Positions 1-64,000 of a stretch of DNA of 64,000 bases are shown here, in pieces (within the stretch, counting starts at the first letter, position 1; every line of letters begins with the position of its first letter). Position numbers and translations under genes: made by a program. This stretch comes from Methylobacterium mesophilicum SR1.6/6 (GTDB taxonomy: Bacteria; Pseudomonadota; Alphaproteobacteria; Rhizobiales; Beijerinckiaceae), in assembly GCF_000364445.2 (NCBI RefSeq), contig NZ_CP043538.1, forward strand, positions 5,599,447-5,663,446, read 5' to 3'. Below the pieces are notes generated by a model. It did not search any database. It worked only from the letters and a program-made list of their open reading frames with translations, and was not told the origin of the DNA.

Positions 1-1
1 C

Positions 2-1330
2 ATCCTCTACGCCCTCGACACCACGGCCCAGCGGCAGCTGGAGCAGCAGGTCGCCCAGGCCCAGAAGATGAACGCCGTCGGCCAGCTCGCGGGCGGCATC
101 GCGCACGACTTCAACAACGTGCTGCAGGCGATCATCGGCTACTCGGACCTTCTGCTGGCGAGCCACCGGCCGACCGATCCGGCCTTCCAGGACATCATGC
201 AGATCAAGCAGAACGCCAACCGGGCGGCGGGCCTCGTCCGCCAGCTCCTGGCGTTCTCCCGCCGGCAGACCCTGCGGCCGGAGGTGATGAATGTCGGGGA
301 GGCCCTCTCCGAACTCACGCTCCTCCTCAAGCGGCTCCTCGGCGAGCGCGTCGCCCTGGAGCTGAAGCACGGCCGCGAGGTGTGGCCCGTGAAGGCGGAC
401 GTGAACCAGTTCGAGCAGGTGATCGTCAATCTCGCGGTCAATGCCCGCGACGCCATGCCGGACGGCGGCAAGCTGATGATCCGCACCGAGAACGTCACCG
501 ATCCGGGGACCACCGCCGGCGCCGAAGGGCGAGGCGGAGCTCCGGCGGGCGACCACGTGCTGATCGAGGTCCGCGACACCGGCCAGGGCATCCCGTCCGA
601 GCTGATGGAGAAGATCTTCGAGCCGTTCTTCACCACCAAGGAGATCGGCAAGGGCACCGGCCTCGGCCTCTCGACGGTGTTCGGCATCGTCAAGCAGTCC
701 GGCGGCACCATCGACGTCCAGTCGACGATGGGCGAGGGCACGGCCTTCCGCATCTACCTGCCGCGGCACGTGCCGGTCGCCGAGCCGGAGGAGGTGCCGA
801 CGCCGGCCCTGCCGCGCGCGGAGCCGGGCGCGCTCCCGAAGCCGGATGCCGCGGAGGGCGCGAAGCCGGATCTCAAGCCGTCCGAGCCCGCCCCGCCCGG
901 CGAGGCCGCACCGGGCAAGGCCGGGGTGCCGGCGCCGCGCAAGCCCGCGGCCGACCATACGGGGCAGGGCACCATCCTGCTCGTGGAGGACGAAGATCCG
1001 GTGCGCGCGGTCAACAGCCGGGCGCTCTCGGCCCGCGGCTACACCGTGCTGGAGGCGGCCTCGGGCCTTGAGGCCCTGGCCATCGTCCGCGAGGGCCTGC
1101 AGCCCATCGACCTCGTGGTCTCCGACGTCGTCATGCCCGAGATGGACGGCCCGACCCTGCTCCGAGAGGTGCGCAAGCACCAGCCCGACCTGAAGGTGAT
1201 CTTCGTCTCCGGCTACGCCGAGGACGCCTTCCGCAAGAACCTGCCGGAGGGCGAGACCTTCAACTTCCTGCCCAAGCCCTTCAGCCTGAAGCAGCTCGTG
1301 GAGACCGTGAAGAAGACGATGGTGGATTGA
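2..1330 (+). CDS. cckA: CckA-type hybrid histidine kinase, 5' end outside window
   Basis: This is the C-terminal 442 residues of a membrane hybrid kinase; the reading frame is open from base 2, so the N-terminal sensor part lies outside the window. Counting from the first internal Met (base 68), the phosphoacceptor His is at about residue 13 in the motif GGIAHDFNN, which is typical of CckA. The ATPase domain follows, with an N box near residue 120 and the G boxes DTGQGIP and [10 protein letters not shown] Pro/Ala-rich linker (about 240-300) leads to a C-terminal receiver with phosphoacceptor Asp at about 353 (SDVVMP). In the family CckA passes phosphate through ChpT to CtrA and controls the cell cycle and motility. 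It converges with recA. Confidence 0.9.
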
Positions 1331-1360
1331 GGCGGGGCCGCGCGCCAGCGCCCGGGCTCT

Positions 1361-1379
1361 CCCGGGCGGCATGCCCGGG
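1361..1379 (+). terminator. hairpin downstream of cckA
   Basis: A 7-bp GC stem (CCCGGGC / GCCCGGG) with a 5-base loop starts 30 bases after the cckA stop and is followed by TTCTC. It overlaps a second possible hairpin at 1351-1366. It is a plausible terminator with a weak U-tract. Confidence 0.4.
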
Positions 1380-1413
1380 TTCTCGCAGTGTCCGTTCCAT
1401 GGCGAGCGCCGGC

Positions 1414-1504
1414 GTCCTTGCGAGCGGAGCGAAGCGATCCGGCCGCACAACGACGGCCAGCCTCGCGCCGCCCTGGGTTCACCTTCGCTGCGCTCGTGAT
1501 GACG
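1414..1504. repeat. dispersed palindromic repeat, family A copy 1
   Basis: This roughly 90-bp element lies in the gap between cckA and recA. One side contains TTGCGAGCGGAGCGAAGCGA and the other TTCGCTGCGCTCGTGATGAC, which pair imperfectly. Related copies lie at 17050-17142 and 33379-33470. The rest of the 313-base gap (1331-1643) holds no gene that I recognise. Confidence 0.65.
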
Positions 1505-1643
1505 GCGCACAGCACGCGCGCAGCCGCGACGCGGCCGTGTCCTACCCCGGAACGGGAAGCGGCCCCGGAGAGACTCCGAGGCCGCCAAAACTCAAGCGTC
1601 GATCAATGCGCCGCCCGCCCTCTCAGGCCCGCGGCGGCGCGTC

Positions 1644-2735
<1,092 letters not shown>

Positions 2736-2794
2736 CTGGCGGGCTCCTTATGAAGGGGTTGGACGCAGTTCACAACGCGCGTCGCCACGGCCTC

Positions 2795-2823
2795 TATGTA
2801 CCTGTTTTGTTCTCTATCGGCAA
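2795..2823 (-). promoter_or_regulatory. recA promoter with LexA-like box
   Basis: Read on the minus strand, TTGCCG (2823-2818) and TACATA (2800-2795) are 17 bases apart. The spacer and -10 contain GAAC-AAAACAG-GTAC (2812-2798). The alphaproteobacterial SOS box is GAAC-N7-GAAC, so this fits with one mismatch in the second half. Its position over the -10 fits repression by LexA. No experiment supports it here. Confidence 0.6.
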
Positions 2824-3279
2824 GGGCTGTAGGGCTGCTCGGCCGCCGGCTGGCCGCGAAATTCTGCGTGCGTCTCGGATAAAGCTGCGACGACAGCAAC
2901 CCGTCCGGAGTCTCGACCGGGGAGGGCGAGATTCGCGGGCGCACGGTACGCGACACGAGATCGGAGAGCCTCAGATCGGCGATCCAAGCCACGCACTCAT
3001 ACTGAGGAGCGGCAAGGGGCCGCGCAGGCCTCGAAGACGCCCTCCAGATCGCCCCGAGATCCCTGGAGCTTTCGATGGCCGCCCTCGCACGCGGGCATCT
3101 CGGCATAAGGACGGGATCACTCGATCACGCACAGCAGCGTACGATCGTGGACCGTGCCGCAGGCGCTCGTCCGGACCCCACCGGCCGCAGGCACCGAAAA
3201 CGACGACGCCCGGCACGAATCCGGCTCTTGCGAGTCGAAATGCGTCCGGGCGTTCGTCGTTCCGCTCAGACGGCGCCCC
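2824..3279. other. gap between recA promoter and rpsQ terminator
   Basis: No convincing gene is present; the open frames here have no recognisable product. The only structure I see is the degenerate repeat at 2996-3080. In a canonical genome the spc operon (rplN, rplX, rplE) would begin here. Confidence 0.6.
2996..3080. repeat. degenerate dispersed repeat, family D copy 2
   Basis: The segment begins CTCATACTGAGG and continues with blocks matching the better-preserved copy at 16279-16387: GCGGC, GCCTCGAAG, CTCCAGA, CCTGGAG and TTCGA, in the same order. It appears to be an old copy that has lost its right terminal inverted repeat. Confidence 0.45.
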
Positions 3280-3310
3280 CGGGATGGACGCCGCTTCAGG
3301 CACCATCCCG
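3280..3310 (-). terminator. candidate terminator of the S10 cluster
   Basis: An 8-bp perfect stem (CGGGATGG / CCATCCCG) with a 15-base loop lies 20 bases beyond the rpsQ stop. It has no U-tract, so termination is a guess. A second GCCGCC/GGCGGC stem (3315-3338) overlaps the stop codon. Confidence 0.35.
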
Positions 3311-3329
3311 CTGCGCCGCCGGGTCGGGA

Positions 3330-3593
3330 TCAGGCGGCTTCGCCAGCCTCGGCCTGGGCAACCTCGCCCTCGACCAGCTTCCAGGTCTTGGTCTTCGAGT
3401 AGGGCCGGCACTCCTCGATGAACACCGTCTGCCCGACCTTGGCGACATTCGCCTCGTCGTGCGCGTGGTAGTTCTTGGAGCGGCGGACGGTCTTCTTCAT
3501 CACCGGGTGCGTGAAGCGGCGCTCCACCTTCACCACGATAGTCTTCTCACCCTTGTCGCTGACGACGGTGCCCTGCAGGATGCGCTTCGGCAT
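3330..3593 (-). CDS. rpsQ: 30S ribosomal protein S17
   Basis: An 87-residue protein of the S17 family, with the typical opening [18 protein letters not shown] and the OB-fold core. S17 binds 16S rRNA early in assembly of the small subunit. It is the last gene of the S10 cluster here, 21 bases after rpmC. The next gene expected in bacteria, rplN, is absent; the following sequence is a gene-free gap and then recA. Confidence 0.97.
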
Positions 3594-3614
3594 GGTTGTC
3601 TCCTAAAACCCGCC

Positions 3615-3830
3615 TCAGCCCTTGGCCTGCTGCAGCGTCTTGGCACGCTGCAGAGTCCGGACACGGGCGATGTCGCGACGGACCTCGCGGACGCGGGCGA
3701 CGTTCTCGAGCTGGCCGGTGGCCCCCTGGAAGCGCAGGTTGAACTGCTCCTTCTTGAGGTTGATCAACTCGTCATTCAGCTGATCCGGCGACAGCGCCTT
3801 CAGATCAGACACTCGTTGGGTCGACTTCAC
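3615..3830 (-). CDS. rpmC: 50S ribosomal protein L29
   Basis: A 71-residue helical protein with the L29 signature: an N-terminal helix ([18 protein letters not shown]), LRFQ, and a second Arg-rich helix ([13 protein letters not shown]). L29 sits near the peptide exit tunnel and contributes to the docking site for nascent-chain factors. It is 12 bases after rplP and 21 bases before rpsQ, in normal S10 order. Confidence 0.96.
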
Positions 3831-3842
3831 GATATCCTCCGT

Positions 3843-4256
3843 TCAGTCGGCGATGCGCTGGACGACCCGCGTGCGGATCGGGAGCTTCGCGGCGCCGAGG
3901 CGGAGCGCCTCCTTGGCGATGTTGTCGGCAACGCCGTCGACCTCGAACATGATCCGGCCGGGATGGACCCGGGCCGCCCAGTAATCCGGGGCGCCCTTGC
4001 CGGAGCCCATGCGGACCTCGGTCGGCTTCGACGAAACCGGCACGTCCGGGAACACCCGGATCCAGACGCGGCCCTGGCGCTTCATCTCGCGGGTGATCGC
4101 GCGGCGGGCCGCCTCGATCTGGCGGGCGGTGACGCGCTCAGGCTCCACCGCCTTCAGGCCGAACTGGCCGAAGTTCAGCTCGAAGCCGCCCTTGGCCGCA
4201 CCGTGGATGCGGCCCTTGAACTGCTTGCGGAAGCGGGTCTTTTTCGGTTGCAGCAT
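3843..4256 (-). CDS. rplP: 50S ribosomal protein L16
   Basis: A 137-residue protein beginning [16 protein letters not shown], the standard L16 N-terminus. It carries the family segment [16 protein letters not shown] and MGSGKG near residue 82. L16 supports the A-site region of the large subunit. It follows rpsC by 11 bases. Confidence 0.97.
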
Positions 4257-4267
4257 GGCGTCCTACC

Positions 4268-5014
4268 TTATGCGTGCTCGCGCTCGCGGCGTCCGCGCTC
4301 GCGGCCGCCCTCGCCATCGCGCTCACGGCGTCCGCCGGAACGGCCGCCCTCTTCCTGGGCCTTCTTGTCCTGGGCCATCGGGTCGTGCTCAAGGATCTCG
4401 CCCTTGAACACCCACACCTTGATGCCGCAGGTGCCATAGGTCGTGAACGCCGTCGCGGTGCCGTAGTCGACGTCGGCGCGCAGCGTGTGCAGCGGGACGC
4501 GCCCCTCGCGGTACCATTCCTGCCGGGCGATCTCGGCGCCGCCGAGGCGGCCCGAGCAGTTGATCCGGATGCCCTCGGCGCCCAGACGCATGGCCGACTG
4601 CACGGCCCGCTTCATGGCGCGCCGGAAGGCGACGCGGCGCTCAAGCTGCTGGGCGATCGAGTCGGCCACCAGGGTGGCGTCGATCTCGGGCTTGCGCACC
4701 TCGACGATGTTGATGGTCACGTCGGCCTTGGTCATCGTGCCGACGAGCTTGCGCAGCTTCTCGATGTCCGCGCCCTTCTTGCCGATCACCACGCCCGGAC
4801 GGCCCGAGTGGATGGTGACGCGGCACTTCCGGTGCGGGCGCTCGATGACGATCTTGGAGACCGCCGCCTGCTTGAGCTGCTTCATGAGGGCGGCGCGGAT
4901 CGCGACGTCCTCGTGCATGAGCTTCGCGTAGTCGCCCTTGTTGGCGAACCAGCGGGAATCCCAGGTCCGGTTGATGCCGAGCCGGAGACCGATCGGGTTG
5001 ACTTTCTGACCCAT
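4268..5014 (-). CDS. rpsC: 30S ribosomal protein S3
   Basis: A 248-residue S3 protein. The N-terminus [13 protein letters not shown] is diagnostic, a KH type 2 domain carries the GxxG-like loop VIGKKGADI near residue 76, and the C-terminal domain carries [18 protein letters not shown] highly charged Arg/Gly/Glu-rich tail (about 220-248) is longer than in enteric bacteria but common in Rhizobiales. S3 helps form the mRNA entry channel and its helicase activity. It lies between rplV and rplP, ten bases after rplV. Confidence 0.97.
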
Positions 5015-5024
5015 CAGATCCTCC

Positions 5025-5410
5025 TCAAGCCGCTTCGGCTTGGCGGACTTCGCGAACCACGATGGTGAGGTTCGAGAAGGGCTTCAGGATGCGCGCGCCG
5101 CGGCCGCGGGCGCGGGCGTGGAAACGCTTGAGAACCAGCGCCTTGCCCACGAAGGCCTGGGAGACGACGAGGTCGTCGACGTCCAGGTCGTGGTTGTTCT
5201 CGGCGTTGGCGATGGCGCTCTCGAGGCACTTCTTGACCTCGGTGGAGATCCGCTTGCGCGAGAACTGCAGCTCGGCGAGCGCCGTGTCGACCTTCTTGCC
5301 GCGGATCATCTGCGCCACGAGGTTGAGCTTCTGCGGGCTGACGCGCAGCATGCGCGCGACGGCCTTGGCCTCGTTCTCGGGGAGCGCGCGGGGGTGGCTT
5401 GCTTGCCCAT
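5025..5410 (-). CDS. rplV: 50S ribosomal protein L22, apparent 1-base frameshift near its start
   Basis: The body of L22 ([20 protein letters not shown] onward, 108 residues, 5025-5351) is intact, but that Met is internal in the family. The true start is the ATG at 5410, one base after the rpsS stop; it reads MGKQATP and then leaves frame. Adding one C to the run of five (5390-5394 as G on the plus strand) restores [20 protein letters not shown], the expected L22 N-terminus. L22 lines the peptide exit tunnel and is essential, so loss of the N-terminus is unlikely. I read it as an intact gene with a homopolymer error, or possibly a real lesion with re-initiation at 5351. Confidence 0.85.
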
Positions 5411-5411
5411 C

Positions 5412-5690
5412 TCAGCGCCTCTTCGCCTTCTTGTCGGCCGCGTGGCCGGGGAAGGTGCGGGTCGGCGAGAACTCGCCGAACTTGTGCCCGACCATCTCCT
5501 CGGTGACGTAGACCGGGATGTGCTTCTGCCCGTTGTGCACACCGAAGGTGAGCCCGACGAACTGCGGGAGGATCGTGGAGCGGCGGCTCCAGATCTTGAT
5601 GACCTCGGAGCGCGAGGAGCCCCGCGCCGCCTCGGCCTTCTTGAAGAGGTAGCCGTCGACGAACGGCCCCTTCCAGAGAGAGCGTGCCAT
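5412..5690 (-). CDS. rpsS: 30S ribosomal protein S19
   Basis: A 92-residue S19, from [15 protein letters not shown] to a basic tail (ADKKAKRR). The frame extends further upstream, but the ATG at 5690 is chosen because it gives the universal S19 N-terminus and follows the rplB stop by five bases. Family motifs include [21 protein letters not shown] and [10 protein letters not shown]19 contacts S13 at the head of the small subunit. Confidence 0.97.
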
Positions 5691-5695
5691 AGCGA

Positions 5696-6532
5696 TTACT
5701 TCTTGCGGTTGTGGCGGCTGGACAGGATGAACACGTCGGTCCGCTTGTTGGACCGGGTCTTCTTCCCCTTGGTGGGCACGCCCCAGGGCGTGACCGGGTT
5801 GCGGCCGCCCGAGGTGCGACCCTCGCCGCCGCCGTGCGGATGGTCGACCGGGTTCATCGCCACGCCGCGGTTGTGCGGGCGCTTGCCGAGCCAACGGTTG
5901 CGCCCGGCCTTGCCGAGCGAGATGTTCATGTGGTCCGGGTTCGAGACCGCGCCGACGCTGGCGAAGCACTGACCGTGGACCAGGCGCTGCTCGCCCGAGT
6001 TCAGGCGCAGCGTCACGTAGCCCTGGTCGCGGCCGACGATCTGCGCGTAGTTGCCGGCCGAGCGGGCGATCGCGCCGCCCTTGCCGATCTTCAGCTCGAC
6101 ATTGTGGACGATCGTGCCCACCGGCATCGAGCCGACCGGAGCCGCATTGCCCGGCTTGATGTCGACGCTCTCGCCGGCCACCACTTTGTCGCCCGGCTGC
6201 AGGCGCTGGGGGGCCAGGATGTAGCTCTGCTTCCCGTCGGGGAAGTTGATCAGCGCGATGAACGCCGTGCGGTTCGGATCGTACTCGATCCGCTCCACCG
6301 TGGCGGCGACGCCGAGCTGCTCGCGACGCTTGAAGTCGACGTTGCGCAGGACGCGCTTGTGACCGCCGCCGCGGAAGCGGACGGTGATGCGACCCAGGTT
6401 GTTCCGGCCGCCGGAGGACGACTTGCCCTCCGTCAGCGCCTTCACCGGCTTGCCCTTGTAGAGCTCACGGCGGTCGACGAGCACGAGCTGGCGCAGGCTC
6501 GGCGTGACCGGTTTGAATGTCTTCAAGGCCAT
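5696..6532 (-). CDS. rplB: 50S ribosomal protein L2
   Basis: A 278-residue L2 starting [17 protein letters not shown]. It contains the conserved RNA-binding and peptidyl-transferase-proximal motifs: the [15 protein letters not shown] region, and near the C-terminus [16 protein letters not shown] with the conserved His. L2 is required for subunit association and the catalytic centre. It lies 25 bases after rplW. Confidence 0.98.
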
Positions 6533-6557
6533 CGGCTTGGATCCCTAAATCCCGTCC

Positions 6558-6854
6558 TCAGAGCCCGGTCGTGACGTCGATCGAGTGGCCCTCGGCCAGG
6601 GTCACGATCGCCTTCTTCACGTCGGAGCGCTGTCCGCGGAGACCGCGGAAAATCTTCTTCTTACCCTTGGTGACAAGGGTGTTCACGGCCGTGACCTTCA
6701 CGTCGAACAGCTTCTCGACGGCCTCCTTGATCTGAGGCTTGGTCGCCTTGGGGGCGACGCGGAAGACGACCTTGTTCTGTTCGGTCAGGTTCGTCGCCTT
6801 CTCGGTGATCACCGGGGAGACGACGATGTCGTAGTGGCGCGGATCGGCACTCAT
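6558..6854 (-). CDS. rplW: 50S ribosomal protein L23
   Basis: A 98-residue L23 with the N-terminal motif [13 protein letters not shown] and the loop [23 protein letters not shown]23 sits at the tunnel exit and docks trigger factor and SRP. Its ATG overlaps the end of rplD by four bases, consistent with coupled translation. Confidence 0.97.
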
Positions 6855-7471
6855 TTGAAACGCTCCTCCAGCGCGTCGACGGCAGCCTTCGTCAGGACGA
6901 GCGTGTCGCGGCGCAGGATGTCGTAGACGTTGATGCCCTGCACGGGCAGCACGTCGATCTGCGGGATGGCGCGGGCGGCCCGGCCGAAATTCACGTCGAC
7001 CTCGGCACCGCCGATGATCAGCGCGTTCGAGAGGCCCATCTTGCCGAAGCGCTCGACGAGACCCTTGGTCTTGTGATCCTCGATCTTGATGTCGTCGACG
7101 ACGATCAGGGTCGAGGCCTTGGCCTTGGCCGACAGGGCGTGGCGCAGGGCCAGCGCACGGACCTTCTTGGGCAGGTCGTGGCTGTGGTCGCGCGGCACGG
7201 GGCCGAAGGCGCGTCCGCCGCCGCGGAACTGCGGCGCCGAGGCCGCGCCGTGGCGGGCGTTACCGGTGCCCTTCTGCTTGTAGAGCTTCTTGCGGGTCCG
7301 GTTCACGTCCGAGCGGTTCTGCACGGCATGGGTGCCGGCGCGGCGCTTGGCGAGTTGCCAGCGGACCATGCGCTGCAGCAGGTCAGCGCGGGGCTCCAGG
7401 CCGAAGATCTCTTCGTTCAGTTCGACAGAGCCGGCACCGGCGCCGTCGAGGGTTCTCACATCGAGCTTCAT
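6851..7471 (-). CDS. rplD: 50S ribosomal protein L4
   Basis: A 206-residue L4 beginning [10 protein letters not shown]. The conserved tunnel loop [17 protein letters not shown] and the segment [20 protein letters not shown] are present. I use the ATG at 7471; a GTG directly before it (7474) overlaps the rplC stop as GTGA and could also be used. In enteric bacteria L4 represses its own operon; I see no evidence for or against that here. Confidence 0.97.
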
Positions 7472-8196
7472 CACGCGGTCTCCTCAGCCGCAGGGGCCTC
7501 GGTCGCCGGAGCGGAGGCGCCGTTCTCGCGGAACTTGCCCGGCAGCGGAACATCGGCGGGGAGCTTGCGCTTCACCGCGTCGCGGATCTGGATCCAGCCG
7601 CCGGCAACGCCCGGCACCGCGCCCTCGACCAGGATCAGGCCGCGCTCGGGATCGGTGCGCACGACGCGCAGGTTCTGGGTGGTGACCCGCTCGACGCCGA
7701 GGTGACCCGGCATCTTCTTGTTCTTGAAGGTCTTGCCCGGGTCCTGACGGCCGCCGGTCGAACCGATCGAACGGTGCGAGATCGACACGCCGTGCGTGGC
7801 GCGCAGGCCGCCGAAGTTCCAGCGCTTGATGCCGCCGGCGAAACCCTTACCGGTCGTGGTGCCGGTGACATCCACGAACTGGCCGGGGATGAAGTGATCC
7901 GCGGTGATCTCGGCGCCGACCGGGATCAGCGCGTCCTCGGACACGCGGAACTCGGCGAGCTTCTTCTTCGGCTCGACCTTGGCGACCGCGAAGCGGCCCC
8001 GCTCGGCGGCCGAGACGTTCTTGACCTTGGCCTTGCCGACGCCGACCTGCAGCGCGACGTAGCCGTTCTTCTCGACGGTGCGGTGGGCCACCACCTGGCA
8101 CTGATCGATCTTGAGCACCGTGACGGGGACATGCTCCCCCGCGTCCGTAAAGACGCGGGTCATGCCGACCTTCTGTGCGATGACGCCTGAGCGCAT
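7471..8196 (-). CDS. rplC: 50S ribosomal protein L3
   Basis: A 241-residue L3 starting [20 protein letters not shown]. Family motifs include [15 protein letters not shown] with the methylatable loop region, and [20 protein letters not shown]. The C-terminus carries a low-complexity Ala/Glu-rich extension (about 220-241), common in alphaproteobacteria. L3 is an early 23S rRNA binder. It is separated by 51 bases from rpsJ. Confidence 0.97.
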
Positions 8197-8247
8197 AGGT
8201 TCTCTCCCTCGCGCGATGAAACGGTAAGCCCTAAGTCCTCAGCGGAC

Positions 8248-8556
<309 letters not shown>

Positions 8557-8636
8557 GATCCTGGAACCTTGAGAGGGACGGCGGGGTACGCGAGGCTCTC
8601 GCCCCGCCGCGCCCTGCTAAGGATGCTTGCTCGAGC

Positions 8637-8762
<126 letters not shown>

Positions 8763-8848
8763 CCGGCAATCCCGCCGGCCAGCCCGCCCGCTTGTCAGAA
8801 GATGGCTCAGCGCCCGGTCCACTTCCGCGGCCGGCGCCGATGAGCCGG

Positions 8849-8877
8849 GGTATACGGACACTCAGATGGCCCGTCAA
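8849..8877 (-). promoter_or_regulatory. strong sigma-70-type promoter facing the S10 cluster
   Basis: On the minus strand TTGACG (8877-8872) and TATACC (8854-8849) are separated by exactly 17 bases, close to consensus. Transcription would start near 8842, run through the tuf remnant and into rpsJ. No other gene on that strand could be served, so it probably drives the whole ribosomal cluster in place of the lost str-operon transcription. Confidence 0.65.
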
Positions 8878-9031
8878 CAGGGTTGTTCGAAAAAGTTCCC
8901 CGTACCGTCCGCGGTCCTCCGCGACCGATGTGTTCCTTCATCCGCATCGATGCGGGCACACGGGTATGACGCCTCAATCTCGACACGCTGCCTCGTGAGA
9001 TGGACCAAGCGGGCGCGCTATCGAGCGCGGC

Positions 9032-11107
9032 ATGGTACAAGCCGGGTCGCGGACCCGTTTGCCATCGTCTTCTCAGGGCCTTCGAGTGAAGCGCGAGCGA
9101 CTCAAGATCGGTGACGTGGCTGCCGTCTCCACCGTCCATGGGGTGCAGGCGCCGCTCGACCATCTTGGCGCTGGCACAGCGCAAATCGACAGGCGCGCGG
9201 TCAACCTGCGCTGGCTCTGCGCCAGCACGCTGACGGGCTTGACCGGCGCGGGCCTGATTGCGGCCGCGCTTCACGTGTCCCTCCAAGGTGATGTCTCCTT
9301 CGCGGCGATGCCCGAGAAAGCGACCGTCGTGGCCCGGCCGCAGCCGAGTGAGAGCGGCGCCAACCTCGCCCGCAAGGGTGACCGGCTAGTGCGGAACCTG
9401 ATGATTGCCTCTGCCAAGCAGAGCTTTCGTGCGCCCGTGACCGTGCGGCTCGGCGATCGCGAGATCATCAAGGCCAAGGCTTTCGTTCGGCTCAGCACGC
9501 CACTGTCCATGACCACCGGCGTCTACGCGGCTGAGCCGCCGCGCTTCGATCCCATGAAGTTCATCTCCGACGAGCCTCTGGAGCGCGCGCTCGAAGCCAA
9601 CGACACGCCGAGCGCAGAAGTCACCGTGGTCAAGCGCGACCTGGCCGACACCACCGTCGATGCCAGCGCGCCGGCGCTCAGCGATGACGATGTCACCGCT
9701 CAGGTCGAGGAGGAGCGCCGCATCGCCGCCGAGGCCGGGCGCCGCGCCGCCATACCGATCGCGCCACAAATCCTGCTGTCGCGGACCCTGCAGCAGGGCG
9801 GCGCAGGTGACGGCGACGGATCGGTCGCCAAGGAGGCCAATCCGTTCAAATCGATCGAGGTGCTCGTCGTCCCCGAGAACGTCACCAAGGTTGCCAAGAC
9901 CGAGCTGAAACCCAACGAAGCCCCGCTGGTCGAGGAGCGTGATCTCGCCCTCAAGCGCGGCGAGACCCTGGAGAGTACGCTCAAGGCTACGGGACTGGCG
10001 GGTGAGGACGCGATCCGCGGCATCGTCGCGGCGCTCGGCGGGAAGACTCGTACGACCGCCCTCAACGAGGGGCAGCCGATGCGCGTGCAGATCGCCCCGG
10101 GTCCCAAGCCGGGCGACCCGCGCCAAGTGACCCGGGTGGTCCTCTACGGCGAGGCCGGCATCGAGGGCATCGCCGCCCTCAACGACCGGGGCGCCTTCGT
10201 GTCGGTGGCGCCCCCTGCCGAGGAGACCCCCTCCCCCAAGCCGCAGCCGCAGGCTGAGGCAGGGGAAGATGAGGACGAGGATTCGGGCTCCGGTCCGCGC
10301 CTGTACCAGAGCCTCTACGAGACTGCCGCGCGGCACGACCTGCCGCGAGCCACCGTCGAGGACATCGTGCGGGTGTTCAGCTACGACCTCGACTTCCAGC
10401 GCCGCATTTCCAGCGGCGACGGCGTCGACGTGTTCTACACCTATGATGACGAAGCGAGCGCGGACCGGCCTGACCTGCTCTACGCGGCACTGACGCTCGG
10501 CGGGGAGACGCGTAAGGTCTACCGCTTCCAGTCGCCGGACGACGGCACCATCGACTACCTCGACGAGCAGGGTCGCTCCCTCAAGAAGTTCCTGCTGCGC
10601 AAGCCGATCGCTGACGGGATCATGCGCTCGGGTTTCGGTTACAGACGTCATCCGGTGCTGGGTTATGCCAAGCTGCACACAGGCGTCGACTGGTCCAACC
10701 CCATCGGCACGCCGATTATGGCGGCGGGCAACGGCGTGGTGATCCGGGCCGAGATGACGTCCGGCTACGGCAACCGGGTCGAACTGCAGCACGTCAACGG
10801 CTACGTGACGACCTACAACCACATGTCCCGGTTCGGTCGTGGCATCCGAGAAGGCGTGAAGGTCCGGCAGGGCCAGATCGTCGGGTATGTCGGCTCCACC
10901 GGCCTCTCGACGGGAGCACACCTCCACTACGAGGTGATCATCAACGGCCATTTCGTCGACCCGATGAAGATCCGAGTCCCTCGCGGTCGCGAGCTCGACG
11001 GGCGGTTGCTCGCCGAGTTCAAGCGTCAGCGGGAGCAGATCGACGCCACCATGCAGAAGTCGAAGAGCGCCACTGCGCTGGCCCAGCGCGACGCGGCCGT
11101 CCGCTGA
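9032..11107 (+). CDS. M23 family metallopeptidase with N-terminal membrane anchor
   Basis: A 691-residue protein with one membrane segment at about 61-82, so most of it is periplasmic. A long, acidic, low-complexity middle (about 100-430) leads into a C-terminal LytM/M23 domain (about 525-650). The zinc-site motifs are intact: LHTGVDW near residue 548 and HLHYE near 630. Such proteins cut peptidoglycan cross-bridges or, when degenerate, activate amidases; the intact metal motifs favour an active endopeptidase, probably in cell elongation or division. It is divergent from the S10 cluster promoter and convergent with gluQ. The start is uncertain because several in-frame Met codons precede the membrane segment. 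Confidence 0.85.
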   Translation: MVQAGSRTRLPSSSQGLRVKRERLKIGDVAAVSTVHGVQAPLDHLGAGTAQIDRRAVNLRWLCASTLTGLTGAGLIAAALHVSLQGDVSFAAMPEKATVVARPQPSESGANLARKGDRLVRNLMIASAKQSFRAPVTVRLGDREIIKAKAFVRLSTPLSMTTGVYAAEPPRFDPMKFISDEPLERALEANDTPSAEVTVVKRDLADTTVDASAPALSDDDVTAQVEEERRIAAEAGRRAAIPIAPQILLSRTLQQGGAGDGDGSVAKEANPFKSIEVLVVPENVTKVAKTELKPNEAPLVEERDLALKRGETLESTLKATGLAGEDAIRGIVAALGGKTRTTALNEGQPMRVQIAPGPKPGDPRQVTRVVLYGEAGIEGIAALNDRGAFVSVAPPAEETPSPKPQPQAEAGEDEDEDSGSGPRLYQSLYETAARHDLPRATVEDIVRVFSYDLDFQRRISSGDGVDVFYTYDDEASADRPDLLYAALTLGGETRKVYRFQSPDDGTIDYLDEQGRSLKKFLLRKPIADGIMRSGFGYRRHPVLGYAKLHTGVDWSNPIGTPIMAAGNGVVIRAEMTSGYGNRVELQHVNGYVTTYNHMSRFGRGIREGVKVRQGQIVGYVGSTGLSTGAHLHYEVIINGHFVDPMKIRVPRGRELDGRLLAEFKRQREQIDATMQKSKSATALAQRDAAVR

Positions 11108-11122
11108 GACTCAAGCCCGGCG

Positions 11123-12001
11123 TCAGCCGAAGCCGAGTCGGGCGCGGATGGCTTGAGGCGTCGATCCGGCCTGACGGAGATCGGCGAGGGTTGCCGAGCC
11201 GCGCGACTTGGCGAGCTTCGCGCCCGCGGCGTCGCGCAGCAGCGGATGGTGCCGGTAAAGCGGCACAGGCAGATCCAGCAGAGCTTGCAGGAGGACGTGC
11301 AGGTCCGTTGCCGCCTCCAAGTCGCTGCCCCGCACCACATGGGTGATTCCCTCTACGGCATCGTCGTGGACCACGGCGAGGTGATAGCTGGTCGGAACGT
11401 CGCGGCGGGCGATCACCGCGTCACCCCAGCGCGCTGGATCCGCCGCGACCCGGCGTTCGCCAGCCTCGTCGAAGGCGCTGTAGCCTAGTGGGGTGCAGAT
11501 GCTGCGAAGGGCAGATCCCATATCGAGGCGCCACGTGTGCGGATCGCCCCGCGCAATGCGGCCTGCGACGGCCGCGGCGTCGAGGGCGCGGCAGATGCCG
11601 GGATAGAGCGGTATGCCGTCCGGATCGCAGCGTGTCGTGCCGGTCGAGTCGACCTGCGCGCGGATGTCTCCGCGTGAGCAGAAGCAGGGATAGGCGAGAC
11701 CCCGGTCGATCAGACTGTCGAGAGCGATCCTGTAGGCCGCCATGTGGCAGGACTGATGCCGCACCGGCTCCGGGTAGGTCAGCCCGAGCCACGAGAGGTC
11801 GGCGATGATTCCATCCACGAACGCGGGCTTCGAGCGCTGTGGGTCGATATCCTCGATCCGCAGGCGGCAGACGCCGCCCATTCGGCGAGCGAGATCCGCG
11901 TTGAGCAGCGCCGAGTAGGCGTGGCCGAGATGGAGGCGCCCGTTCGGGCTCGGTGCGAAGCGCAGGACTGGCGGACCGGGATTCACGCGGATCCCGGTCA
12001 C
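11123..12001 (-). CDS. gluQ: glutamyl-Q tRNA(Asp) synthetase
   Basis: A 292-residue shortened glutamyl-tRNA synthetase lacking the anticodon-binding domain. It attaches glutamate to the queuosine base of tRNA(Asp). Visible are RFAPSPNGRLHLGHAYSALL with the HIGH-type motif HLGH, RIEDIDPQR, a Cys-x-Cys zinc pair (CFCSR) with a later Cys, and KLAKSRG in place of KMSKS. The frame is open further upstream to 12112, but the GTG at 12001 overlaps the stop of the upstream small gene as GTGA and gives the family N-terminus. That suggests the two genes are co-translated. Confidence 0.9.
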   Translation of the reverse strand: MTGIRVNPGPPVLRFAPSPNGRLHLGHAYSALLNADLARRMGGVCRLRIEDIDPQRSKPAFVDGIIADLSWLGLTYPEPVRHQSCHMAAYRIALDSLIDRGLAYPCFCSRGDIRAQVDSTGTTRCDPDGIPLYPGICRALDAAAVAGRIARGDPHTWRLDMGSALRSICTPLGYSAFDEAGERRVAADPARWGDAVIARRDVPTSYHLAVVHDDAVEGITHVVRGSDLEAATDLHVLLQALLDLPVPLYRHHPLLRDAAGAKLAKSRGSATLADLRQAGSTPQAIRARLGFG

Positions 12002-12279
12002 CCCTCGCGACGGCGCAGGCAGTGCGGCGCCTCGGGCTGGCAGGCGATGCCGGGCAGCGAGCAGGCAGGACCCTCTGCCAAGCGCTGGCAGACCTTGCAG
12101 CCGTCGGTCCATTCCAGACAGGCCGGATCCTCGGCCACCGAGCGGGCCGGCGCCGCGTGCTGGGACGGCGCCAGCGCGCCGATCAGTACCGTCGCGACCA
12201 CCAGGGCCGCCGAGCCCCAGGCGGCGAGCGCGCCGTTCGACGAGCGCGGTTCGGGCGACGGGGAAGCGGAGGTCGACAT
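11998..12279 (-). CDS. small membrane-anchored Cys-rich protein
   Basis: A 93-residue protein that I do not recognise by family. It has one N-terminal membrane segment (about 17-39, AAWGSAALVVATVLIGAL) and a short periplasmic tail with six Cys residues (about 57-87, including CKVC and a Pro-rich CQPEAPHC), suggesting disulfides or metal binding. A Met 12 codons further upstream is also possible. It overlaps gluQ by four bases. Confidence 0.6.
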   Translation of the reverse strand: MSTSASPSPEPRSSNGALAAWGSAALVVATVLIGALAPSQHAAPARSVAEDPACLEWTDGCKVCQRLAEGPACSLPGIACQPEAPHCLRRREG

Positions 12280-12337
12280 GGGGCTCTGTTGGCGCGGGAT
12301 GCGGCCCGCTGTCAACGCGGGCCGCGGCAGCCCCCGG

Positions 12338-14368
<2,031 letters not shown>

Positions 14369-14572
14369 GCCTGCCTCCCCGGCGGGAGGCCGGTCCGGGG
14401 CAGGATCGCAGGCGAAGCTGAAGGCGGCGTTGGGAAAGGCGCTTAACCTTCGGTTGCGAAGCTCGCCGAGTCGCGACGGTTCGCGGGGACTGCACGAAAC
14501 GGCGCCGCCGCATGATCCGAACGGCGGCTCACGAGTTGCCTGCCAGGACGAAGGTCCGGACGGAGATGGCCC

Positions 14573-16216
14573 ATGCCCGGTGAGCACTATGACGTCATCA
14601 TTGTCGGATCCGGCCCCGGCGGCGGCACGATGGCGTGGCGCCTCGCGCAGACCGGCAAGCGCATCCTGCTCATCGAGCGCGGCGACTACCTGCTGCGCGA
14701 GCCGCGGAACTGGGACAGCCAGGCGGTGATCGTCGACGGCTTCTACCAGGCCAAGGAGACTTGGTACTCCTCGGACGGCAAAAGCTTCCAACCGGGCCTC
14801 CACTATTTCGTTGGCGGGAATTCCAAGTTCTACGGCTCGATCCTCTTCCGCCTCCGCGAGAAGGATTTCTCCGAGATCCGCCATCAGGACGGCGTCGCGC
14901 CGGCCTGGCCCGTGGGCTACGACGAGTTCGAGCCGTACTATCAGGCCGCCGAGGAGCTGTTCCACGTCCACGGTCTGCGCGGCGAGGATCCGACCGAGCC
15001 CTGGTCGCGGAAGCCGTACGCCCATCCGCCGGTGACGCACGAACCGCGGATCCAGGAGCTGTTCGACAACCTGAAGCGGGCCGGCCATCACCCGTTCCAC
15101 CTGCCGGTGGGCGTCCGGCTCGTGGAGAAGGACGGGCGCGCCGTCCCCACCTCGCCCTGCATCAAGTGCGAGTCCTTCGACGGCTTCCCCTGCCCCACCA
15201 ACGGCAAGTCCGACGCCCAGACCATGGTCGTCGACCCCGCCCTGCGGGACTGTCCGAACCTGACGCTGCTGACGCGCACCTACATCGAGCGTCTGATGAC
15301 GGATGCGTTGGGCCGCACCGTCACGGGCGTCGCGGGCAAGCGGGACGGGGCGCCGTTCGAGGCCTCGGCCGACCTCGTGGTGGTGGCCTGCGGGGCGCTC
15401 TCCTCGGCGCTGCTTCTGCTCCGCTCGGCAAACGCGCAGCACCCGAACGGCCTCGCCAACGGGTCGGATCAGGTCGGGCGCAACTACATGCGCCACAACA
15501 ACTCCACGGTGCTGGCGATCTCGAAGGTGCCGAACCCGACCCGGTTCCAGAAGACCCTCGGGCTCAACGACTTCTACTTCGGCGATCCCGACCGGAAGGA
15601 CGACTGGGACTTCCCGCTCGGACACATCCAGATGGTCGGTAAATCGGACGGGGTACAGATCCACGGCGAGGGCCTGCCGGGCTTCCTGCAATGGTTTCCC
15701 GACAAGCCGTTCGACTGGATCGCCAAGCACTCGGTCGATTTCTGGCTGACCTCCGAGGACGTGCCGCTGGCGCAGAACCGGATCTTCTACAAGGGCGGGA
15801 AGGTCCATCTCGATCTCACCGAGACGAACGTCGAGGCGCACAAGCGGCTGCGGCACAAGCTGCGCGACATCTGCAGCTTCACCGACATCCACCCGCACCT
15901 GTTCGACCGCTCGCTCTATCTCGGCAAGAACGTCCCCATCGGCGGGACGGCCCATCAGGCGGGAACACTCCGGTTCGGCGACGATCCGGCCAACTCGGTC
16001 CTCGACCGGGACTGCAAGACCCACCAACTCGACAACCTCTACGTGACCGACGCCAGCTTCTTCCCGTCGATCGGCGCGGTGAACCCGACGCTTACGATCA
16101 TCGCCAACGCGCTGCGGGTCGCCGATCATCTCGTGAAGCGGATGGGAGCCCGAGACGAGATCCCGCCGCCGCGGCTGTTCGACCACACCGAGCCCCACGA
16201 GCCTCTGCCGGCTTGA
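14573..16216 (+). CDS. GMC family FAD-dependent oxidoreductase
   Basis: A 547-residue protein of the glucose-methanol-choline oxidoreductase family. The N-terminal dinucleotide motif VIIVGSGPGGG is at about 8-18, followed by LIERGDY. A C-terminal segment (VTDASFFPSIGAVNPTLTI) carries the family's FAD-contacting signature with the active-site Asn. A Cys-rich stretch near residue 195-210 (SPCIKCESFDGFPCPTNGK) resembles the insertion found in sugar-oxidising and long-chain-alcohol GMC enzymes. There is no signal peptide. The substrate is probably an alcohol or sugar and cannot be named. It is transcribed alone, divergent from the histidine kinase. Confidence 0.85.
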   Translation: MPGEHYDVIIVGSGPGGGTMAWRLAQTGKRILLIERGDYLLREPRNWDSQAVIVDGFYQAKETWYSSDGKSFQPGLHYFVGGNSKFYGSILFRLREKDFSEIRHQDGVAPAWPVGYDEFEPYYQAAEELFHVHGLRGEDPTEPWSRKPYAHPPVTHEPRIQELFDNLKRAGHHPFHLPVGVRLVEKDGRAVPTSPCIKCESFDGFPCPTNGKSDAQTMVVDPALRDCPNLTLLTRTYIERLMTDALGRTVTGVAGKRDGAPFEASADLVVVACGALSSALLLLRSANAQHPNGLANGSDQVGRNYMRHNNSTVLAISKVPNPTRFQKTLGLNDFYFGDPDRKDDWDFPLGHIQMVGKSDGVQIHGEGLPGFLQWFPDKPFDWIAKHSVDFWLTSEDVPLAQNRIFYKGGKVHLDLTETNVEAHKRLRHKLRDICSFTDIHPHLFDRSLYLGKNVPIGGTAHQAGTLRFGDDPANSVLDRDCKTHQLDNLYVTDASFFPSIGAVNPTLTIIANALRVADHLVKRMGARDEIPPPRLFDHTEPHEPLPA

Positions 16217-16278
16217 GGCCTGTCGCGCCTGGCGTGCGAGAACGATGGTTTCGGACCCTCCGGCAGTCCCATCCATCC

Positions 16279-16387
16279 CCTCATCCTGAGGTGCGGCGAA
16301 GCCGCCTCGAAGGCGTACTCCAGACGTCGCGGATTCCTGGAGGGCTCCTTCGAGGCCTCAGCTGCGCCCCGGCGCCTCAGGATGAGG
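16279..16387. repeat. dispersed repeat with inverted ends, family D copy 1
   Basis: A roughly 109-bp element bounded by CCTCATCCTGAGGTGC on the left and its near inverse GCGCCTCAGGATGAGG on the right. It lies 62 bases after the GMC gene stop. Similar elements are widespread in Methylobacterium and Bradyrhizobium genomes (from memory). A degenerate copy lies at 2996-3080. Confidence 0.7.
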
Positions 16388-17049
16388 GCAACGGGCGGGA
16401 TGATCACGCTCTCCGCCCGCACGCGCCATCGTCCCCACCCGCCTTTCGGCGCCGGGGGCATGGCCCAAGAAGCAACACGCGGGACGCGGGACGCCGCGGG
16501 AACCCAGGTGTCGGCCGTGTACGCGCGGGATCCGATCCCCGCGGCGCCCGCGGCAGCGGCCGGGCATCGCCCCCGATCGCGGCCGTCTTTCTCGTCGCGG
16601 TGTCTTGCCGACGTCCCGGTCCTGCGCCTCGCTGCCGGCGGTCTCGGTCGAGGTGCACGCACCTCCGGAACCCGCCCTTCAGCGCCGTGGCCTTCCAGCC
16701 GTCCCCCGCCTCGTAGTGGGCGGGTCCGCAGGGAGCTTCGGGCAGGCCCAGAGGCGGGTCGGCGCGGGGGCATTTCCTCACCCCGCCGGGCCAAGGGCCG
16801 CCCGGTCTCACGCCCGCCTCCGAGACACGCCCCGTGCCGGTCCGCCGCCCGGGGCGATGGCGGCTGAGAGCCACCGACGCGGGCACCGCCCCGCCCGCGG
16901 ACCCGCCCGGTCAGCCACCGGACAAGCCCCAGAACGGACGCCACAGGATCGCTCCCGAAGCGCCGCGGGCAGGTGCGGTCAGGAAGCACAAAATAGGAAC
17001 ATTGTCAAGGTTCGTGCCGTCGGGAGCCCCGGTCGACGCGTGCTCAACC

Positions 17050-17142
17050 GTCATCGCGCGCGCAGCGAAGCGACCCAGCGCAGCGCGACGTCGGCCGGCG
17101 TGGCGCCGCTGGCTTGCTCCGCTGCGCCCGCAAGGACGACGG
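17050..17142. repeat. dispersed palindromic repeat, family A copy 2
   Basis: Contains GTCATCGCGCGCGCAGCGAA and the pairing segment GCTCCGCTGCGCCCGCAAGG. It matches the copies at 1414-1504 and 33379-33470 in both arms, while the central part differs. Confidence 0.65.
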
Positions 17143-17189
17143 TGCCGAGCATATCAGCCGTAGCCCTTGGCACATCGGCCGAGCCTGCC

Positions 17190-17328
17190 GTCGTTCCGGG
17201 GCGCCGCAGGCGAGCCCGGACCGGAAGGGGCACGCCGGAGGCGGGCAACCCAGAGCCGCGACGGTGCACGCTCTGCGGCTCCGGTGGTTCTGGATCCCGG
17301 GCTCCGCTGCGCGGCCCCGGGATGACGG
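17190..17328. repeat. dispersed palindromic repeat, family B copy 1
   Basis: Outer arms GGCGCCGCAGGCGAGCCCGG and CCCGGGCTCCGCTGCG pair imperfectly. The interior contains CGCCGGAGGCGGGCAACCCA. The copy at 43784-43923 has the same outer arms and the same interior with a few changes. Confidence 0.75.
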
Positions 17329-17451
17329 GTTGAAGCGGTCACGGCGCTGCACCGCAGGCGGAAAAAATCTCATCCGATCGTGTAGGTCGAGGGAGGAGGA
17401 CGGCCGGGTCTGCTATGCCGGCCGTCCGAGCCCTCGCCGATCGCGCTGCCC

Positions 17452-18390
17452 GTGGCCATTGACCATATCGATCTCAGCCGGATCGACCTGAACCTGCTGG
17501 TCGCCCTCGACGCCCTGCTCGACGAGCGCAGCGTCACCCGCGCGGCCGCCCGGATCGGGATCGGCCAGTCGGCGATGAGTTCGAGCCTCGCCCGCCTGCG
17601 ACGCCTGTTCGACGACGAGCTTCTCACCCGGGCGCCGGACGGGATGCGGCCGACGCCCCGGGCCCTCGCCATCGCCGAGCCCCTGCGCGCCACCCTGCGG
17701 CAGGTCCAGGCGCTGGTGCACCGGGAGGAGAGCTTCGATCCGGCCACTGTGGAGCGCTCCTTCACGGTGAGCCTGCCCGACAGCGTCGAGGTTCTGCTCG
17801 GTCCGCGGCTGATCGCGCAGCTCCGGCGGGAGGCGCCGGGGATCCGGCTGCTGCTGCGCTCCGTCGACCGGTCGCGGATCCTGGACGAGCTCGATGCCGA
17901 CCGGGTCGACCTCGCCATCGGCCTGTTTTCCGAGGGACAGCTCCATCACAAGCAGCGGCTCCTCTACCGGGACAGCTATGTGGTGCTCTTCAACGCCGCC
18001 CTGATCGGCGTCGAGCCGCCGATCGGCCTGGAGGATTATCTGCGGTTCCCCCACGTTTTGACATCCCTGCGCGAGACCGCCCACGGGGTGGTCGACGACG
18101 CGCTGGCCCTCATCGGGCGGGCGCGTACCCTGGCGGTGACGACGCCGCGCTTCCTCGTCGTCCCGTTCCTCGTCCGGGCCGCGCCGGTGATTGCCACCAT
18201 GCATGCCCGTCTGGCCACGTCCTTCGCGAGCGCCCTGGCCCTGAGCGTCAGTCCGGTGCCGGTGAAGCTCGACGACGTGGCGGTCTCGATGCTGTGGCAC
18301 GCCTCCTACGACCGCGACCCGGCGCACCGCTGGCTGCGGGACCTTCTCGTCCGGCTGGCCCACGAGCCGCCGCCCCCCGGCATCATCTGA
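17452..18390 (+). CDS. LysR family transcriptional regulator
   Basis: A 312-residue LysR-type regulator. The N-terminal winged helix-turn-helix (about 9-68) reads LNLLVALDALLDERSVTRAA then SSLARLRRLFDDELLTR. The C-terminal part is the periplasmic-binding-protein-like effector domain (about 95-300). The start is GTG at 17452; no nearer upstream start is in frame. The NodD-like N-terminus (DLNLLVALDALL) places it near the NodD/NahR branch. No divergent target gene lies next to it: a repeat-filled gap is upstream and the converging DUF2252 gene is downstream. The target and ligand are unknown. Confidence 0.88.
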   Translation: MAIDHIDLSRIDLNLLVALDALLDERSVTRAAARIGIGQSAMSSSLARLRRLFDDELLTRAPDGMRPTPRALAIAEPLRATLRQVQALVHREESFDPATVERSFTVSLPDSVEVLLGPRLIAQLRREAPGIRLLLRSVDRSRILDELDADRVDLAIGLFSEGQLHHKQRLLYRDSYVVLFNAALIGVEPPIGLEDYLRFPHVLTSLRETAHGVVDDALALIGRARTLAVTTPRFLVVPFLVRAAPVIATMHARLATSFASALALSVSPVPVKLDDVAVSMLWHASYDRDPAHRWLRDLLVRLAHEPPPPGII

Positions 18391-18399
18391 GGCCGAGAC

Positions 18400-19959
18400 T
18401 CACAGGCAAGGATCCTCCGCGGCCTCCAGGCGGCCGCTCGCGATGGCGGCGCGAAACAGGGCGAAATCCGCCGCGTTCCGCTCGGCATAGGCGGCCGCCC
18501 AGTCGGCGATGGCGGCCGAGAGGTCGTGGTGCTTGCCGCTGCCGCAATAGCCGGCGATCGCCGCCGCATCGCCCGTTCGTGCATGGGCGCGGGCGAGCAG
18601 GGCCCCGTAGGCGTACGCGAAGGTCAGGAGCGAGGCGCCCGCCATCCGGGCCAGGGGGATCGCGCCCTTCAGGTTCTTCATCTGCCGCACGTAGTACGGC
18701 CGGCCCGCGATGCTGGTCCAGCCGAGCAGCGGATCGCCCACCGCCTGGAGCAGCCGCTGGCCGTAGATCACGCGCTCGCCCTCATGGCCGGCGAAGGGGG
18801 CGGGCACGCCCGGCAGGTAGGGCGCGTGTGCCGGGCGGACCGCCTCCTTGACCTGGAGGAAGAGCGCGTCCGCGTCGGAGTTGCCGAACAGCAGGGCGAG
18901 ATAGGCCCGGGTCCCGACGCTGCCGATCCCGACGACCCGGTGGGCCACGTCGACCACGTGGTAGCGGTCGAGCATGAAGCGCCGCTCCCGCGGCAGGGTC
19001 TCGGCGTAGCGCTCCAGGCCGGTGACGACGCCCTCGCGGGTGGCGTCGTCCACCGGGGTCAGGATCGGCGGATCGGCCTGCAGGCGCCAGCTGCCGTCGG
19101 TGCGCCGCTCGGCCACCTGCCCGAGCAGGCTGCGGTTGTTGCGCCGCCGGGCCTTGTCCACGGCCCGCCGCACCACGGCCCGGGCCTCCGTATCCATCCG
19201 AAGGCCGGCGATGTGCGGCGCGTCGGCCCGGGTGGTCTGGTACCAGACGTCGAGGGAGCCCTGCGGCGCGAGCCGCCGCATCGTGTGCTGGTAGCCGGCG
19301 ACCGTCTCCATGACGGCATCGCGGCGCGCCCGCACCGGCGCGCCCGCATCCGCGGTGGCGACCGCGAGGCCGGCGGCGAGGCGCTTCAGGTCCCATTCCC
19401 AAGGGCCGATCGTCACCTCGTCGAAATCGTTGAGGTCGAGGACGATGTCGCGCTGGGGCGTGCCGAACAGGCCGAAATTGTCGATGTGGGCGTCGCCGTT
19501 CATCACCACGTCGATGCCGCTGCGCGGCCCGCGCGACAGGTCCCAGGCCATGACGTGCGCGGCCCCGCGCAGGAACGCGAAGGGCGAACTCGCCATCCGG
19601 GCGACCCGGAGCGGGATCAGGCGCGCCTGCCGGCCCTCATGCGCCGCCTTGATCAGGGCGACCGGGTCGGGGCGGTCCGGGTCGTCCGCGAGGCCGGCCT
19701 GGGCCGCGTGGGGTACGGCGGCGCGCAGCCGCTTGCCGGCCTGCCGGCGCTTGTCCCAGGCCTCGACGCCGACGCGCAGGTCGATGCGCGGGAATTCGGC
19801 GATCGGTGCGAGCACCGAGTCGGCCGCGGCCGCGCGCGCATCCCCGTCGTCCGCAGCCGTCGTGTCGCTTCCGAGGCGGTCCATCGCTATCCAATCCGTG
19901 AACGCCGGACAGCCGCGACCGGGCGGGCCTCGTCCCGGAGCGGGGACGGACTTCGACAC
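18400..19959 (-). CDS. DUF2252 domain protein
   Basis: Up to 519 residues; the Met at 19884 (MDRLGSD) is an equally good start giving 494. Family motifs are clear: VMNGDAHIDNFGLFG, VLDLNDFDEVTIGPWEWDLK and RRNNRSLL. The motifs resemble the catalytic loop of aminoglycoside-phosphotransferase/kinase folds (D-x-x-x-x-N and a later Asp), so a phosphotransfer role is conceivable, but no function is established for the family. The gene is alone on its strand; its promoter region faces that of the TPP enzyme. Confidence 0.82.
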   Translation of the reverse strand: MSKSVPAPGRGPPGRGCPAFTDWIAMDRLGSDTTAADDGDARAAAADSVLAPIAEFPRIDLRVGVEAWDKRRQAGKRLRAAVPHAAQAGLADDPDRPDPVALIKAAHEGRQARLIPLRVARMASSPFAFLRGAAHVMAWDLSRGPRSGIDVVMNGDAHIDNFGLFGTPQRDIVLDLNDFDEVTIGPWEWDLKRLAAGLAVATADAGAPVRARRDAVMETVAGYQHTMRRLAPQGSLDVWYQTTRADAPHIAGLRMDTEARAVVRRAVDKARRRNNRSLLGQVAERRTDGSWRLQADPPILTPVDDATREGVVTGLERYAETLPRERRFMLDRYHVVDVAHRVVGIGSVGTRAYLALLFGNSDADALFLQVKEAVRPAHAPYLPGVPAPFAGHEGERVIYGQRLLQAVGDPLLGWTSIAGRPYYVRQMKNLKGAIPLARMAGASLLTFAYAYGALLARAHARTGDAAAIAGYCGSGKHHDLSAAIADWAAAYAERNAADFALFRAAIASGRLEAAEDPCL

Positions 19960-20004
19960 GGTAGCATCCGCCCGGCTCTGTGACTGCCCGGCCCGTCACG
20001 GCCC

Positions 20005-20033
20005 TTGACCCTTCTACGGGCGAGCCCTCTAAC
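20005..20033 (+). promoter_or_regulatory. sigma-70-type promoter of the TPP-enzyme operon
   Basis: TTGACC (20005-20010) and TCTAAC (20028-20033) are separated by 17 bases, with start expected near 20040. The first gene begins at 20152, leaving a leader of about 110 bases. Confidence 0.5.
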
Positions 20034-20036
20034 GAA

Positions 20037-20048
20037 CCGAATATTCGG
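20037..20048. promoter_or_regulatory. candidate operator palindrome at the start site
   Basis: CCGAATATTCGG is a perfect 12-base palindrome placed over the predicted transcription start, inside a wider imperfect repeat with AACG and CGTT outside. An AT-rich palindrome in such GC-rich sequence is conspicuous. The position suits a repressor. The regulator is unknown. Confidence 0.45.
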
Positions 20049-20151
20049 GGGGCGTTCCTTCGTCCGGGCCGTTCCGTTCAAGGTTCCGCGAGGTGCGGAG
20101 CATGGACAGGCCGGGCAGCGCGGGCGCGCCGCAGCATCAGCGAGACTTCGC

Positions 20152-21804
20152 ATGCCCAAGGGTTCAGATCTCCTCGTCGCAGCTTTGGAAAACGAAGGCG
20201 TCGACCGCATCTTCGGCATCCCGGGCGAGGAGAACCTCGACGTCGTCGAATCGCTGCGCCATTCCAAGATCGAGCTGGTCCTCACCCGCCACGAGCAGGC
20301 GGCGAGCTTCATGGCCGCCACCCACGGCCGCCTCACCGGCCGGCCGGGCGTCTGCCTCTCGACGCTGGGGCCGGGCGCCCTGAACTTCTCCACCGGCGCC
20401 GCCTACGCGCATCTCGGCGCCATGCCGATGATCATCATCACCGGCCAGAAGGGCATCCTGTCCTCGCGCCAGGCCAAGTTCCAGATCGTCGATGTGATCA
20501 GCTCCATGAAGCCGATCACCAAGATGGCCCGGCAGATCGTCTCCGCCTCCTCAATCCCCACCATCGTGCGCGACGCCTTCCGGGTCGCCACCGAGGAGCG
20601 GCCGGGCCCGGTGTTGCTGGAGCTGCCCGAGGACATCGCCTCCGAGGAGGCCGAGGCCGACCTCGTGCCCTCGCACCCGATCGACATCCCGGTCGCCCAC
20701 CCGACCGCCATCGCGCGCGCCGCCGACATGATCCTGAAGGCCAAGCGCCCGCTGATCATGCTGGGCGCCGCCGCGAGCCGCCCGCGCGCCACCGGCGAGC
20801 TCGGCGGTTTCGTCCAGCGGACCCAGATCCCGTTCTTCACCACCCAGATGGGCAAGGGCACCGTCGCGGGCGGCACCAACCTCTACATGGGCACGGCGGC
20901 GCTGTCCGAGCGCGACTACGTCCACGAGGCGATCGACAGGGCCGACCTGATCATCGCCATCGGCCACGACACCATCGAGAAGCCGCCCTTCTTCATGGGC
21001 CAGGCCGACCAGAAGGTCATCCACATCAGCTACATGCCGGCCAACGTCGAGCAGGTCTACTACCCCGATGCCGAGGTGGTGGGCGACCTCGGCCCGACGC
21101 TGAAGCTGCTCGCCGACAAGCTCGACGGCAAGCTGCCGAACGCGGGCGCGCTGATGCACCTGCGCGAGCACATCCTCAGCCACATCGCCGACCGGGCGGG
21201 CGAGGACCGCTTCCCGGTGACGCCGCAGCGGCTGGTGCGCGACGTGCGCCGGGTGATCCCCGAGGACGGCATCGTCTGCCTCGACAACGGCATGTACAAG
21301 ATCTGGTTCGCCCGGAACTACCGGACCTACGTCGCCAACACGCTGCTCCTCGACAACGCGCTGGCCACGATGGGCGCGGGCCTGCCCTCGGCCATGATGG
21401 CCGCGATGCTCTACCCGAACCGGCGCGTCATGGCGGTCTGCGGCGACGGCGGCTTCATGATGAACAGCCAGGAGCTGGAGACCGCGGTGCGGCTCAAGCT
21501 CAACCTCGTCGTGCTGGTGCTGGACGACTCGGCCTACGGGATGATCCGCTGGAAGCAGGCGGTCGACAAGTTCGCCGACTACGGCATGACCTTCAACAAC
21601 CCGGACTTCGTCCTCTACGCCAAGTCGTACGGGGCGACCGGCCACCGGGTCGAGTCGGTCAACGACCTCGTGCCGACCCTGGACCGGGCCTTCGCGGCGG
21701 GCGGCGTCCACCTCGTGGCGGTGCCGATCGACTACTCGGAGAACACCCGCGTGCTGGTCGATGAGCTGCGCGCCAAGGTGAAGGATTTTGAGCCGGCCGA
21801 GTGA
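20152..21804 (+). CDS. thiamine-diphosphate enzyme, acetolactate-synthase-like
   Basis: A 550-residue ThDP enzyme of the acetolactate synthase/2-oxoacid decarboxylase superfamily. The N-terminal domain contains RHEQAASFMA with the cofactor-activating Glu at 49. The middle domain is FAD/nucleotide-binding-like. The C-terminal domain contains CGDGGFMMN near 428 and, 27 residues on, DDSAYGM, the ThDP-Mg motif, with Asp where Asn is usual. I chose ATG 20152 over the longer frame because homology begins there. There is no regulatory subunit and no branched-chain amino-acid gene nearby, and the next genes are a dehydrogenase and polyester genes. It may therefore decarboxylate a 2-oxoacid rather than make acetolactate. 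Substrate unproven. Confidence 0.85.
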   Translation: MPKGSDLLVAALENEGVDRIFGIPGEENLDVVESLRHSKIELVLTRHEQAASFMAATHGRLTGRPGVCLSTLGPGALNFSTGAAYAHLGAMPMIIITGQKGILSSRQAKFQIVDVISSMKPITKMARQIVSASSIPTIVRDAFRVATEERPGPVLLELPEDIASEEAEADLVPSHPIDIPVAHPTAIARAADMILKAKRPLIMLGAAASRPRATGELGGFVQRTQIPFFTTQMGKGTVAGGTNLYMGTAALSERDYVHEAIDRADLIIAIGHDTIEKPPFFMGQADQKVIHISYMPANVEQVYYPDAEVVGDLGPTLKLLADKLDGKLPNAGALMHLREHILSHIADRAGEDRFPVTPQRLVRDVRRVIPEDGIVCLDNGMYKIWFARNYRTYVANTLLLDNALATMGAGLPSAMMAAMLYPNRRVMAVCGDGGFMMNSQELETAVRLKLNLVVLVLDDSAYGMIRWKQAVDKFADYGMTFNNPDFVLYAKSYGATGHRVESVNDLVPTLDRAFAAGGVHLVAVPIDYSENTRVLVDELRAKVKDFEPAE

Positions 21805-21847
21805 TCTCGGCCCCGCAGACGGATCGGCACGACAACAGGGCAGCGCG

Positions 21848-23023
21848 ATGAACCCGTTCACCTTCCAGACCACGCCGAACGTGCTGTTCGAGGCCGGCGC
21901 CGCGAAGAAGCTGCCCGAGATCGTGGGCAGCTTCGGGGCCAAGCGCGTCCTGCTGGTCACCGACAAGGGCGTGCGCAGCGCCGGGCTGACCCAGGCCGCC
22001 GAGGCGGCATTGAAGGACGCCGGCGTCACCCTCGACGTCTACGAGGACGTGGTCGCCGACCCGCCCTCCACGGTGATCGAGGCGGCGGCCAAGCGCGCCC
22101 GGGAACTCGGGACCGACCTCGTCCTGTCGATCGGCGGCGGCTCGGCGCTCGATACCGCCAAGCTCGTGGCCTATCTCGCGAAGTCCGACGAGCCGCTGGA
22201 CGCGATCTACGGCGTCGGCCTCGCCAAGGGCGACCGCCTGCCGCTGATCCTCGTGCCGACCACGGCCGGCACCGGCTCGGAGGTGACGCCGATCTCGATC
22301 GTCACGACGCCGACCACCGAGAAGAAGGGCGTCGTCGCGCCGAAGCTGCTGCCCGACTGGGCGGTGCTCGACCCGGAGCTGACGCTCGGCCTGCCGTCGC
22401 ACGTCACGGCGGCGACCGGCATCGACGCCATGGTCCACGCCATCGAGGCCTTCACCAGCAAGAACAAGAAGAACCCGATCTCCGACCAGCTCGCCAAGCA
22501 GGCGCTGGCGCTGCTCTCGGCCAACATCCGCACCGCCTGCACGGACGGCACGGACCTCGAGGCGCGCTCCGGCATGCTTCTGGGCTCGATGCTGGCCGGC
22601 ATGGCCTTCGCCAACGCCCCCGTGGCGGCGGTGCACGCCCTGGCTTACCCGGTGGGCGCGATCTTCCACGTGCCGCACGGGCTCTCGAACGCCCTGGTGC
22701 TGATGGGGGTGATGCGCTTCAACCTCTCACACGCGGAGGGGCTGTACGCGGAGCTCGCGCCGATCCTCGACCCCGCCGCCGCGGACCTGCCCCGGCCTGA
22801 GGCCGCCAAGCGCTTCGTGGAGAGCCTCGACGCGATCTGCCGCGACTGCAAGGTGCCGGCCTCGCTGGCCGAGGTCGGCGTCGCGCGGCAGGACCTGGAG
22901 CGCATGGCCTCCGATGCGATGAAGCAGACGCGGCTCCTCGTGAACAATCCGCGCGAGGTCACCTACGACGACGCCTTCGCGATCTACGCCGAGGCCTTGG
23001 GAGAGGCGCGGCCGGCGGCGTGA
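21848..23023 (+). CDS. iron-containing alcohol dehydrogenase
   Basis: A 391-residue group III alcohol dehydrogenase. The nucleotide motif IGGGSALDTAK is near 95-105. Metal-binding His residues lie in GIDAMVHAIEAF and, further on, in HALAYPVGAIFHVPHG. Family members reduce or oxidise short alcohols, including 4-hydroxybutyrate/succinate semialdehyde, 1,3-propanediol and lactaldehyde. It lies 43 bases after the TPP enzyme on the same strand, so the two are probably co-transcribed. A strong hairpin follows at 23044-23082. A longer start at 21788 is possible but lacks family support. Confidence 0.88.
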   Translation: MNPFTFQTTPNVLFEAGAAKKLPEIVGSFGAKRVLLVTDKGVRSAGLTQAAEAALKDAGVTLDVYEDVVADPPSTVIEAAAKRARELGTDLVLSIGGGSALDTAKLVAYLAKSDEPLDAIYGVGLAKGDRLPLILVPTTAGTGSEVTPISIVTTPTTEKKGVVAPKLLPDWAVLDPELTLGLPSHVTAATGIDAMVHAIEAFTSKNKKNPISDQLAKQALALLSANIRTACTDGTDLEARSGMLLGSMLAGMAFANAPVAAVHALAYPVGAIFHVPHGLSNALVLMGVMRFNLSHAEGLYAELAPILDPAAADLPRPEAAKRFVESLDAICRDCKVPASLAEVGVARQDLERMASDAMKQTRLLVNNPREVTYDDAFAIYAEALGEARPAA

Positions 23024-23043
23024 GGGCTCGATGAACCCATAAC

Positions 23044-23082
23044 CTCCAACCCTCCACCTCGGGATGAGGTGGAGGGTTGGAG
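23044..23082 (+). terminator. perfect 17-bp hairpin after the Fe-alcohol dehydrogenase
   Basis: The arms CTCCAACCCTCCACCTC and GAGGTGGAGGGTTGGAG are exact inverse complements around the loop GGGAT. It starts 20 bases past the stop and has no U-tract. It may terminate, attenuate, or protect the upstream transcript from 3' decay. Confidence 0.65.
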
Positions 23083-23176
23083 ACATGCGGTTCGGAGGAC
23101 CACGCCTCGGGTCGCGTGAAAGCAAAGCAGGCTCGGCAGGGTCGCGGACCGGAACCGGTCGGGAGGGGGCGCCAGC

Positions 23177-24001
23177 ATGGACCAGTTCGACGCGTTCCGG
23201 GCGATGAGCGAGTTCTGGACCCGGGCCGGCGCGGGGTTCTTCACCCCGGGCGCCGGGCAGGCCACGCCCGGCTTCGCCTGGCCGACCTTCCCGGGGGGCG
23301 ACCTCGCGGATCTCGCAACGGCGCAGGCCAAGCTGACCGAAGCCTGGACCGCCGCCACCGCCCTCTCGCAGACCCTGACGCGGTCCCTCCAGGGCGGTCC
23401 GGACGCGCCGGACCCGACCGCCGGGGCGGTGCTCGCGCGCATCTTCGATCCGCAGGCCTGGCTCGGCGGCTCGGCCGAGTTCGACGCCGCGCTGACCCGC
23501 ATGGCCGAGGGCCCGCAGCTCGCCGACCTGTGGCAGACCGAGCGGCGCTACGCGGCCCTGTTCACCGCCTGGGCGAGCCTCCGGCGCGCCCAGAGCGAGC
23601 ACCAGGCCGTGATGCTGGAGGCCTGGACCCGGGCGGCCGGGACCTTCGCCAAGGAGGCCAATGCCCGCGCGGAGCGCGGCGAGAGCTTCGCCTCGGCCCG
23701 GGACATGATGACCCGCTGGATCGAGACCGCCAACGCGGTCCTGCTGGAGGTGCAGCGCTCGGAGAAGTTCTTGGCCTCGCAGCGGGCGGTGCTGCGGGCC
23801 TCCGCCGATCTGCGCCTCGCCCAGCAGGATGTCGCGGCCTTCCTGTCCGAGTTCTACGGCCAGCCGACCCGGGCCGAGCTCGACGACGTGCACAAGAGCC
23901 TGACCGAGCTGCGCCGCGAGGTGCGGGCGCTCCGCCGCGAGCGCCGCGCGGTCCGGGCGAAGGCGGACGGCGCGCGCGCCGCGGAGGACGCCCATGGCTG
24001 A
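23177..24001 (+). CDS. phaE: class III polyhydroxyalkanoate synthase subunit PhaE
   Basis: A 274-residue PhaE-like protein. It opens with short Trp/Phe-rich segments (SEFWTRAG, WPTFPGG), is helical throughout with family-like WLGGSAEFDAALTRMAEGPQ and LWQTERRYAALFTAW, and ends in a coiled coil (about 232-262, LDDVHKSLTELRREVRALRRE). PhaE forms the class III synthase with PhaC and has no catalytic residues itself. A GGGAGGGG ribosome site precedes the ATG by eight bases. The end overlaps phaC by eight bases, supporting a paired complex. Confidence 0.88.
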   Translation: MDQFDAFRAMSEFWTRAGAGFFTPGAGQATPGFAWPTFPGGDLADLATAQAKLTEAWTAATALSQTLTRSLQGGPDAPDPTAGAVLARIFDPQAWLGGSAEFDAALTRMAEGPQLADLWQTERRYAALFTAWASLRRAQSEHQAVMLEAWTRAAGTFAKEANARAERGESFASARDMMTRWIETANAVLLEVQRSEKFLASQRAVLRASADLRLAQQDVAAFLSEFYGQPTRAELDDVHKSLTELRREVRALRRERRAVRAKADGARAAEDAHG

Positions 24002-25124
24002 CCAGCAGAATCCCAAGGCGCCGGCCGCCCCGCTCAGCCTGTCCCCGGCCGAGATGCTGGCCGAGGTCGGCACCCTCGGCCAGCGCATCAGCGCCGGCGC
24101 CAAGCTGTTCGCGGAGGTTCGCGACGCCGACGTCGAGATCGCCACGACGCCGAAGGACCTGGTCTGGAGCCAGGACAAGGTCCGGCTCTACCGCTACCGG
24201 CCGCTCGCCGAGAGCAAGGGGCTGCCGCCGGTCCTGATCGTCTACGGCCTGATCGGCCGCTACACGATGGCCGACCTGCAGGAGGACCGCTCGCTGGTCC
24301 GCAATCTCCTGAACCTCGGCCTCGACCTCTACGTGGTCGACTGGGGCAATCCCGGCCGGGCCGACCGCTACGTCACCATCGACGATTACGTGGACGGCTA
24401 CCTCGCCGAGTGCGTCGCCTTCATCCAGGAGGCGGCCGGGCGGGAGACGATCAGCCTGCTCGGCATCTGCGAGGGCGGCGTCTTCACCACCTGCTACGCG
24501 GCGCTCTACCCCGAGACCGTCAACGCGATGGTGCTGACCATCACGCCGATCGACTTCCATGCCGACACCCGGGAGAACCGGGCCGGCCACGGCTTCATCA
24601 ACGTCTGGACGCGCTCGCTCACGCCTGAGGATGTCGACCGGCTGATCGAGGCGCAGGGCACCTTGCCCGGCGCCTTCATGGGCTCGGTGTTCTCGATGAT
24701 GACGCCGATGCGGACCATGACGAAGTACAATCTCGACCTCCTCGACGCCCTCGACGACAAGAAGAAGTTCCTGAACTTCCTCCGCATGGAGAAGTGGATC
24801 GCCGACCGTCCGGACCATCCCGGCGAGGCGGCCAAGCAGTGGCTCAAGGACCTCTACCAGGACAACAAGCTGGTCGAGAGCGCCTTCGAGCTGGGCGGCC
24901 GGAGGGTGGATCTGAAGAAGATCACCTGCCCGGTGCTGAACGTCTTCGCGCAGGACGACCACATCATCCCGCCCGCCACCTCGCAGGCGCTGAAGGACAG
25001 GATCGGCACCACCGACTACACCGAGCTGGGATTGCCCGGCGGCCATGTCGGCGTGTTCGTCGGCGGCAAGGCGCAGAAGCTGCTGGGCTCCGGCATCGCC
25101 GACTGGCTCGGCCAGCGGGGGTAG
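23994..25124 (+). CDS. phaC: class III polyhydroxyalkanoate synthase subunit PhaC
   Basis: A 376-residue class III synthase, far shorter than the roughly 600 residues of class I. The nucleophile Cys159 sits in the lipase-like box GICEGG, the general-base region has Asp321/322 (AQDDHIIPP) and His351 (PGGHVGVF). It polymerises (R)-3-hydroxyacyl-CoA, and class III enzymes are also known to take 4-hydroxybutyryl-CoA. A hydrophobic WGNPGRADRY segment near 117-126 is family-typical. It is translationally coupled to phaE. Most Methylobacterium genomes rely on a class I phaC elsewhere (from memory), so this would be an additional system. Confidence 0.92.
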   Translation: MADQQNPKAPAAPLSLSPAEMLAEVGTLGQRISAGAKLFAEVRDADVEIATTPKDLVWSQDKVRLYRYRPLAESKGLPPVLIVYGLIGRYTMADLQEDRSLVRNLLNLGLDLYVVDWGNPGRADRYVTIDDYVDGYLAECVAFIQEAAGRETISLLGICEGGVFTTCYAALYPETVNAMVLTITPIDFHADTRENRAGHGFINVWTRSLTPEDVDRLIEAQGTLPGAFMGSVFSMMTPMRTMTKYNLDLLDALDDKKKFLNFLRMEKWIADRPDHPGEAAKQWLKDLYQDNKLVESAFELGGRRVDLKKITCPVLNVFAQDDHIIPPATSQALKDRIGTTDYTELGLPGGHVGVFVGGKAQKLLGSGIADWLGQRG

Positions 25125-25180
25125 GATGGTGGCGCGACAGCTCATGCAGGGCGCGACGCATCCTGACCTTCCAAGGACAG

Positions 25181-25303
25181 GGCGCCTTTCCCCTCCCGCC
25201 TGCGGGGAGGGGTCAGGGGTGGGGTGGTGCAGAAGGCACCGCAGCGCTCGATCCTGCACCACCCCCACCTCCATCTTCTCCCCGCAAGGGGGAGGAGAGC
25301 GCC
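25181..25303. repeat. dispersed palindromic repeat, family C copy 1
   Basis: A roughly 120-bp element with outer arms GGCGCCTTTCCCCTCCCGCC and GGGGGAGGAGAGCGCC, and inner arms GGGGTGGTGCAG and CTGCACCACCCC. It lies between phaC and the CoA-transferase. Other copies are at 28978-29093 and 36416-36544, with a half copy at 40458-40524. Confidence 0.75.
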
Positions 25304-25399
25304 CCGCTGCCATCGATATTTGAATGTCATAGGTCGCAGAGCCAGGAGTGCGACGCGCGCAGCCGCTCCGGCCGCATCCCGGCCGCCGAGGACCACCCG

Positions 25400-27412
25400 A
25401 TGGGCAGCCTGAAGAACAAGATCGTCAGCGCCGACGAGGCGGTCGCCATCCTTCAGGACGGCGACATGGTGGCGGTGTCGGGCTTCGTCGGGATCGGCAC
25501 GCCCGACGAGCTGATCCTGGCACTCGCGCGCCGCTTCGAATCCGGCGCCGGCCCGCACGGGCTCGGCCTGATGTTCGCCGCCGCCCCCGGCGACGGCAAG
25601 GAGCGCGGACTCAACCGCCTCGCGATCCCCGGCCTCGTCAAGCGCGTCGTCGGCGGCCACTGGGCGCTCGTGCCGAAGCTCGGCGCGATGGCGGTGGAGG
25701 GCCGGATCGAGGCCTACAACCTGCCGCTCGGCGTGGTCTCGCACCTCTACCGCGAGATCGCCGCCCACACGCCAGGCCACATCACCAAGGTGGGCCTGCG
25801 CACCTTCGTCGACCCGCGGCTGGAGGGCGGCAAGCTCAACGCCGAGACGCGGGACGACTTGGTCAGCGTGGTCGAGATCGGCGGCGAGTCGTGGCTCCAC
25901 TACAAGGCCTTCCCGGTCAACGTCGCGCTGATCCGCGGCACCACGGCCGACCCCGCCGGCAACATCACCATGGAGCGCGAGGCGCTGACGCTGGACAACC
26001 TCGCCGCCGCCATGGCGGCCAGAAATTCCGGCGGCTTCGTCATCGCGCAGGTTGAGCGGCTGGCCGAGGCCGGCTCCCTCAACCCGCGCGAGGTGCAGGT
26101 GCCCGGCGTGCTGGTGGATTGCGTGGTCCTGAGCCAGCCCGAGAACCACCGCCAGACCTACGGCACGCCCTACAATCACGCCTTCACGGGCCGCCAGCGG
26201 GTGCCGCTCGACCGGATCGCCCCGATGGCGCTCGACGCCCGCAAGGTCATCGCCCGGCGCTGCGCCTTCGAGTTGCCCCCCGGCGGCGTGGTCAATCTCG
26301 GCATCGGCATGCCCGAGGGCGTCGCGGCGGTGGCCGCCGAGGAGCGGGTGCTGAAGTATCTGACGCTCACCGCCGAGCCCGGCGTGATCGGCGGCCTGCC
26401 GCAGGGCGGGCTCGATTTCGGCGCCGCCCTGAACCCCGCCGCTGTGCTGCACCAGAACCAGCAGTTCGACTTCTACGACGGCGGAGGCCTGGACCTGGCC
26501 TGCCTGGGCCTCGCCCAGTGCGACGCGGAGGGCAACGTCAACGTCAGCCGCTTCGGCAAGCGGCTCGCGGGCGCGGGCGGCTTCATCAACATCTCGCAGA
26601 ACGCGAAGAGCCTCGTCTTCGCCGGGACCTTCACGGCCGACGGGCTGAAGGTCGCCGTGGAGGACGGCGGCATGCGGATCCTCGCCGAGGGCCGCTCCCG
26701 GAAGTTCATCGCCGCGGTCGAGCAGGTGACCTTCTCGGGGGCCTACGCGGCCGAGCGTGGCCAACCGGTGCTCTACGTGACGGAGCGCTGCGTGTTCCGG
26801 CGGACGCGGGCCGGCATGGAGCTCACCGAGGTCGCTCCCGGCATCGACATCGAGCGCGACATCCTCGGCCACATGGGCTTCACCCCCATCGTGCAGGATC
26901 CGAAGCCGATGGATCCGCGCCTGTTCCGCGACGCCGTGATGGCCCTGGAGCCGTGGCTCCTCGGCCTCTCGCTGTCCGAGCGGATCAGCTACGACCCGGA
27001 GCGCAACATCCTGTTCTCGAACCTCGAGGGCTTCCAGGTGCGCACCATCGACGACGTCGAGCTGGTGCGCCGGGAATTCGAACGGAGCTGCCAGGAGATC
27101 GGCCGCAAGGTCCACCTGATCGCCAATTACGACGGGTTCGAGATCGACCCGACGGTGAGCGACGCGTACTTCTCGGCGATCGCCTACCTCGAAAACCGCT
27201 ATTACGAGACCGCATCCCGGTATACCACGAGCGCGTTCTTGCGATTGAAACTCGGCGCCTCGTTGGCGAGCCGCGATCTGGCTCCCCATGTATTCGAGAC
27301 AAAAGCCGAGGCACAGGCGAGGAATACGGCCCAGGGCGCTGCCCTCAAGCCGCGGACGGCCCTGTCGGTTTCCGACGCGCCGCAGCCGCCGAAGGAACCG
27401 TTGGATGCCTGA
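25400..27412 (+). CDS. CoA-transferase / acyl-CoA hydrolase, propionate-CoA-transferase-like
   Basis: A 670-residue protein joining both halves of a family I CoA-transferase in one chain, plus a C-terminal extension (about 530-670). The first half (about 1-270) opens with VSADEAVAILQDGDMVAVSG; the second begins near 280 with IARRCAFELPPGGVVNLGIGMPEGV. The expected catalytic Glu lies in TLTAEPGVIGGLPQGG. It would move CoA between acetyl-CoA and another carboxylate, such as a hydroxyacid. The start is the ATG at 25400 just after a repeat; the open frame upstream overlaps phaC and is not coding. It overlaps the next gene by eight bases. Confidence 0.85.
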   Translation: MGSLKNKIVSADEAVAILQDGDMVAVSGFVGIGTPDELILALARRFESGAGPHGLGLMFAAAPGDGKERGLNRLAIPGLVKRVVGGHWALVPKLGAMAVEGRIEAYNLPLGVVSHLYREIAAHTPGHITKVGLRTFVDPRLEGGKLNAETRDDLVSVVEIGGESWLHYKAFPVNVALIRGTTADPAGNITMEREALTLDNLAAAMAARNSGGFVIAQVERLAEAGSLNPREVQVPGVLVDCVVLSQPENHRQTYGTPYNHAFTGRQRVPLDRIAPMALDARKVIARRCAFELPPGGVVNLGIGMPEGVAAVAAEERVLKYLTLTAEPGVIGGLPQGGLDFGAALNPAAVLHQNQQFDFYDGGGLDLACLGLAQCDAEGNVNVSRFGKRLAGAGGFINISQNAKSLVFAGTFTADGLKVAVEDGGMRILAEGRSRKFIAAVEQVTFSGAYAAERGQPVLYVTERCVFRRTRAGMELTEVAPGIDIERDILGHMGFTPIVQDPKPMDPRLFRDAVMALEPWLLGLSLSERISYDPERNILFSNLEGFQVRTIDDVELVRREFERSCQEIGRKVHLIANYDGFEIDPTVSDAYFSAIAYLENRYYETASRYTTSAFLRLKLGASLASRDLAPHVFETKAEAQARNTAQGAALKPRTALSVSDAPQPPKEPLDA

Positions 27413-28877
27413 GACCGAAATTCCCGTCCTGAAGGACGCTGCCCTCCTGGTCGATTCCTGCCTGATCGGCGGCGCATGGTCGAAGGCCGGCTCCGGCAGC
27501 ATCGACGTCACCAACCCGGCGACCGGCGCGCTGATCGCCAAGGTACCGAATGCCGGCGCTGAGGAGACCCGCCAGGCGATCAAGGCCGCCCACGCGGCCT
27601 ACCCGGCCTGGCGCGCCAAGACCGCCAACGAGCGCGCCGTCCTGCTGCGCAAGCTCGCCGCGCTCGTCACCGAGCATCAGGAGGATCTCGCGCAGATCCT
27701 GACCGCCGAGCAGGGCAAGTCGCTGACGGAAGCCCGCGGCGAGGTCGGGATGTCGGCGGCCTACGTGCTGTGGTTCGCCGAGGAGGCGCGGCGGGTCTAC
27801 GGCGACGTGGTCCCCTCCCCCTGGGGCGACCGCAAGATCCTCGTCACCAAGGAGCCGGTCGGCGTGGTGGCGGCGATCACGCCGTGGAACTTCCCGTCCT
27901 CGATGATTGCCCGCAAGATCGCCCCGGCTTTGGCCGCCGGCTGCCCGATCGTGATCAAGCCCGCCTCGCAGACGCCGCTCTCGGGCCTCGCCTGGGGCGT
28001 GCTGTGCGAGCGCGCTGGCTTCCCGGCGGGCACGGTCTCGATCCTCACCGGTTCGGCCCGGGCGATCGGCGGCGAGATGACGAGCAACCCGCTGGTCAAG
28101 AAGATCACCTTCACCGGCTCGACCGAGGTCGGCAAGGTGCTGCTGGAGCAGGCCTCCCACACGGTGAAGAAGGTCTCGATGGAGCTGGGCGGCAACGCGC
28201 CCTTCATCGTGTTCGACGACGCCGATCTCGAGAAGGCGGTGGCCGGCGCGATGCTCGCCAAGTACCGCAACTCCGGCCAGACCTGCATCTGCACCAACCG
28301 CTTCCTGGTGCAGGACGGGATCTACGACGCCTTCGCGGAGAAGATGGCGGAAGCCGCCAACCGCCTCAAGGTCGGCAACGGCACCGAGGACGGCGTCGCC
28401 CAGGGGCCGCTGATCGACATGGCGGCCGTCGAGAAGACCGAGGCCCATATCCGCGACGCCGTCGAGAAGGGCGGCCGGGTGGTCGCGGGCGGCCACCGGC
28501 ACGCGCTGGGCGGCCAGTTCTTCGAGCCGACGGTGATCACCGGCGCCACCCCCGCCATGGCGGTGGCCCGGGAGGAGACGTTCGGGCCGCTGGCGCCGCT
28601 GTTCCGCTTCCGCGACGAGGCGGAGGCGATCCGCATGGCCAACGACACCGAGTACGGCCTCGCCTGCTACTTCTACACCCGCGACCTCGGCCGCACCTTC
28701 CGGGTGGCGGAGGCGCTGGAATACGGCATGGTCGGGATCAACGAGGGGATCATCACCACCGAGGTGGCGCCCTTCGGCGGCGTGAAGGAATCCGGCCTCG
28801 GCCGCGAGGGCTCGTACCAGGGCATCGAGGATTACCTGAACACGAAGTACCTGTGCGTGGGCGGGCTGGGGGCGTAG
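27405..28877 (+). CDS. gabD: NAD(P)-dependent succinate-semialdehyde-dehydrogenase-like aldehyde dehydrogenase
   Basis: A 490-residue aldehyde dehydrogenase of the GabD type. It shows ITPWNFPSSMIARKIAPALA, the cofactor motif FTGSTEVGK, the active-site Glu in MELGGNAP and the nucleophile Cys294 in GQTCICTNRF. The GQTCIC pair, two Cys two residues apart, is typical of GabD enzymes, where it can form a regulatory disulfide. GabD oxidises succinate semialdehyde to succinate. Its start lies inside the CoA-transferase stop region (eight-base overlap), so the two are probably co-translated. Confidence 0.85.
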   Translation: MPETEIPVLKDAALLVDSCLIGGAWSKAGSGSIDVTNPATGALIAKVPNAGAEETRQAIKAAHAAYPAWRAKTANERAVLLRKLAALVTEHQEDLAQILTAEQGKSLTEARGEVGMSAAYVLWFAEEARRVYGDVVPSPWGDRKILVTKEPVGVVAAITPWNFPSSMIARKIAPALAAGCPIVIKPASQTPLSGLAWGVLCERAGFPAGTVSILTGSARAIGGEMTSNPLVKKITFTGSTEVGKVLLEQASHTVKKVSMELGGNAPFIVFDDADLEKAVAGAMLAKYRNSGQTCICTNRFLVQDGIYDAFAEKMAEAANRLKVGNGTEDGVAQGPLIDMAAVEKTEAHIRDAVEKGGRVVAGGHRHALGGQFFEPTVITGATPAMAVAREETFGPLAPLFRFRDEAEAIRMANDTEYGLACYFYTRDLGRTFRVAEALEYGMVGINEGIITTEVAPFGGVKESGLGREGSYQGIEDYLNTKYLCVGGLGA

Positions 28878-28977
28878 GGGCGGCGTTCACGATGACCCGC
28901 AGGGGATCTGACGGGTGCTTTCTCTGCAGGCAACCGGGTTCACACATCTCGGCCTGGCACTGATGCCTCGAGAGAAG

Positions 28978-29093
28978 GGCGCTTTTTCCCTCCCCCTAGT
29001 GGGGAGGGGTCAGGGGTGGGGGTGGTGCAGACGGCACCGCACCGCTCGATCCTGCCCCACCTCCAACTCCTCCCCACAAGGGGGAGGAGAGCG
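28978..29093. repeat. dispersed palindromic repeat, family C copy 2
   Basis: Contains CCCTCCCCCTAGTGGGGAGG and the pairing CTCCTCCCCACAAGGGGGAG, with the same interior as the copy at 25181-25303. It lies between gabD and the small secreted protein gene and may act as a two-way terminator for these convergent genes. Confidence 0.75.
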
Positions 29094-29110
29094 GCTGCGG
29101 TGCCTGCAGC

Positions 29111-29401
29111 CTACCGCCCGCTCGGCGCCGCGCCGCTGCCCGTCGCGCCATTACCCGAGCTGCTGCCGGCGGGCGCGCCCGGAATGCTGACGCGCGGGCC
29201 GCCGCTGGTGCCGGGCGCCATGCCGGCGCCGGTGGAGCCGGTGCTCTCCAGGGTGCCGGCCCCCGTCCCGGTGCCGCCGACCGCGCCCGACTTGTTCACG
29301 TTTCCTTGGTTGGCGCCGCCCGTATGCGGCGCCTGGGCCAGCGCCGCGCCGGACGTGGCGAGAACCATGGATGCGGCGAGAGCGAGGATCGTCTTCGACA
29401 T
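29111..29401 (-). CDS. small secreted Gly/Ser/Thr-rich protein
   Basis: A 96-residue protein with a clear signal peptide (about 1-22, ending GAALAQ). The mature part is low complexity, Gly-, Ser-, Thr- and Ala-rich, with no Cys. I do not recognise a family and the function is unknown. Similar short Gly-rich periplasmic proteins are common in Methylobacterium. It is alone on its strand. Confidence 0.65.
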   Translation of the reverse strand: MSKTILALAASMVLATSGAALAQAPHTGGANQGNVNKSGAVGGTGTGAGTLESTGSTGAGMAPGTSGGPRVSIPGAPAGSSSGNGATGSGAAPSGR

Positions 29402-29469
29402 GGGGCCTCCTGAAGCGTCGTGAAATCGTCAGGGGCCAACCCGATCCCGGCGGGATGGTTCGGCTGCCC

Positions 29470-30396
29470 TCAGCGGGCGAGCGCCTCGCGCCACGCCGTC
29501 CAGGGCCAGTGCGGCCCCGCTCCGCCCGCCGCCGGCGCGATCGAGACCGTCGCGGTCCGGCCGCTCACCAGCCGCGGATCCGCCGTGCCGCCGTCGAGGG
29601 TGATCCGCACCGGGATGCGCTGCGCGAGGCGCACCCACGAGAAGGTCGGGTTTACGTTGGCCAGCAGGTTGGTGGCGTCGCTGCGGCCGGTCTCGCCGAT
29701 GCCGCCGGCGATGCTGGCGACGTGGCCGGCGAGCACGCCGTCCTCGCCCATGAGCTGGACGGTCACGGGCGCGCCGACGCGGATCCGCGGCAGCTTGGTT
29801 TCCTCGAAGTAGCCCTCGATCCGGACGGTGTCGCGGTCGATCAGCGCCATGACCCCGCGGCCGGTGGTGACGTAGGCGCCGGGCCGCAGCTCCATGTTGG
29901 TGATCCGGCCGTTGACCGAGGCCCGCACCGCCGAGCGCTCCAGGTTGAGCTTGGCGAGGTCGCGGTCGGCCACGGCCTGCTCGTAGGCCGCCTGCGCGGA
30001 CAGGTCGGCGGCCTTGGCGGCCTCGACCTTCTGCTGCGACACCGCCGCGTCGGAGAGCTTGCTGTAGCGGGCGAAGTCGGCCGCGGTCTGCTCCGCGGTG
30101 GCCTTGCGACCCTCCACCATCGCCTCCGCCTGCCGCAGACCCAGGCGGAACCGGTCCGGATCGATCCGGAACAGGACGTCGCCCCTCCGGACCACCTGGT
30201 TGTCCTCCACCAGCACCTCGGTCACGAGGCCGGAGACGTCGGGGGCCACCGCCACCACGTCGGCGCGCACGCGCCCGTCCCGGGTCCAGGGGGCATCCAT
30301 GTAGTAGTCCCACAGGCCGAGGCCGACGATCAGTCCCGCGGCGACCATGCCGAGGGTGACCAGGAGGCGGCCGAGGGTGGCGAACAGGGCGGTCAT
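29470..30396 (-). CDS. aaeA: HlyD-family periplasmic adaptor, AaeA-like
   Basis: A 308-residue membrane-fusion protein. One N-terminal membrane segment (about 9-29) is followed by the biotinyl-lipoyl half motif VAPDVSGLVTEVLVEDNQVV, a helical hairpin (about 95-160), the second lipoyl half (GRITNMELRPGAYV) and a beta barrel. It would link the inner-membrane FUSC transporter to an outer-membrane channel. ATG 30396 overlaps the DUF1656 stop as ATGA. AaeA of Escherichia coli exports aromatic carboxylic acids; the substrate here is inferred only from this operon type. No outer-membrane channel gene lies next to it. Confidence 0.85.
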   Translation of the reverse strand: MTALFATLGRLLVTLGMVAAGLIVGLGLWDYYMDAPWTRDGRVRADVVAVAPDVSGLVTEVLVEDNQVVRRGDVLFRIDPDRFRLGLRQAEAMVEGRKATAEQTAADFARYSKLSDAAVSQQKVEAAKAADLSAQAAYEQAVADRDLAKLNLERSAVRASVNGRITNMELRPGAYVTTGRGVMALIDRDTVRIEGYFEETKLPRIRVGAPVTVQLMGEDGVLAGHVASIAGGIGETGRSDATNLLANVNPTFSWVRLAQRIPVRITLDGGTADPRLVSGRTATVSIAPAAGGAGPHWPWTAWREALAR

Positions 30397-30602
30397 TGCA
30401 GGGTCCGATGGGCGAGGGTCACGACGCCGCCGAGCAGGACGACGTAGAGGGCGAGGTCGAAGAGCGGCCGGTGCCAGACGAGGCGGTAGAAGCCGGTCGC
30501 CGCGAGCAGACGGCGCAGCGGCAGGCTGAGGGCGAAGGCCAGGGCCATCCACAGGGCGAGGCCCGGCACGAACACGCCGTAGAGGTCGATCTCGCCCATC
30601 AT
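30393..30602 (-). CDS. aaeX: DUF1656 small inner-membrane protein, AaeX-like
   Basis: A 69-residue protein with two membrane segments (about 9-29 and 45-66) and the family opening GEIDLYGVFVPGL. Members are always found between FUSC and HlyD genes in aromatic-acid efflux operons; the role is unknown. The start (30602 or 30599) overlaps the FUSC stop, and its own stop overlaps aaeA. Confidence 0.85.
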   Translation of the reverse strand: MMGEIDLYGVFVPGLALWMALAFALSLPLRRLLAATGFYRLVWHRPLFDLALYVVLLGGVVTLAHRTLQ

Positions 30603-32638
30603 GCCGCCATCTCCCGGCCGTCCGCTGCGGGCGCCGCCCGGTAGGCCGGCGCGTCGGGAAAGAGCCCGCGGCGCAGGCCGGTGAGGCCGATCAGGGCGGA
30701 CCGCCGCTCCGGCGACGCCGCTGCGCCCGCCACGGCGTCGAGCCCGTCGTCCAGGGCCGCCAGGAGCGCGGAGTCCGGCCGGCCGCGCAGCTGGCGCGCC
30801 GCCAGCGCGAGGACCCGGTCGACGGCAATCCGGGGCGCCCCCGTCAGCCGCCGCCGCACCCGGCGCACCTCCACGAGGTTGATGCCCGCCCGGACGTCGG
30901 CCAGCAGGTCGCCCACGGTGGCCGACATGTCGGCGGGCAGCGTGGCCAGCCGCGGCGCGATCAGGCCGACGCGGTCGAGCATCAGGGCCGCGAGTTCGAG
31001 CCCGTGGCCGGCGCCGCGCCCGTCCGCGGCGGCCGCGAGGCTGCGGCGGTTGATCCGCACGAGCCGCCGGGTGCTCCATCCGGCGCCGACCGAGCGGATC
31101 AGCCGCGTCACCAAGGCGGCGACCCACATGCCCACCACCGAGGCGATCACCCCGTTGGCGAAGGGCGCGAACTCGCCGCTGTAGCCGTTCTGGAGGGCCA
31201 GCAGGGTCGCGCCGTTCAGCGCCGCGCCCATGCCCATCGGGGCGGTGCGCGGCTGCGTCATCATCAGGCCGCACAGGATCAGGGCCGGCGCGAGGGCGAG
31301 CGCCAGCATCTCGAAGGAGCTGGCGAGCGGCAGCACGGCGAACAGGTAGACGCCCGCGCCGAGGGCGCCGACGATCGCCGAGTTGGTGAAGCCCAGGATC
31401 TGCGGCGCGGGATCGTCCTGCGCGGCGAACAGGCAGCAGGCGACCGCGCCCATCATCGGCGCCGCGGAGCCGTCCGGCCAGCCGGTGGCGATCCAGATCG
31501 CGCAGCAGGCGAGCAGGCCCACGAACACCCCGAAGGCCGAGAACGCCGCCAGACCGTGGTCCCGGTGGCGGATCGACCGGACCCGGGCCGTGTAGGCGAA
31601 GGCGAGCGGCGCCCGGGGGGCGGTGCCGGCGGCGAGGTGGCCGCGGAGCGCCCGCAGGTCCTGCCGCAGGTCAATGACGTCGCGCAGGCGCGCCGCGAGG
31701 CTCGCGAGCAGGAGCGTGGTCCAGTCCGGAGCCCGGTCGAGGACGGGGTCGAACCCGTCGACCCGGCGGCGCAGCTCCGAGGCGCGATCCGGATCATCGC
31801 CCTCGTCGGCGAGCCAGACGGCGAGGTCGGACAGGACGGCGCGGACCCGTGCCGGCAGCGCGCCGGCCCGCTCCAGGGCGGCGACGCGGTCCGCCACGGC
31901 GGCGATGATCGGCAGGACCATCAGCATGTGCTGCCGGAGCGGCGCGAAGGCCTCGGCGGCGCGCTCGGCACCCGTCGCCTCGTTGCGCAGGGCGAGGCCG
32001 AGGGCGTCGAGGCCGAGCGCGTCCGAGGCGAGGCGCAGGCGCCGTCCCTGGCTCGGCCCGGCGACCTCCGGCGCGCGGGCGGCCGCGAGGGCGCTCTGCA
32101 TCCAGGCTCGCGCTTCCGCCGACCAGTGATTCAGCCGCTCGACGATGAGCGGCGCCGCCGATTGCGGCAGGATCAGCGTGGCGGCGAGGCTGGCGCAGAG
32201 GATGCCCAGCGAGATCTCCTCGGCCCGCGCGACGGCGGTGTCGAAGATCGCCCCGGGGTCGTCCACGGCCGGGAAGCCGATCAGGGCCGCCGTGTACCCG
32301 GCGAGCATCGGCAGGTAGCTCGCGGGGGTGCGGTCGAGCAGCGAGACGTAGAGGCAGAGCGCGACCCAGAGCGCGACCGCGAGGCTCAGCAGGACCGGCG
32401 CGTTCACGAGGTTCGGCAGCAGCACGACGCTCATGGCGGCGCCCAGAACGGTGCCGCCCACCCGGTAGAGGGCCTTCGACCGGGTGGCGCCGGAGAGGAC
32501 CTGGCTGGTGATGTAGACCGTGCCCAGCGCCCAGTAGGGTCGCGGCAGGTCGATCCAGAGCGCGAGGAACAGGGCGAGCATCGCCGCCGCGTAGGTCTTC
32601 AGCGCGAAGGCCCAATCGCGCCATCCGGGAAGAGTCAC
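30599..32638 (-). CDS. aaeB: FUSC family inner-membrane efflux transporter, AaeB-like
   Basis: A 679-residue protein with two sets of membrane segments, about 10-170 and 345-490, each followed by a cytoplasmic helical region, the FUSC/AaeB plan. The motif RPYWALGTVYITSQ near the N-terminus is family-typical. It is the inner-membrane part of an aromatic-acid or fusaric-acid-type efflux system. I choose the GTG at 32638, which overlaps the marR stop as GTGA; the longer open frame through the marR gene is not real. Confidence 0.87.
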   Translation of the reverse strand: MTLPGWRDWAFALKTYAAAMLALFLALWIDLPRPYWALGTVYITSQVLSGATRSKALYRVGGTVLGAAMSVVLLPNLVNAPVLLSLAVALWVALCLYVSLLDRTPASYLPMLAGYTAALIGFPAVDDPGAIFDTAVARAEEISLGILCASLAATLILPQSAAPLIVERLNHWSAEARAWMQSALAAARAPEVAGPSQGRRLRLASDALGLDALGLALRNEATGAERAAEAFAPLRQHMLMVLPIIAAVADRVAALERAGALPARVRAVLSDLAVWLADEGDDPDRASELRRRVDGFDPVLDRAPDWTTLLLASLAARLRDVIDLRQDLRALRGHLAAGTAPRAPLAFAYTARVRSIRHRDHGLAAFSAFGVFVGLLACCAIWIATGWPDGSAAPMMGAVACCLFAAQDDPAPQILGFTNSAIVGALGAGVYLFAVLPLASSFEMLALALAPALILCGLMMTQPRTAPMGMGAALNGATLLALQNGYSGEFAPFANGVIASVVGMWVAALVTRLIRSVGAGWSTRRLVRINRRSLAAAADGRGAGHGLELAALMLDRVGLIAPRLATLPADMSATVGDLLADVRAGINLVEVRRVRRRLTGAPRIAVDRVLALAARQLRGRPDSALLAALDDGLDAVAGAAASPERRSALIGLTGLRRGLFPDAPAYRAAPAADGREMAA

Positions 32639-33129
32639 GACGCCGGCTCCAGCTCGGCCGTCTCGGCGGCCTCCCGCCCGTAGCGCTGGAGGGCCGCGAA
32701 GACCCGGAGGCTCGCTTCCAGATCGGCGCCGTCGATCTCGGCGAAGACGCGCGCGCGTAGCGTCGAGAGCTCGGCCTCGATCTGCTCGAACACCTGCCGG
32801 CCGCGCGGGGTCAGACCCAGCACCTTGGCGCGACGGTCGGACGGATCCTCGCGGCGGACCACGAGCCCGGCGGCGGCGAGCTGATCGAGGAGCCGGACCA
32901 GCGAAGGGCCCTCGATGCCGACGGCCTCGGCCAGGGCATTCTGGCGCGGCTCCTCGTCCATGCGGCCGATGATGATCAGCGGGTGCGCGGTGGCGTCGGA
33001 CAGACCGTGCGCTTCCGCGACCGTGTTGGCCGCTCGGCGCCAGTGGCGGCCGGTGGTCAGCAGCGCGTGGGTGCAGGCCTGCTGCAGGCGCTCCCGCGTC
33101 TTCGGATCGTCGCTGTCGGGCATGGGCAA
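32635..33129 (-). CDS. MarR family transcriptional regulator of the efflux operon
   Basis: A 164-residue MarR protein. The winged helix contains RQNALAEAVGIEGPSLVRLL (recognition helix) and the wing RREDPSDRRAKVLGLTPRG, which is the MarR signature. It is the first gene of a four-gene operon with aaeB, aaeX and aaeA, all overlapping by four bases, so it very probably represses its own operon and releases on binding an aromatic acid. A Met two codons later is also possible. Confidence 0.9.
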   Translation of the reverse strand: MPMPDSDDPKTRERLQQACTHALLTTGRHWRRAANTVAEAHGLSDATAHPLIIIGRMDEEPRQNALAEAVGIEGPSLVRLLDQLAAAGLVVRREDPSDRRAKVLGLTPRGRQVFEQIEAELSTLRARVFAEIDGADLEASLRVFAALQRYGREAAETAELEPAS

Positions 33130-33178
33130 AGTCCACCGCCGCGAGGATCCGGCTGGATGATCGGATCAATCAGCTCGC

Positions 33179-33200
33179 ATACTGATAGATAGCATCATAT
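33179..33200. promoter_or_regulatory. candidate MarR operator
   Basis: ATACTGAT-AGATAGC-ATCATAT is an imperfect inverted repeat (one base bulged) about 50 bases upstream of the marR start, in an AT-rich island. Both the position and the form suit autorepression by the adjacent MarR protein. Confidence 0.5.
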
Positions 33201-33378
33201 CGATTTGGCAAAGGAGGTCCTGCGAGGGGAGCAGGGTTGCGGGATACGAATGGGCGCACGCTTGTCCAGGGCGCATGCAGCGCCAGCGGAATGCGACCGG
33301 GGAATCAGCGCAAGGCACTGCGAAGCGTCCGTCTGATACCCCTTCCGGTGGAGCGCGCCGGTCGGAGCAGCCCGCCTC

Positions 33379-33470
33379 GTCATCGCGAGCGCAGCGTAGC
33401 GACCCAGGGCTGCGCAACGCTGAGCAATGTCGCGCTGTCCTGGGTCACTTCGCTGCACTCGTGATGACGG
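33379..33470. repeat. dispersed palindromic repeat, family A copy 3
   Basis: Contains GTCATCGCGAGCGCAGCGTA and the pairing TTCGCTGCACTCGTGATGAC. It lies in the 391-base gap between the marR promoter and the response-regulator stop; the rest of that gap holds nothing I recognise. Confidence 0.65.
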
Positions 33471-33520
33471 TGCAGCCTGAGCCGGCACGTTCGCAATGGA
33501 ACCGCGCCTCTGCCCGCCCG

Positions 33521-34180
33521 TCAGGCCGGATGCGCGTTGTGGATCTGGTCGAAGTCGAGGGACGCCGTGTCGATCACGATCTGCGTCCGGCTGATGACCT
33601 CGAGCTTGCGCAGGATCTCGGAGACGTGCGCCTTCACGGTCGAGTCGCCGACCTGAAGCTCGTGGGCGATCTGCTTGTTGAGCTTCCCCTGCCGGATCAT
33701 CATCAGCACCCGCAATTGCTGGGGCGTCAGCCGGGCGAGGCGCTCGGGCAGCGGCGCCTTCCTGCCCCGGGGCGCGGGCGCGCTGGCATCGGCCAGACCC
33801 GGCGGCAGGAACAGCGCGCCGCTCATCACCTCGGTGATCGCCCGGGTGAGCGTCGCCTTGTCCATGGCCTTCGGGACGAAACCCGCCGCCCCGTGCTGCA
33901 GGGCCTCGCGGACGATGCGCGGATCCTCGTGGCCGGAGACGATCAGGATCGGGATGCGCGGAAAGCTCGCCCGGATGGTGATCAGCCCGTCGAAGCCGGT
34001 CACGCCGCGCATGGAGAGGTCGAGGAGCGTCAGGTCGATGCCGCGGTTGCCCGCCAGCACCGCGCAGGCCGCCTCGATGCCGTCGGCCTCGTGCAGCACC
34101 GCCTCCGGATGCGCGAGGCGGATCGTGGCCGCCAGGGCGTCGCGGAACAGCGGGTGGTCGTCGACGATCAGGAGATGCAC
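33521..34180 (-). CDS. LuxR-family response regulator, candidate alcohol-oxidation regulator
   Basis: A 219-residue NarL/FixJ-type regulator. The receiver has the acidic pair Asp7-Asp8 (LLIVDDHPLF), phosphoacceptor Asp54 (LTLLDLSM) and Lys104 (FVPKAM). The C-terminal LuxR helix-turn-helix reads RLTPQQLRVLMMIRQGKLNK then STVKAHVSEILRKL. The start is GTG 34180 with AAGGA upstream; the longer open frame lacks family support. It sits directly downstream of the alcohol dehydrogenase gene. In Pseudomonas such regulators (ExaE, AgmR/PedR) switch on PQQ-dependent ethanol oxidation, so it may act here. No partner kinase is adjacent. Confidence 0.85.
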   Translation of the reverse strand: MHLLIVDDHPLFRDALAATIRLAHPEAVLHEADGIEAACAVLAGNRGIDLTLLDLSMRGVTGFDGLITIRASFPRIPILIVSGHEDPRIVREALQHGAAGFVPKAMDKATLTRAITEVMSGALFLPPGLADASAPAPRGRKAPLPERLARLTPQQLRVLMMIRQGKLNKQIAHELQVGDSTVKAHVSEILRKLEVISRTQIVIDTASLDFDQIHNAHPA

Positions 34181-34312
34181 GGAGACCTCGGTCCTTCGCT
34201 CGAGATCCTCACAGGATCCGCCGAATACGCGGGCGGGAGGTCCGAAATTTGATGGAAGCGGCCCCGGGGCGCAAGCGGGTGTTGAGACGACCGCCCGTAT
34301 CCCGAGGCCTGG

Positions 34313-34339
34313 GCGTGCCGGCGGGTAAGGCCGGCACGC
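34313..34339. terminator. hairpin between exaF and the response-regulator gene
   Basis: A 10-bp perfect stem (GCGTGCCGGC / GCCGGCACGC) with a 7-base loop lies 17 bases beyond the exaF stop. The T-rich side faces the plus strand, so for exaF it would act as a terminator without a U-tract, or as a 3' stabiliser. Confidence 0.4.
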
Positions 34340-34355
34340 TTTCAATTGACAGCCT

Positions 34356-36125
34356 TCAGCGCGAGGCCACCGTCTTCGGCAGCTTGAACGCCCAGAAGCT
34401 GCCGCCCTGGTTGATGCCGGCGGTGGACTTGGCGACCTCGCCGCCCCAGAGCGGCACCGCGCCGCCCCAGCCGGCCGCGACGCCGACCCACTGCTCGCCG
34501 TCCTGCTCCCAGGTGATCGGCGAGGACACCACGCCGGTGCCGACCTGGAACTTCCAGACCTCCTCGCCGGTCTTGGCGTCGAAGGCCTTCAGGAAGCCCT
34601 CGGGCGTGCCGGTGAAGACGAGGTTGCCCGCGGTGGTGAGCACGCCGGCCCAGAGCGGGGCCTTGTTCTTGTACTCCCACACGACCTTGCCGGAGGCCGG
34701 GTCGATCGCCTTGAGCGAGCCGATATGGTCGTCGAAGACCGGCTTGATGGTGAAGCCGGCGCCGAGATAGGCCGCGCCCTTCTTGTAGTTCACCGGCTCG
34801 TTCCAGATGTCCATGCCCCACTCGTTGGAGGGCACGTAGAACAGCTTGGTGTCGGGGCTGTAGCCGATCGGCATCCAGTTCTTGCCGCCGAGGAAGCTCG
34901 GCACCGCGAAGACCGACTTGCCCTTCTTGTCGTCGCCGGTGGCCTTGCTCGGGTCGCCGGGCCGGTTCTCGTCGTTGTAGATCGGGCGGCCGTTCTCATC
35001 GATGCCCTTGGCCCAGTTGATCTTCTCGACGAACGGCGTCGCCGAGATGAATTTCCCGTTGGTCCGGTCCAGCACGTAGAAGAAGCCGTTGCGGTCGGCG
35101 GTAGCGCCGGCCTTGATGGTCTTCCCGCCCTTGTTCAGGTCGAACGGCACGAACTCGTTGACGCCGTCGAAGTCCCAGCCGTCGTGCGGGGTGGTCTGGA
35201 AGCCCCAGACGATCTCGCCGTTGTCGGGGTTGAGGGCGAGGCGCGAGGAGGTCCACTTGTTGTCGCCCGGCCGGAGCCAGCTGTTCCACGGGCCCGGGTT
35301 GCCGGTGCCGAAGTAGATCAGGTTGGTCTCGGGGTCGTAGGTGCCGCCGAGCCAGGTGGCGCCGCCGCCGAACTTCCACATGTCGCCGGGCCAGGTCTCG
35401 TTGGTCTTGCCCGTCATGGTCGAGGGCTTGCCGTTGAGCTCGCCCATGTGGCCCTCGATCACGGGCCGCTTCCACACGACCTCGCCGGTCTCGGCGTCGC
35501 GGGCCTCGATCCGCCCGATCACGCCGAACTCGCCGCCGGACACGCCGGTGATGATCTTGCCCTTCACGATGATCGGGGCGGCCGTGTAGCTGTAGCCGGC
35601 CTTGAAGTCGTCGATGTCCTTGCGCCAGACCACCTTGCCGGTCTTGGTGTTCAGGGCGACGAGCTTGGCGTCGAGCGTGCCGAAATAGACGTTGTCCTTG
35701 TAGAGCGCGGCGCCGCGGTTCACCACGTCGCAGCAGGGCAGGATCCCCTCCGGCAGGCGGGCGTCGTATTCCCACTTCTTGTCGCCGGTGCGGGAGTCGA
35801 TCGCGTACATGCGCGAATACGAGCCCGTGACGTAGATGATGCCGTCCTTGACCAGCGCCTGGCTCTCCTGCCCGCGCTGCTTCTCGCCGCCGAACGAGAA
35901 CGACCACGCCGGCACGAGGCCCTTGATGTTGTCGCGGTTGAGGGTCTTCAGCGGGCTGAAGCGCTGGGCCTGCGGCCCGAGGCCGTAGGTGACGACGTCG
36001 CCGGGGGTCTTGGCGTCGTTGATGATGTCCTGCTCGCTCACCCCCTCGGCCATGGCCGGCAGGGCACCTCCCGCCACGAGGGAGGCGACGCCCACCGCGG
36101 CGAGAAACCGGGTCCGCATTCTCAT
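34356..36125 (-). CDS. exaF: lanthanide-type PQQ-dependent alcohol dehydrogenase, ExaF/PedH-like
   Basis: A 589-residue periplasmic quinoprotein with a signal peptide (about 1-26, ending PAMA). Eight-bladed propeller repeats fill the rest. The vicinal disulfide is Cys131-Cys132 ([10 protein letters not shown]). Metal ligands are Glu199 (GGEFG), Asn276 (GTGNPG) and catalytic Asp318; two residues on, Asp320 (WDFDGV) is the extra Asp that marks lanthanide-dependent enzymes, where the calcium enzyme MxaF has Ala. The N-terminal half ([27 protein letters not shown]) is ethanol-dehydrogenase-like, not XoxF-like. It would oxidise ethanol and related alcohols to the aldehyde or acid, passing electrons to cytochrome c. 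GGAGGA precedes the ATG. Confidence 0.9.
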
Positions 36126-36255
36126 GACGTGTCCTCCGTGATCGGCCCCGGTCCGCATGGCCGGAGCGCTCGGGCTTCGGCGCGGTCCGCTCGAGTCGCG
36201 GGGCGCCCCCTTGGAGAACGAAGCTATCGATGTTCTCAGAGAAGTCTTATTGGCC

Positions 36256-36266
36256 ATTGGTCCAAT
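36256..36266. promoter_or_regulatory. ATTGGTCCAAT palindrome upstream of exaF
   Basis: A perfect palindrome about a central base, about 130 bases upstream of the exaF start. TTGGTCCAATA recurs at 38033-38043 in the divergent cytochrome/binding-protein promoter region. A second shared motif, CAGTTTTGATGC on the minus strand, lies at 36297-36286. It is a candidate regulator site. Confidence 0.45.
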
Positions 36267-36415
36267 AAGTCGACAGATTTGTTCAGCATCAAAACTGTAT
36301 TAGGCAACACATGAAGGCGCGCCGGCTCGGCGCCGGCGCGAAAGCGGAGGCGGTCCGGAACTGCCGCGTGCCGGCCCTCGCCCGAAGAGCTACAATGTTC
36401 ACACATCTTTGGCCG

Positions 36416-36544
36416 GGGCGCTCTCTCCTCCCCCTTGTGGGGAGGAGTTGGAGGTGGGGGTGGTTCAGGATGGGGCGCTGCGGTGCCTCCTGCACCACCC
36501 CCACCCCTGGCCCCTCCCCACAAGGGGGAGGGGAAAGCGCCCTT
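36416..36544. repeat. dispersed palindromic repeat, family C copy 3
   Basis: The longest copy: left arm TCCTCCCCCTTGTGGGGAGG, inner arms GGAGGTGGGGGTGGTTCAGG and TGCACCACCCCCACCCCTGG, right arm CCTCCCCACAAGGGGGAGGG. It lies between the exaF promoter and the stop of the binding-protein gene in a 497-base gap otherwise holding only the exaF regulatory region. Confidence 0.8.
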
Positions 36545-36622
36545 TAAGGCATTGGTGCCAAGCCGAGATGTATGGATCTGGTCGTTCGCAGAGCGGGGAA
36601 GGAGAATGCGCGTCGGCGTCTC

Positions 36623-37480
36623 TCAATACCCCTTCGGCGGCGTGTAGGTGACGCCGTAGGTCTCGCAGATCGCCTTGAGCCGCCCGTCCGCGTTGAGCGC
36701 GGTGATCGCGTCCCCGACCGCGTAGGCGAGGTCGCGGGAATCGGTCTTCACCGCGCCGCCGATCTCCCATCGGGTCTTGACCAGCCCCGTCGACGGGACC
36801 GTGGCGATCGGGTTGTCGTCCTTCGGCGCCTTGGCGGCGAACAGGGCGGCCTCGATCGCCGCGCGGGTGCCGGCCAGGATCGGCGCCTCGCCGGCGAGGT
36901 ATGCCGTCGCGGCTTCCTCGAAGCTCTTGTAATGCTTCAGGTTCGGCCGGAATCGACCGCCCTGGGCGGTGAGCAGCATCAGGTCCGCGGCGCTCGTGCC
37001 CTCCAGGGCGACAGTCTGGTCGCCGATGTCGTCGAGCTTGTCGAAGCCTTCCAGCGCGCCCTTCCGGTAGGCGAAGGCGATCTCCTGCTCAAAATACGGG
37101 GCGGTGAAGAACACCTGATCGTTGCGCAGGGCGAGCTGCCGGTCGGTCGGCACGTGCAGCATCAGGTCGGCGAGCGGCGTGCCGGCGAGGTCGCCGCGCC
37201 ACAGGTTCAGCCGCAGGTCGCCGTCGACGTTCTCGCCGGCATCGACCACGCGCAGGTCGAGCTTCACCTTCAGCGATTCGGCGATGGCCTGGGCCAGATC
37301 CGCGTCGATGCCCCGGGCCTTCTTCCCGACCTCGTCGGAGAACGGCGCGTTGTCGCCGTACACAGCCACCCGCAACGTGCCGTCGGCCACGACCTGATCG
37401 AGCGGACGCGCGCCCGCGTCCGGCGGCCGAAGCGTCAAAAGCAGCCCGCAGGCCAAGAGGAGGCGCGCGCTACTCCTCAT
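36623..37480 (-). CDS. periplasmic binding protein associated with quinoprotein dehydrogenase, XoxJ/MxaJ-like
   Basis: A 285-residue secreted protein (signal about 1-24) of the bacterial solute-binding family 3, with ADGTLRVAVYGDNAPFSDE and a paired-lobe pattern. MxaJ and XoxJ are members that assist maturation or activation of PQQ alcohol dehydrogenases rather than importing solutes. The location beside exaF and a cytochrome gene supports that role here, and no transporter genes accompany it. The start overlaps the cytochrome gene by 11 bases. Confidence 0.82.
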   Translation of the reverse strand: MRSSARLLLACGLLLTLRPPDAGARPLDQVVADGTLRVAVYGDNAPFSDEVGKKARGIDADLAQAIAESLKVKLDLRVVDAGENVDGDLRLNLWRGDLAGTPLADLMLHVPTDRQLALRNDQVFFTAPYFEQEIAFAYRKGALEGFDKLDDIGDQTVALEGTSAADLMLLTAQGGRFRPNLKHYKSFEEAATAYLAGEAPILAGTRAAIEAALFAAKAPKDDNPIATVPSTGLVKTRWEIGGAVKTDSRDLAYAVGDAITALNADGRLKAICETYGVTYTPPKGY

Positions 37481-37898
37481 GCTTCGACTCGATGTAGCTG
37501 CGGATCGCCCAAAGGCCTTCCTGCGAGATCACCCCGTCGAAGGCCGGCATCTTGGTCACGCCGTTGATGACCGCGCCGTGCTTCATGCGCTCGACGAAGT
37601 ACTCGTCGCCTTCCTTGCCCTGCGGCAGGTAGCGGAGATCCGGCGCGAGGCCGCCGGAGATCATCTCCAGGCCGTGGCACCGGGCGCAGTTCTGGTTGAA
37701 GCCCGAGGCGCCGATCGAGATGGCGTGCGCGTCGCCCTTGTAGGGGTTCTCAGTGACCCATTCGGCGCCGAGCGGCTTCAGGCCGTCGGTCTTCACCGGC
37801 TGGGGCTGGACGTCGCCGTGACCGAAGGCGCCGCCGGCCCCCAGGACCAGGCCGAGCGCGACCAGCACGCCGCCCGCCGCCGTCTTCATCGTGCGCAT
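37470..37898 (-). CDS. pedF: cytochrome c, PedF-like
   Basis: A 142-residue secreted single-heme cytochrome c. The signal peptide is about 1-26, the heme site is NCARCHGLE near 68-76, and a candidate axial Met lies in KMPAFDG near 120. The order of motifs (HGDVQPQPVKTDGLKPLGAE, NPYKGDA, GGLAPDLRYL, ISQEGLWAIRSYI) matches the cytochrome c-550 of the Pseudomonas ped cluster. It is the likely electron acceptor of the exaF product, and it heads the minus-strand group pedF, binding protein, exaF. A Met three codons later is an alternative start. Confidence 0.85.
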   Translation of the reverse strand: MRTMKTAAGGVLVALGLVLGAGGAFGHGDVQPQPVKTDGLKPLGAEWVTENPYKGDAHAISIGASGFNQNCARCHGLEMISGGLAPDLRYLPQGKEGDEYFVERMKHGAVINGVTKMPAFDGVISQEGLWAIRSYIESKHEE

Positions 37899-38009
37899 CC
37901 GCCGCCTCCCATCGTCGTTGTGCGACGGTTAGCAAGGTCTGGGCGGCCGACCCATTATGCTTTGGTACGGATCGGCGAAGATTAGCAGATCCACGACTAA
38001 TGTTGCACT

Positions 38010-38043
38010 GCATCAAGACTGATGGGTGCACCTTGGTCCAATA
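38010..38043. promoter_or_regulatory. shared motifs in the divergent cytochrome / binding-protein region
   Basis: CAGTCTTGATGC on the minus strand (38021-38010) matches 11 of 12 bases of the motif upstream of exaF, and TTGGTCCAATA (38033-38043) is identical to the exaF site. Their order is reversed. Both would suit one regulator serving both transcription units. Confidence 0.45.
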
Positions 38044-38116
38044 TCCGCCCGCAGCAACCCGCCCCTAGAGTCCGCGCCAACGATCATGTCGGGGGGCACG
38101 GAGGAGACGGGCGAGG

Positions 38117-39352
38117 ATGGTGTCCTCCGGTGCGCGGCGGGCCTGGACGTGCGGACGGACCCTCGCCGGCCGGCTGCTGCCGTGCGCCCTGATGGGTCTC
38201 GCGGGGATGTCAGTGGCCGGGGCCGCGACCCCGCCGGCGGGCCCGCCCCTCACGATCCACTACCTCGAGCGGCGGGTCGAGCGGCCGGTGCCGCTGAACA
38301 ACGAGGATCCGATCCCGGACGACGAGGGCGCCAAGGGTGCGGAACTCGGCCTGAAGGATTCGAACGCGACGGGCCGCTTCCTCGGACTGGCCTTCGCCCT
38401 CGACACGAAGGTCGTCGAGCCGGGCGACGACATCCGGCAGGCCTTCCGGGCGCTTCCGGATCCGCGCCTCGTGGTCCTCAATGCGCCGGCCGCGGACGTC
38501 CTCGCACTCGCCGACCTGCCGGAGGCGAAGGGCAGCGTGCTCCTCAACATCGGTGCCCCGGACACGCGCCTGCGCGACGCGGACTGCCGCAGGAACCTGC
38601 TCCACGTCCTGCCCTCCCGCGCCATGCTGGCCGACGCGCTGATCCAGTTCCTGGCGTTCAAGCGCTGGTCCCGGATCCTTCTCGTGACCGGTCCGGCCCC
38701 GGGAGATGCGCTCTACGCCGAGGCGCTGAAGCGCAGCGCGAAAAAGTTCGGGGCGCGGATCGTCGCCGAGTCGCGCTACGACCCGCAGGGCGGCGATGTC
38801 CGCGACACGGCGTTGCGCGAGTTCGCCCTGACGACCCGCGGGCCCGAGCACGACGTGGTGGCGGTGGCCGACGAGGCCGGCGCGTTCGGCGCGAGCCTCA
38901 ACTACAACACCGCGTCCCCCCGGCCTCTGGTCGGCACCCAGGGCCTCGCGCCGGCGGCCTGGGGCCGCCCCGTGGAAGCCTGGGCCGCGGTTCAGCTCCA
39001 GGGGCGGTTCCGGAAGCTCGCCGGCCGCGCCATGCGGCCGGTCGACTGGGCGGGCTGGATGGCGGTGCACGCGGTCGGCGAGGCCGCCGTGAAGGCGCGC
39101 AGCACCGAGGCCGCCGCGGTCCGCGGCGCCCTGACGGCACCCGGTTTCGAGGTCGGCGGCTTCAAGGGCCGGCCCCTGAGCTTCCGCACCTGGGACGGGC
39201 AACTGCGCCAGCCGATCTTCCTGCTCTGGCCCGGGGCCGTCACCGCGACGGCGCCGCTCGAAGGCTACCTCCACCACCGCACCGAACTCGACACCCTCGG
39301 CCTCGACGAGCCCGAGAGTGCCTGCCGGGCGTTTTCCGGGACGTCAGGATGA
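38117..39352 (+). CDS. periplasmic substrate-binding protein of the PQQ-dependent catabolism type
   Basis: A 411-residue secreted protein (signal about 15-37) of the branched-chain-amino-acid-type binding fold. TIHYLERRVERP at the mature N-terminus and EPGDDIRQAFRALPDPRLVV are typical of the binding protein found with PQQ alcohol-oxidation genes (TIGR03863 group, from memory). In Pseudomonas its ABC ATPase and permease are neighbours; neither occurs in this window. It overlaps the beta-propeller gene by four bases (ATGA). Confidence 0.8.
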   Translation: MVSSGARRAWTCGRTLAGRLLPCALMGLAGMSVAGAATPPAGPPLTIHYLERRVERPVPLNNEDPIPDDEGAKGAELGLKDSNATGRFLGLAFALDTKVVEPGDDIRQAFRALPDPRLVVLNAPAADVLALADLPEAKGSVLLNIGAPDTRLRDADCRRNLLHVLPSRAMLADALIQFLAFKRWSRILLVTGPAPGDALYAEALKRSAKKFGARIVAESRYDPQGGDVRDTALREFALTTRGPEHDVVAVADEAGAFGASLNYNTASPRPLVGTQGLAPAAWGRPVEAWAAVQLQGRFRKLAGRAMRPVDWAGWMAVHAVGEAAVKARSTEAAAVRGALTAPGFEVGGFKGRPLSFRTWDGQLRQPIFLLWPGAVTATAPLEGYLHHRTELDTLGLDEPESACRAFSGTSG

Positions 39353-40356
39353 GCCGGCTCGCCCTCCTCGCATTCATGCTCTGCCTCGCGGCGCCCGCGC
39401 GAAGCGAAGAGATCTTCGTCTCGAACGAGCGCGACAACACCGTCTCGGTGATCGACGGCGACAGCCTGGAGGTTGTGCGCACCTTCCCTGTCGGCCGGCG
39501 GCCCCGGGGGCTGACCTTCTCGAAGGACGGCCGGTCCCTCTACGTCTGCGCAAGCGATTCCGACGCCGTGCAGGTGATCGACCCGGAGACCGGTCAGGTC
39601 CGCCACAACCTGCCTTCGGGCGAGGATCCGGAGCAGTTCGCCCTGGCGCCGGACGGGCACACCCTGTTCATCGCCAACGAGGAGAACGCCACCACTACGG
39701 TGGTCGACGCGCAGACCCGCAAGGTCCTGGCGCAGATCGATGTCGGCATCGAGCCGGAGGGCGTCGCGGTGAGTCCGGACGGGCGCATTGCCGTCACGAC
39801 CTCCGAGACCACCAACATGGTCCATTGGATCGACACCAAGAGCCTGGAGGCGGTGGACGCGACGCCGGTCGGCCAGCGTCCGCGCTTCGCCGCCTTCACG
39901 GCGGACGGGTCGAGGCTCTGGGCGTCGTCGGAGATCGGCGGCACCGTCTCGGTGATCGACGTCGCCAGCCGCAAGGTGACCGAGACGATCGAGTTCGCCG
40001 TGAAGGGGATCGCGGCCGACCGGATCCAGCCGGTGGGCATCCAGTTCGCGAAGGACGGGCGCCACGCCTTCGTGGCGTTGGGTCCGTCGGATCGCGTTGC
40101 GGTGGTGGATACGGCCACCTTCAAGGTCGAGAGCTACATCCTGGTCGGCCGTCGGGTCTGGCAACTCGCGCTCAACGCGGCGGGCACGCGGGTCTTCACC
40201 ACCAACGGCGTCTCGGGCGACGTGACGGTCATCGACGCCGAGACCTTCAAGCCGATCAAGACCGTGAAAGTCGGGCGCTTCCCCTGGGGCGCGGCGGCCC
40301 GTCCGATGAGTGCCGCGCAGGCGCCGGACGGGCGCGCCGCCGGTGCGACGCCGTGA
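39349..40356 (+). CDS. YVTN-type beta-propeller protein of PQQ-dependent catabolism
   Basis: A 335-residue secreted protein (signal about 1-20) built of about seven repeats of roughly 42 residues, each with a SVIDG- or VVDA-type strand and a GxxP or DG turn. It matches the beta-propeller companion of PQQ alcohol-oxidation clusters (TIGR03866 group, from memory), of unknown function. ATG 39349 overlaps the stop of the binding-protein gene as ATGA, so the two are translationally coupled. Confidence 0.85.
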   Translation: MSRLALLAFMLCLAAPARSEEIFVSNERDNTVSVIDGDSLEVVRTFPVGRRPRGLTFSKDGRSLYVCASDSDAVQVIDPETGQVRHNLPSGEDPEQFALAPDGHTLFIANEENATTTVVDAQTRKVLAQIDVGIEPEGVAVSPDGRIAVTTSETTNMVHWIDTKSLEAVDATPVGQRPRFAAFTADGSRLWASSEIGGTVSVIDVASRKVTETIEFAVKGIAADRIQPVGIQFAKDGRHAFVALGPSDRVAVVDTATFKVESYILVGRRVWQLALNAAGTRVFTTNGVSGDVTVIDAETFKPIKTVKVGRFPWGAAARPMSAAQAPDGRAAGATP

Positions 40357-40457
40357 GGTTTTTCCAAGCGGGGTGCCGCGGCACGCCCTCCCCCGCTGAG
40401 GCTACCGGGCTCACATGTCGGGTTCGGGGCCATCATCCGGTTGCCAAGGCTGGCGGT

Positions 40458-40524
40458 CCAGATCTCCCACGCGCTCTCCCTCCCCCCTCTGCGGGGGAGG
40501 GAAACGCGCGGGTTGCAGATCTGG
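40458..40524. repeat. half copy of family C repeat with long inverted ends
   Basis: The outer arms CCAGATCT (40458-40465) and AGATCTGG (40517-40524) enclose a family-C-like hairpin (GCGCTCTCCCTCCCCCCTCT with GCGGGGGAGGGAAACGCGC). It lies just before the nosR-like gene and may end the upstream transcript or attenuate the next one. Confidence 0.6.
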
Positions 40525-42680
40525 GGCAGGAACTTCTGGAAACTACTCGCGATCCGTGGCGCATTCGGCAACCACCGCAGCGCGGGGTACGTCCTGCAAG
40601 CCGCGCTTCTCCTCCTCGTCCTGCTCGCGCACCCCGCCGCCGCCGGCCAGCTCGATCGCGCCGCCCTCGAAAGATACTTCCCGCCCCCGCTGGTGGTCGG
40701 AGAGAAGGACGACAGGCTCCCGGTCTGGCCGATCCTGAAGCAGCAGGCCGGGTCCTACGAGGTCTTCGCCTACGCGTTCGAATCCGTCGATCTCGCGCCG
40801 ATCCCCGGCTTCGGCGGCACGCCCCCGACCTGCTGATCGCGCTGGCCCCCGACGGCACCTTCCGGGACGTGAAGGTCGTCTCGCACCACGAGCCGGTCTT
40901 CCTCGAAGGGCTCGGCTCCGAGCCGCTCTTCGCCTTCGTCGAGCAATATGCCGGCCTCTCCGCCCGGCAGGCGATCCGGGTGGGCCGGCCGAATGCCCGG
41001 GCCGCCGGCGCCGCGCCTCAGACCACGGTCGACGGCATCTCCATGGCGACGGCCTCGACGCGGGTGATCAACCAGTCGATCCTGGCTTCCGCACTGGCTG
41101 TCGCCCGCCAGAAACTCGGCTTCGGGGCAGCCAATGTCGGCCTGAAGGTCGAGGCCAAGCCCGACCACTACGAGCCGCTCACCCTCGCCGACATCCTCGC
41201 CCGAGGCTGGGCGAAGCGGCTGACGGTGACGAACACCGCCGCCGCCGAGGCCTTCAAGGGAACCGGGGTGGCGGATGCGTCCGAGGGGCCGCCCGACGCC
41301 CCCCTGACCGACCTCTACGTGGCCTGCCTGGATCCGCCGTCGATCGGCCGCAACCTGCTGGGGCAGACCCGCTACGACGCGCTGATGCGCGAGCTCGGCC
41401 CCGGCAACCACGCGATCATGGTGATCAGCGCCGGGCCGGAGGAGGCGCCCGAGAACCCGATCGGCGACCGCTTCGTGCTGGGCGCAGTCCCCGAGCGTCT
41501 GGCGCTGAGCCAGGGCGGCCTGATCGTGAATGCCCGCGACATGGCGGTGGAGCGGCGCGACGCCGGCCTTGCCGAGGGCCTGCCGCCCGGTCCCTGGACG
41601 ATCCTGCGGATCGATCAGGCCGCCGGCTTCGATCCGTCGGCGCCCTGGATGCTGACCGAGACGATCGTCCGCGAGCGCGGGCAGATCCTGTCGGAGAAGA
41701 TCGCCCGGACCTTCACGGTCGAGACCGCCCTGCCCGCCGACCTGTTCACCCGGCTCCGTCCGGATGACGGGCCGAGCTGGACCGACCCCTGGCGCGCGCG
41801 GGCTCCCGAACTCGGGTTGATCGGGCTGATGCTCGGGGTGTTGGTGCCGGTGCTGGCGCGCCAGCGCGGGCTGGTGGCGGACGCCCGTCGCTTCGCCGTC
41901 TTCCGCCTCGGCTTCCTGGCGCTGACCCTCGGCTTCGTCGGCTGGTACGCGCAGGCCCAGCTGTCGATCGTCACCCTCGTGGGCCTCGTGCGCGCCGCCA
42001 CAATCACCCACGACCTCGCCTTCCTGCTCTACGATCCACCCTCTCTAGTGCTCTGGGCCTTCGCCCTCGCCGCCCTGGTGGCCTGGGGGCGCGGCACGTT
42101 CTGCGGCTGGCTCTGCCCGTTCGGGGCCCTGCAGGAATTCGCCGCGCTGCTGGCCCGGCCGCTGCGCATCCGCCAAGTTACGGTGCCGCCCGGCCTCGAC
42201 CGGGCGCTGCGGGCCCTGAAATATGTCGTCCTCGCCGGCATCCTCGCCGCCGCGGCGGCGGGATCGCCGCTGGCCGACACATTGTCCGAGGTCGAGCCGT
42301 TCAAGACCGCCATCACCCTGTACTTCGTCCGGTCCTGGCCGTTCGTCGCCTACGCTGCCGGGCTGCTGGTGCTCAACCTGTTCGTCTACAAGGGGTTCTG
42401 CCGCTACCTGTGCCCGCTCGGCGCGAGCCTCGCCCTCCTCGGGCGGGTGCGGATCCTCGACTGGATCCCGCGCCGGGCAGAGTGCGGCTCTCCCTGCCAG
42501 CTGTGCAAGGTGCGCTGCCGCTACGGCGCCATCGCGCCCTCCGGTCGGATCGACTACGCTGAATGCTTCCAGTGCATGGACTGCGTGACGATCATCCACG
42601 ATCCCGGGCAATGCGTGCCGCAGGTGGTGGCGCGCAAGCGCAGCCGCCGCGTCGCGCCCCGGCCGGTGGCCGTCGGGTGA
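40513..42680 (+). CDS. NosR/NirI-like membrane flavo-iron-sulfur protein with apparent 1-base frameshift
   Basis: When repaired this is about 720 residues. The N-terminal piece (to 40836) carries a signal/membrane segment and GSYEVFAYAFESVDL then GFGGTPP; the rest continues in another frame with DLLIALAPDGTF, giving the NosR-type FMN-binding domain. Restoring one C in the run at 40822-40826 joins them. The flavinylation motif is VDGISMATAST. Then come about six membrane segments with FCGWLCPFGA and FCRYLCPLGA, and C-terminal ferredoxin-like Cys groups (CGSPCQLCKVRC, CFQCMDC). NosR feeds electrons to nitrous oxide reductase, but no nosZ is here. The start is uncertain: TTG 40513 is in frame, but no clear ATG exists. 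apbE follows with overlap. Confidence 0.82.
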
Positions 42681-43654
42681 GCGCGCCGGTCCGCTTCGCG
42701 CCCGGACGACGACGGATCCTCGTCGGGGCCGCGGGCCTCGCCGGCCTCGGCGGCCTCGCGGCGTTCCGCGCCGCGGCGGCGTCGCGCGGGCTGACCCTTC
42801 GCACCCGCGCCGGCCTCGCCTTCGGCACCACCGTGGCGCTGACCGCCGCGGCGCCCGATCCATCCGCCATCGAGGCCGCCCTGACCGACGGGTTCGCGGC
42901 GATGCGCGCCGTGGAGGCGTCCGCCAGCCTGTTCCGGGCCGACAGCGCCCTGGCGCGGCTCAACCGGGCCGGATCCCTGGAGGACCCCGACCCGCATCTG
43001 CGCACCCTGCTGCGCTTCGCCCTCGCGCTCGCGGCCGAGACGGATGGCGCCTTCGACCCGACCGTCCAGCCGCTCTGGCCGGTCTGGGCCGGCGCGGCCG
43101 CCCGCGGCGCGCGACCGGGGGACGACGTCCTCCGGGCAACCCTGGTGCGGATCGGTTGGCGGCGCGTGCAGGTCGGGCCGGACCGTATCGTCCTGGAACC
43201 CGGGACGGCCCTGACCCTGAACGCCCTGATCCAGGGCTACGCCGCCGACCAAGTCATGGCGGCGCTCCGGGCGCGCGGCATCGACGATGCCTTCGTGGAT
43301 ACCGGCGAGTTCGGCGCCGCCGGTGCCCATCCCGACGGCACCCCCTGGCGCCTCGGGCTGGCCGATCCGCGCCGTCCCGCCGAGATCGCCGCCGTGATCG
43401 TCCCGTTCACGGGCTTCGCCGCGACCTCGGGCGACTACAACATGAGCTTCTCGGACGATCGCGCCGACCACCACATCTTCGATCCGGCCACCGGCCGATC
43501 GCCGCGTGCCCTGTCGTCGGTGACGGTGACCGCGCCGAGGGGCCTCCTCGCCGACGGGCTGTCGACCGCCTGCATGGTCCTGGGGCGGGCGCGCGGCGCG
43601 GCCCTCGTCTCGGCTCATCCGGGCTGCACCGCGCGCTTCACCGACAAGGGCTGA
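42677..43654 (+). CDS. apbE: FAD:protein FMN transferase ApbE
   Basis: A 325-residue ApbE family protein that covalently attaches FMN to Thr/Ser of exported or membrane proteins. It starts at GTG 42677, overlapping the NosR-like stop as GTGA. The N-terminus has a twin-arginine-like signal (GRRRILVGAAGLAGLGG). Family motifs: FDPTVQPLWPVW, LNALIQGYAAD, GEFGAAG and ADHHIFDPATGRSP near the C-terminus. The adjacent NosR-like protein has a matching acceptor site and is its obvious substrate. Confidence 0.9.
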   Translation: MSAPVRFAPGRRRILVGAAGLAGLGGLAAFRAAAASRGLTLRTRAGLAFGTTVALTAAAPDPSAIEAALTDGFAAMRAVEASASLFRADSALARLNRAGSLEDPDPHLRTLLRFALALAAETDGAFDPTVQPLWPVWAGAAARGARPGDDVLRATLVRIGWRRVQVGPDRIVLEPGTALTLNALIQGYAADQVMAALRARGIDDAFVDTGEFGAAGAHPDGTPWRLGLADPRRPAEIAAVIVPFTGFAATSGDYNMSFSDDRADHHIFDPATGRSPRALSSVTVTAPRGLLADGLSTACMVLGRARGAALVSAHPGCTARFTDKG

Positions 43655-44110
43655 CACATCCCGCGCCTGCGCACGGGGCGAGGCCCGAACCGCGCCGCGC
43701 GCTCTGCCCTGGCGCTTAGGGCTCTACGGATCAGAACATCAATCTCCTGGGCGTGTGGACGCTTCGGATGACGCGTCCGCTGCGTCATCCCGGGGCGCCG
43801 CAGGCGAGCCCGGACTCGAAGGGGTACGCCGGAGGCTGGCAACCCAGAGCCGCCGACAGTGCTGAGCTTTGGCAGGTCGGCGTGTTGGGATCCCGGGCTC
43901 CGCTGCGCGGCCCCGGGATGACGAACGTGGAGCGATTGCGGGCTCCGCGCCTCGAAGAATGAGATCGAGGTTGTTGGGCCGCGCAGAGACCAAAACTCCA
44001 GCCTGCCGAACTATAAGGCCCTGGCGGGCGCGATGGTTCTACGGGGTGTGCGATCCGCGGCGCAGGCCCTGCATGCGTCCGGACCCGAGACGACCGTCAG
44101 GAGAACGCGC
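43655..44110. other. gap between apbE and the serine hydrolase gene
   Basis: 456 bases without a recognisable gene. It contains one family B repeat (43784-43923). The segment 43924-44110 should hold the hydrolase promoter, but I see no clear -35/-10 pair. Confidence 0.55.
43784..43923. repeat. dispersed palindromic repeat, family B copy 2
   Basis: Arms GTCATCCCGGGGCGCCGCAG and TGCGCGGCCCCGGGATGAC are nearly perfect inverse complements, with the same interior (CGCCGGAGGCTGGCAACCCA) as the copy at 17190-17328. Confidence 0.78.
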
Positions 44111-45241
44111 GTGACAGAAGCAGCCGGGCCGTACTGGCCGACGGAGGTCTGGGCGGAGCAGGACCCGGGAGCGGCGGGGCTCGATGCCGGGCGGCTCGCG
44201 GACGCCGTCGCCTTCGCGAAGACGCACGAGAGCGCATGGCCGCGGAGCCTGTACTATCCCGACGGCCGCTATGTCGGGATCGTCGAGTGGAACGAGACCG
44301 GCCCCTGGAGCGCCATCGCCGGACCGGTGCACGAACGCGGCGGCCCGGCGGGCGTCATCCTGAAGGGCGGCCGCCGCGTCGCCGCCTGGGGCGATACGCG
44401 CCGGCCGGACATGACCTTCTCGATCGCCAAGAGCTATCTGGCGGTGCTGGCCGGTCTCGCGCACGACGACGGCCTGATCCCCGACGTGGACGCGCCGGTG
44501 CGCGACAGCGTGCCGGATCCGCTCCTCGACGGCCCGCATAACGGCGCGATCACCTGGCGCCACCTTCTGCAGCAATCGAGCGAGTGGCAGGGCATTCTGT
44601 TCGGCAAGTCCGATCAGGTCGACCACTTCCGGCAGATCGGCCCGGGGGCCGACAACAGCCGCAAGGGCGAGAGGCGCGCGCTGCAGCCGCCGGGCACGCA
44701 CTACGAGTACAACGACGTGCGGGTGAACCTGCTGTCCTACTGCCTGATGCGCCGGTTCGGCCGCGCTCTGCCCGAGGTGCTGCGCGAGCGGATCATGACG
44801 CCGATCGGCGCGTCCCGGGATTGGTCCTGGCACGGTTACGACAACGCCTGGGTCGAAGGCGACGGCGAACGGATCCAGTCCGTGCCGGGCGGCGGCCACT
44901 GGGGCGGCGGCCTGTTCATCGGCGCCGACGACCACGCCCGCTTCGGGCTCCTGATCGCTAGCGGCGGCGCCTGGAACGGCCGCCGGCTGCTGTCGGAGCG
45001 CTGGATCCGCGCCATGCTGACCCCCTCGCCGACCCTGGACAGCTACGGCTACCTGTGGTGGCTGAACCGCGGCGCGGCCGCCAAGCCGCAGCTCTCCGCC
45101 TCGGCGTTCAGCGCGCTGGGCGCCGGCAACAACGTGATCTGGTGCGATCCGGAGCACGACCTCGTCGCGGTGCTGCGCTGGATCGACAAGGTGGCCCTGG
45201 ACGGCTTCCTGCTCCGCCTCGCGGCGGCGCTGCCGGACTAA
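44111..45241 (+). CDS. serine hydrolase, class C beta-lactamase family
   Basis: A 376-residue protein of the serine beta-lactamase-like superfamily (esterases and D-aminopeptidases included). The SxxK motif is Ser104-Ile-Ala-Lys107 (MTFSIAKSYL), the second motif is YEYN near 205 (Y-x-N), and a late GGGHWGGG may stand for the third. No signal peptide is visible. The start is GTG 44111, preceded by AGGAG; the open frame further upstream enters non-coding sequence. The substrate is unknown. It converges with the M20 peptidase, with stops overlapping by four bases. Confidence 0.85.
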   Translation: MTEAAGPYWPTEVWAEQDPGAAGLDAGRLADAVAFAKTHESAWPRSLYYPDGRYVGIVEWNETGPWSAIAGPVHERGGPAGVILKGGRRVAAWGDTRRPDMTFSIAKSYLAVLAGLAHDDGLIPDVDAPVRDSVPDPLLDGPHNGAITWRHLLQQSSEWQGILFGKSDQVDHFRQIGPGADNSRKGERRALQPPGTHYEYNDVRVNLLSYCLMRRFGRALPEVLRERIMTPIGASRDWSWHGYDNAWVEGDGERIQSVPGGGHWGGGLFIGADDHARFGLLIASGGAWNGRRLLSERWIRAMLTPSPTLDSYGYLWWLNRGAAAKPQLSASAFSALGAGNNVIWCDPEHDLVAVLRWIDKVALDGFLLRLAAALPD

Positions 45242-46398
45242 GGCTGCGCCAGGGCCGCGATGGTCTCGGCCATCGCGCGCGCCCGCGGGACGAGGCTCCC
45301 GACCTCCAGATACTCCTCGGGCGAGTGCGCCTTGCCGCCCACCGGGCCGACGGCGCACAGGGTCGGGCAGCCGACGCTGGCGGTGAAGCCGGAATCGGCG
45401 CAGCCACCCGTGAATTCGCCCTCGACCGGGATGCCCTGCGCCGCGCTCACGCGGGCGTAGGTCTCGAACAGCGCGCGCGAGGCCGCGTCCTGCACCAGCG
45501 GCAGGAATTCGCCCTTGATGGTGAGGTGCGCGGTGGTGCCCGGCACCGTGGAGGACGCCACGATCGCGCCGATCCGGCCCATCGCCGCCTCCCGGTCGGG
45601 CGGCGTCACGTAGCGCAGGTCGATCTCGCAGGTCGCCCGGGGGGCCACGGTGTTCACCGACTGGCCACCCGAGACCAGCCCGACATTCACCGTCGTGCCG
45701 CGGTCGAGATCGGTGATCGCGTGGAGCGCGACGGTCTTGTGGGCGAGTTCCAGGATGGCGCTGCGCCCGTCCGCGTAGTTGCCGCCGGAATGGGCCGCCT
45801 TGCCCGACACCGCGAGCTGCATGAACACCCCGCCCTTGCGGCCGGTGACGACGTTGCCGGTTGGGCGGCCGGGCTCGGAATTGAGCACCGCCCGGGCACC
45901 GCGGGCGGTCTCCTCGATGATCGGCCGGCAAGCCGGGGAGCCGATCTCCTCGTCGCTGGTGAACAGGCCGACCAGCGGCACCGGCGCGCCGCCGGCCCGA
46001 TGGTGGGCCGCCAGCACGAAGGCGTTCATCACGAGGCCCGCCTTCATGTCGGCGACGCCCGGCCCGTAGGCGCGGCCCTCGGCGATCCGGAACGGGCGCT
46101 CCCCGGCCTCGCCCTTCGGGAAGACCGTATCGCGATGACCCATGAGCACGACCGGGCGGTTGCCGCCCCCGGATCCGGCGACCTGGGCCCGCAGCGCGTC
46201 GCCGTAGCCCACCACGGGGATCGTGGTGACCGGGATGCCTTCTCCGGCGAGGAACGCCGCGATGCGGGTGCCGACGGCGTCGACGCCCGGCTTGTCGTAG
46301 GAGCCGGAATCGATGTTCACCAGATCCTCGAGGAGGGCCAGCATGGCGCCCTCCTGCCCGTCGAGCCAGCCGAGGGCTTCGGTCTCACGTGTGGCCAT
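45238..46398 (-). CDS. M20 family metallopeptidase, carboxypeptidase-G2-like
   Basis: A 386-residue M20 dipeptidase/carboxypeptidase. The two-zinc site is recognisable: MGHRDTVFP (His, Asp), GVADMKAG (bridging Asp), TSDEEIGS (catalytic Glu and ligand), NSEPG, and a C-terminal His in GKAHSPEE. The dimerisation domain lies at about 185-300. It has no signal peptide, so it probably acts on cytoplasmic N-acyl amino acids or short peptides. It lies 82 bases downstream of glmS on the same strand and may share its transcript. Confidence 0.88.
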   Translation of the reverse strand: MATRETEALGWLDGQEGAMLALLEDLVNIDSGSYDKPGVDAVGTRIAAFLAGEGIPVTTIPVVGYGDALRAQVAGSGGGNRPVVLMGHRDTVFPKGEAGERPFRIAEGRAYGPGVADMKAGLVMNAFVLAAHHRAGGAPVPLVGLFTSDEEIGSPACRPIIEETARGARAVLNSEPGRPTGNVVTGRKGGVFMQLAVSGKAAHSGGNYADGRSAILELAHKTVALHAITDLDRGTTVNVGLVSGGQSVNTVAPRATCEIDLRYVTPPDREAAMGRIGAIVASSTVPGTTAHLTIKGEFLPLVQDAASRALFETYARVSAAQGIPVEGEFTGGCADSGFTASVGCPTLCAVGPVGGKAHSPEEYLEVGSLVPRARAMAETIAALAQP

Positions 46399-46480
46399 GA
46401 AGGTCCTCGTACGGGTCTGTCGGAACCGCTCGCAGAGACGGCGCCGCGTCCGAACGAGCCGCCGCTGGGGTCGGCCGCGC

Positions 46481-48307
<1,827 letters not shown>

Positions 48308-48447
48308 GGAAAAGTCTCTCGCTTCGACGCCCGGATCGTCGCGCGGGCTTGCCGCGCAAGGCCCGGGCCACCCCGGTCAGGATGGGGCCAAGCCCGACTT
48401 GTACCGGATCGAGGGCGCGCAGGGCCAGTCCCAGTCCGGGCGCCCCG

Positions 48448-49827
48448 TCAGGACCCCTTCCCGCGCCGGGCCTTCTCGGCCTGCAGCGCCGCCCGCTTGT
48501 CCCGGGCCCAGCCCGGCTTCACCGCCTGCCGCCCCCGGGCGACCGCCATGGCGTCGGCCGGCACGTCGTCGGTGATCACCGAGCCCGAGGCCACGTAGGC
48601 CCCCTCCCCCACGGTGACGGGCGCCACCAGGGCGGAGTTCGAGCCGATGAAGGCGCCGGCGCCGATCGTGGTCCTGTGCTTGAGCACGCCGTCGTAATTG
48701 CAGGTGATCGTGCCGGCGCCGATATTCGCCTTGGCGCCGATCTCGGCGTCGCCCAGGTAGGTCAGGTGCGCGGCCTTGGCGCCGGCGCCCATCCGGGCGT
48801 TCTTCAGCTCGACGAAGTTGCCGAGTTCCGCGCCCGCCTCCAGCACTGCGTGGCCGCGCAGCCGCACGAACGGCCCGATCTTCACCCCGGCCTCCAGGCT
48901 GGTCTCGGTGAGATGCGCGAAGGACCGCACCGTACACCCGTCCGCCACCCGCACGCCCGGCCCGAAGACCACGTTGGGCTCGACGATCACGTCGCGCCCC
49001 AGCACCGTGTCGTGGCTGAGGAACACCGTCTCCGGGGCGATCAGGGTTGCGCCGCCCAGCATGGCGCTGCGGCGCAGCTGTGCCTGGATCGCGGCCTCGG
49101 CCACGCTGAGCTGAACCCGGTCGTTGACGCCCTGCGCCTCGGCCTCGTCCACCGGGACCACGGTGACCGCGAGGCCTTCGGCGACCGCCAGGGCCACCGC
49201 GTCGGGCAGGTAGTACTCGCCGGCGGCGTTGTCGTTGCCGATGCGCGTGAGCAGCGCGAGGGCGTGCCGCCCTGAGAGCGCCATCAACCCGGCGTTGCAC
49301 AGGGTCACGGCCCGCTCGGCCGCGCTCGCGTCCTTCTCCTCGCGGATCGCCAGGACACGGCTGCCCTCGGTGAGGACCCGGCCATAGCCGGTCGGTACCG
49401 GTGCCTCGAAGGCCAGCACCGCGACGGCGGCGTCCTCGGAGAGCGGCGCGCGCAGGCGCAGGAACGTCTCGGCGGTGATCAGCGGCGTGTCGCCGAAGGC
49501 GATGACCACGTCGTCGTCCGGATCGGCCAGGATCTCCCGGGCCGCCAGAACCGCGTGGGCCGTGCCCAGCCGCTCGGCCTGGGGGAAGACTCGCGCTCCC
49601 GGGGCCTGCCGTGCGATCTCGGCGGCGACGTCGTCGCGGCCGGGCTCGGCCACCACGGCGATCCGGCCCGCGCCCGCCGCCTGCACGGCGGCCAGCACAT
49701 GGCCGAGCATGCTCCGCCCGGCGATCCGGTGCAGCACCTTCGGCAGGTCCGAGCGCATCCGCGTGCCCTTCCCGGCCGCGAGCACGATGGCGGTGAGGTT
49801 GCGCGGGGGCGTTCCGGTCGGGGTCAT
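48448..49827 (-). CDS. glmU: bifunctional GlcNAc-1-phosphate uridyltransferase / glucosamine-1-phosphate acetyltransferase
   Basis: A 459-residue GlmU. The N-terminal uridyltransferase has LAAGKGTRMRSDLPKVLH. The C-terminal left-handed beta helix (about 255-440) shows hexapeptide repeats (VIVEPNVVFGPGVRV, IGAKANIGAGTITCNYDG), with the acetyltransferase His/Tyr region near the end. It carries out the last two steps to UDP-N-acetylglucosamine. It is 140 bases upstream of glmS and 73 bases downstream of rpoN, all on the minus strand. Confidence 0.97.
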   Translation of the reverse strand: MTPTGTPPRNLTAIVLAAGKGTRMRSDLPKVLHRIAGRSMLGHVLAAVQAAGAGRIAVVAEPGRDDVAAEIARQAPGARVFPQAERLGTAHAVLAAREILADPDDDVVIAFGDTPLITAETFLRLRAPLSEDAAVAVLAFEAPVPTGYGRVLTEGSRVLAIREEKDASAAERAVTLCNAGLMALSGRHALALLTRIGNDNAAGEYYLPDAVALAVAEGLAVTVVPVDEAEAQGVNDRVQLSVAEAAIQAQLRRSAMLGGATLIAPETVFLSHDTVLGRDVIVEPNVVFGPGVRVADGCTVRSFAHLTETSLEAGVKIGPFVRLRGHAVLEAGAELGNFVELKNARMGAGAKAAHLTYLGDAEIGAKANIGAGTITCNYDGVLKHRTTIGAGAFIGSNSALVAPVTVGEGAYVASGSVITDDVPADAMAVARGRQAVKPGWARDKRAALQAEKARRGKGS

Positions 49828-49900
49828 CGCGGGTCCAGGCGTCGTTATCCGGCGCCGTGGATGGGCCGGACGCGCGCCCGGCGCAAGTCCGGTCAGGTCG

Positions 49901-51478
49901 TCAGCGCAGCGCCATGGCGCTCTGATGGCCGGATCCGTGGGCGAAGTGCTCGCGGCGCCGCTCGATCGAGCTCGGGATCCGCAGGGATTCCCGATACTTC
50001 GCCACCGTGCGGCGGGCGATGTCGACGCCCTCCCCGCGCAGCTTCTGGACCAGCGCGTCGTCGGAGAGCACGTCGTCCGGCGCCTCGCCGTCGACGAGCT
50101 GCTTGATGCGGTGGCGCACGGCCTCGGAGGAGTGGGCCGCCGCCCCTGCCGCGCCGGGGATCGCCGCGGTGAAGAAGTACTTCATCTCCAGCGTGCCGCG
50201 GCTGGTGCCGATCGCCTTGTTGGAGGTGACCCGCGAGACGGTCGACTCGTGCATGCCGATGGCCTCCGCCACCGTCTTCAGGTTCAGCGGCCGCAGGTGC
50301 GTGACGCCGTGGACGAAGAATCCGTCCTGCTGGCGCACGATCTCGGTGGCGACCTTCAGGATGGTGCGGGCGCGCTGCTCCAGGGAGCGCGTCAGCCAGT
50401 TGGCGTTCTGCAGGGCCTCCGACAGGAAGGCCTTGTCGCCGTCCGCGGAGGCGTTGCGCGAGACCCGGGCGTAGTAGCTCTGATTGACCAGGACGCGCGG
50501 GAGCGCCTCGCTGTTCAGCTCGATCAGCCAAGACCCGTCGGGGGCGGCCCGCACGTACACGTCGGGCACCAGCACCTCTACGGCGCTTGACCCGTAGGCG
50601 CGGCCCGGCTTCGGGTCGAGGCGGCGGATCTCGCCCAGCATGTCGACGAGATCCTCGTCGTCCACGCCGCAGAGGCGGCGCAGCGCGGCGAAATCGCGCT
50701 TGGCCACGAGGTCGAGGCGCGAGACCAGCGCCTCCATGGCCGGGTCGAACCGGTCGCGCTCGCGCAGCTGGATCGCGAGGCACTCGGCGAGGTCCCGCGC
50801 CGCAACCCCGGGCGGGTCGAAGCTCTGCACCAGGGTGAGCATCCGGGCGACGATCGCCGGATCGGCGCCGAGCCGCTCCGCCACGCCCTCGACCGTCTCG
50901 CGCAGGTATCCGGCCTCGTCGACGGCGTCGATCAGGAACCCGCCGATCAGCCGCTCCATCGGCACCCGGGTCGCCAGCTCGAGCTGGCTCGCCAAGTGGT
51001 CGCGCAGGGACGTCTCGGCCGTCAGCGTGGCCTCGAAATCCGGGGCCTCGGCGTCGAAGCTGCCCCCGGTGCTGCCATAGGGCGGCGGGGTCAGCGAGAG
51101 CATGTCGCCGCCGCCCGCCTCGCGCGCCTGAACCGGCGCCTCGTCGGGGAAGACGTTGTCGAGCCGCGTGTCGAAATCGCCCTCGATCTCGCCCCGGCTC
51201 GGGTTCAGGTCCGTCGAGAGCCACGATTCGGGCTCCGGCGCCTCGAAGCCGTCCGAGCCGGCCTCGTCCGGGTGATCGCCCGCGGCAGCGCTCTCGACCG
51301 GGGCCGGCGCCTCTGTCGCCTCGGCGCGCTCGAGGAGCGGATTGCGCTCCAGTTCCGCCTCGACATAGGCTGCGAGATCGAGCTGCGAGAGCTGGAGGAG
51401 CTTGATCGCCTGCAGGAGCTGCGGCGTCATCACCAGGGCCTGGCCCTGACGCACTTCCAGCCGTTGCACCAAACTCAT
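49901..51478 (-). CDS. rpoN: RNA polymerase sigma-54 factor
   Basis: A 525-residue sigma-54. Region I is Gln/Leu-rich (MTPQLLQAIKLLQLSQLDL). An acidic variable region II (about 50-120) is followed by the core-binding domain, a helix-turn-helix near 400 (TVAEAIGMHESTVSRVTSNK) and the RpoN box ARRTVAKYRE near the C-terminus. It directs transcription at -24/-12 promoters with AAA+ activators. The canonical neighbours lptB and hpf are not adjacent in this window; upstream is a decayed crp-like gene. Confidence 0.97.
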   Translation of the reverse strand: MSLVQRLEVRQGQALVMTPQLLQAIKLLQLSQLDLAAYVEAELERNPLLERAEATEAPAPVESAAAGDHPDEAGSDGFEAPEPESWLSTDLNPSRGEIEGDFDTRLDNVFPDEAPVQAREAGGGDMLSLTPPPYGSTGGSFDAEAPDFEATLTAETSLRDHLASQLELATRVPMERLIGGFLIDAVDEAGYLRETVEGVAERLGADPAIVARMLTLVQSFDPPGVAARDLAECLAIQLRERDRFDPAMEALVSRLDLVAKRDFAALRRLCGVDDEDLVDMLGEIRRLDPKPGRAYGSSAVEVLVPDVYVRAAPDGSWLIELNSEALPRVLVNQSYYARVSRNASADGDKAFLSEALQNANWLTRSLEQRARTILKVATEIVRQQDGFFVHGVTHLRPLNLKTVAEAIGMHESTVSRVTSNKAIGTSRGTLEMKYFFTAAIPGAAGAAAHSSEAVRHRIKQLVDGEAPDDVLSDDALVQKLRGEGVDIARRTVAKYRESLRIPSSIERRREHFAHGSGHQSAMALR

Positions 51479-51907
51479 GCGAGGCCCCGATTGCCCGTCC
51501 GACGCCGTACACCAGCCGGAGACGCGTCGCCCACGGCATGGTTCTTGCTTCTCTCGTCCTCGAACCTCTAGCGGGATCGGAGACGCGCGTCAAAGGACGG
51601 CGGCGCTCACGCGTGTTGGCAACCCTGCGGTGGGGGAAGCGCGTGGCGTAGCGGCCACATCGTGACCGCCGGACCCACAGTATCGGCCCCGGGCTTAACG
51701 AAACTTTGTCGCGACCGCGATCTCATCACGTCGCAGCCAGTGTTCGCGGCCATTCAGCTGCCGAGCTTCTGTGTGACACCGGACGGTTTGTGGTTGGCGC
51801 CCAGTATTCGCTCGCCTTTGCGCGGTTAGCCGATCATGGCTCGGAGGAACGCTCCGGACCGCGGGGTCGAACCGGTGTGCGCGTCGATTGCCGCGTGCCC
51901 GATCGCG
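51479..51907. other. gap between rpoN and the crp/fnr pseudogene
   Basis: 429 bases. Short open frames are present but none is recognisable. The rpoN promoter should lie at about 51480-51600; I see no convincing consensus there. Confidence 0.5.
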
Positions 51908-52617
51908 ATGGCTCATCTGAACCGGTATCCGGCTGCCCTTTCCGGGGCGGATGGCGCGCTTCGCGAACCGGATCTCGAGCACATCGATTTGCCGCTCTGT
52001 CTGATGCTCGTGGAGCCGGGCAGCACGATTCCCCACGCGGTGTTCATCGAGACCGGCCTGTGCTCGGTGGTCTCGAACCCAAGAGATGGCAGCCGGATCG
52101 AGGTCGATTGTTCGGCCAGGACGGCATGGCGATCCCGGCGCTGATGCTGGGGGCCGATACCGTGCCGTACCAGATCCTCATGCAGGTCGCCGGGCGCGGA
52201 CACCGAATCACCGTCCGGCCCTGCGCGCCGCCAGCGCGGCCAGCCCATCGCTGCGCGATCTCTCGCTGCACTACAGGCAGACTTTCATCGTGCAGGTCGC
52301 CCAGACCGCCGTCGCCAATGCCGGCAGGGGAGCGGCTCGCGCGCTAGCTCCTGACGTATCTCGACCGGCAGGACGGCGACGACCTCCCGGTCAACCACGA
52401 GTTCCTCACGATCATGCCGGGCGTGCGACGGCCCACCGTCACGGTGGCGATCCACACGCTGGGGGGCGCGGGCCTGATCCGGGCGCGGCGTGGGCAGATC
52501 AGGGTCATCGACCGCGGGCGGCTGGAGGAGGCCGCCGGCCAGACCTACGGGCCTGCGGAAGCCGGGTATGAGCGCCTGATCGATCCGATGCGCACCGGTC
52601 GCGACGCGATGGTCTGA
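51908..52617 (+). pseudogene. Crp/Fnr family regulator, disrupted by frameshifts and a stop
   Basis: Joined across frames the sequence gives a whole Crp/Fnr-type regulator. The N-terminal cyclic-nucleotide-like domain runs MAHLNRYPAAL to GSRIEV, then shifts (one base lost near 52105) to LFGQDGMAIPALMLGADTVP and MQVAGRGHRI. A second shift near 52210 leads to LRDLSLHYRQTFIVQVAQTA. A third near 52325 leads to GERLAR, where TAG (52345-52347) stands for the expected Trp codon TGG, then LLTYLDRQDGDDLPVNHEFL and the helix-turn-helix VRRPTVTVAIHTL to the end. Three shifts plus a nonsense change mean true decay and not sequencing error. Confidence 0.82.
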
Positions 52618-52955
52618 TCGGCTGCCGCGCCGACCCGGCGGTGCCGCCCAGATTCCAGGCTTCCCGACCCGGTGGAGGCGATTGACAGGCGATAGCCTCG
52701 ACCCTCGAAGCCGCGACGATCGCGCTTTCGTGCGCGCGCTCCGTGCGCTGCCCGGCCTCGCGATTTCTCTCAGGAAGTGTATGATTTTAGACGCAGGTTT
52801 CGTGTCCGTCTGAGTCCGCGCAGGCTGGCCAAGGGTCCTGAACGCCCATCTCGGCTCGATCTCAGCAGGCCGCTCCTCCGCCAAATGTCCGATCGGATCG
52901 CTTCACACAGGTTAGCGACAGCACCCCAGGGCGGGGTCACGGTCCGGATCCGTTC
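52618..52955. other. gap before the DUF6894 gene
   Basis: 338 bases. A 60-codon open frame (52777-52959) has no recognisable features and a composition like shadow frames. I see no repeat or hairpin of note. Confidence 0.45.
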
Positions 52956-53240
52956 GTGAGGTCCTGCGCCGTGCGCTACTTCACCGATTTCATCGACAAT
53001 CAGGGAGTGTCCCGGGACGAGGACGGCCTGGACTTCGCCGGCGAGCGGGAGGCCTGCCTCTCGGCCGCGGAGGCGCTGGTCGAAGCCGCCCACGACCTGC
53101 TCCGGGTCAAGCCGAAGCAGCCGCACGGTGCCGGGCCCGTCGATCTGCGGCTGGAGGCGCAGGTTCGGGACGAGGCGGACCGCGTCGTCTTCCGCGCCTG
53201 CCTCGCGCTCGATATCGAATGGCCCGGCCGGGCCGGCTGA
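52956..53240 (+). CDS. DUF6894-type small protein
   Basis: A 94-residue protein. VRYFTDFIDNQGVSRDEDGL followed by an Ala/Glu-rich helix (EREACLSAAEALVEAAHDLL) and a final strand pair (LRLEAQVRDEADRVVFRACLAL) matches the short RYFFD...D-x-x-G family common in Methylobacterium, of unknown function. The start is GTG 52956; a second GTG five codons on (VRYF) would give the usual family length. Confidence 0.6.
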   Translation: MRSCAVRYFTDFIDNQGVSRDEDGLDFAGEREACLSAAEALVEAAHDLLRVKPKQPHGAGPVDLRLEAQVRDEADRVVFRACLALDIEWPGRAG

Positions 53241-53254
53241 TCCGGACGTCCCGC

Positions 53255-53632
53255 CTACCAGCCGCAATTCGGCATCGGCGGCTGGGCCTTCGCCAGCGCC
53301 GACTTCGCGATCTGCACCATCGGTCCCCAGGCGTATTTCTGCGCGTACGGGGTGACGTTGGTGAACAGGCAGCCGAGCTGGAAATGGGTCGCGCCCATCT
53401 CCCCGGAGAAGCTCATGCAGTCCAGGAACGTCCAGGTCTTGGGCACCGGCGTCATCGACCGCCAGCGGGGCATCGCCACGGGCGCGCAGACCTTCACCGC
53501 CCCCGTCCCGTCATCCGCGTTCAGGGCCTCTCCGGAGGTCTGCGCGGTCGCCGGGCCCGCGACGGCCAGCAGGAGCAGCGACGCGCAGGCCAGGTGCGGC
53601 GTGCGCGGTGGCGCGAAGCGGGGTCGGATCAT
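53255..53632 (-). CDS. small secreted protein of unknown function
   Basis: A 125-residue protein with a signal peptide (about 1-30, ending GPATAQ). The mature part has four Cys (VKVCAPV, LDCMSF, LGCLF, PNCGW), probably two disulfides. I do not recognise the family. ATG 53632 is chosen because it places the signal at the N-terminus. It lies four bases after the next upstream gene on this strand, so the pair is probably co-transcribed. Confidence 0.65.
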   Translation of the reverse strand: MIRPRFAPPRTPHLACASLLLLAVAGPATAQTSGEALNADDGTGAVKVCAPVAMPRWRSMTPVPKTWTFLDCMSFSGEMGATHFQLGCLFTNVTPYAQKYAWGPMVQIAKSALAKAQPPMPNCGW

Positions 53633-53636
53633 CGGT

Positions 53637-53867
53637 TCAACGCATCGTCCGCCAGAGCGTCGCGAGAATCGCGAAGCCGATGAGGTTGTAGAGGATTGCC
53701 CACAGCCACACACCCCGAACGGCCCAGCTCGGCTGGCGCGGCTTCGGCCGGCCGGGACGGGAGCGGTGGCGATCTTCCGGCGTCGGCCAGATCGCGCTCT
53801 TGGGCGCCTTGAGCAGCCGCGTCAGCGCCTCGGGCAGATGCGGGCCGGGCGGTCGTTCGCCGTTCAT
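53637..53867 (-). CDS. small single-span membrane protein
   Basis: A 76-residue protein with a Pro/Arg-rich cytoplasmic N-terminus and one C-terminal membrane segment (about 52-72, VWLWAILYNLIGFAILATLW). I do not recognise it. It is four bases upstream of the small secreted protein gene and 86 bases downstream of opgG. Confidence 0.6.
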   Translation of the reverse strand: MNGERPPGPHLPEALTRLLKAPKSAIWPTPEDRHRSRPGRPKPRQPSWAVRGVWLWAILYNLIGFAILATLWRTMR

Positions 53868-53953
53868 GGCGGCCTCGATGCGGCGGGCGGCAGGGCCGAG
53901 GCGGAGCTTCTACCGGCGACCAGCCCGTCCCGGCAATGCGCCCAATCCGCCCC

Positions 53954-55543
53954 TCACAGGACGGTCCCGGGCGCCTCCGGATCGTAGCGGTAGGCCCAGG
54001 TCTCGGAGAGCAGGCGTCCGCCGGACTTGAGCTGCAGCCGCATCTCCACCGGTTCCGGCCCCTCGGCGTAGACCTTGAGGAAGACCCGCCACGGGCTCGG
54101 CTTTCCGTAGGGCGCGGAGGTGGCGCCAACCTCCGCGGCGCTGCCCCGCGAGAGCGTCAGCGCCACCTCGGCCTTCTCCGGATCGAGGCCCGCGAGGGCC
54201 GCGCCCTCGAATTCCAGCACGAACTGGCGCACGAGGTTCGCGCGCCCCGGCTTCCGGTCGGCCTCGGCCAGCCAGGAGCCCTTCGTGGCCCGCGTGGCCA
54301 CGCAGCGGGCGAGGTCCGTGGCGACCGGCTCCGCGGCGGTCCAGCGCAGGCGATAGGCGAAGCTGCGGTCGGTCCCGGCCGTGGGCGGGTCGGCCGGCAC
54401 CCAGAGGGCGACGATGTTGTCGTCGGTCTCCTGATGGGTCGGGATCTCCACGAGCTGGACGCTGCCCTGTCCCCAATCCCCCTGCGGCTCGACCCAGATG
54501 TCGGGCCGGTTCTCCTCGAAGCCGTCGTCGATGTAGTGGTCGAAGGCGCGGTCGCGCTGGAGCAGGCCGAAGCCCCTGGGCGACCGGTCCGCGAAGGCGC
54601 TGACGCTGAGGCGCGGCGGGTTGTTGAGGGGCCGCCAGATCAACTCGCCCGCGCCGGTCTGCATCAGCAGGCCGTCGGAATCGTGGACCTCGGTCCGCCA
54701 GTCGCTGGCCAGGAACCGGCTCATGCCCTCCGAGTACCAGAGCATCGAGGTCAGCGGCGCCAGGCCGAACCGCTCCACGGTCCGGCGCATGTAGAGGGTG
54801 CAGGCCACGTCGATCACGACGTGGGGCGCCTTGCGGGCCACGAACCGGTAGGCCCCCGTGAGGCTCGGCCCTTCGAGCAGGGCCAGGACGGTGACCGCAC
54901 CCTCCGCGGCCGGACTGACGTAGAAGCGCGTGAAGACCGGGAACTCCTCGGTCTTCCCCGGGCCGGGCGCGGTATCGATGGCGATGCCCCGGGCCGAGGC
55001 GCCGTACTGCTCCCCGTCGCCCGCGGCGCGGAAATAGGAGGCGCCCAGGAAGGCCAGCCAGTCGCCGTCGTCGCCGGACTGGCCGGCCGGGGCCTTCTGG
55101 AACCGGAACCCCGCGAAGCCTGCGCCGTCCGGGACATCCTTGGCGGGATTGCCCGAGGGATAGGTGAACAGGTCGTGGGTGTAGATCACCGCGCGGGCCT
55201 GCCCGCCCTCCAGGGCGTAGACCTTCACGGGGTGCCTGAAGAAGTTGCCGAGGTGGAAGAACGTCACCGGGTACGGGCTGTCGGCGTAGAGGGCCCGGCC
55301 GGGCGGATAGCGGATCTCCTGGAGCGGCCCGTAGGTCAGGGCATCGAGCGCCGCCGAGGCCGGCGCCTCGGGCGGCGGCGTGTAGGGCCGGTCGCGCAGC
55401 GTCCGGGCGAGGTCCTTCAGCCGGTCGAAGTCCATGGGCTCCGGCGCCCCCAGGCGCGGCCCGCCGGGCGCGGCGAGCGCGCGGCCCGCCAGCGGCGAGA
55501 GGGCGAGGAGACCGAGGGCGGTCATGACGCGACGCGTGATCAA
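53954..55543 (-). CDS. opgG: periplasmic glucan biosynthesis protein, OpgG/OpgD family
   Basis: A 529-residue MdoG-family protein. The N-terminus has a twin-arginine-like signal ([18 protein letters not shown]), as in OpgD. Family motifs: [62 protein letters not shown] and [20 protein letters not shown]. Members make or trim osmoregulated periplasmic glucans. The glucosyltransferase partner opgH is not in the window, so either it is elsewhere or this protein works alone. The likely Tat route suggests OpgD as much as OpgG. Confidence 0.88.
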
Positions 55544-55850
55544 GCTGGTGTCCCGCAGAGCTGGCCGGATCCCGCGACGCGCGGGCCCCTGAGCCGACGT
55601 ACCGCAGCCGGTCCGCGCGTCGGCCGCTCGGGAACCTCACGGGACGCGCATGCGTGCTGCGGCGCCGCAACCTCGCGCGCGCGAGCTGAACGCTGCCGGA
55701 ACGCGCCGGCGCGGCCTATTCCGGCGTCACGCCATCGCACGAGAGGGGCCACGCTTCGTCGGCCTGATGGTCCGGCACCGTGCGATTTTCGTCTCCGGTG
55801 CGCCGATCGCTCAATCCTCCTGTGCGGGAGGCGTCGCAGTCACGCCCGCG

Positions 55851-55993
55851 GTCATTCCGGGGCCGCGCAGCGGAACCCGGAATTGCGATCCGCGGCCGGG
55901 CCAGGATCCTGCGCGCCGAAATCTTGCGCGCCAAGATCTTCACCGCGCGCGGTTCCGGGTTCCGGGCCCGCCTTCGGCGCCCCGGAACGACGG
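55851..55993. repeat. dispersed palindromic repeat, family B-like
   Basis: Arms GTCATTCCGGGGCCGCGCAG and TTCGGCGCCCCGGAACGAC pair imperfectly. The centre has a short tandem (ATCTTGCGCGCCAAGATCTT). It lies in the 501-base gap upstream of opgG (55544-56044), which otherwise holds no gene I recognise. Confidence 0.6.
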
Positions 55994-56044
55994 AGCGGAT
56001 CCCCGGTCGTAGATCATCAACGCAGAGGTAAATCGTCCGGAGCG

Positions 56045-56344
56045 TCAAAGCCCAAGCCCATCGGCACCGAGCCCCCGTGCGGCGCCCGCGGATCTCAGCG
56101 AGGCGGCGTCCCTGTATGCCCGACGGGACAGTCCGTGACGGTCCCGGAAGCGCCGGGAGAAATGCGCCGGGCCGAAGAAGCCGCACTCGTACGCCAGGGT
56201 GCCGATCGGCAGATGCACGCTGGCCGGATCCGTCAGGCGCTGGGCCGCGACCGTCAGGCGGCGCGTCCAGATCCAGTCGGAGGCGTGATGGCCCCGCTCG
56301 TGGAACAGCTCCTGCAGCCGAGGCCGAGAGACGTCGTCTGGCAC
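56045..56344 (-). CDS. orphan AraC-type DNA-binding domain, probably truncated gene
   Basis: A 99-residue piece corresponding only to the C-terminal AraC helix-turn-helix pair: VSRPRLQELFHERGHHASDW then IGTLAYECGFFGPAHFSRRF and RDRHGLSRRAYRD, the family signature. Full-length members have about 200 more N-terminal residues (sensor); none are present in any frame. The first codon is GTG, one base after the stop of the membrane-protein gene. It is probably a fragment left by deletion, though coupled expression as a small DNA-binding protein is possible. Confidence 0.65.
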   Translation of the reverse strand: MPDDVSRPRLQELFHERGHHASDWIWTRRLTVAAQRLTDPASVHLPIGTLAYECGFFGPAHFSRRFRDRHGLSRRAYRDAASLRSAGAARGLGADGLGL

Positions 56345-56345
56345 C

Positions 56346-57140
56346 CTATCGCGCCACGGGACGCCGTTGGAAGGCCAGAAGTCCCGCCGAATAAACCAGC
56401 GAGACCAGCAGGGCCGCCGCGAGGGCGAGAACGGCGCCGAGCGGTTGGATGAGCAGGTGGAGCGTCAGCAGGGTCAACCCGAAGCCGAACACGCCCCGGA
56501 TCGTGATGCTCGCCAGACGGGCCATCGCGGCCCCGCCCACACGCCGGTGCAGGATCACGAACGTGCTCGTCAGGGTGACCGGGTAGGCGGCGATGACGCC
56601 GGTCCGCGCGGGACCCAGGGCCGTGCTGAGGGCGAGGAGGCTCGTCACGAACAGGGCCACGGCGGCCGCCCGGACGATGAGGTCGCGCGGGCGCGGCCTC
56701 GCGACGACGGCGCTGCGGGCGAGGACGGTCGCGGCCGGCCGCGTGGTGGCGGCACCAGCCCCGTACACGGCCGCGTTCAGCAGGAACGCCGTGAGGGGCG
56801 TCCACGACACGGCCGAGATCGGTACGGCCGCCGCGAGCCACGCCAGCGCGGCCGGGCCCAGCGCGCGGAGCAGGCTCCGGTCGGTCGCCCGCCGGGCGTA
56901 GACGATGAGGAACAGGCCGGTGGCGGCATTCGCCGCGAAGCCGTTCAGCGCCGCCGCGGCCACGAAGGCGGTCTCGTGTTCGAGGACCATGAACACGTAG
57001 ACCGGCCCGGCGGTGACCGGCAGGCTGATGATGAGCGCACCCCAGACCGGTCCGAGCAGTTCCGCCAGCACCGAGGCGAGCACCACGACCGTGCCCGACG
57101 TCAGCGCCCGGACCAGGGCCGTCACCCAAAACGCCGCCAC
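56346..57140 (-). CDS. multi-span membrane protein with internal duplication
   Basis: A 264-residue protein with about eight membrane segments that I cannot assign to a named family. Its two halves look related: LGPVWGALIISLPVTAGPVY (near 29-48) against LGPARTGVIAAYPVTLTSTF (near 176-195), each followed by a helix ending in Phe-Ile/Met-Val-Leu. Such repeated small membrane proteins often act as channels or exporters, but no substrate can be named. It is followed with no gap by the AraC fragment. Confidence 0.65.
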   Translation of the reverse strand: MAAFWVTALVRALTSGTVVVLASVLAELLGPVWGALIISLPVTAGPVYVFMVLEHETAFVAAAALNGFAANAATGLFLIVYARRATDRSLLRALGPAALAWLAAAVPISAVSWTPLTAFLLNAAVYGAGAATTRPAATVLARSAVVARPRPRDLIVRAAAVALFVTSLLALSTALGPARTGVIAAYPVTLTSTFVILHRRVGGAAMARLASITIRGVFGFGLTLLTLHLLIQPLGAVLALAAALLVSLVYSAGLLAFQRRPVAR

Positions 57141-57393
57141 GATCGTATCCCATTCCTCGCGCCGTCGCGCAGGCCGGCGCTGGATCGCCCTCCCCCGGCG
57201 CGGTCGGCCTGCGCGCCGCGCCGCGGGTCTTGGCAGGCGAGGAACGCGGCACGGTGTCGTAGAAGAGCGGCTGCGCTGCGGCTAGGGCGGCGAACCACAC
57301 AGGCCAGGGCCTGTCACGTCCGGGAAAGCGGCGGCCGAACCTGCACCTGCCCCTTCCGGATGGCAGCGGCCGTCCCGGACCCGTCGCGTCCGC

Positions 57394-58059
57394 TCAGCTC
57401 CGCGGGCCGCAGGCGCCGGAGCTGCCGTCGGTCGCCCAGAGATTGGCGCCGCCCCCGGGCGCGCACTGGCCCGGCAGCGCCAGCGTGATCAGCTTGGACA
57501 GTGTCCGCGCTTCATCCTCGCCGTAGCCGATCTCGCCCACCATGCGGCCGGTCTTGTCGAAGAGCGCGACGGTGGCGGAATGATCCAGGGTGTAGTCGCC
57601 GTCCTTCGCGGGCACGCGCCGGTAGGTGACGTGGTACGCGTCTGCCATGCGGGCGACCTGATCGGGCGTGCCGACGAAGCCGCGGATGCGGGGATCGAAC
57701 GAGGCGAGGTATTCGCGCAGGGTCTCGGGGGTGTCGCGCTCCGGATCGAGGGTGACGAAGACCACATTGAGGCGATCCGCGTCGCGGCCCATCCGGCCGA
57801 GCGCGCCCGACAGGGTCGCGAGCGTCGTCGGGCAGACCTCGGGACAGTGGGTGAAGCCGAAGAACAGCGCGGTGGGCTTGCCGAGGAGATCGGCCCGGCT
57901 CACCGGTCGCCCGTCCAGGTCCGACATCGCGAAGGACCCGCCGACCCGGCGCGGGTGGCTGAACTGCGAGCCCTGCTGCAGGACGATCGCGCCCGTGCCG
58001 GCGGCGACCACGGCGACGAGGGTGGCGGAGGCGAAGAGGGCGAGCGGGCTCGGTGCCAT
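57394..58059 (-). CDS. SCO1/SenC copper chaperone
   Basis: A 221-residue membrane-anchored thioredoxin-fold protein. One N-terminal anchor (about 5-27), then the copper motif CPEVCP (Cys72, Cys76) and the third ligand His160 (YTLDHSATV), with FVTLDPERDTPE between. SCO proteins deliver copper to the CuA site of cytochrome oxidase or reduce it. The start is chosen at ATG 58059 before the anchor. No cytochrome oxidase gene is adjacent. Confidence 0.92.
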   Translation of the reverse strand: MAPSPLALFASATLVAVVAAGTGAIVLQQGSQFSHPRRVGGSFAMSDLDGRPVSRADLLGKPTALFFGFTHCPEVCPTTLATLSGALGRMGRDADRLNVVFVTLDPERDTPETLREYLASFDPRIRGFVGTPDQVARMADAYHVTYRRVPAKDGDYTLDHSATVALFDKTGRMVGEIGYGEDEARTLSKLITLALPGQCAPGGGANLWATDGSSGACGPRS

Positions 58060-58253
58060 GCGGTGACCTGGGATGGCGCGTCGATGCCCCGAATATGGGG
58101 TGCCTGTCGATGGCCGCGATGCCGCGGGAGCCCGGGAACCCGCCCCGGCAAGGCCGGTTGGCCGGAGACAGGCGGTCCCGGCAATCCGTTCCGACGCACC
58201 GGATGCGCGCGACGCCGCCTCATCCTCCGAGACAGGCACGGGAGACGCCGCAG

Positions 58254-59156
58254 ATGGCCCAGCAGATTCCCGTCGATCCCAAGGCCCGCGCGGACGATCC
58301 CCACGCCGACGCCGCGCGGGACGACGCCACCCACGCGATCACCGATGACGTCGCCTATCAGCGCAACATCCTGGTCAACGTCGTGTTCGTTGGCGCGCCG
58401 GGGGCCGGCGACCGCGGCTGGGTCCTGGTCGACGCGGGCGTGCTGGGCGCGAAGCGGGCGATCCGCGCCGCGGCCGAGGCCCGGTTCGGCGCCGGCGCGC
58501 GGCCGTCCGCGATCGTCCTGACCCACGGGCATTTCGATCATGTCGGCGTGCTGGAGGATCTCGCCGGGGAATGGGACGTCCCGGTCTACGCGCACGCCCT
58601 GGAGCGGCCCTATCTCGACGGCAGCGCCGCCTATCCGACGGCGGACCCGAGCGTCGGCGGCGGCCTGTTCGGCCGACTCTCGCCGCTCTTTCCGACGAAG
58701 CCGGTCGACGTGGCGGACCGCCTGCGAACCCTGCCGGAAGACGGTTCGGTCCCGCCCCTGCCCGGCTGGCGCTGGATCCACACTCCGGGGCACGCGCCGG
58801 GCCACATCTCGCTCTGGCGCGAGGCCGACCGCACGCTGATCGTCGGGGACGCGTTCGTGACGACCGCGCAGGAATCGGCCTACGCGGTGGCGGTCCAAGA
58901 GCCGGAGCTGCATGGGCCGCCGATGTACCTGACGATCGACTGGGACGCGGCGCGCAGCTCCGTCCGGACGCTCGCGGCCCTCGATCCGGAGCGGGTCGTC
59001 ACCGGCCATGGCCGACCGCTGCAGGGACCGGAGATGCGCCGCGCGCTCCGCGCCCTCGCGGAAGATTTCGACCGGGTCGCGGTCCCGGAGCACGGCCGCT
59101 TCGTGGAGCGGCCGCTGCGCGCCGCGGACGGCTCCGCCTACCGGGATCCGCGCTGA
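58254..59156 (+). CDS. metallo-beta-lactamase-fold hydrolase
   Basis: A 300-residue MBL-fold protein with the metal motif LTHGHFDHVG (HxHxDH) near 92-101, a later His in HTPGHAPGHIS, an Asp in IVGDAF and a C-terminal His in VTGHGRP. The layout resembles hydroxyacylglutathione or lactone hydrolases; the substrate is unknown. There is no signal peptide. The start is ATG 58254 after a divergent gap shared with the SCO1 gene; the longer open frame is not supported. Confidence 0.88.
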   Translation: MAQQIPVDPKARADDPHADAARDDATHAITDDVAYQRNILVNVVFVGAPGAGDRGWVLVDAGVLGAKRAIRAAAEARFGAGARPSAIVLTHGHFDHVGVLEDLAGEWDVPVYAHALERPYLDGSAAYPTADPSVGGGLFGRLSPLFPTKPVDVADRLRTLPEDGSVPPLPGWRWIHTPGHAPGHISLWREADRTLIVGDAFVTTAQESAYAVAVQEPELHGPPMYLTIDWDAARSSVRTLAALDPERVVTGHGRPLQGPEMRRALRALAEDFDRVAVPEHGRFVERPLRAADGSAYRDPR

Positions 59157-59163
59157 TCCGCGC

Positions 59164-60777
59164 CTACGAGGCCTCGGCCAGTACGCCGTCCAGTTCTTCG
59201 GCCGAGCCGCCGGCGCGACCCGGCCAGCCGCCCGCATCGTTGCCGGCGCTCAGGATGTGGTCGATATCCGCCTTCGGCATGGCCCGCCCGAAGAGGTAGC
59301 CCTGACCGAAATGGCAGCCCTGGTCCGAGAGCCAGTTCAGGCTGGCGTCCGTCTCGATGCCCTCGGCGGTCGTGGACAGACCCAGACTGGTGCCGAGCTT
59401 GATGATGGCGTCGACCAGCTTGGCGCGCTCGTCGCTCATGGTGATCGCGTCGACGTAGCTCCGGTCGATCTTGAGCTTGTCGAACTTCAGCTCGCGCAGA
59501 TGGTACAGGCTCGAGTAGCCGGTGCCGAAATCGTCGAGGGCGATGCGGACGCCGAGCTGACGCAGCGACAGGAGCGTCGCCCGGGTGGCTTCCAGGTCCT
59601 GGATCAGCGCGCTCTCGGTGATCTCGACCTCGAGGCGCTGCGGCGGGAATCCGGTCTCCGTCAGGATGGCGAGGATGCGCTCTGCGAGCCACGCGTCCTG
59701 GAACTGGTGCGGTGCGATGTTGACCGCCAGGATCAGGTGGGGGGACCAGGCGCGGGCATCGAGGCAGGCGCGGCGGATCAGGTAATAGCTGAGGTCCGCG
59801 ATCATCCCGGTCTCCTCGGCGATCGGGATGAAGTCCGCCGGATTGACGAGGCCCCGGGTCGGATGACGCCAGCGGGCCAGGACCTCCACGCCGATGATGT
59901 CCTGTCCGGGCAGGGACACGACCGGCTGGTAGTAGGGCTCGATGGCCCCCGTCTCGATGGCGACGCGGAGTTCGGTCTCCAGGCGGGCGCGGGCGCGCAA
60001 CTCCTCGTCCATGGCGCTCCGGAAGAACCGGTAGTTGCCGCGACCATCCTTCTTGCCCTGGTACATGGCGAGGTCCGCCGCGTGCAGGACCGCGTCCGCG
60101 TCGGCGTGGTCGGGCGCGACGATCGCGACGCCCACGGTCGCGCCGACCTTGAGGTCGTTCTGGTTCCAGGTGACCGGCTCGGAGATGCTCGCGATCACCG
60201 CCTGCGCGAGGCGCGTCAGGCCCTCGCTGCCGTGCTCCACCGGAACCAGCATGGCGAACTCGTCGCCGCCGAGACGGGCCGCGACGCCGCCGGGCGGCAG
60301 GAGCTGCTGCAGCCGCTCGGACACGGCGCAGAGGACCGCGTTGCCGGCCGCGTGGCCGTAGAGGTCGTTGACCGGCTTGAACCGGTCGAGGTCGATCAGC
60401 AGGACCGCCGCCGACGGCTCCGTGCCCACCGAGGCCAGCGACCGCTCGACCGCGTCGATGAAGCGGCGCCGGTTGGCCAGCCCTGTCAGGCCGTCGTGCC
60501 GGGCGATCGCCTCGGCCTGGGCGGCGGCGGCGTCGCGCTCCAGCATGAGGCGGCGGAGGATGATCGACTTGCGGACGCTCGCACCGCAGAGCGCCAGTCC
60601 CATGCAGGCGGCCAGCATCAGGAGATCGTTCAGGCCGTAGGTGACGACGATTCCCTGCAGGGAGTCGAACGTCCCCAGCGTAACGCCTACGAACCAGATC
60701 CCGACGCCGATGACGAGCAGGCACAAAGTCTCGTACAGCTCGCCACGGCCCCAGGTCGTCGACGTCTCGCGTGGCAT
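59164..60777 (-). CDS. GGDEF-EAL protein, cyclic-di-GMP turnover
   Basis: A 537-residue membrane protein with two N-terminal spans (about 15-60). The GGDEF domain (about 95-260) has an intact RLGGDEFAML active site but no RxxD inhibitory site ahead of it. The EAL domain (about 275-515) has EVLAR (Val replacing Ala of EAL), NIAPHQFQD, EITESAL, DDFGTGYSS, KIDRSYV and AEGIET, so metal and catalytic residues are kept. It could make or degrade cyclic di-GMP; direction cannot be told. ATG 60777 is chosen, and a Met 12 codons upstream is possible. Confidence 0.9.
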   Translation of the reverse strand: MPRETSTTWGRGELYETLCLLVIGVGIWFVGVTLGTFDSLQGIVVTYGLNDLLMLAACMGLALCGASVRKSIILRRLMLERDAAAAQAEAIARHDGLTGLANRRRFIDAVERSLASVGTEPSAAVLLIDLDRFKPVNDLYGHAAGNAVLCAVSERLQQLLPPGGVAARLGGDEFAMLVPVEHGSEGLTRLAQAVIASISEPVTWNQNDLKVGATVGVAIVAPDHADADAVLHAADLAMYQGKKDGRGNYRFFRSAMDEELRARARLETELRVAIETGAIEPYYQPVVSLPGQDIIGVEVLARWRHPTRGLVNPADFIPIAEETGMIADLSYYLIRRACLDARAWSPHLILAVNIAPHQFQDAWLAERILAILTETGFPPQRLEVEITESALIQDLEATRATLLSLRQLGVRIALDDFGTGYSSLYHLRELKFDKLKIDRSYVDAITMSDERAKLVDAIIKLGTSLGLSTTAEGIETDASLNWLSDQGCHFGQGYLFGRAMPKADIDHILSAGNDAGGWPGRAGGSAEELDGVLAEAS

Positions 60778-61287
60778 GCTTTGTTTCCGGGTTTCAGCGC
60801 GTGAACGAAGCATGCCAAATGCTAAAGGGCAGTAAATCCTATGCTGAATTGGTCGTAAGCTTCCTCCAATTCGGTCTTTGGCTTGGTTCATAAGGCCTGA
60901 ATCGGATGTGACATTTTCCGCGACGAGCGGGTTCGTTCCGTTCCAGATTATGCTGCCTCCCGCCAGTGCGGCTTGCGTCGCGACGGTTCGAAGCGGTCCG
61001 CAAGTCGCGAATACGGCGGGATCGATGGCGGGTACCTGATTGGAGGCCCGCGATCGGCCGGGACGGATGACCGCGTTCGGGTGTGAAAGTGTTGGATGCG
61101 CCGATGCGCACCGCGAAGGAAAATCAGTTTTGGCGCGATTGGCAGTATCGGATGCCAAAGCGCGGGCTTTGCTAACTTAAAACGATCGATCTACGCGCCA
61201 AAAGCGTGTCAAGCGGGCGAATAAATCAAGATCTCTGTTCAAGTTGAGCCGGCGCCGATCGCGACTGAGAATTTCTCAACGACAGGA
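60778..61287. other. AT-richer gap upstream of the GGDEF-EAL gene
   Basis: 510 bases with noticeably lower GC than the coding regions. It should hold the GGDEF-EAL promoter. I see no recognisable gene or repeat. Confidence 0.5.
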
Positions 61288-61389
61288 TCAACCAACGTCC
61301 CAGTCCGAGAATTGCACGCCGAGAACGAGCGCGACAATCAGCGCGAGAAACAAAGCGAGGATGAGGATGCGTTTGCTGAGCGGCGCCAT
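61288..61389 (-). CDS. 33-residue single-span membrane protein (candidate)
   Basis: A short frame from ATG 61389 reads MAPLSKRILILALFLALIVA then LVLGVQFSDWDVG and stop. The composition is a classic small membrane peptide: a positively charged N-terminus, one 18-residue hydrophobic helix and a short acidic tail. The longer overlapping frames here look non-coding. A GGAG lies 13 bases upstream, too far for a strong ribosome site. No family known to me. Confidence 0.45.
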   Translation of the reverse strand: MAPLSKRILILALFLALIVALVLGVQFSDWDVG

Positions 61390-62044
61390 GCGGGCAGATT
61401 AACTCCGTCCGAGCCGGGATTTGCAGCTGCAACGGCCACGATGCGAGATTTTTTTCTGTCTCCACGAGTTGAAATACGTGGCCGCCGCCCAGGACAGACG
61501 TCGATTTCAATGATGAAACAATTTTGGACACCGTCCATCACGAAATCGGCATCGTCCGCCGTGTGGCTGATAGGGTTTACGGCACAGTGCCTCTCCTTGG
61601 CTTCGTCGCCTCCCCGTCCGCAGGCGGTTGATGACACGCCGCAGAACGTCACGGTGCAGCGACGAGTAGGTCGGGCGCGGGCGTGAAGGCTGCCGGCCGG
61701 ACGGGCGGTCTTCCAGCGGCATCGGCCATCGCCTTCCGTCCGCGCCCTGAATCCTCATCGGGCTGAAGCCATGGCGCATGGCCGCGCCTCGCGATGGGTC
61801 CGCGCATCCATTCGATTTATCTGAAGTCTCCTTTCTGAAGTTTCGAATTTTCGATGGCGCGAGGGCGGCATACACCCGCGTGTCTCGCGGGCGCCGTGAT
61901 GGGGGGCAACAGATCGGAGAGGATGCCCAAACGTCGGAGCACGCCCACGTCACCTGTCCGGATCGTCGAAGGCTGGTCGCGGGCTTGGCCGCAGCGCCGA
62001 TCCTGCGAGCGCCGATGCGTACCGCATCCAAGACGGATCACGCC
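61390..62044. other. gap upstream of the haloacid dehalogenase gene
   Basis: 655 bases. Several overlapping open frames on both strands have no recognisable product. The AT-rich stretch near 61810-61860 is the most likely promoter zone for the following pair of genes. Nothing else is seen. Confidence 0.45.
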
Positions 62045-62779
62045 ATGAACACGAGCGCCGCCTCGGCCGAATCCGTCATCGTCTTCGACGTGAACGAGAC
62101 GCTCCTCGACTTCAGCGTACTCGGCCCGGTCTTCGTCCGCATCTTCGGCGACGCGAGCGCGCTGCACACATGGTTCAACCACGTCATCCTCTATTCCGAG
62201 GCACTGACCCTATCGGGTGACTATGCCGAGTCCGGCACGGTCGGCGTGGCGGTTCTACGGATGATGGCTCAGGCGAGCGGCCGCACGGTCGACGCGGCGG
62301 ATCTCGACGAGCTGCGGTGCCGTTCGGGGCAGATGCAGACCTACGCCGACACCCCGAAGGCCCTGTCGGATCTGACGGGGGCCGGCTACCGTCTCGTCAC
62401 GCTGAGCAACAATCCCGCATCCGCCGTCGATGCCCAGCTGACGCATGCCGGGATCAGACCCTTCTTCGCCTCGCTCCACAGCATCGACGACCGCGTCCGC
62501 CGCTACAAGCCGGCGGTGGAGAGCTACACGGACCTCGCCGCGACGCTCGGGATCGCGCCAGCCGACCTGTGGTTCGTTTCCTGCCACGCCTTCGACACCC
62601 TGGGGGCCGCCGCGGCCGGCTATCGTACGGCGCTCGTTCTTCGGCCGGGGAACGCACCCGTCGGGCTCGGTCGGGCGCCCGATATCGTCGCGGGGGATCT
62701 GGGCACCGTCGCCGACCGCATCGTCCAGGCTGGTGCGCTCCCTGGCCGATCGCCCGTCCGTGCGCCGGGCACCCGATGA
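62045..62779 (+). CDS. haloacid dehalogenase type II-like HAD hydrolase
   Basis: A 244-residue HAD-superfamily protein of the L-2-haloacid dehalogenase type. Nucleophile Asp15 is in VFDVNETLLDF, motif II is VTLSNNP, motif III Lys is in RRYKPAVESY, and motif IV is in WFVSCHAFDTLGAAAAGY. Members hydrolyse 2-haloacids, but many have other substrates. Its stop overlaps the ATG of the next gene (ATGA), so the two are co-translated. The open frame upstream of 62045 is not supported. Confidence 0.87.
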   Translation: MNTSAASAESVIVFDVNETLLDFSVLGPVFVRIFGDASALHTWFNHVILYSEALTLSGDYAESGTVGVAVLRMMAQASGRTVDAADLDELRCRSGQMQTYADTPKALSDLTGAGYRLVTLSNNPASAVDAQLTHAGIRPFFASLHSIDDRVRRYKPAVESYTDLAATLGIAPADLWFVSCHAFDTLGAAAAGYRTALVLRPGNAPVGLGRAPDIVAGDLGTVADRIVQAGALPGRSPVRAPGTR

Positions 62780-64000
62780 GGGCCCGTCCGGCTTCCCCGA
62801 TTGAGCCGACGCGCCGAACCATTCTGGGTTGCGGCGCGAGCCTGTCGTCCCTCGCCCTGCCGGTCGGCCCGGCGAAGGCGTCCTCGATCCTGGGCCGTAT
62901 CCACGGAGTCAGCGCCATGTCGTTCGGAGTAGGAGACACGATGAGGCTGCGCGAGGGGATCCGGCAGCGCAGCCTCGCGGGCATCAACGGGCTGACCGTC
63001 AACGTGCTTGAGGCGGGCTACGAGACACCCGCGCGCCCGGCCGTTCTGCTCCTTCACGGCTTCCCCGACATCGCCTTCAGCTGGCGCAAGACGATGCTGC
63101 CGCTCGCCGCAGCCGGCTATCACGTGATCGCGCCCGACCAGCGTGGCTACGGCGCGACCACGGGGTGGGACGACCGCTATGACGGCGATGTCGCGTCCTT
63201 CCGCACGCACAGCTACGCCCGGGACGCGCTCGGCGTCGTGGAGGCGTTCGGGCACCGCTCGGTCGCCGCCGTGGTGGGACACGACTTCGGATCGATGATC
63301 GCCGCCTACTGCGCGCTCGTGCGTCCCGACGTGTTCCGCTCCCTCGTGATGATAAGCTTCCCGTTCGACGGGCCATCCCCGATCCCGTTCGACACGGCCG
63401 ATCAGCCGCCCCGGCCGTCGGAACCGTCGATGGCCGCCGAACTCGCGGCTCTCCCGCGCCCGCGCCAGGACAGCATGGCTTGGTTCGGAACGCCCGGAGC
63501 GAACGCCGACATGCTCCACGCGCCGCAGGGCCTCCACGACTTCCTGCGCGCCTATTTCCACGTGAAGAGCGCGGACTGGCCCGGCAACCATCCGCACCCG
63601 CTCGCGACCGGATCCGCGGCCGAGCTCGCGACGCTGCCCACCTACTACATCCTGGACGCGGGTGTCGGCATGGCCGCGACCGTCGCGTCCGACATGCCGA
63701 CGCCGGCCGAGATCGCGGCCAATCGTTGGCTGCCCGAGGCCGAACTGGCTGCTTACACGGCCGCGTTCGGGCGCACGGGCTTCCAGGGCGGCCTCAACTG
63801 GTTCCGCTGCCATGCCGGCCCAATTGGCCGCTCGGAGATCGAGTTGTTCGCCGGCCGCACGATCGACGTGCCATCCAGCTTCATCTCCGGTGCGGCGGAT
63901 TGGGGCACTTACCGCAAGCCGGGCGCGATCGGGCGCATGTGCACCACGACCTGCACCCGCATGGATGGCGTCCACCTGATCGAGGGAGCCGGGCATTGGG
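62776..64000 (+). CDS. alpha/beta hydrolase with twin-arginine signal, runs off the window
   Basis: At least 408 residues. ATG 62776 overlaps the HAD stop as ATGA. The N-terminus TRRTILGCGASLSSLALPVG is a twin-arginine-type signal, ending near AKA (residue 36). The hydrolase domain starts near ATG 62941 with VLLLHGFPD, GYHVIAPDQRGYG and nucleophile Asp in VGHDFGSMI, as in epoxide hydrolases and haloacetate dehalogenases, and reaches the probable catalytic His in EGAGHW at the window edge. An alternative start at 62941 would give a cytoplasmic enzyme. The C-terminus lies outside. Confidence 0.83.
   Translation, partial: MRARPASPIEPTRRTILGCGASLSSLALPVGPAKASSILGRIHGVSAMSFGVGDTMRLREGIRQRSLAGINGLTVNVLEAGYETPARPAVLLLHGFPDIAFSWRKTMLPLAAAGYHVIAPDQRGYGATTGWDDRYDGDVASFRTHSYARDALGVVEAFGHRSVAAVVGHDFGSMIAAYCALVRPDVFRSLVMISFPFDGPSPIPFDTADQPPRPSEPSMAAELAALPRPRQDSMAWFGTPGANADMLHAPQGLHDFLRAYFHVKSADWPGNHPHPLATGSAAELATLPTYYILDAGVGMAATVASDMPTPAEIAANRWLPEAELAAYTAAFGRTGFQGGLNWFRCHAGPIGRSEIELFAGRTIDVPSSFISGAADWGTYRKPGAIGRMCTTTCTRMDGVHLIEGAGHW

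Follow-up and report, generated by a model that had tools for sequence, protein, structure and literature searches.

A Methylobacterium gene cluster predicted to lead from 2-oxoglutarate to a 4-hydroxybutyrate polyester

The window analysed here is a stretch of 64,000 nucleotides (64 kb) of the Methylobacterium mesophilicum SR1.6/6 genome. Six intact open reading frames, all on the + strand as the original prediction had placed them, occupy positions 20152-28877:

20152-21804, + strand: ThDP enzyme, 550 aa, a predicted 2-oxoglutarate decarboxylase (PRK08322, tree, lysines)
21848-23023, + strand: iron-containing alcohol dehydrogenase (Fe-ADH), 391 aa, a putative GhbD-like succinate-semialdehyde reductase (identity to the HM006 homologue)
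23177-24001, + strand: PhaE, class III PHA synthase subunit, 274 aa (PF09712, conserved place beside PhaC)
23994-25124, + strand: PhaC, class III PHA synthase catalytic subunit, 376 aa (TIGR01836, residues, PhaC tree)
25125-25399, no strand: gap of 275 bp with an imperfect inverted repeat (arms 25178-25224 and 25263-25309)
25400-27412, + strand: CoA-transferase of the propionate-CoA-transferase/YdiF type with a C-terminal extension, 670 aa, a candidate for 4-hydroxybutyrate activation
27405-28877, + strand: succinate-semialdehyde dehydrogenase (SSADH) of the GabD type, 490 aa (TIGR01780, 3jz4)

The spacing between successive genes is 43 bp, 153 bp, an 8-bp overlap, 275 bp and an 8-bp overlap, and the catalytic residues expected for the enzymes of the set are present in the window sequences. 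The set is not a product of chance, because 12 of 13 Methylobacterium loci in a collection of 80 class III PhaC loci keep the identical order. An Rfam scan of positions 16000-34000 returned nothing at gathering score; within 19900-29100 no sigma-70-like promoter was found, and the three terminator-like sites are no excess over shuffled sequence (mean 2.8).

The first gene carries the NCBIfam and depositor name 'acetolactate synthase large subunit', according to which the ThDP enzyme would convert pyruvate to acetolactate, and the original prediction had regarded its action on 2-oxoglutarate as the weakest step. The enzyme passes the naming model PRK08322 (836 bits, cut-off 509), but that model is also the best family for the cyanobacterial KGD-type enzyme, and the profile scores fall below the cut-offs for AlsS (TIGR02418, 410 < 551) and AHAS (TIGR00118, 355 < 538). 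A protein search, of which the best 120 of 8000 scored were considered, was used for ThDP names only. In a tree of 46 author-chosen rows (a quick search without bootstrap, with long branches and the order within the KGD-containing clade left open), the window clade, the enzymes that fill the same operon slot elsewhere (type B) and cyanobacterial KGD group together with SH-aLRT 91, apart from AlsS and AHAS. The window-type clade sits on a long stem and has 39-42% identity to cyanobacterial KGD, compared to 44-60% for type B. The window enzyme carries Glu48 and the GDG-motif Asp432, the catalytic roles of which are assigned on the basis of PMC10418658, as well as Lys383 and Lys468. Both of the lysines that contact 2-oxoglutarate in a docked model of Microcystis KGD (MaKGD; PMC10418658) are conserved in 22/22 window-clade, 3/3 cyanobacterial and 2/10 type B rows; the remaining 8/10 type B rows have K/H at these positions, AlsS reads H/Q, and in AHAS the first of the two is Q. 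One locus (L072) was excluded from a pocket alignment since its extracted stretch contained a stop. A true AHAS is encoded elsewhere in the genome (L139), and a piece of acetolactate decarboxylase taken from beside one of two alsS genes fetched has no match in the window. An acetolactate synthase function, rejected on the missed cut-offs, the separate tree position and the sharing of PRK08322 with KGD, is thus highly improbable. The grouping with KGD and the presence of both lysines instead argue well for a 2-oxoglutarate decarboxylase that would yield succinate semialdehyde (SSA), so the step once thought weakest has gained considerably at the level of sequence. At other positions the pocket differs from that of KGD (N/M/Y instead of V/A/H), and the substrate identity is deduced; the same logic could therefore start from a different 2-oxoacid and yield a different hydroxyacid monomer, such as a C3 or C5 omega-hydroxyacid. 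This is exceedingly improbable, considering that the SSADH-family partner scores above a curated cut-off, that relatives carry aconitase and isocitrate-dehydrogenase (IDH)-type genes upstream, and that a homologue of the Fe-ADH has been assayed on SSA.

That homologue, GhbD of Sinorhizobium meliloti HM006, has 66% identity to the window Fe-ADH over 390 aa and occupies the same operon place, and according to excerpts of the preprint PMC12636752 S. meliloti GhbD is active on SSA. The window enzyme has 40% identity to its sole paralogue found in its own genome, and its predicted metal ligands are Asp193, His197, His263 and His277. Neither the Fe-ADH nor the CoA-transferase reaches any NCBIfam cut-off, and the Fe-ADH also lies under that of the Cupriavidus-type 4-hydroxybutyrate dehydrogenase (NF058672, 257 < 500); its sequence suggests a GhbD-type SSA reductase, probably acting in the reducing direction. 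The SSADH passes TIGR01780 (687, cut-off 646) and scores 671 bits against the SSADH chain 3jz4. The CoA-transferase scores 432 bits against PDB 2ahu (YdiF) over residues 8-515 and shares 60% identity with its HM006 counterpart over 638 aa. Cys294 and Glu260 of the SSADH and Glu326 of the CoA-transferase, presumably the catalytic residues of these enzymes, are present in the window sequences. Given that the transferase belongs to the propionate-CoA-transferase/YdiF type, it is from sequence that we infer its use of hydroxyacids and activation of 4-hydroxybutyrate.

PhaC passes the class III cut-off TIGR01836 (382, cut-off 365) and contains Cys159, Asp322 and His351, presumably the catalytic C-D-H triad. 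PhaE is above the Pfam cut-off PF09712 (72, cut-off 25.7) and under the NCBIfam cut-off TIGR01834 (75, cut-off 155), and its position next to PhaC is conserved among the loci compared. A PhaC tree was built with 84 rows from 85 loci plus the window, excluding two loci (L100 and L122) with matches of less than 280 residues, and rows were labelled '4HB' if at least two of the ThDP, reductase and CoA-transferase genes were present. The window PhaC falls among the 4HB-type rows. The 4HB and PHB labels by themselves require two changes, and the row that breaks the pattern (L092) is a long branch; when 4HB is set against every other row, nine changes are needed (shuffled mean 28.1). The tree comes from a quick search without bootstrap, and its labels are not independent samples. 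A class I-type PhaC is also encoded in the genome.

The original prediction had proposed co-occurrence in relatives as a check, and the genes do travel together. Of 111 Methylobacterium genomes searched with PhaC, 42 match at E <= 1e-80, and 40 of these have at least 70% identity. Of the 40, 39 carry the ThDP gene 2,079-2,537 bp upstream of PhaC in the same orientation; the remaining genome has the two genes on separate contigs. The 80 class III PhaC loci are the best of 524 found, by PhaC similarity, and include the 13 from Methylobacterium; their 33/14/21 split does not represent independent samples because the loci were chosen by similarity and are redundant. Gene presence was scored by tblastn at author-set identity and coverage thresholds (45% for phaB), and genes past contig ends were missed. 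At these thresholds, the ThDP, reductase and CoA-transferase genes are all present at 33 of the 80 loci and phaA/phaB-like genes at 14, with no overlap. Among the 33 full loci, 31 have the ThDP gene upstream of, and in the same orientation as, the reductase; a Zn-ADH replaces the Fe-ADH at five, and the CoA-transferase belongs to a different family at one.

According to one alternative, the ThDP enzyme and GabD form a mere bypass from 2-oxoglutarate to succinate beside an ordinary 3-hydroxybutyrate PHA synthase, with the Fe-ADH and CoA-transferase acting on other alcohols or acids. The literature, as excerpted, describes class III synthases as short-chain PHA synthases, and the ThDP-gabD pair occurs away from pha genes, as in the stretch examined of Methylobacterium nodulans. 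However, among the 45 loci where a ThDP, reductase or CoA-transferase gene is present, none has phaA/phaB at the set thresholds, and three show only an SDR (phaB) match of 30-31%; the order Fe-ADH-PhaE-PhaC-CoA-transferase is conserved across alpha- and gammaproteobacteria; and the genome already encodes the class I-type PhaC and a 2-oxoglutarate dehydrogenase (OGDH E1). An ordinary phaA/phaB-linked PHB locus was rejected on the first of these points, and a bypass needed to complete the TCA cycle on the last, because a genome with 2-oxoglutarate dehydrogenase has no need of it; the alternative as a whole is very unlikely. Orphan ThDP genes occur as well. Among 18 Methylobacterium genomes with the ThDP gene and without this PhaC, 13 have no tested partner within about 3 kb on each side (two of the 13 stretches are cut by contig ends); none of the 16 Bradyrhizobium copies examined (81 genomes have the gene) has a GabD-like match within about 3 kb; and of five Bradyrhizobium genomes that have the PhaC, one lacks a ThDP match at threshold. 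The orphan neighbourhoods examined in the two genera give no hint of substrate.

In a second alternative, the cluster salvages or stores outside gamma-hydroxybutyrate, lactone or GABA carbon: the Fe-ADH would oxidize 4-hydroxybutyrate to SSA, GabD would convert this to succinate, and the CoA-transferase and PhaEC would store the excess, leaving the ThDP enzyme secondary and the monomer unchanged. The Fe-ADH and SSADH do have relatives in the Agrobacterium blc/att operon (55% and 60% identity, respectively), and GABA is the proposed source of SSA in S. meliloti in the excerpts of PMC12636752. Against this stand the regular position of the ThDP gene upstream of the reductase (31/33 full loci) and of PhaC (39/40 Methylobacterium genomes), the absence of any match to an attM-type lactonase query within the 64-kb window, and the gene content of related operons, so that salvage is an unlikely explanation. 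The operon of Bosea reads acnA-idh-ThDP-FeADH-phaE-phaC-CoA-transferase-phasin-hydrolase-acs-ppa-adk-citrate symporter, and aconitase and IDH-type genes are also upstream at four Bradyrhizobium loci, although the Bradyrhizobium IDH-type gene is under every curated IDH cut-off. The aconitase, IDH-type, acs, ppa and adk genes of these versions fit synthesis. Genes of the acnA/IDH type are near PhaC at eight of the 80 loci, all eight of which have the ThDP gene. Queries with aconitase, IDH-type, acs, ppa, adk and citrate-transporter genes have no match within the 64-kb window, and acs is absent from the stretches examined of the 12 six-gene Methylobacterium loci.

Gene content, gene order, conservation and family placement are direct observations, and the comparative evidence (the ThDP tree, the co-occurrence and the 66% identity of the Fe-ADH to GhbD) favors the pathway that had been read from the window alone: the cluster very probably encodes a complete path of its own that leads from the TCA cycle to a polyester of 4-hydroxybutyrate. 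Counting against it are the frequent ThDP genes without these partners, the distance and differing pocket of the window-type ThDP clade relative to cyanobacterial KGD, the resemblance of the Fe-ADH to the oxidizing enzyme of the blc/att operon, the low scores of the Bradyrhizobium IDH-type gene, the OGDH of the genome, the missing window matches to the aconitase, IDH-type, acs, ppa, adk and citrate-transporter queries, and the plant phenotype retained by S. meliloti phaC mutants. Decarboxylation of 2-oxoglutarate to SSA by the ThDP enzyme would be followed by reduction to 4-hydroxybutyrate by the Fe-ADH with NAD(P)H, transfer of CoA from an acyl-CoA donor (probably acetyl-CoA) by the CoA-transferase, and polymerization of 4-hydroxybutyryl-CoA, alone or with 3-hydroxybutyryl-CoA, by PhaEC. 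Surplus SSA may be oxidized to succinate by GabD, as a safety valve and a return link to the cycle. Homologues elsewhere are known to catalyze the reductase step (S. meliloti) and the decarboxylase step (cyanobacterial members of the same broad ThDP clade), and a class III PhaEC accepts 4-hydroxybutyrate in an engineered cyanobacterium; we infer for the window the decarboxylation, the direction of the reductase, the CoA transfer, the polymerization and the make-up of the polymer.

On a broader scale, the chances are about even that these loci represent a separate and widespread branch of PHA metabolism, in which class III synthases are fed by a dedicated TCA shunt from citrate or 2-oxoglutarate via SSA to 4-hydroxybutyrate, and which would give natural granules of P4HB or rich in 4HB. 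Starting from citrate the shunt would be redox-neutral, because the NAD(P)H of isocitrate dehydrogenase is spent at the reductase. The hosts would be Methylobacterium, Bosea and roseobacters as well as part of Bradyrhizobium and of the gammaproteobacteria. For the ThDP, reductase and CoA-transferase slots alike, different families or subfamilies would have been recruited, and the plasmid-borne versions examined in Sinorhizobium and Rhizobium would have lost their decarboxylase, perhaps after plants came to provide the precursor. According to excerpts of PMC8659255, P4HB is the PHA that the FDA has approved for medical purposes, a supply route for the 4HB monomer is missing in most PHA producers, and Hydrogenophaga pseudoflava and Bacillus cereus are natural producers from unrelated carbon, the pathway of H. 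pseudoflava being still wanted; excerpts of PMC7147479 state that wild types form 4HB copolymers from related precursors only. A natural route from ordinary metabolism to 4-hydroxybutyrate polyester is only now emerging. If the proposal is true, natural operons starting from 2-oxoglutarate or citrate offer enzyme sets for precursor-free polymer, many genes labelled 'acetolactate synthase' encode 2-oxoglutarate decarboxylases, the 2-oxoglutarate decarboxylase activity of Bradyrhizobium japonicum (cited in an excerpt of PMC10418658) has a candidate gene, and there is an explanation for the disrupted genes that precede the polymer locus in S. meliloti.

Parts of the proposed pathway have parallels in known systems, described here from excerpts of the sources cited. 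In the OgdA-SsaD bypass of Synechococcus PCC 7002 (SYNPCC7002_A2770-A2771; PMC5160925), the ThDP decarboxylase adjoins the SSADH and has both substrate lysines. All three cyanobacterial KGD-type genes examined lie near an SSADH-like gene. The window ThDP enzyme, however, belongs to a separate clade, its gene is coupled to those of a reductase, a CoA-transferase and a PHA synthase, and the genome also encodes OGDH. PCC 7002 as engineered by Zhang, Liu and Bryant in 2015 makes P(3HB-co-4HB) with a 2-oxoglutarate decarboxylase, a 4HB dehydrogenase, a CoA-transferase and class III PhaEC (PMC7147479, PMC8659255), but this assembly is man-made from genes of three organisms, the dehydrogenase and transferase being those of Porphyromonas gingivalis. 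The sucD-4hbD-orfZ genes of Clostridium kluyveri likewise lead from SSA to 4HB and 4HB-CoA, but the SSA comes from succinyl-CoA via SucD and the native role is succinate degradation (PMC7147479, PMC8659255). In Agrobacterium blcABC/attKLM, the related Fe-ADH (55%) and SSADH (60%) serve a catabolic pathway with an oxidizing Fe-ADH and a lactonase (functions as given in PMC12636752), and no ThDP, CoA-transferase or PHA synthase gene is annotated in the blc/att stretch. Closest is the pha-1/pha-2 locus of S. meliloti HM006, ghbD-phaE-phaC2-ghbT-acs, with the same order and identities of 66% (Fe-ADH), 32% (PhaE), 59% (PhaC) and 60% (CoA-transferase). For this locus the preprint of October 2025 (PMC12636752) proposes poly-4-hydroxybutyrate as product, takes GABA as the SSA source and finds the plant phenotype retained in phaC mutants; the excerpted text reports no polymer monomers. 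Upstream of the HM006 pha set is a ThDP gene split over two frames, which probably corresponds to the two pseudogenes mentioned by its authors. In HM006 the ThDP gene is broken, the operon includes acs and an attKLM set lies close by, whereas in the window the ThDP gene is intact and gabD comes last. The combination that the original prediction had found unfamiliar is therefore in part already published, but the ThDP step is outside the published account as excerpted, and new here are the predicted built-in 2-oxoglutarate decarboxylase, the spread of the gene set with non-homologous replacements and the version that would lead from citrate to polymer.

The proposed pathway for a 4-hydroxybutyrate (4HB) polyester, in which 2-oxoglutarate would be decarboxylated to succinate semialdehyde (SSA) by a ThDP enzyme, reduced to 4HB by an Fe-alcohol dehydrogenase (Fe-ADH), activated to 4HB-CoA by a CoA-transferase and polymerized by PhaE-PhaC, is well supported as a reading of the six genes and is upheld, with enzymes and product predicted from sequence. 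The genes, the last of which encodes a GabD-type SSA dehydrogenase (SSADH), are all present and intact on the + strand at 20152-28877, as the original prediction had it, with 8-bp overlaps at PhaE/PhaC and at CoA-transferase/SSADH and remaining gaps of 43, 153 and 275 bp. The genome is a single contig of 6.56 Mb, and the six-gene run is flanked as follows:

18400-19959, - strand, DUF2252 gene (upstream neighbour)
29470-30552, - strand, HlyD-type gene (downstream neighbour)

PhaC exceeds the class III model cut-off (382 versus 365 bits) and is 96% identical to Methylobacterium longum PhaC over 360 residues; the genome also encodes a class I-type PhaC at another site (a 416-aa piece scores 620 against a class I cut-off of 623). 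The last gene exceeds the SSADH cut-off (687 versus 646), PhaE passes its Pfam cut-off and misses that of NCBIfam, and neither the Fe-ADH nor the CoA-transferase reaches any NCBIfam cut-off. Residues 8-515 of the CoA-transferase align with YdiF (PDB 2ahu, 432 bits), its Glu326 matching a YdiF glutamate that we take to be catalytic. The phaC/CoA-transferase gap holds an imperfect inverted repeat (25178-25309; 47-nt arms, 70% complementary) and is far shorter at some Methylobacterium loci (L042, L046). A PQQ-dependent dehydrogenase of the methanol/ethanol family (34356-36257, - strand; TIGR03075, 801 > 480) is as expected in a methylotroph.

The ThDP enzyme had been called the weakest step of the pathway for its resemblance to acetolactate synthase; family, residues, tree and replacement make decarboxylation a stronger assignment than was thought. 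PRK08322 is the best family of a cyanobacterial enzyme (L126, 884 bits), the window enzyme (836, cut-off 509) and a Ruegeria enzyme of type B, another ThDP subfamily in the same operon slot (788), so the label "acetolactate synthase large subunit" cannot tell their functions apart. The window enzyme falls below the cut-offs of the AlsS and biosynthetic AHAS models in the family profile comparison, and a separate AHAS is encoded in the genome (L139, 1054 versus 974 bits). An SSADH-like gene lies near the ThDP gene at all three cyanobacterial loci (L125-L127; family tested for L126 alone), and assignment of these enzymes as orthologues of the cyanobacterial 2-oxoglutarate decarboxylase (KGD) rests on best match, neighbour gene and active site. 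For Microcystis KGD, docking placed Lys386 and Lys471 among the 2-oxoglutarate contacts, and Ala mutants of Glu50 and Asp435 were described as inactive (PMC10418658); Lys383, Lys468, Glu48 and Asp432 of the window enzyme align with these four residues. The substrate lysine pair is K/K in 22/22 window-type and 3/3 cyanobacterial rows of the alignment, K/H in eight and K/K in two of ten type B rows, and H/Q in two AlsS rows; in four AHAS rows the first residue is Q and the second, depending on the alignment, W or Q. In a quick tree search with long branches, the window type, type B, cyanobacterial KGD and Streptomyces and Halorarius enzymes (both labelled acetolactate synthase, both K/K) form one group with SH-aLRT 91, within which branching order is unsupported, and AlsS and AHAS fall outside; type B is not a single clade there, L078 and L102 joining Halorarius. 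Type B enzymes, 44-60% identical to cyanobacterial KGD (n=12 compared), fill the ThDP slot in Rhodobacteraceae, Leucothrix, Variovorax and others. By sequence, the nearest solved structure is PDB 13bb_A (450 bits), deposited as an acetolactate synthase; it may represent a third subfamily, since Met replaces the first substrate lysine of KGD and the window enzyme.

Co-occurrence in relatives and conserved gene order, to which the original prediction had looked, were both found. Among 80 named loci with a class III PhaC (the top 80 of 524 in a genome scan), 33 combine ThDP, reductase and CoA-transferase genes, 12 more have one or two of the three, 14 have phaA/phaB-like genes, and none of these was found at 21; with the thresholds set, phaA/phaB accompanied any of the three at 0/80. 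The phaB identity threshold was 45%, and SDR matches of 30-31% occur at 3/45 loci with ThDP, reductase or CoA-transferase genes. The order ThDP-reductase-PhaE-PhaC-CoA-transferase is kept on one strand in 31 of the 33 full loci, and all six genes are present at twelve Methylobacterium loci. On the PhaC tree, it takes 2 changes to separate 4HB labels (at least two of the three genes) from PHB labels, the one exception sitting on a long branch, and 9 to separate 4HB from all other rows. This PhaC (>=70% identity) occurs in 40/111 Methylobacterium genomes, every one of which has the ThDP gene, 2,079-2,537 bp upstream on the same strand in 39. Another 18 carry the ThDP gene but lack this PhaC; an aldehyde dehydrogenase and/or MFS transporter adjoins it in five, and no tested gene lies beside it in 13. 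In Bradyrhizobium, PhaC occurs in 5/98 genomes, four with a ThDP gene ~3.3-3.4 kb upstream, and a window-type ThDP gene in 81/98. All 16 non-cluster copies read (L179-L194) sit away from pha genes, with no GabD-like match within ~3 kb. The gene is a candidate for encoding the decarboxylase activity on 2-oxoglutarate that Green (2000, cited in PMC10418658) described in B. japonicum.

The window Fe-ADH shares 66% identity across 390 residues with a protein of the Sinorhizobium meliloti HM006 pha locus (ghbD-phaE-phaC2-ghbT-acs), the homologue of GhbD, which is reported to act on SSA (PMC12636752). The CoA-transferases of the two loci are 60% identical over 638 residues. The Fe-ADH is also 55% identical to that of the Agrobacterium blc/att operon, so sequence alone does not give its direction. 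A zinc-type ADH occupies the reductase slot at 5/33 full loci and an acetyl-CoA hydrolase/transferase family protein the CoA-transferase place at two actinobacterial loci (L054, L061); that different families fill one slot points to a reaction order kept across operon versions. GabD most likely would limit SSA and send carbon back to succinate.

Some relatives carry genes that could supply 2-oxoglutarate. By deposited annotation, a Bosea vaviloviae plasmid encodes on one strand acnA, isocitrate/isopropylmalate dehydrogenase, "acetolactate synthase", Fe-ADH, phaE, phaC, CoA-transferase, phasin, alpha/beta hydrolase, acs, ppa, adenylate kinase and a citrate:proton symporter, and may thus specify a citrate-to-polymer route in which citrate would pass through isocitrate, 2-oxoglutarate, SSA, 4HB and 4HB-CoA while acetate, PPi and AMP are recycled. 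AcnA or IDH-type genes occur at eight of the best 80 of 524 PhaC loci, all eight with the ThDP gene: five Bradyrhizobium (IDH-type 5/5, AcnA 4/5, acs 5/5), Variovorax and two Rhodospirillales MAGs, one with AcnA on the opposite strand. Bradyrhizobium AcnA exceeds its cut-off (1329 versus 945); the IDH-type protein is nearest to isocitrate dehydrogenase PRK08997, under the cut-off (430 versus 510). Citrate-type transporters at some loci comprise CitMHS above cut-off (Mycobacterium sp. 141) and 2HCT proteins (Bradyrhizobium, M. symbioticum). An MFS transporter resembling PRK10406, presumably the 2-oxoglutarate permease KgtP, adjoins the ThDP gene in four Methylobacterium genomes without this PhaC, and its Bradyrhizobium homologue scores 659 versus 550. 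The whole 64-kb window gave no match to aconitase, IDH-type, acs, ppa, adk or citrate transporter queries.

The ThDP gene upstream of Fe-ADH is split over two frames in HM006 (L121) and Rhizobium johnstonii pRL10 (L124); pRL10 has two broken ThDP copies, and downstream of one come a broken Fe-ADH gene and a CoA-transferase gene, in that order. Of loci L100 and L122, the PhaC match in Methylobacterium WSM2598 falls into two parts, while phaE on the strain 4-46 plasmid pM44601 has no annotated phaC after it and transposase genes close by. Three gammaproteobacterial class III PhaC loci (L099, L105, L111) have Fe-ADH and SSADH matches on the opposite strand and no ThDP gene was found there; L105 and L111 encode a patatin/DUF3336-type protein of the same cluster as one typed in L102. 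Five further class III PhaC loci (L051, L058, L083, L088, L104) have neither 4HB-type genes nor phaA/phaB at the thresholds set; several lie close to genes for an acyl-CoA-ligase-like protein, an MFS transporter and an isomerase/dioxygenase-like protein of 640 aa, recognized by eye.

Open-licence PMC papers yielded no account of this cluster in Methylobacterium and no naturally occurring operon that couples 2-oxoglutarate decarboxylase and PHA synthase genes. A class III synthase with phaE has been noted in Caballeronia grimmiae (PMC8231600), and PhaE-PhaC2 of Rlv 3841, active in bacteroids, was named a PHB synthase (PMC5852556). The S. meliloti cluster is already published as a P4HB pathway in a 2025 preprint, which proposes poly-4-hydroxybutyrate as product and takes SSA to come most likely from GABA (PMC12636752). 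The cyanobacterial KGD-SSADH bypass is likewise in print, as is an engineered cyanobacterial 4HB-polymer route of the same logic, in which class III PhaEC in Synechococcus gave P(3HB-co-4HB) (PMC7147479, PMC8659255).
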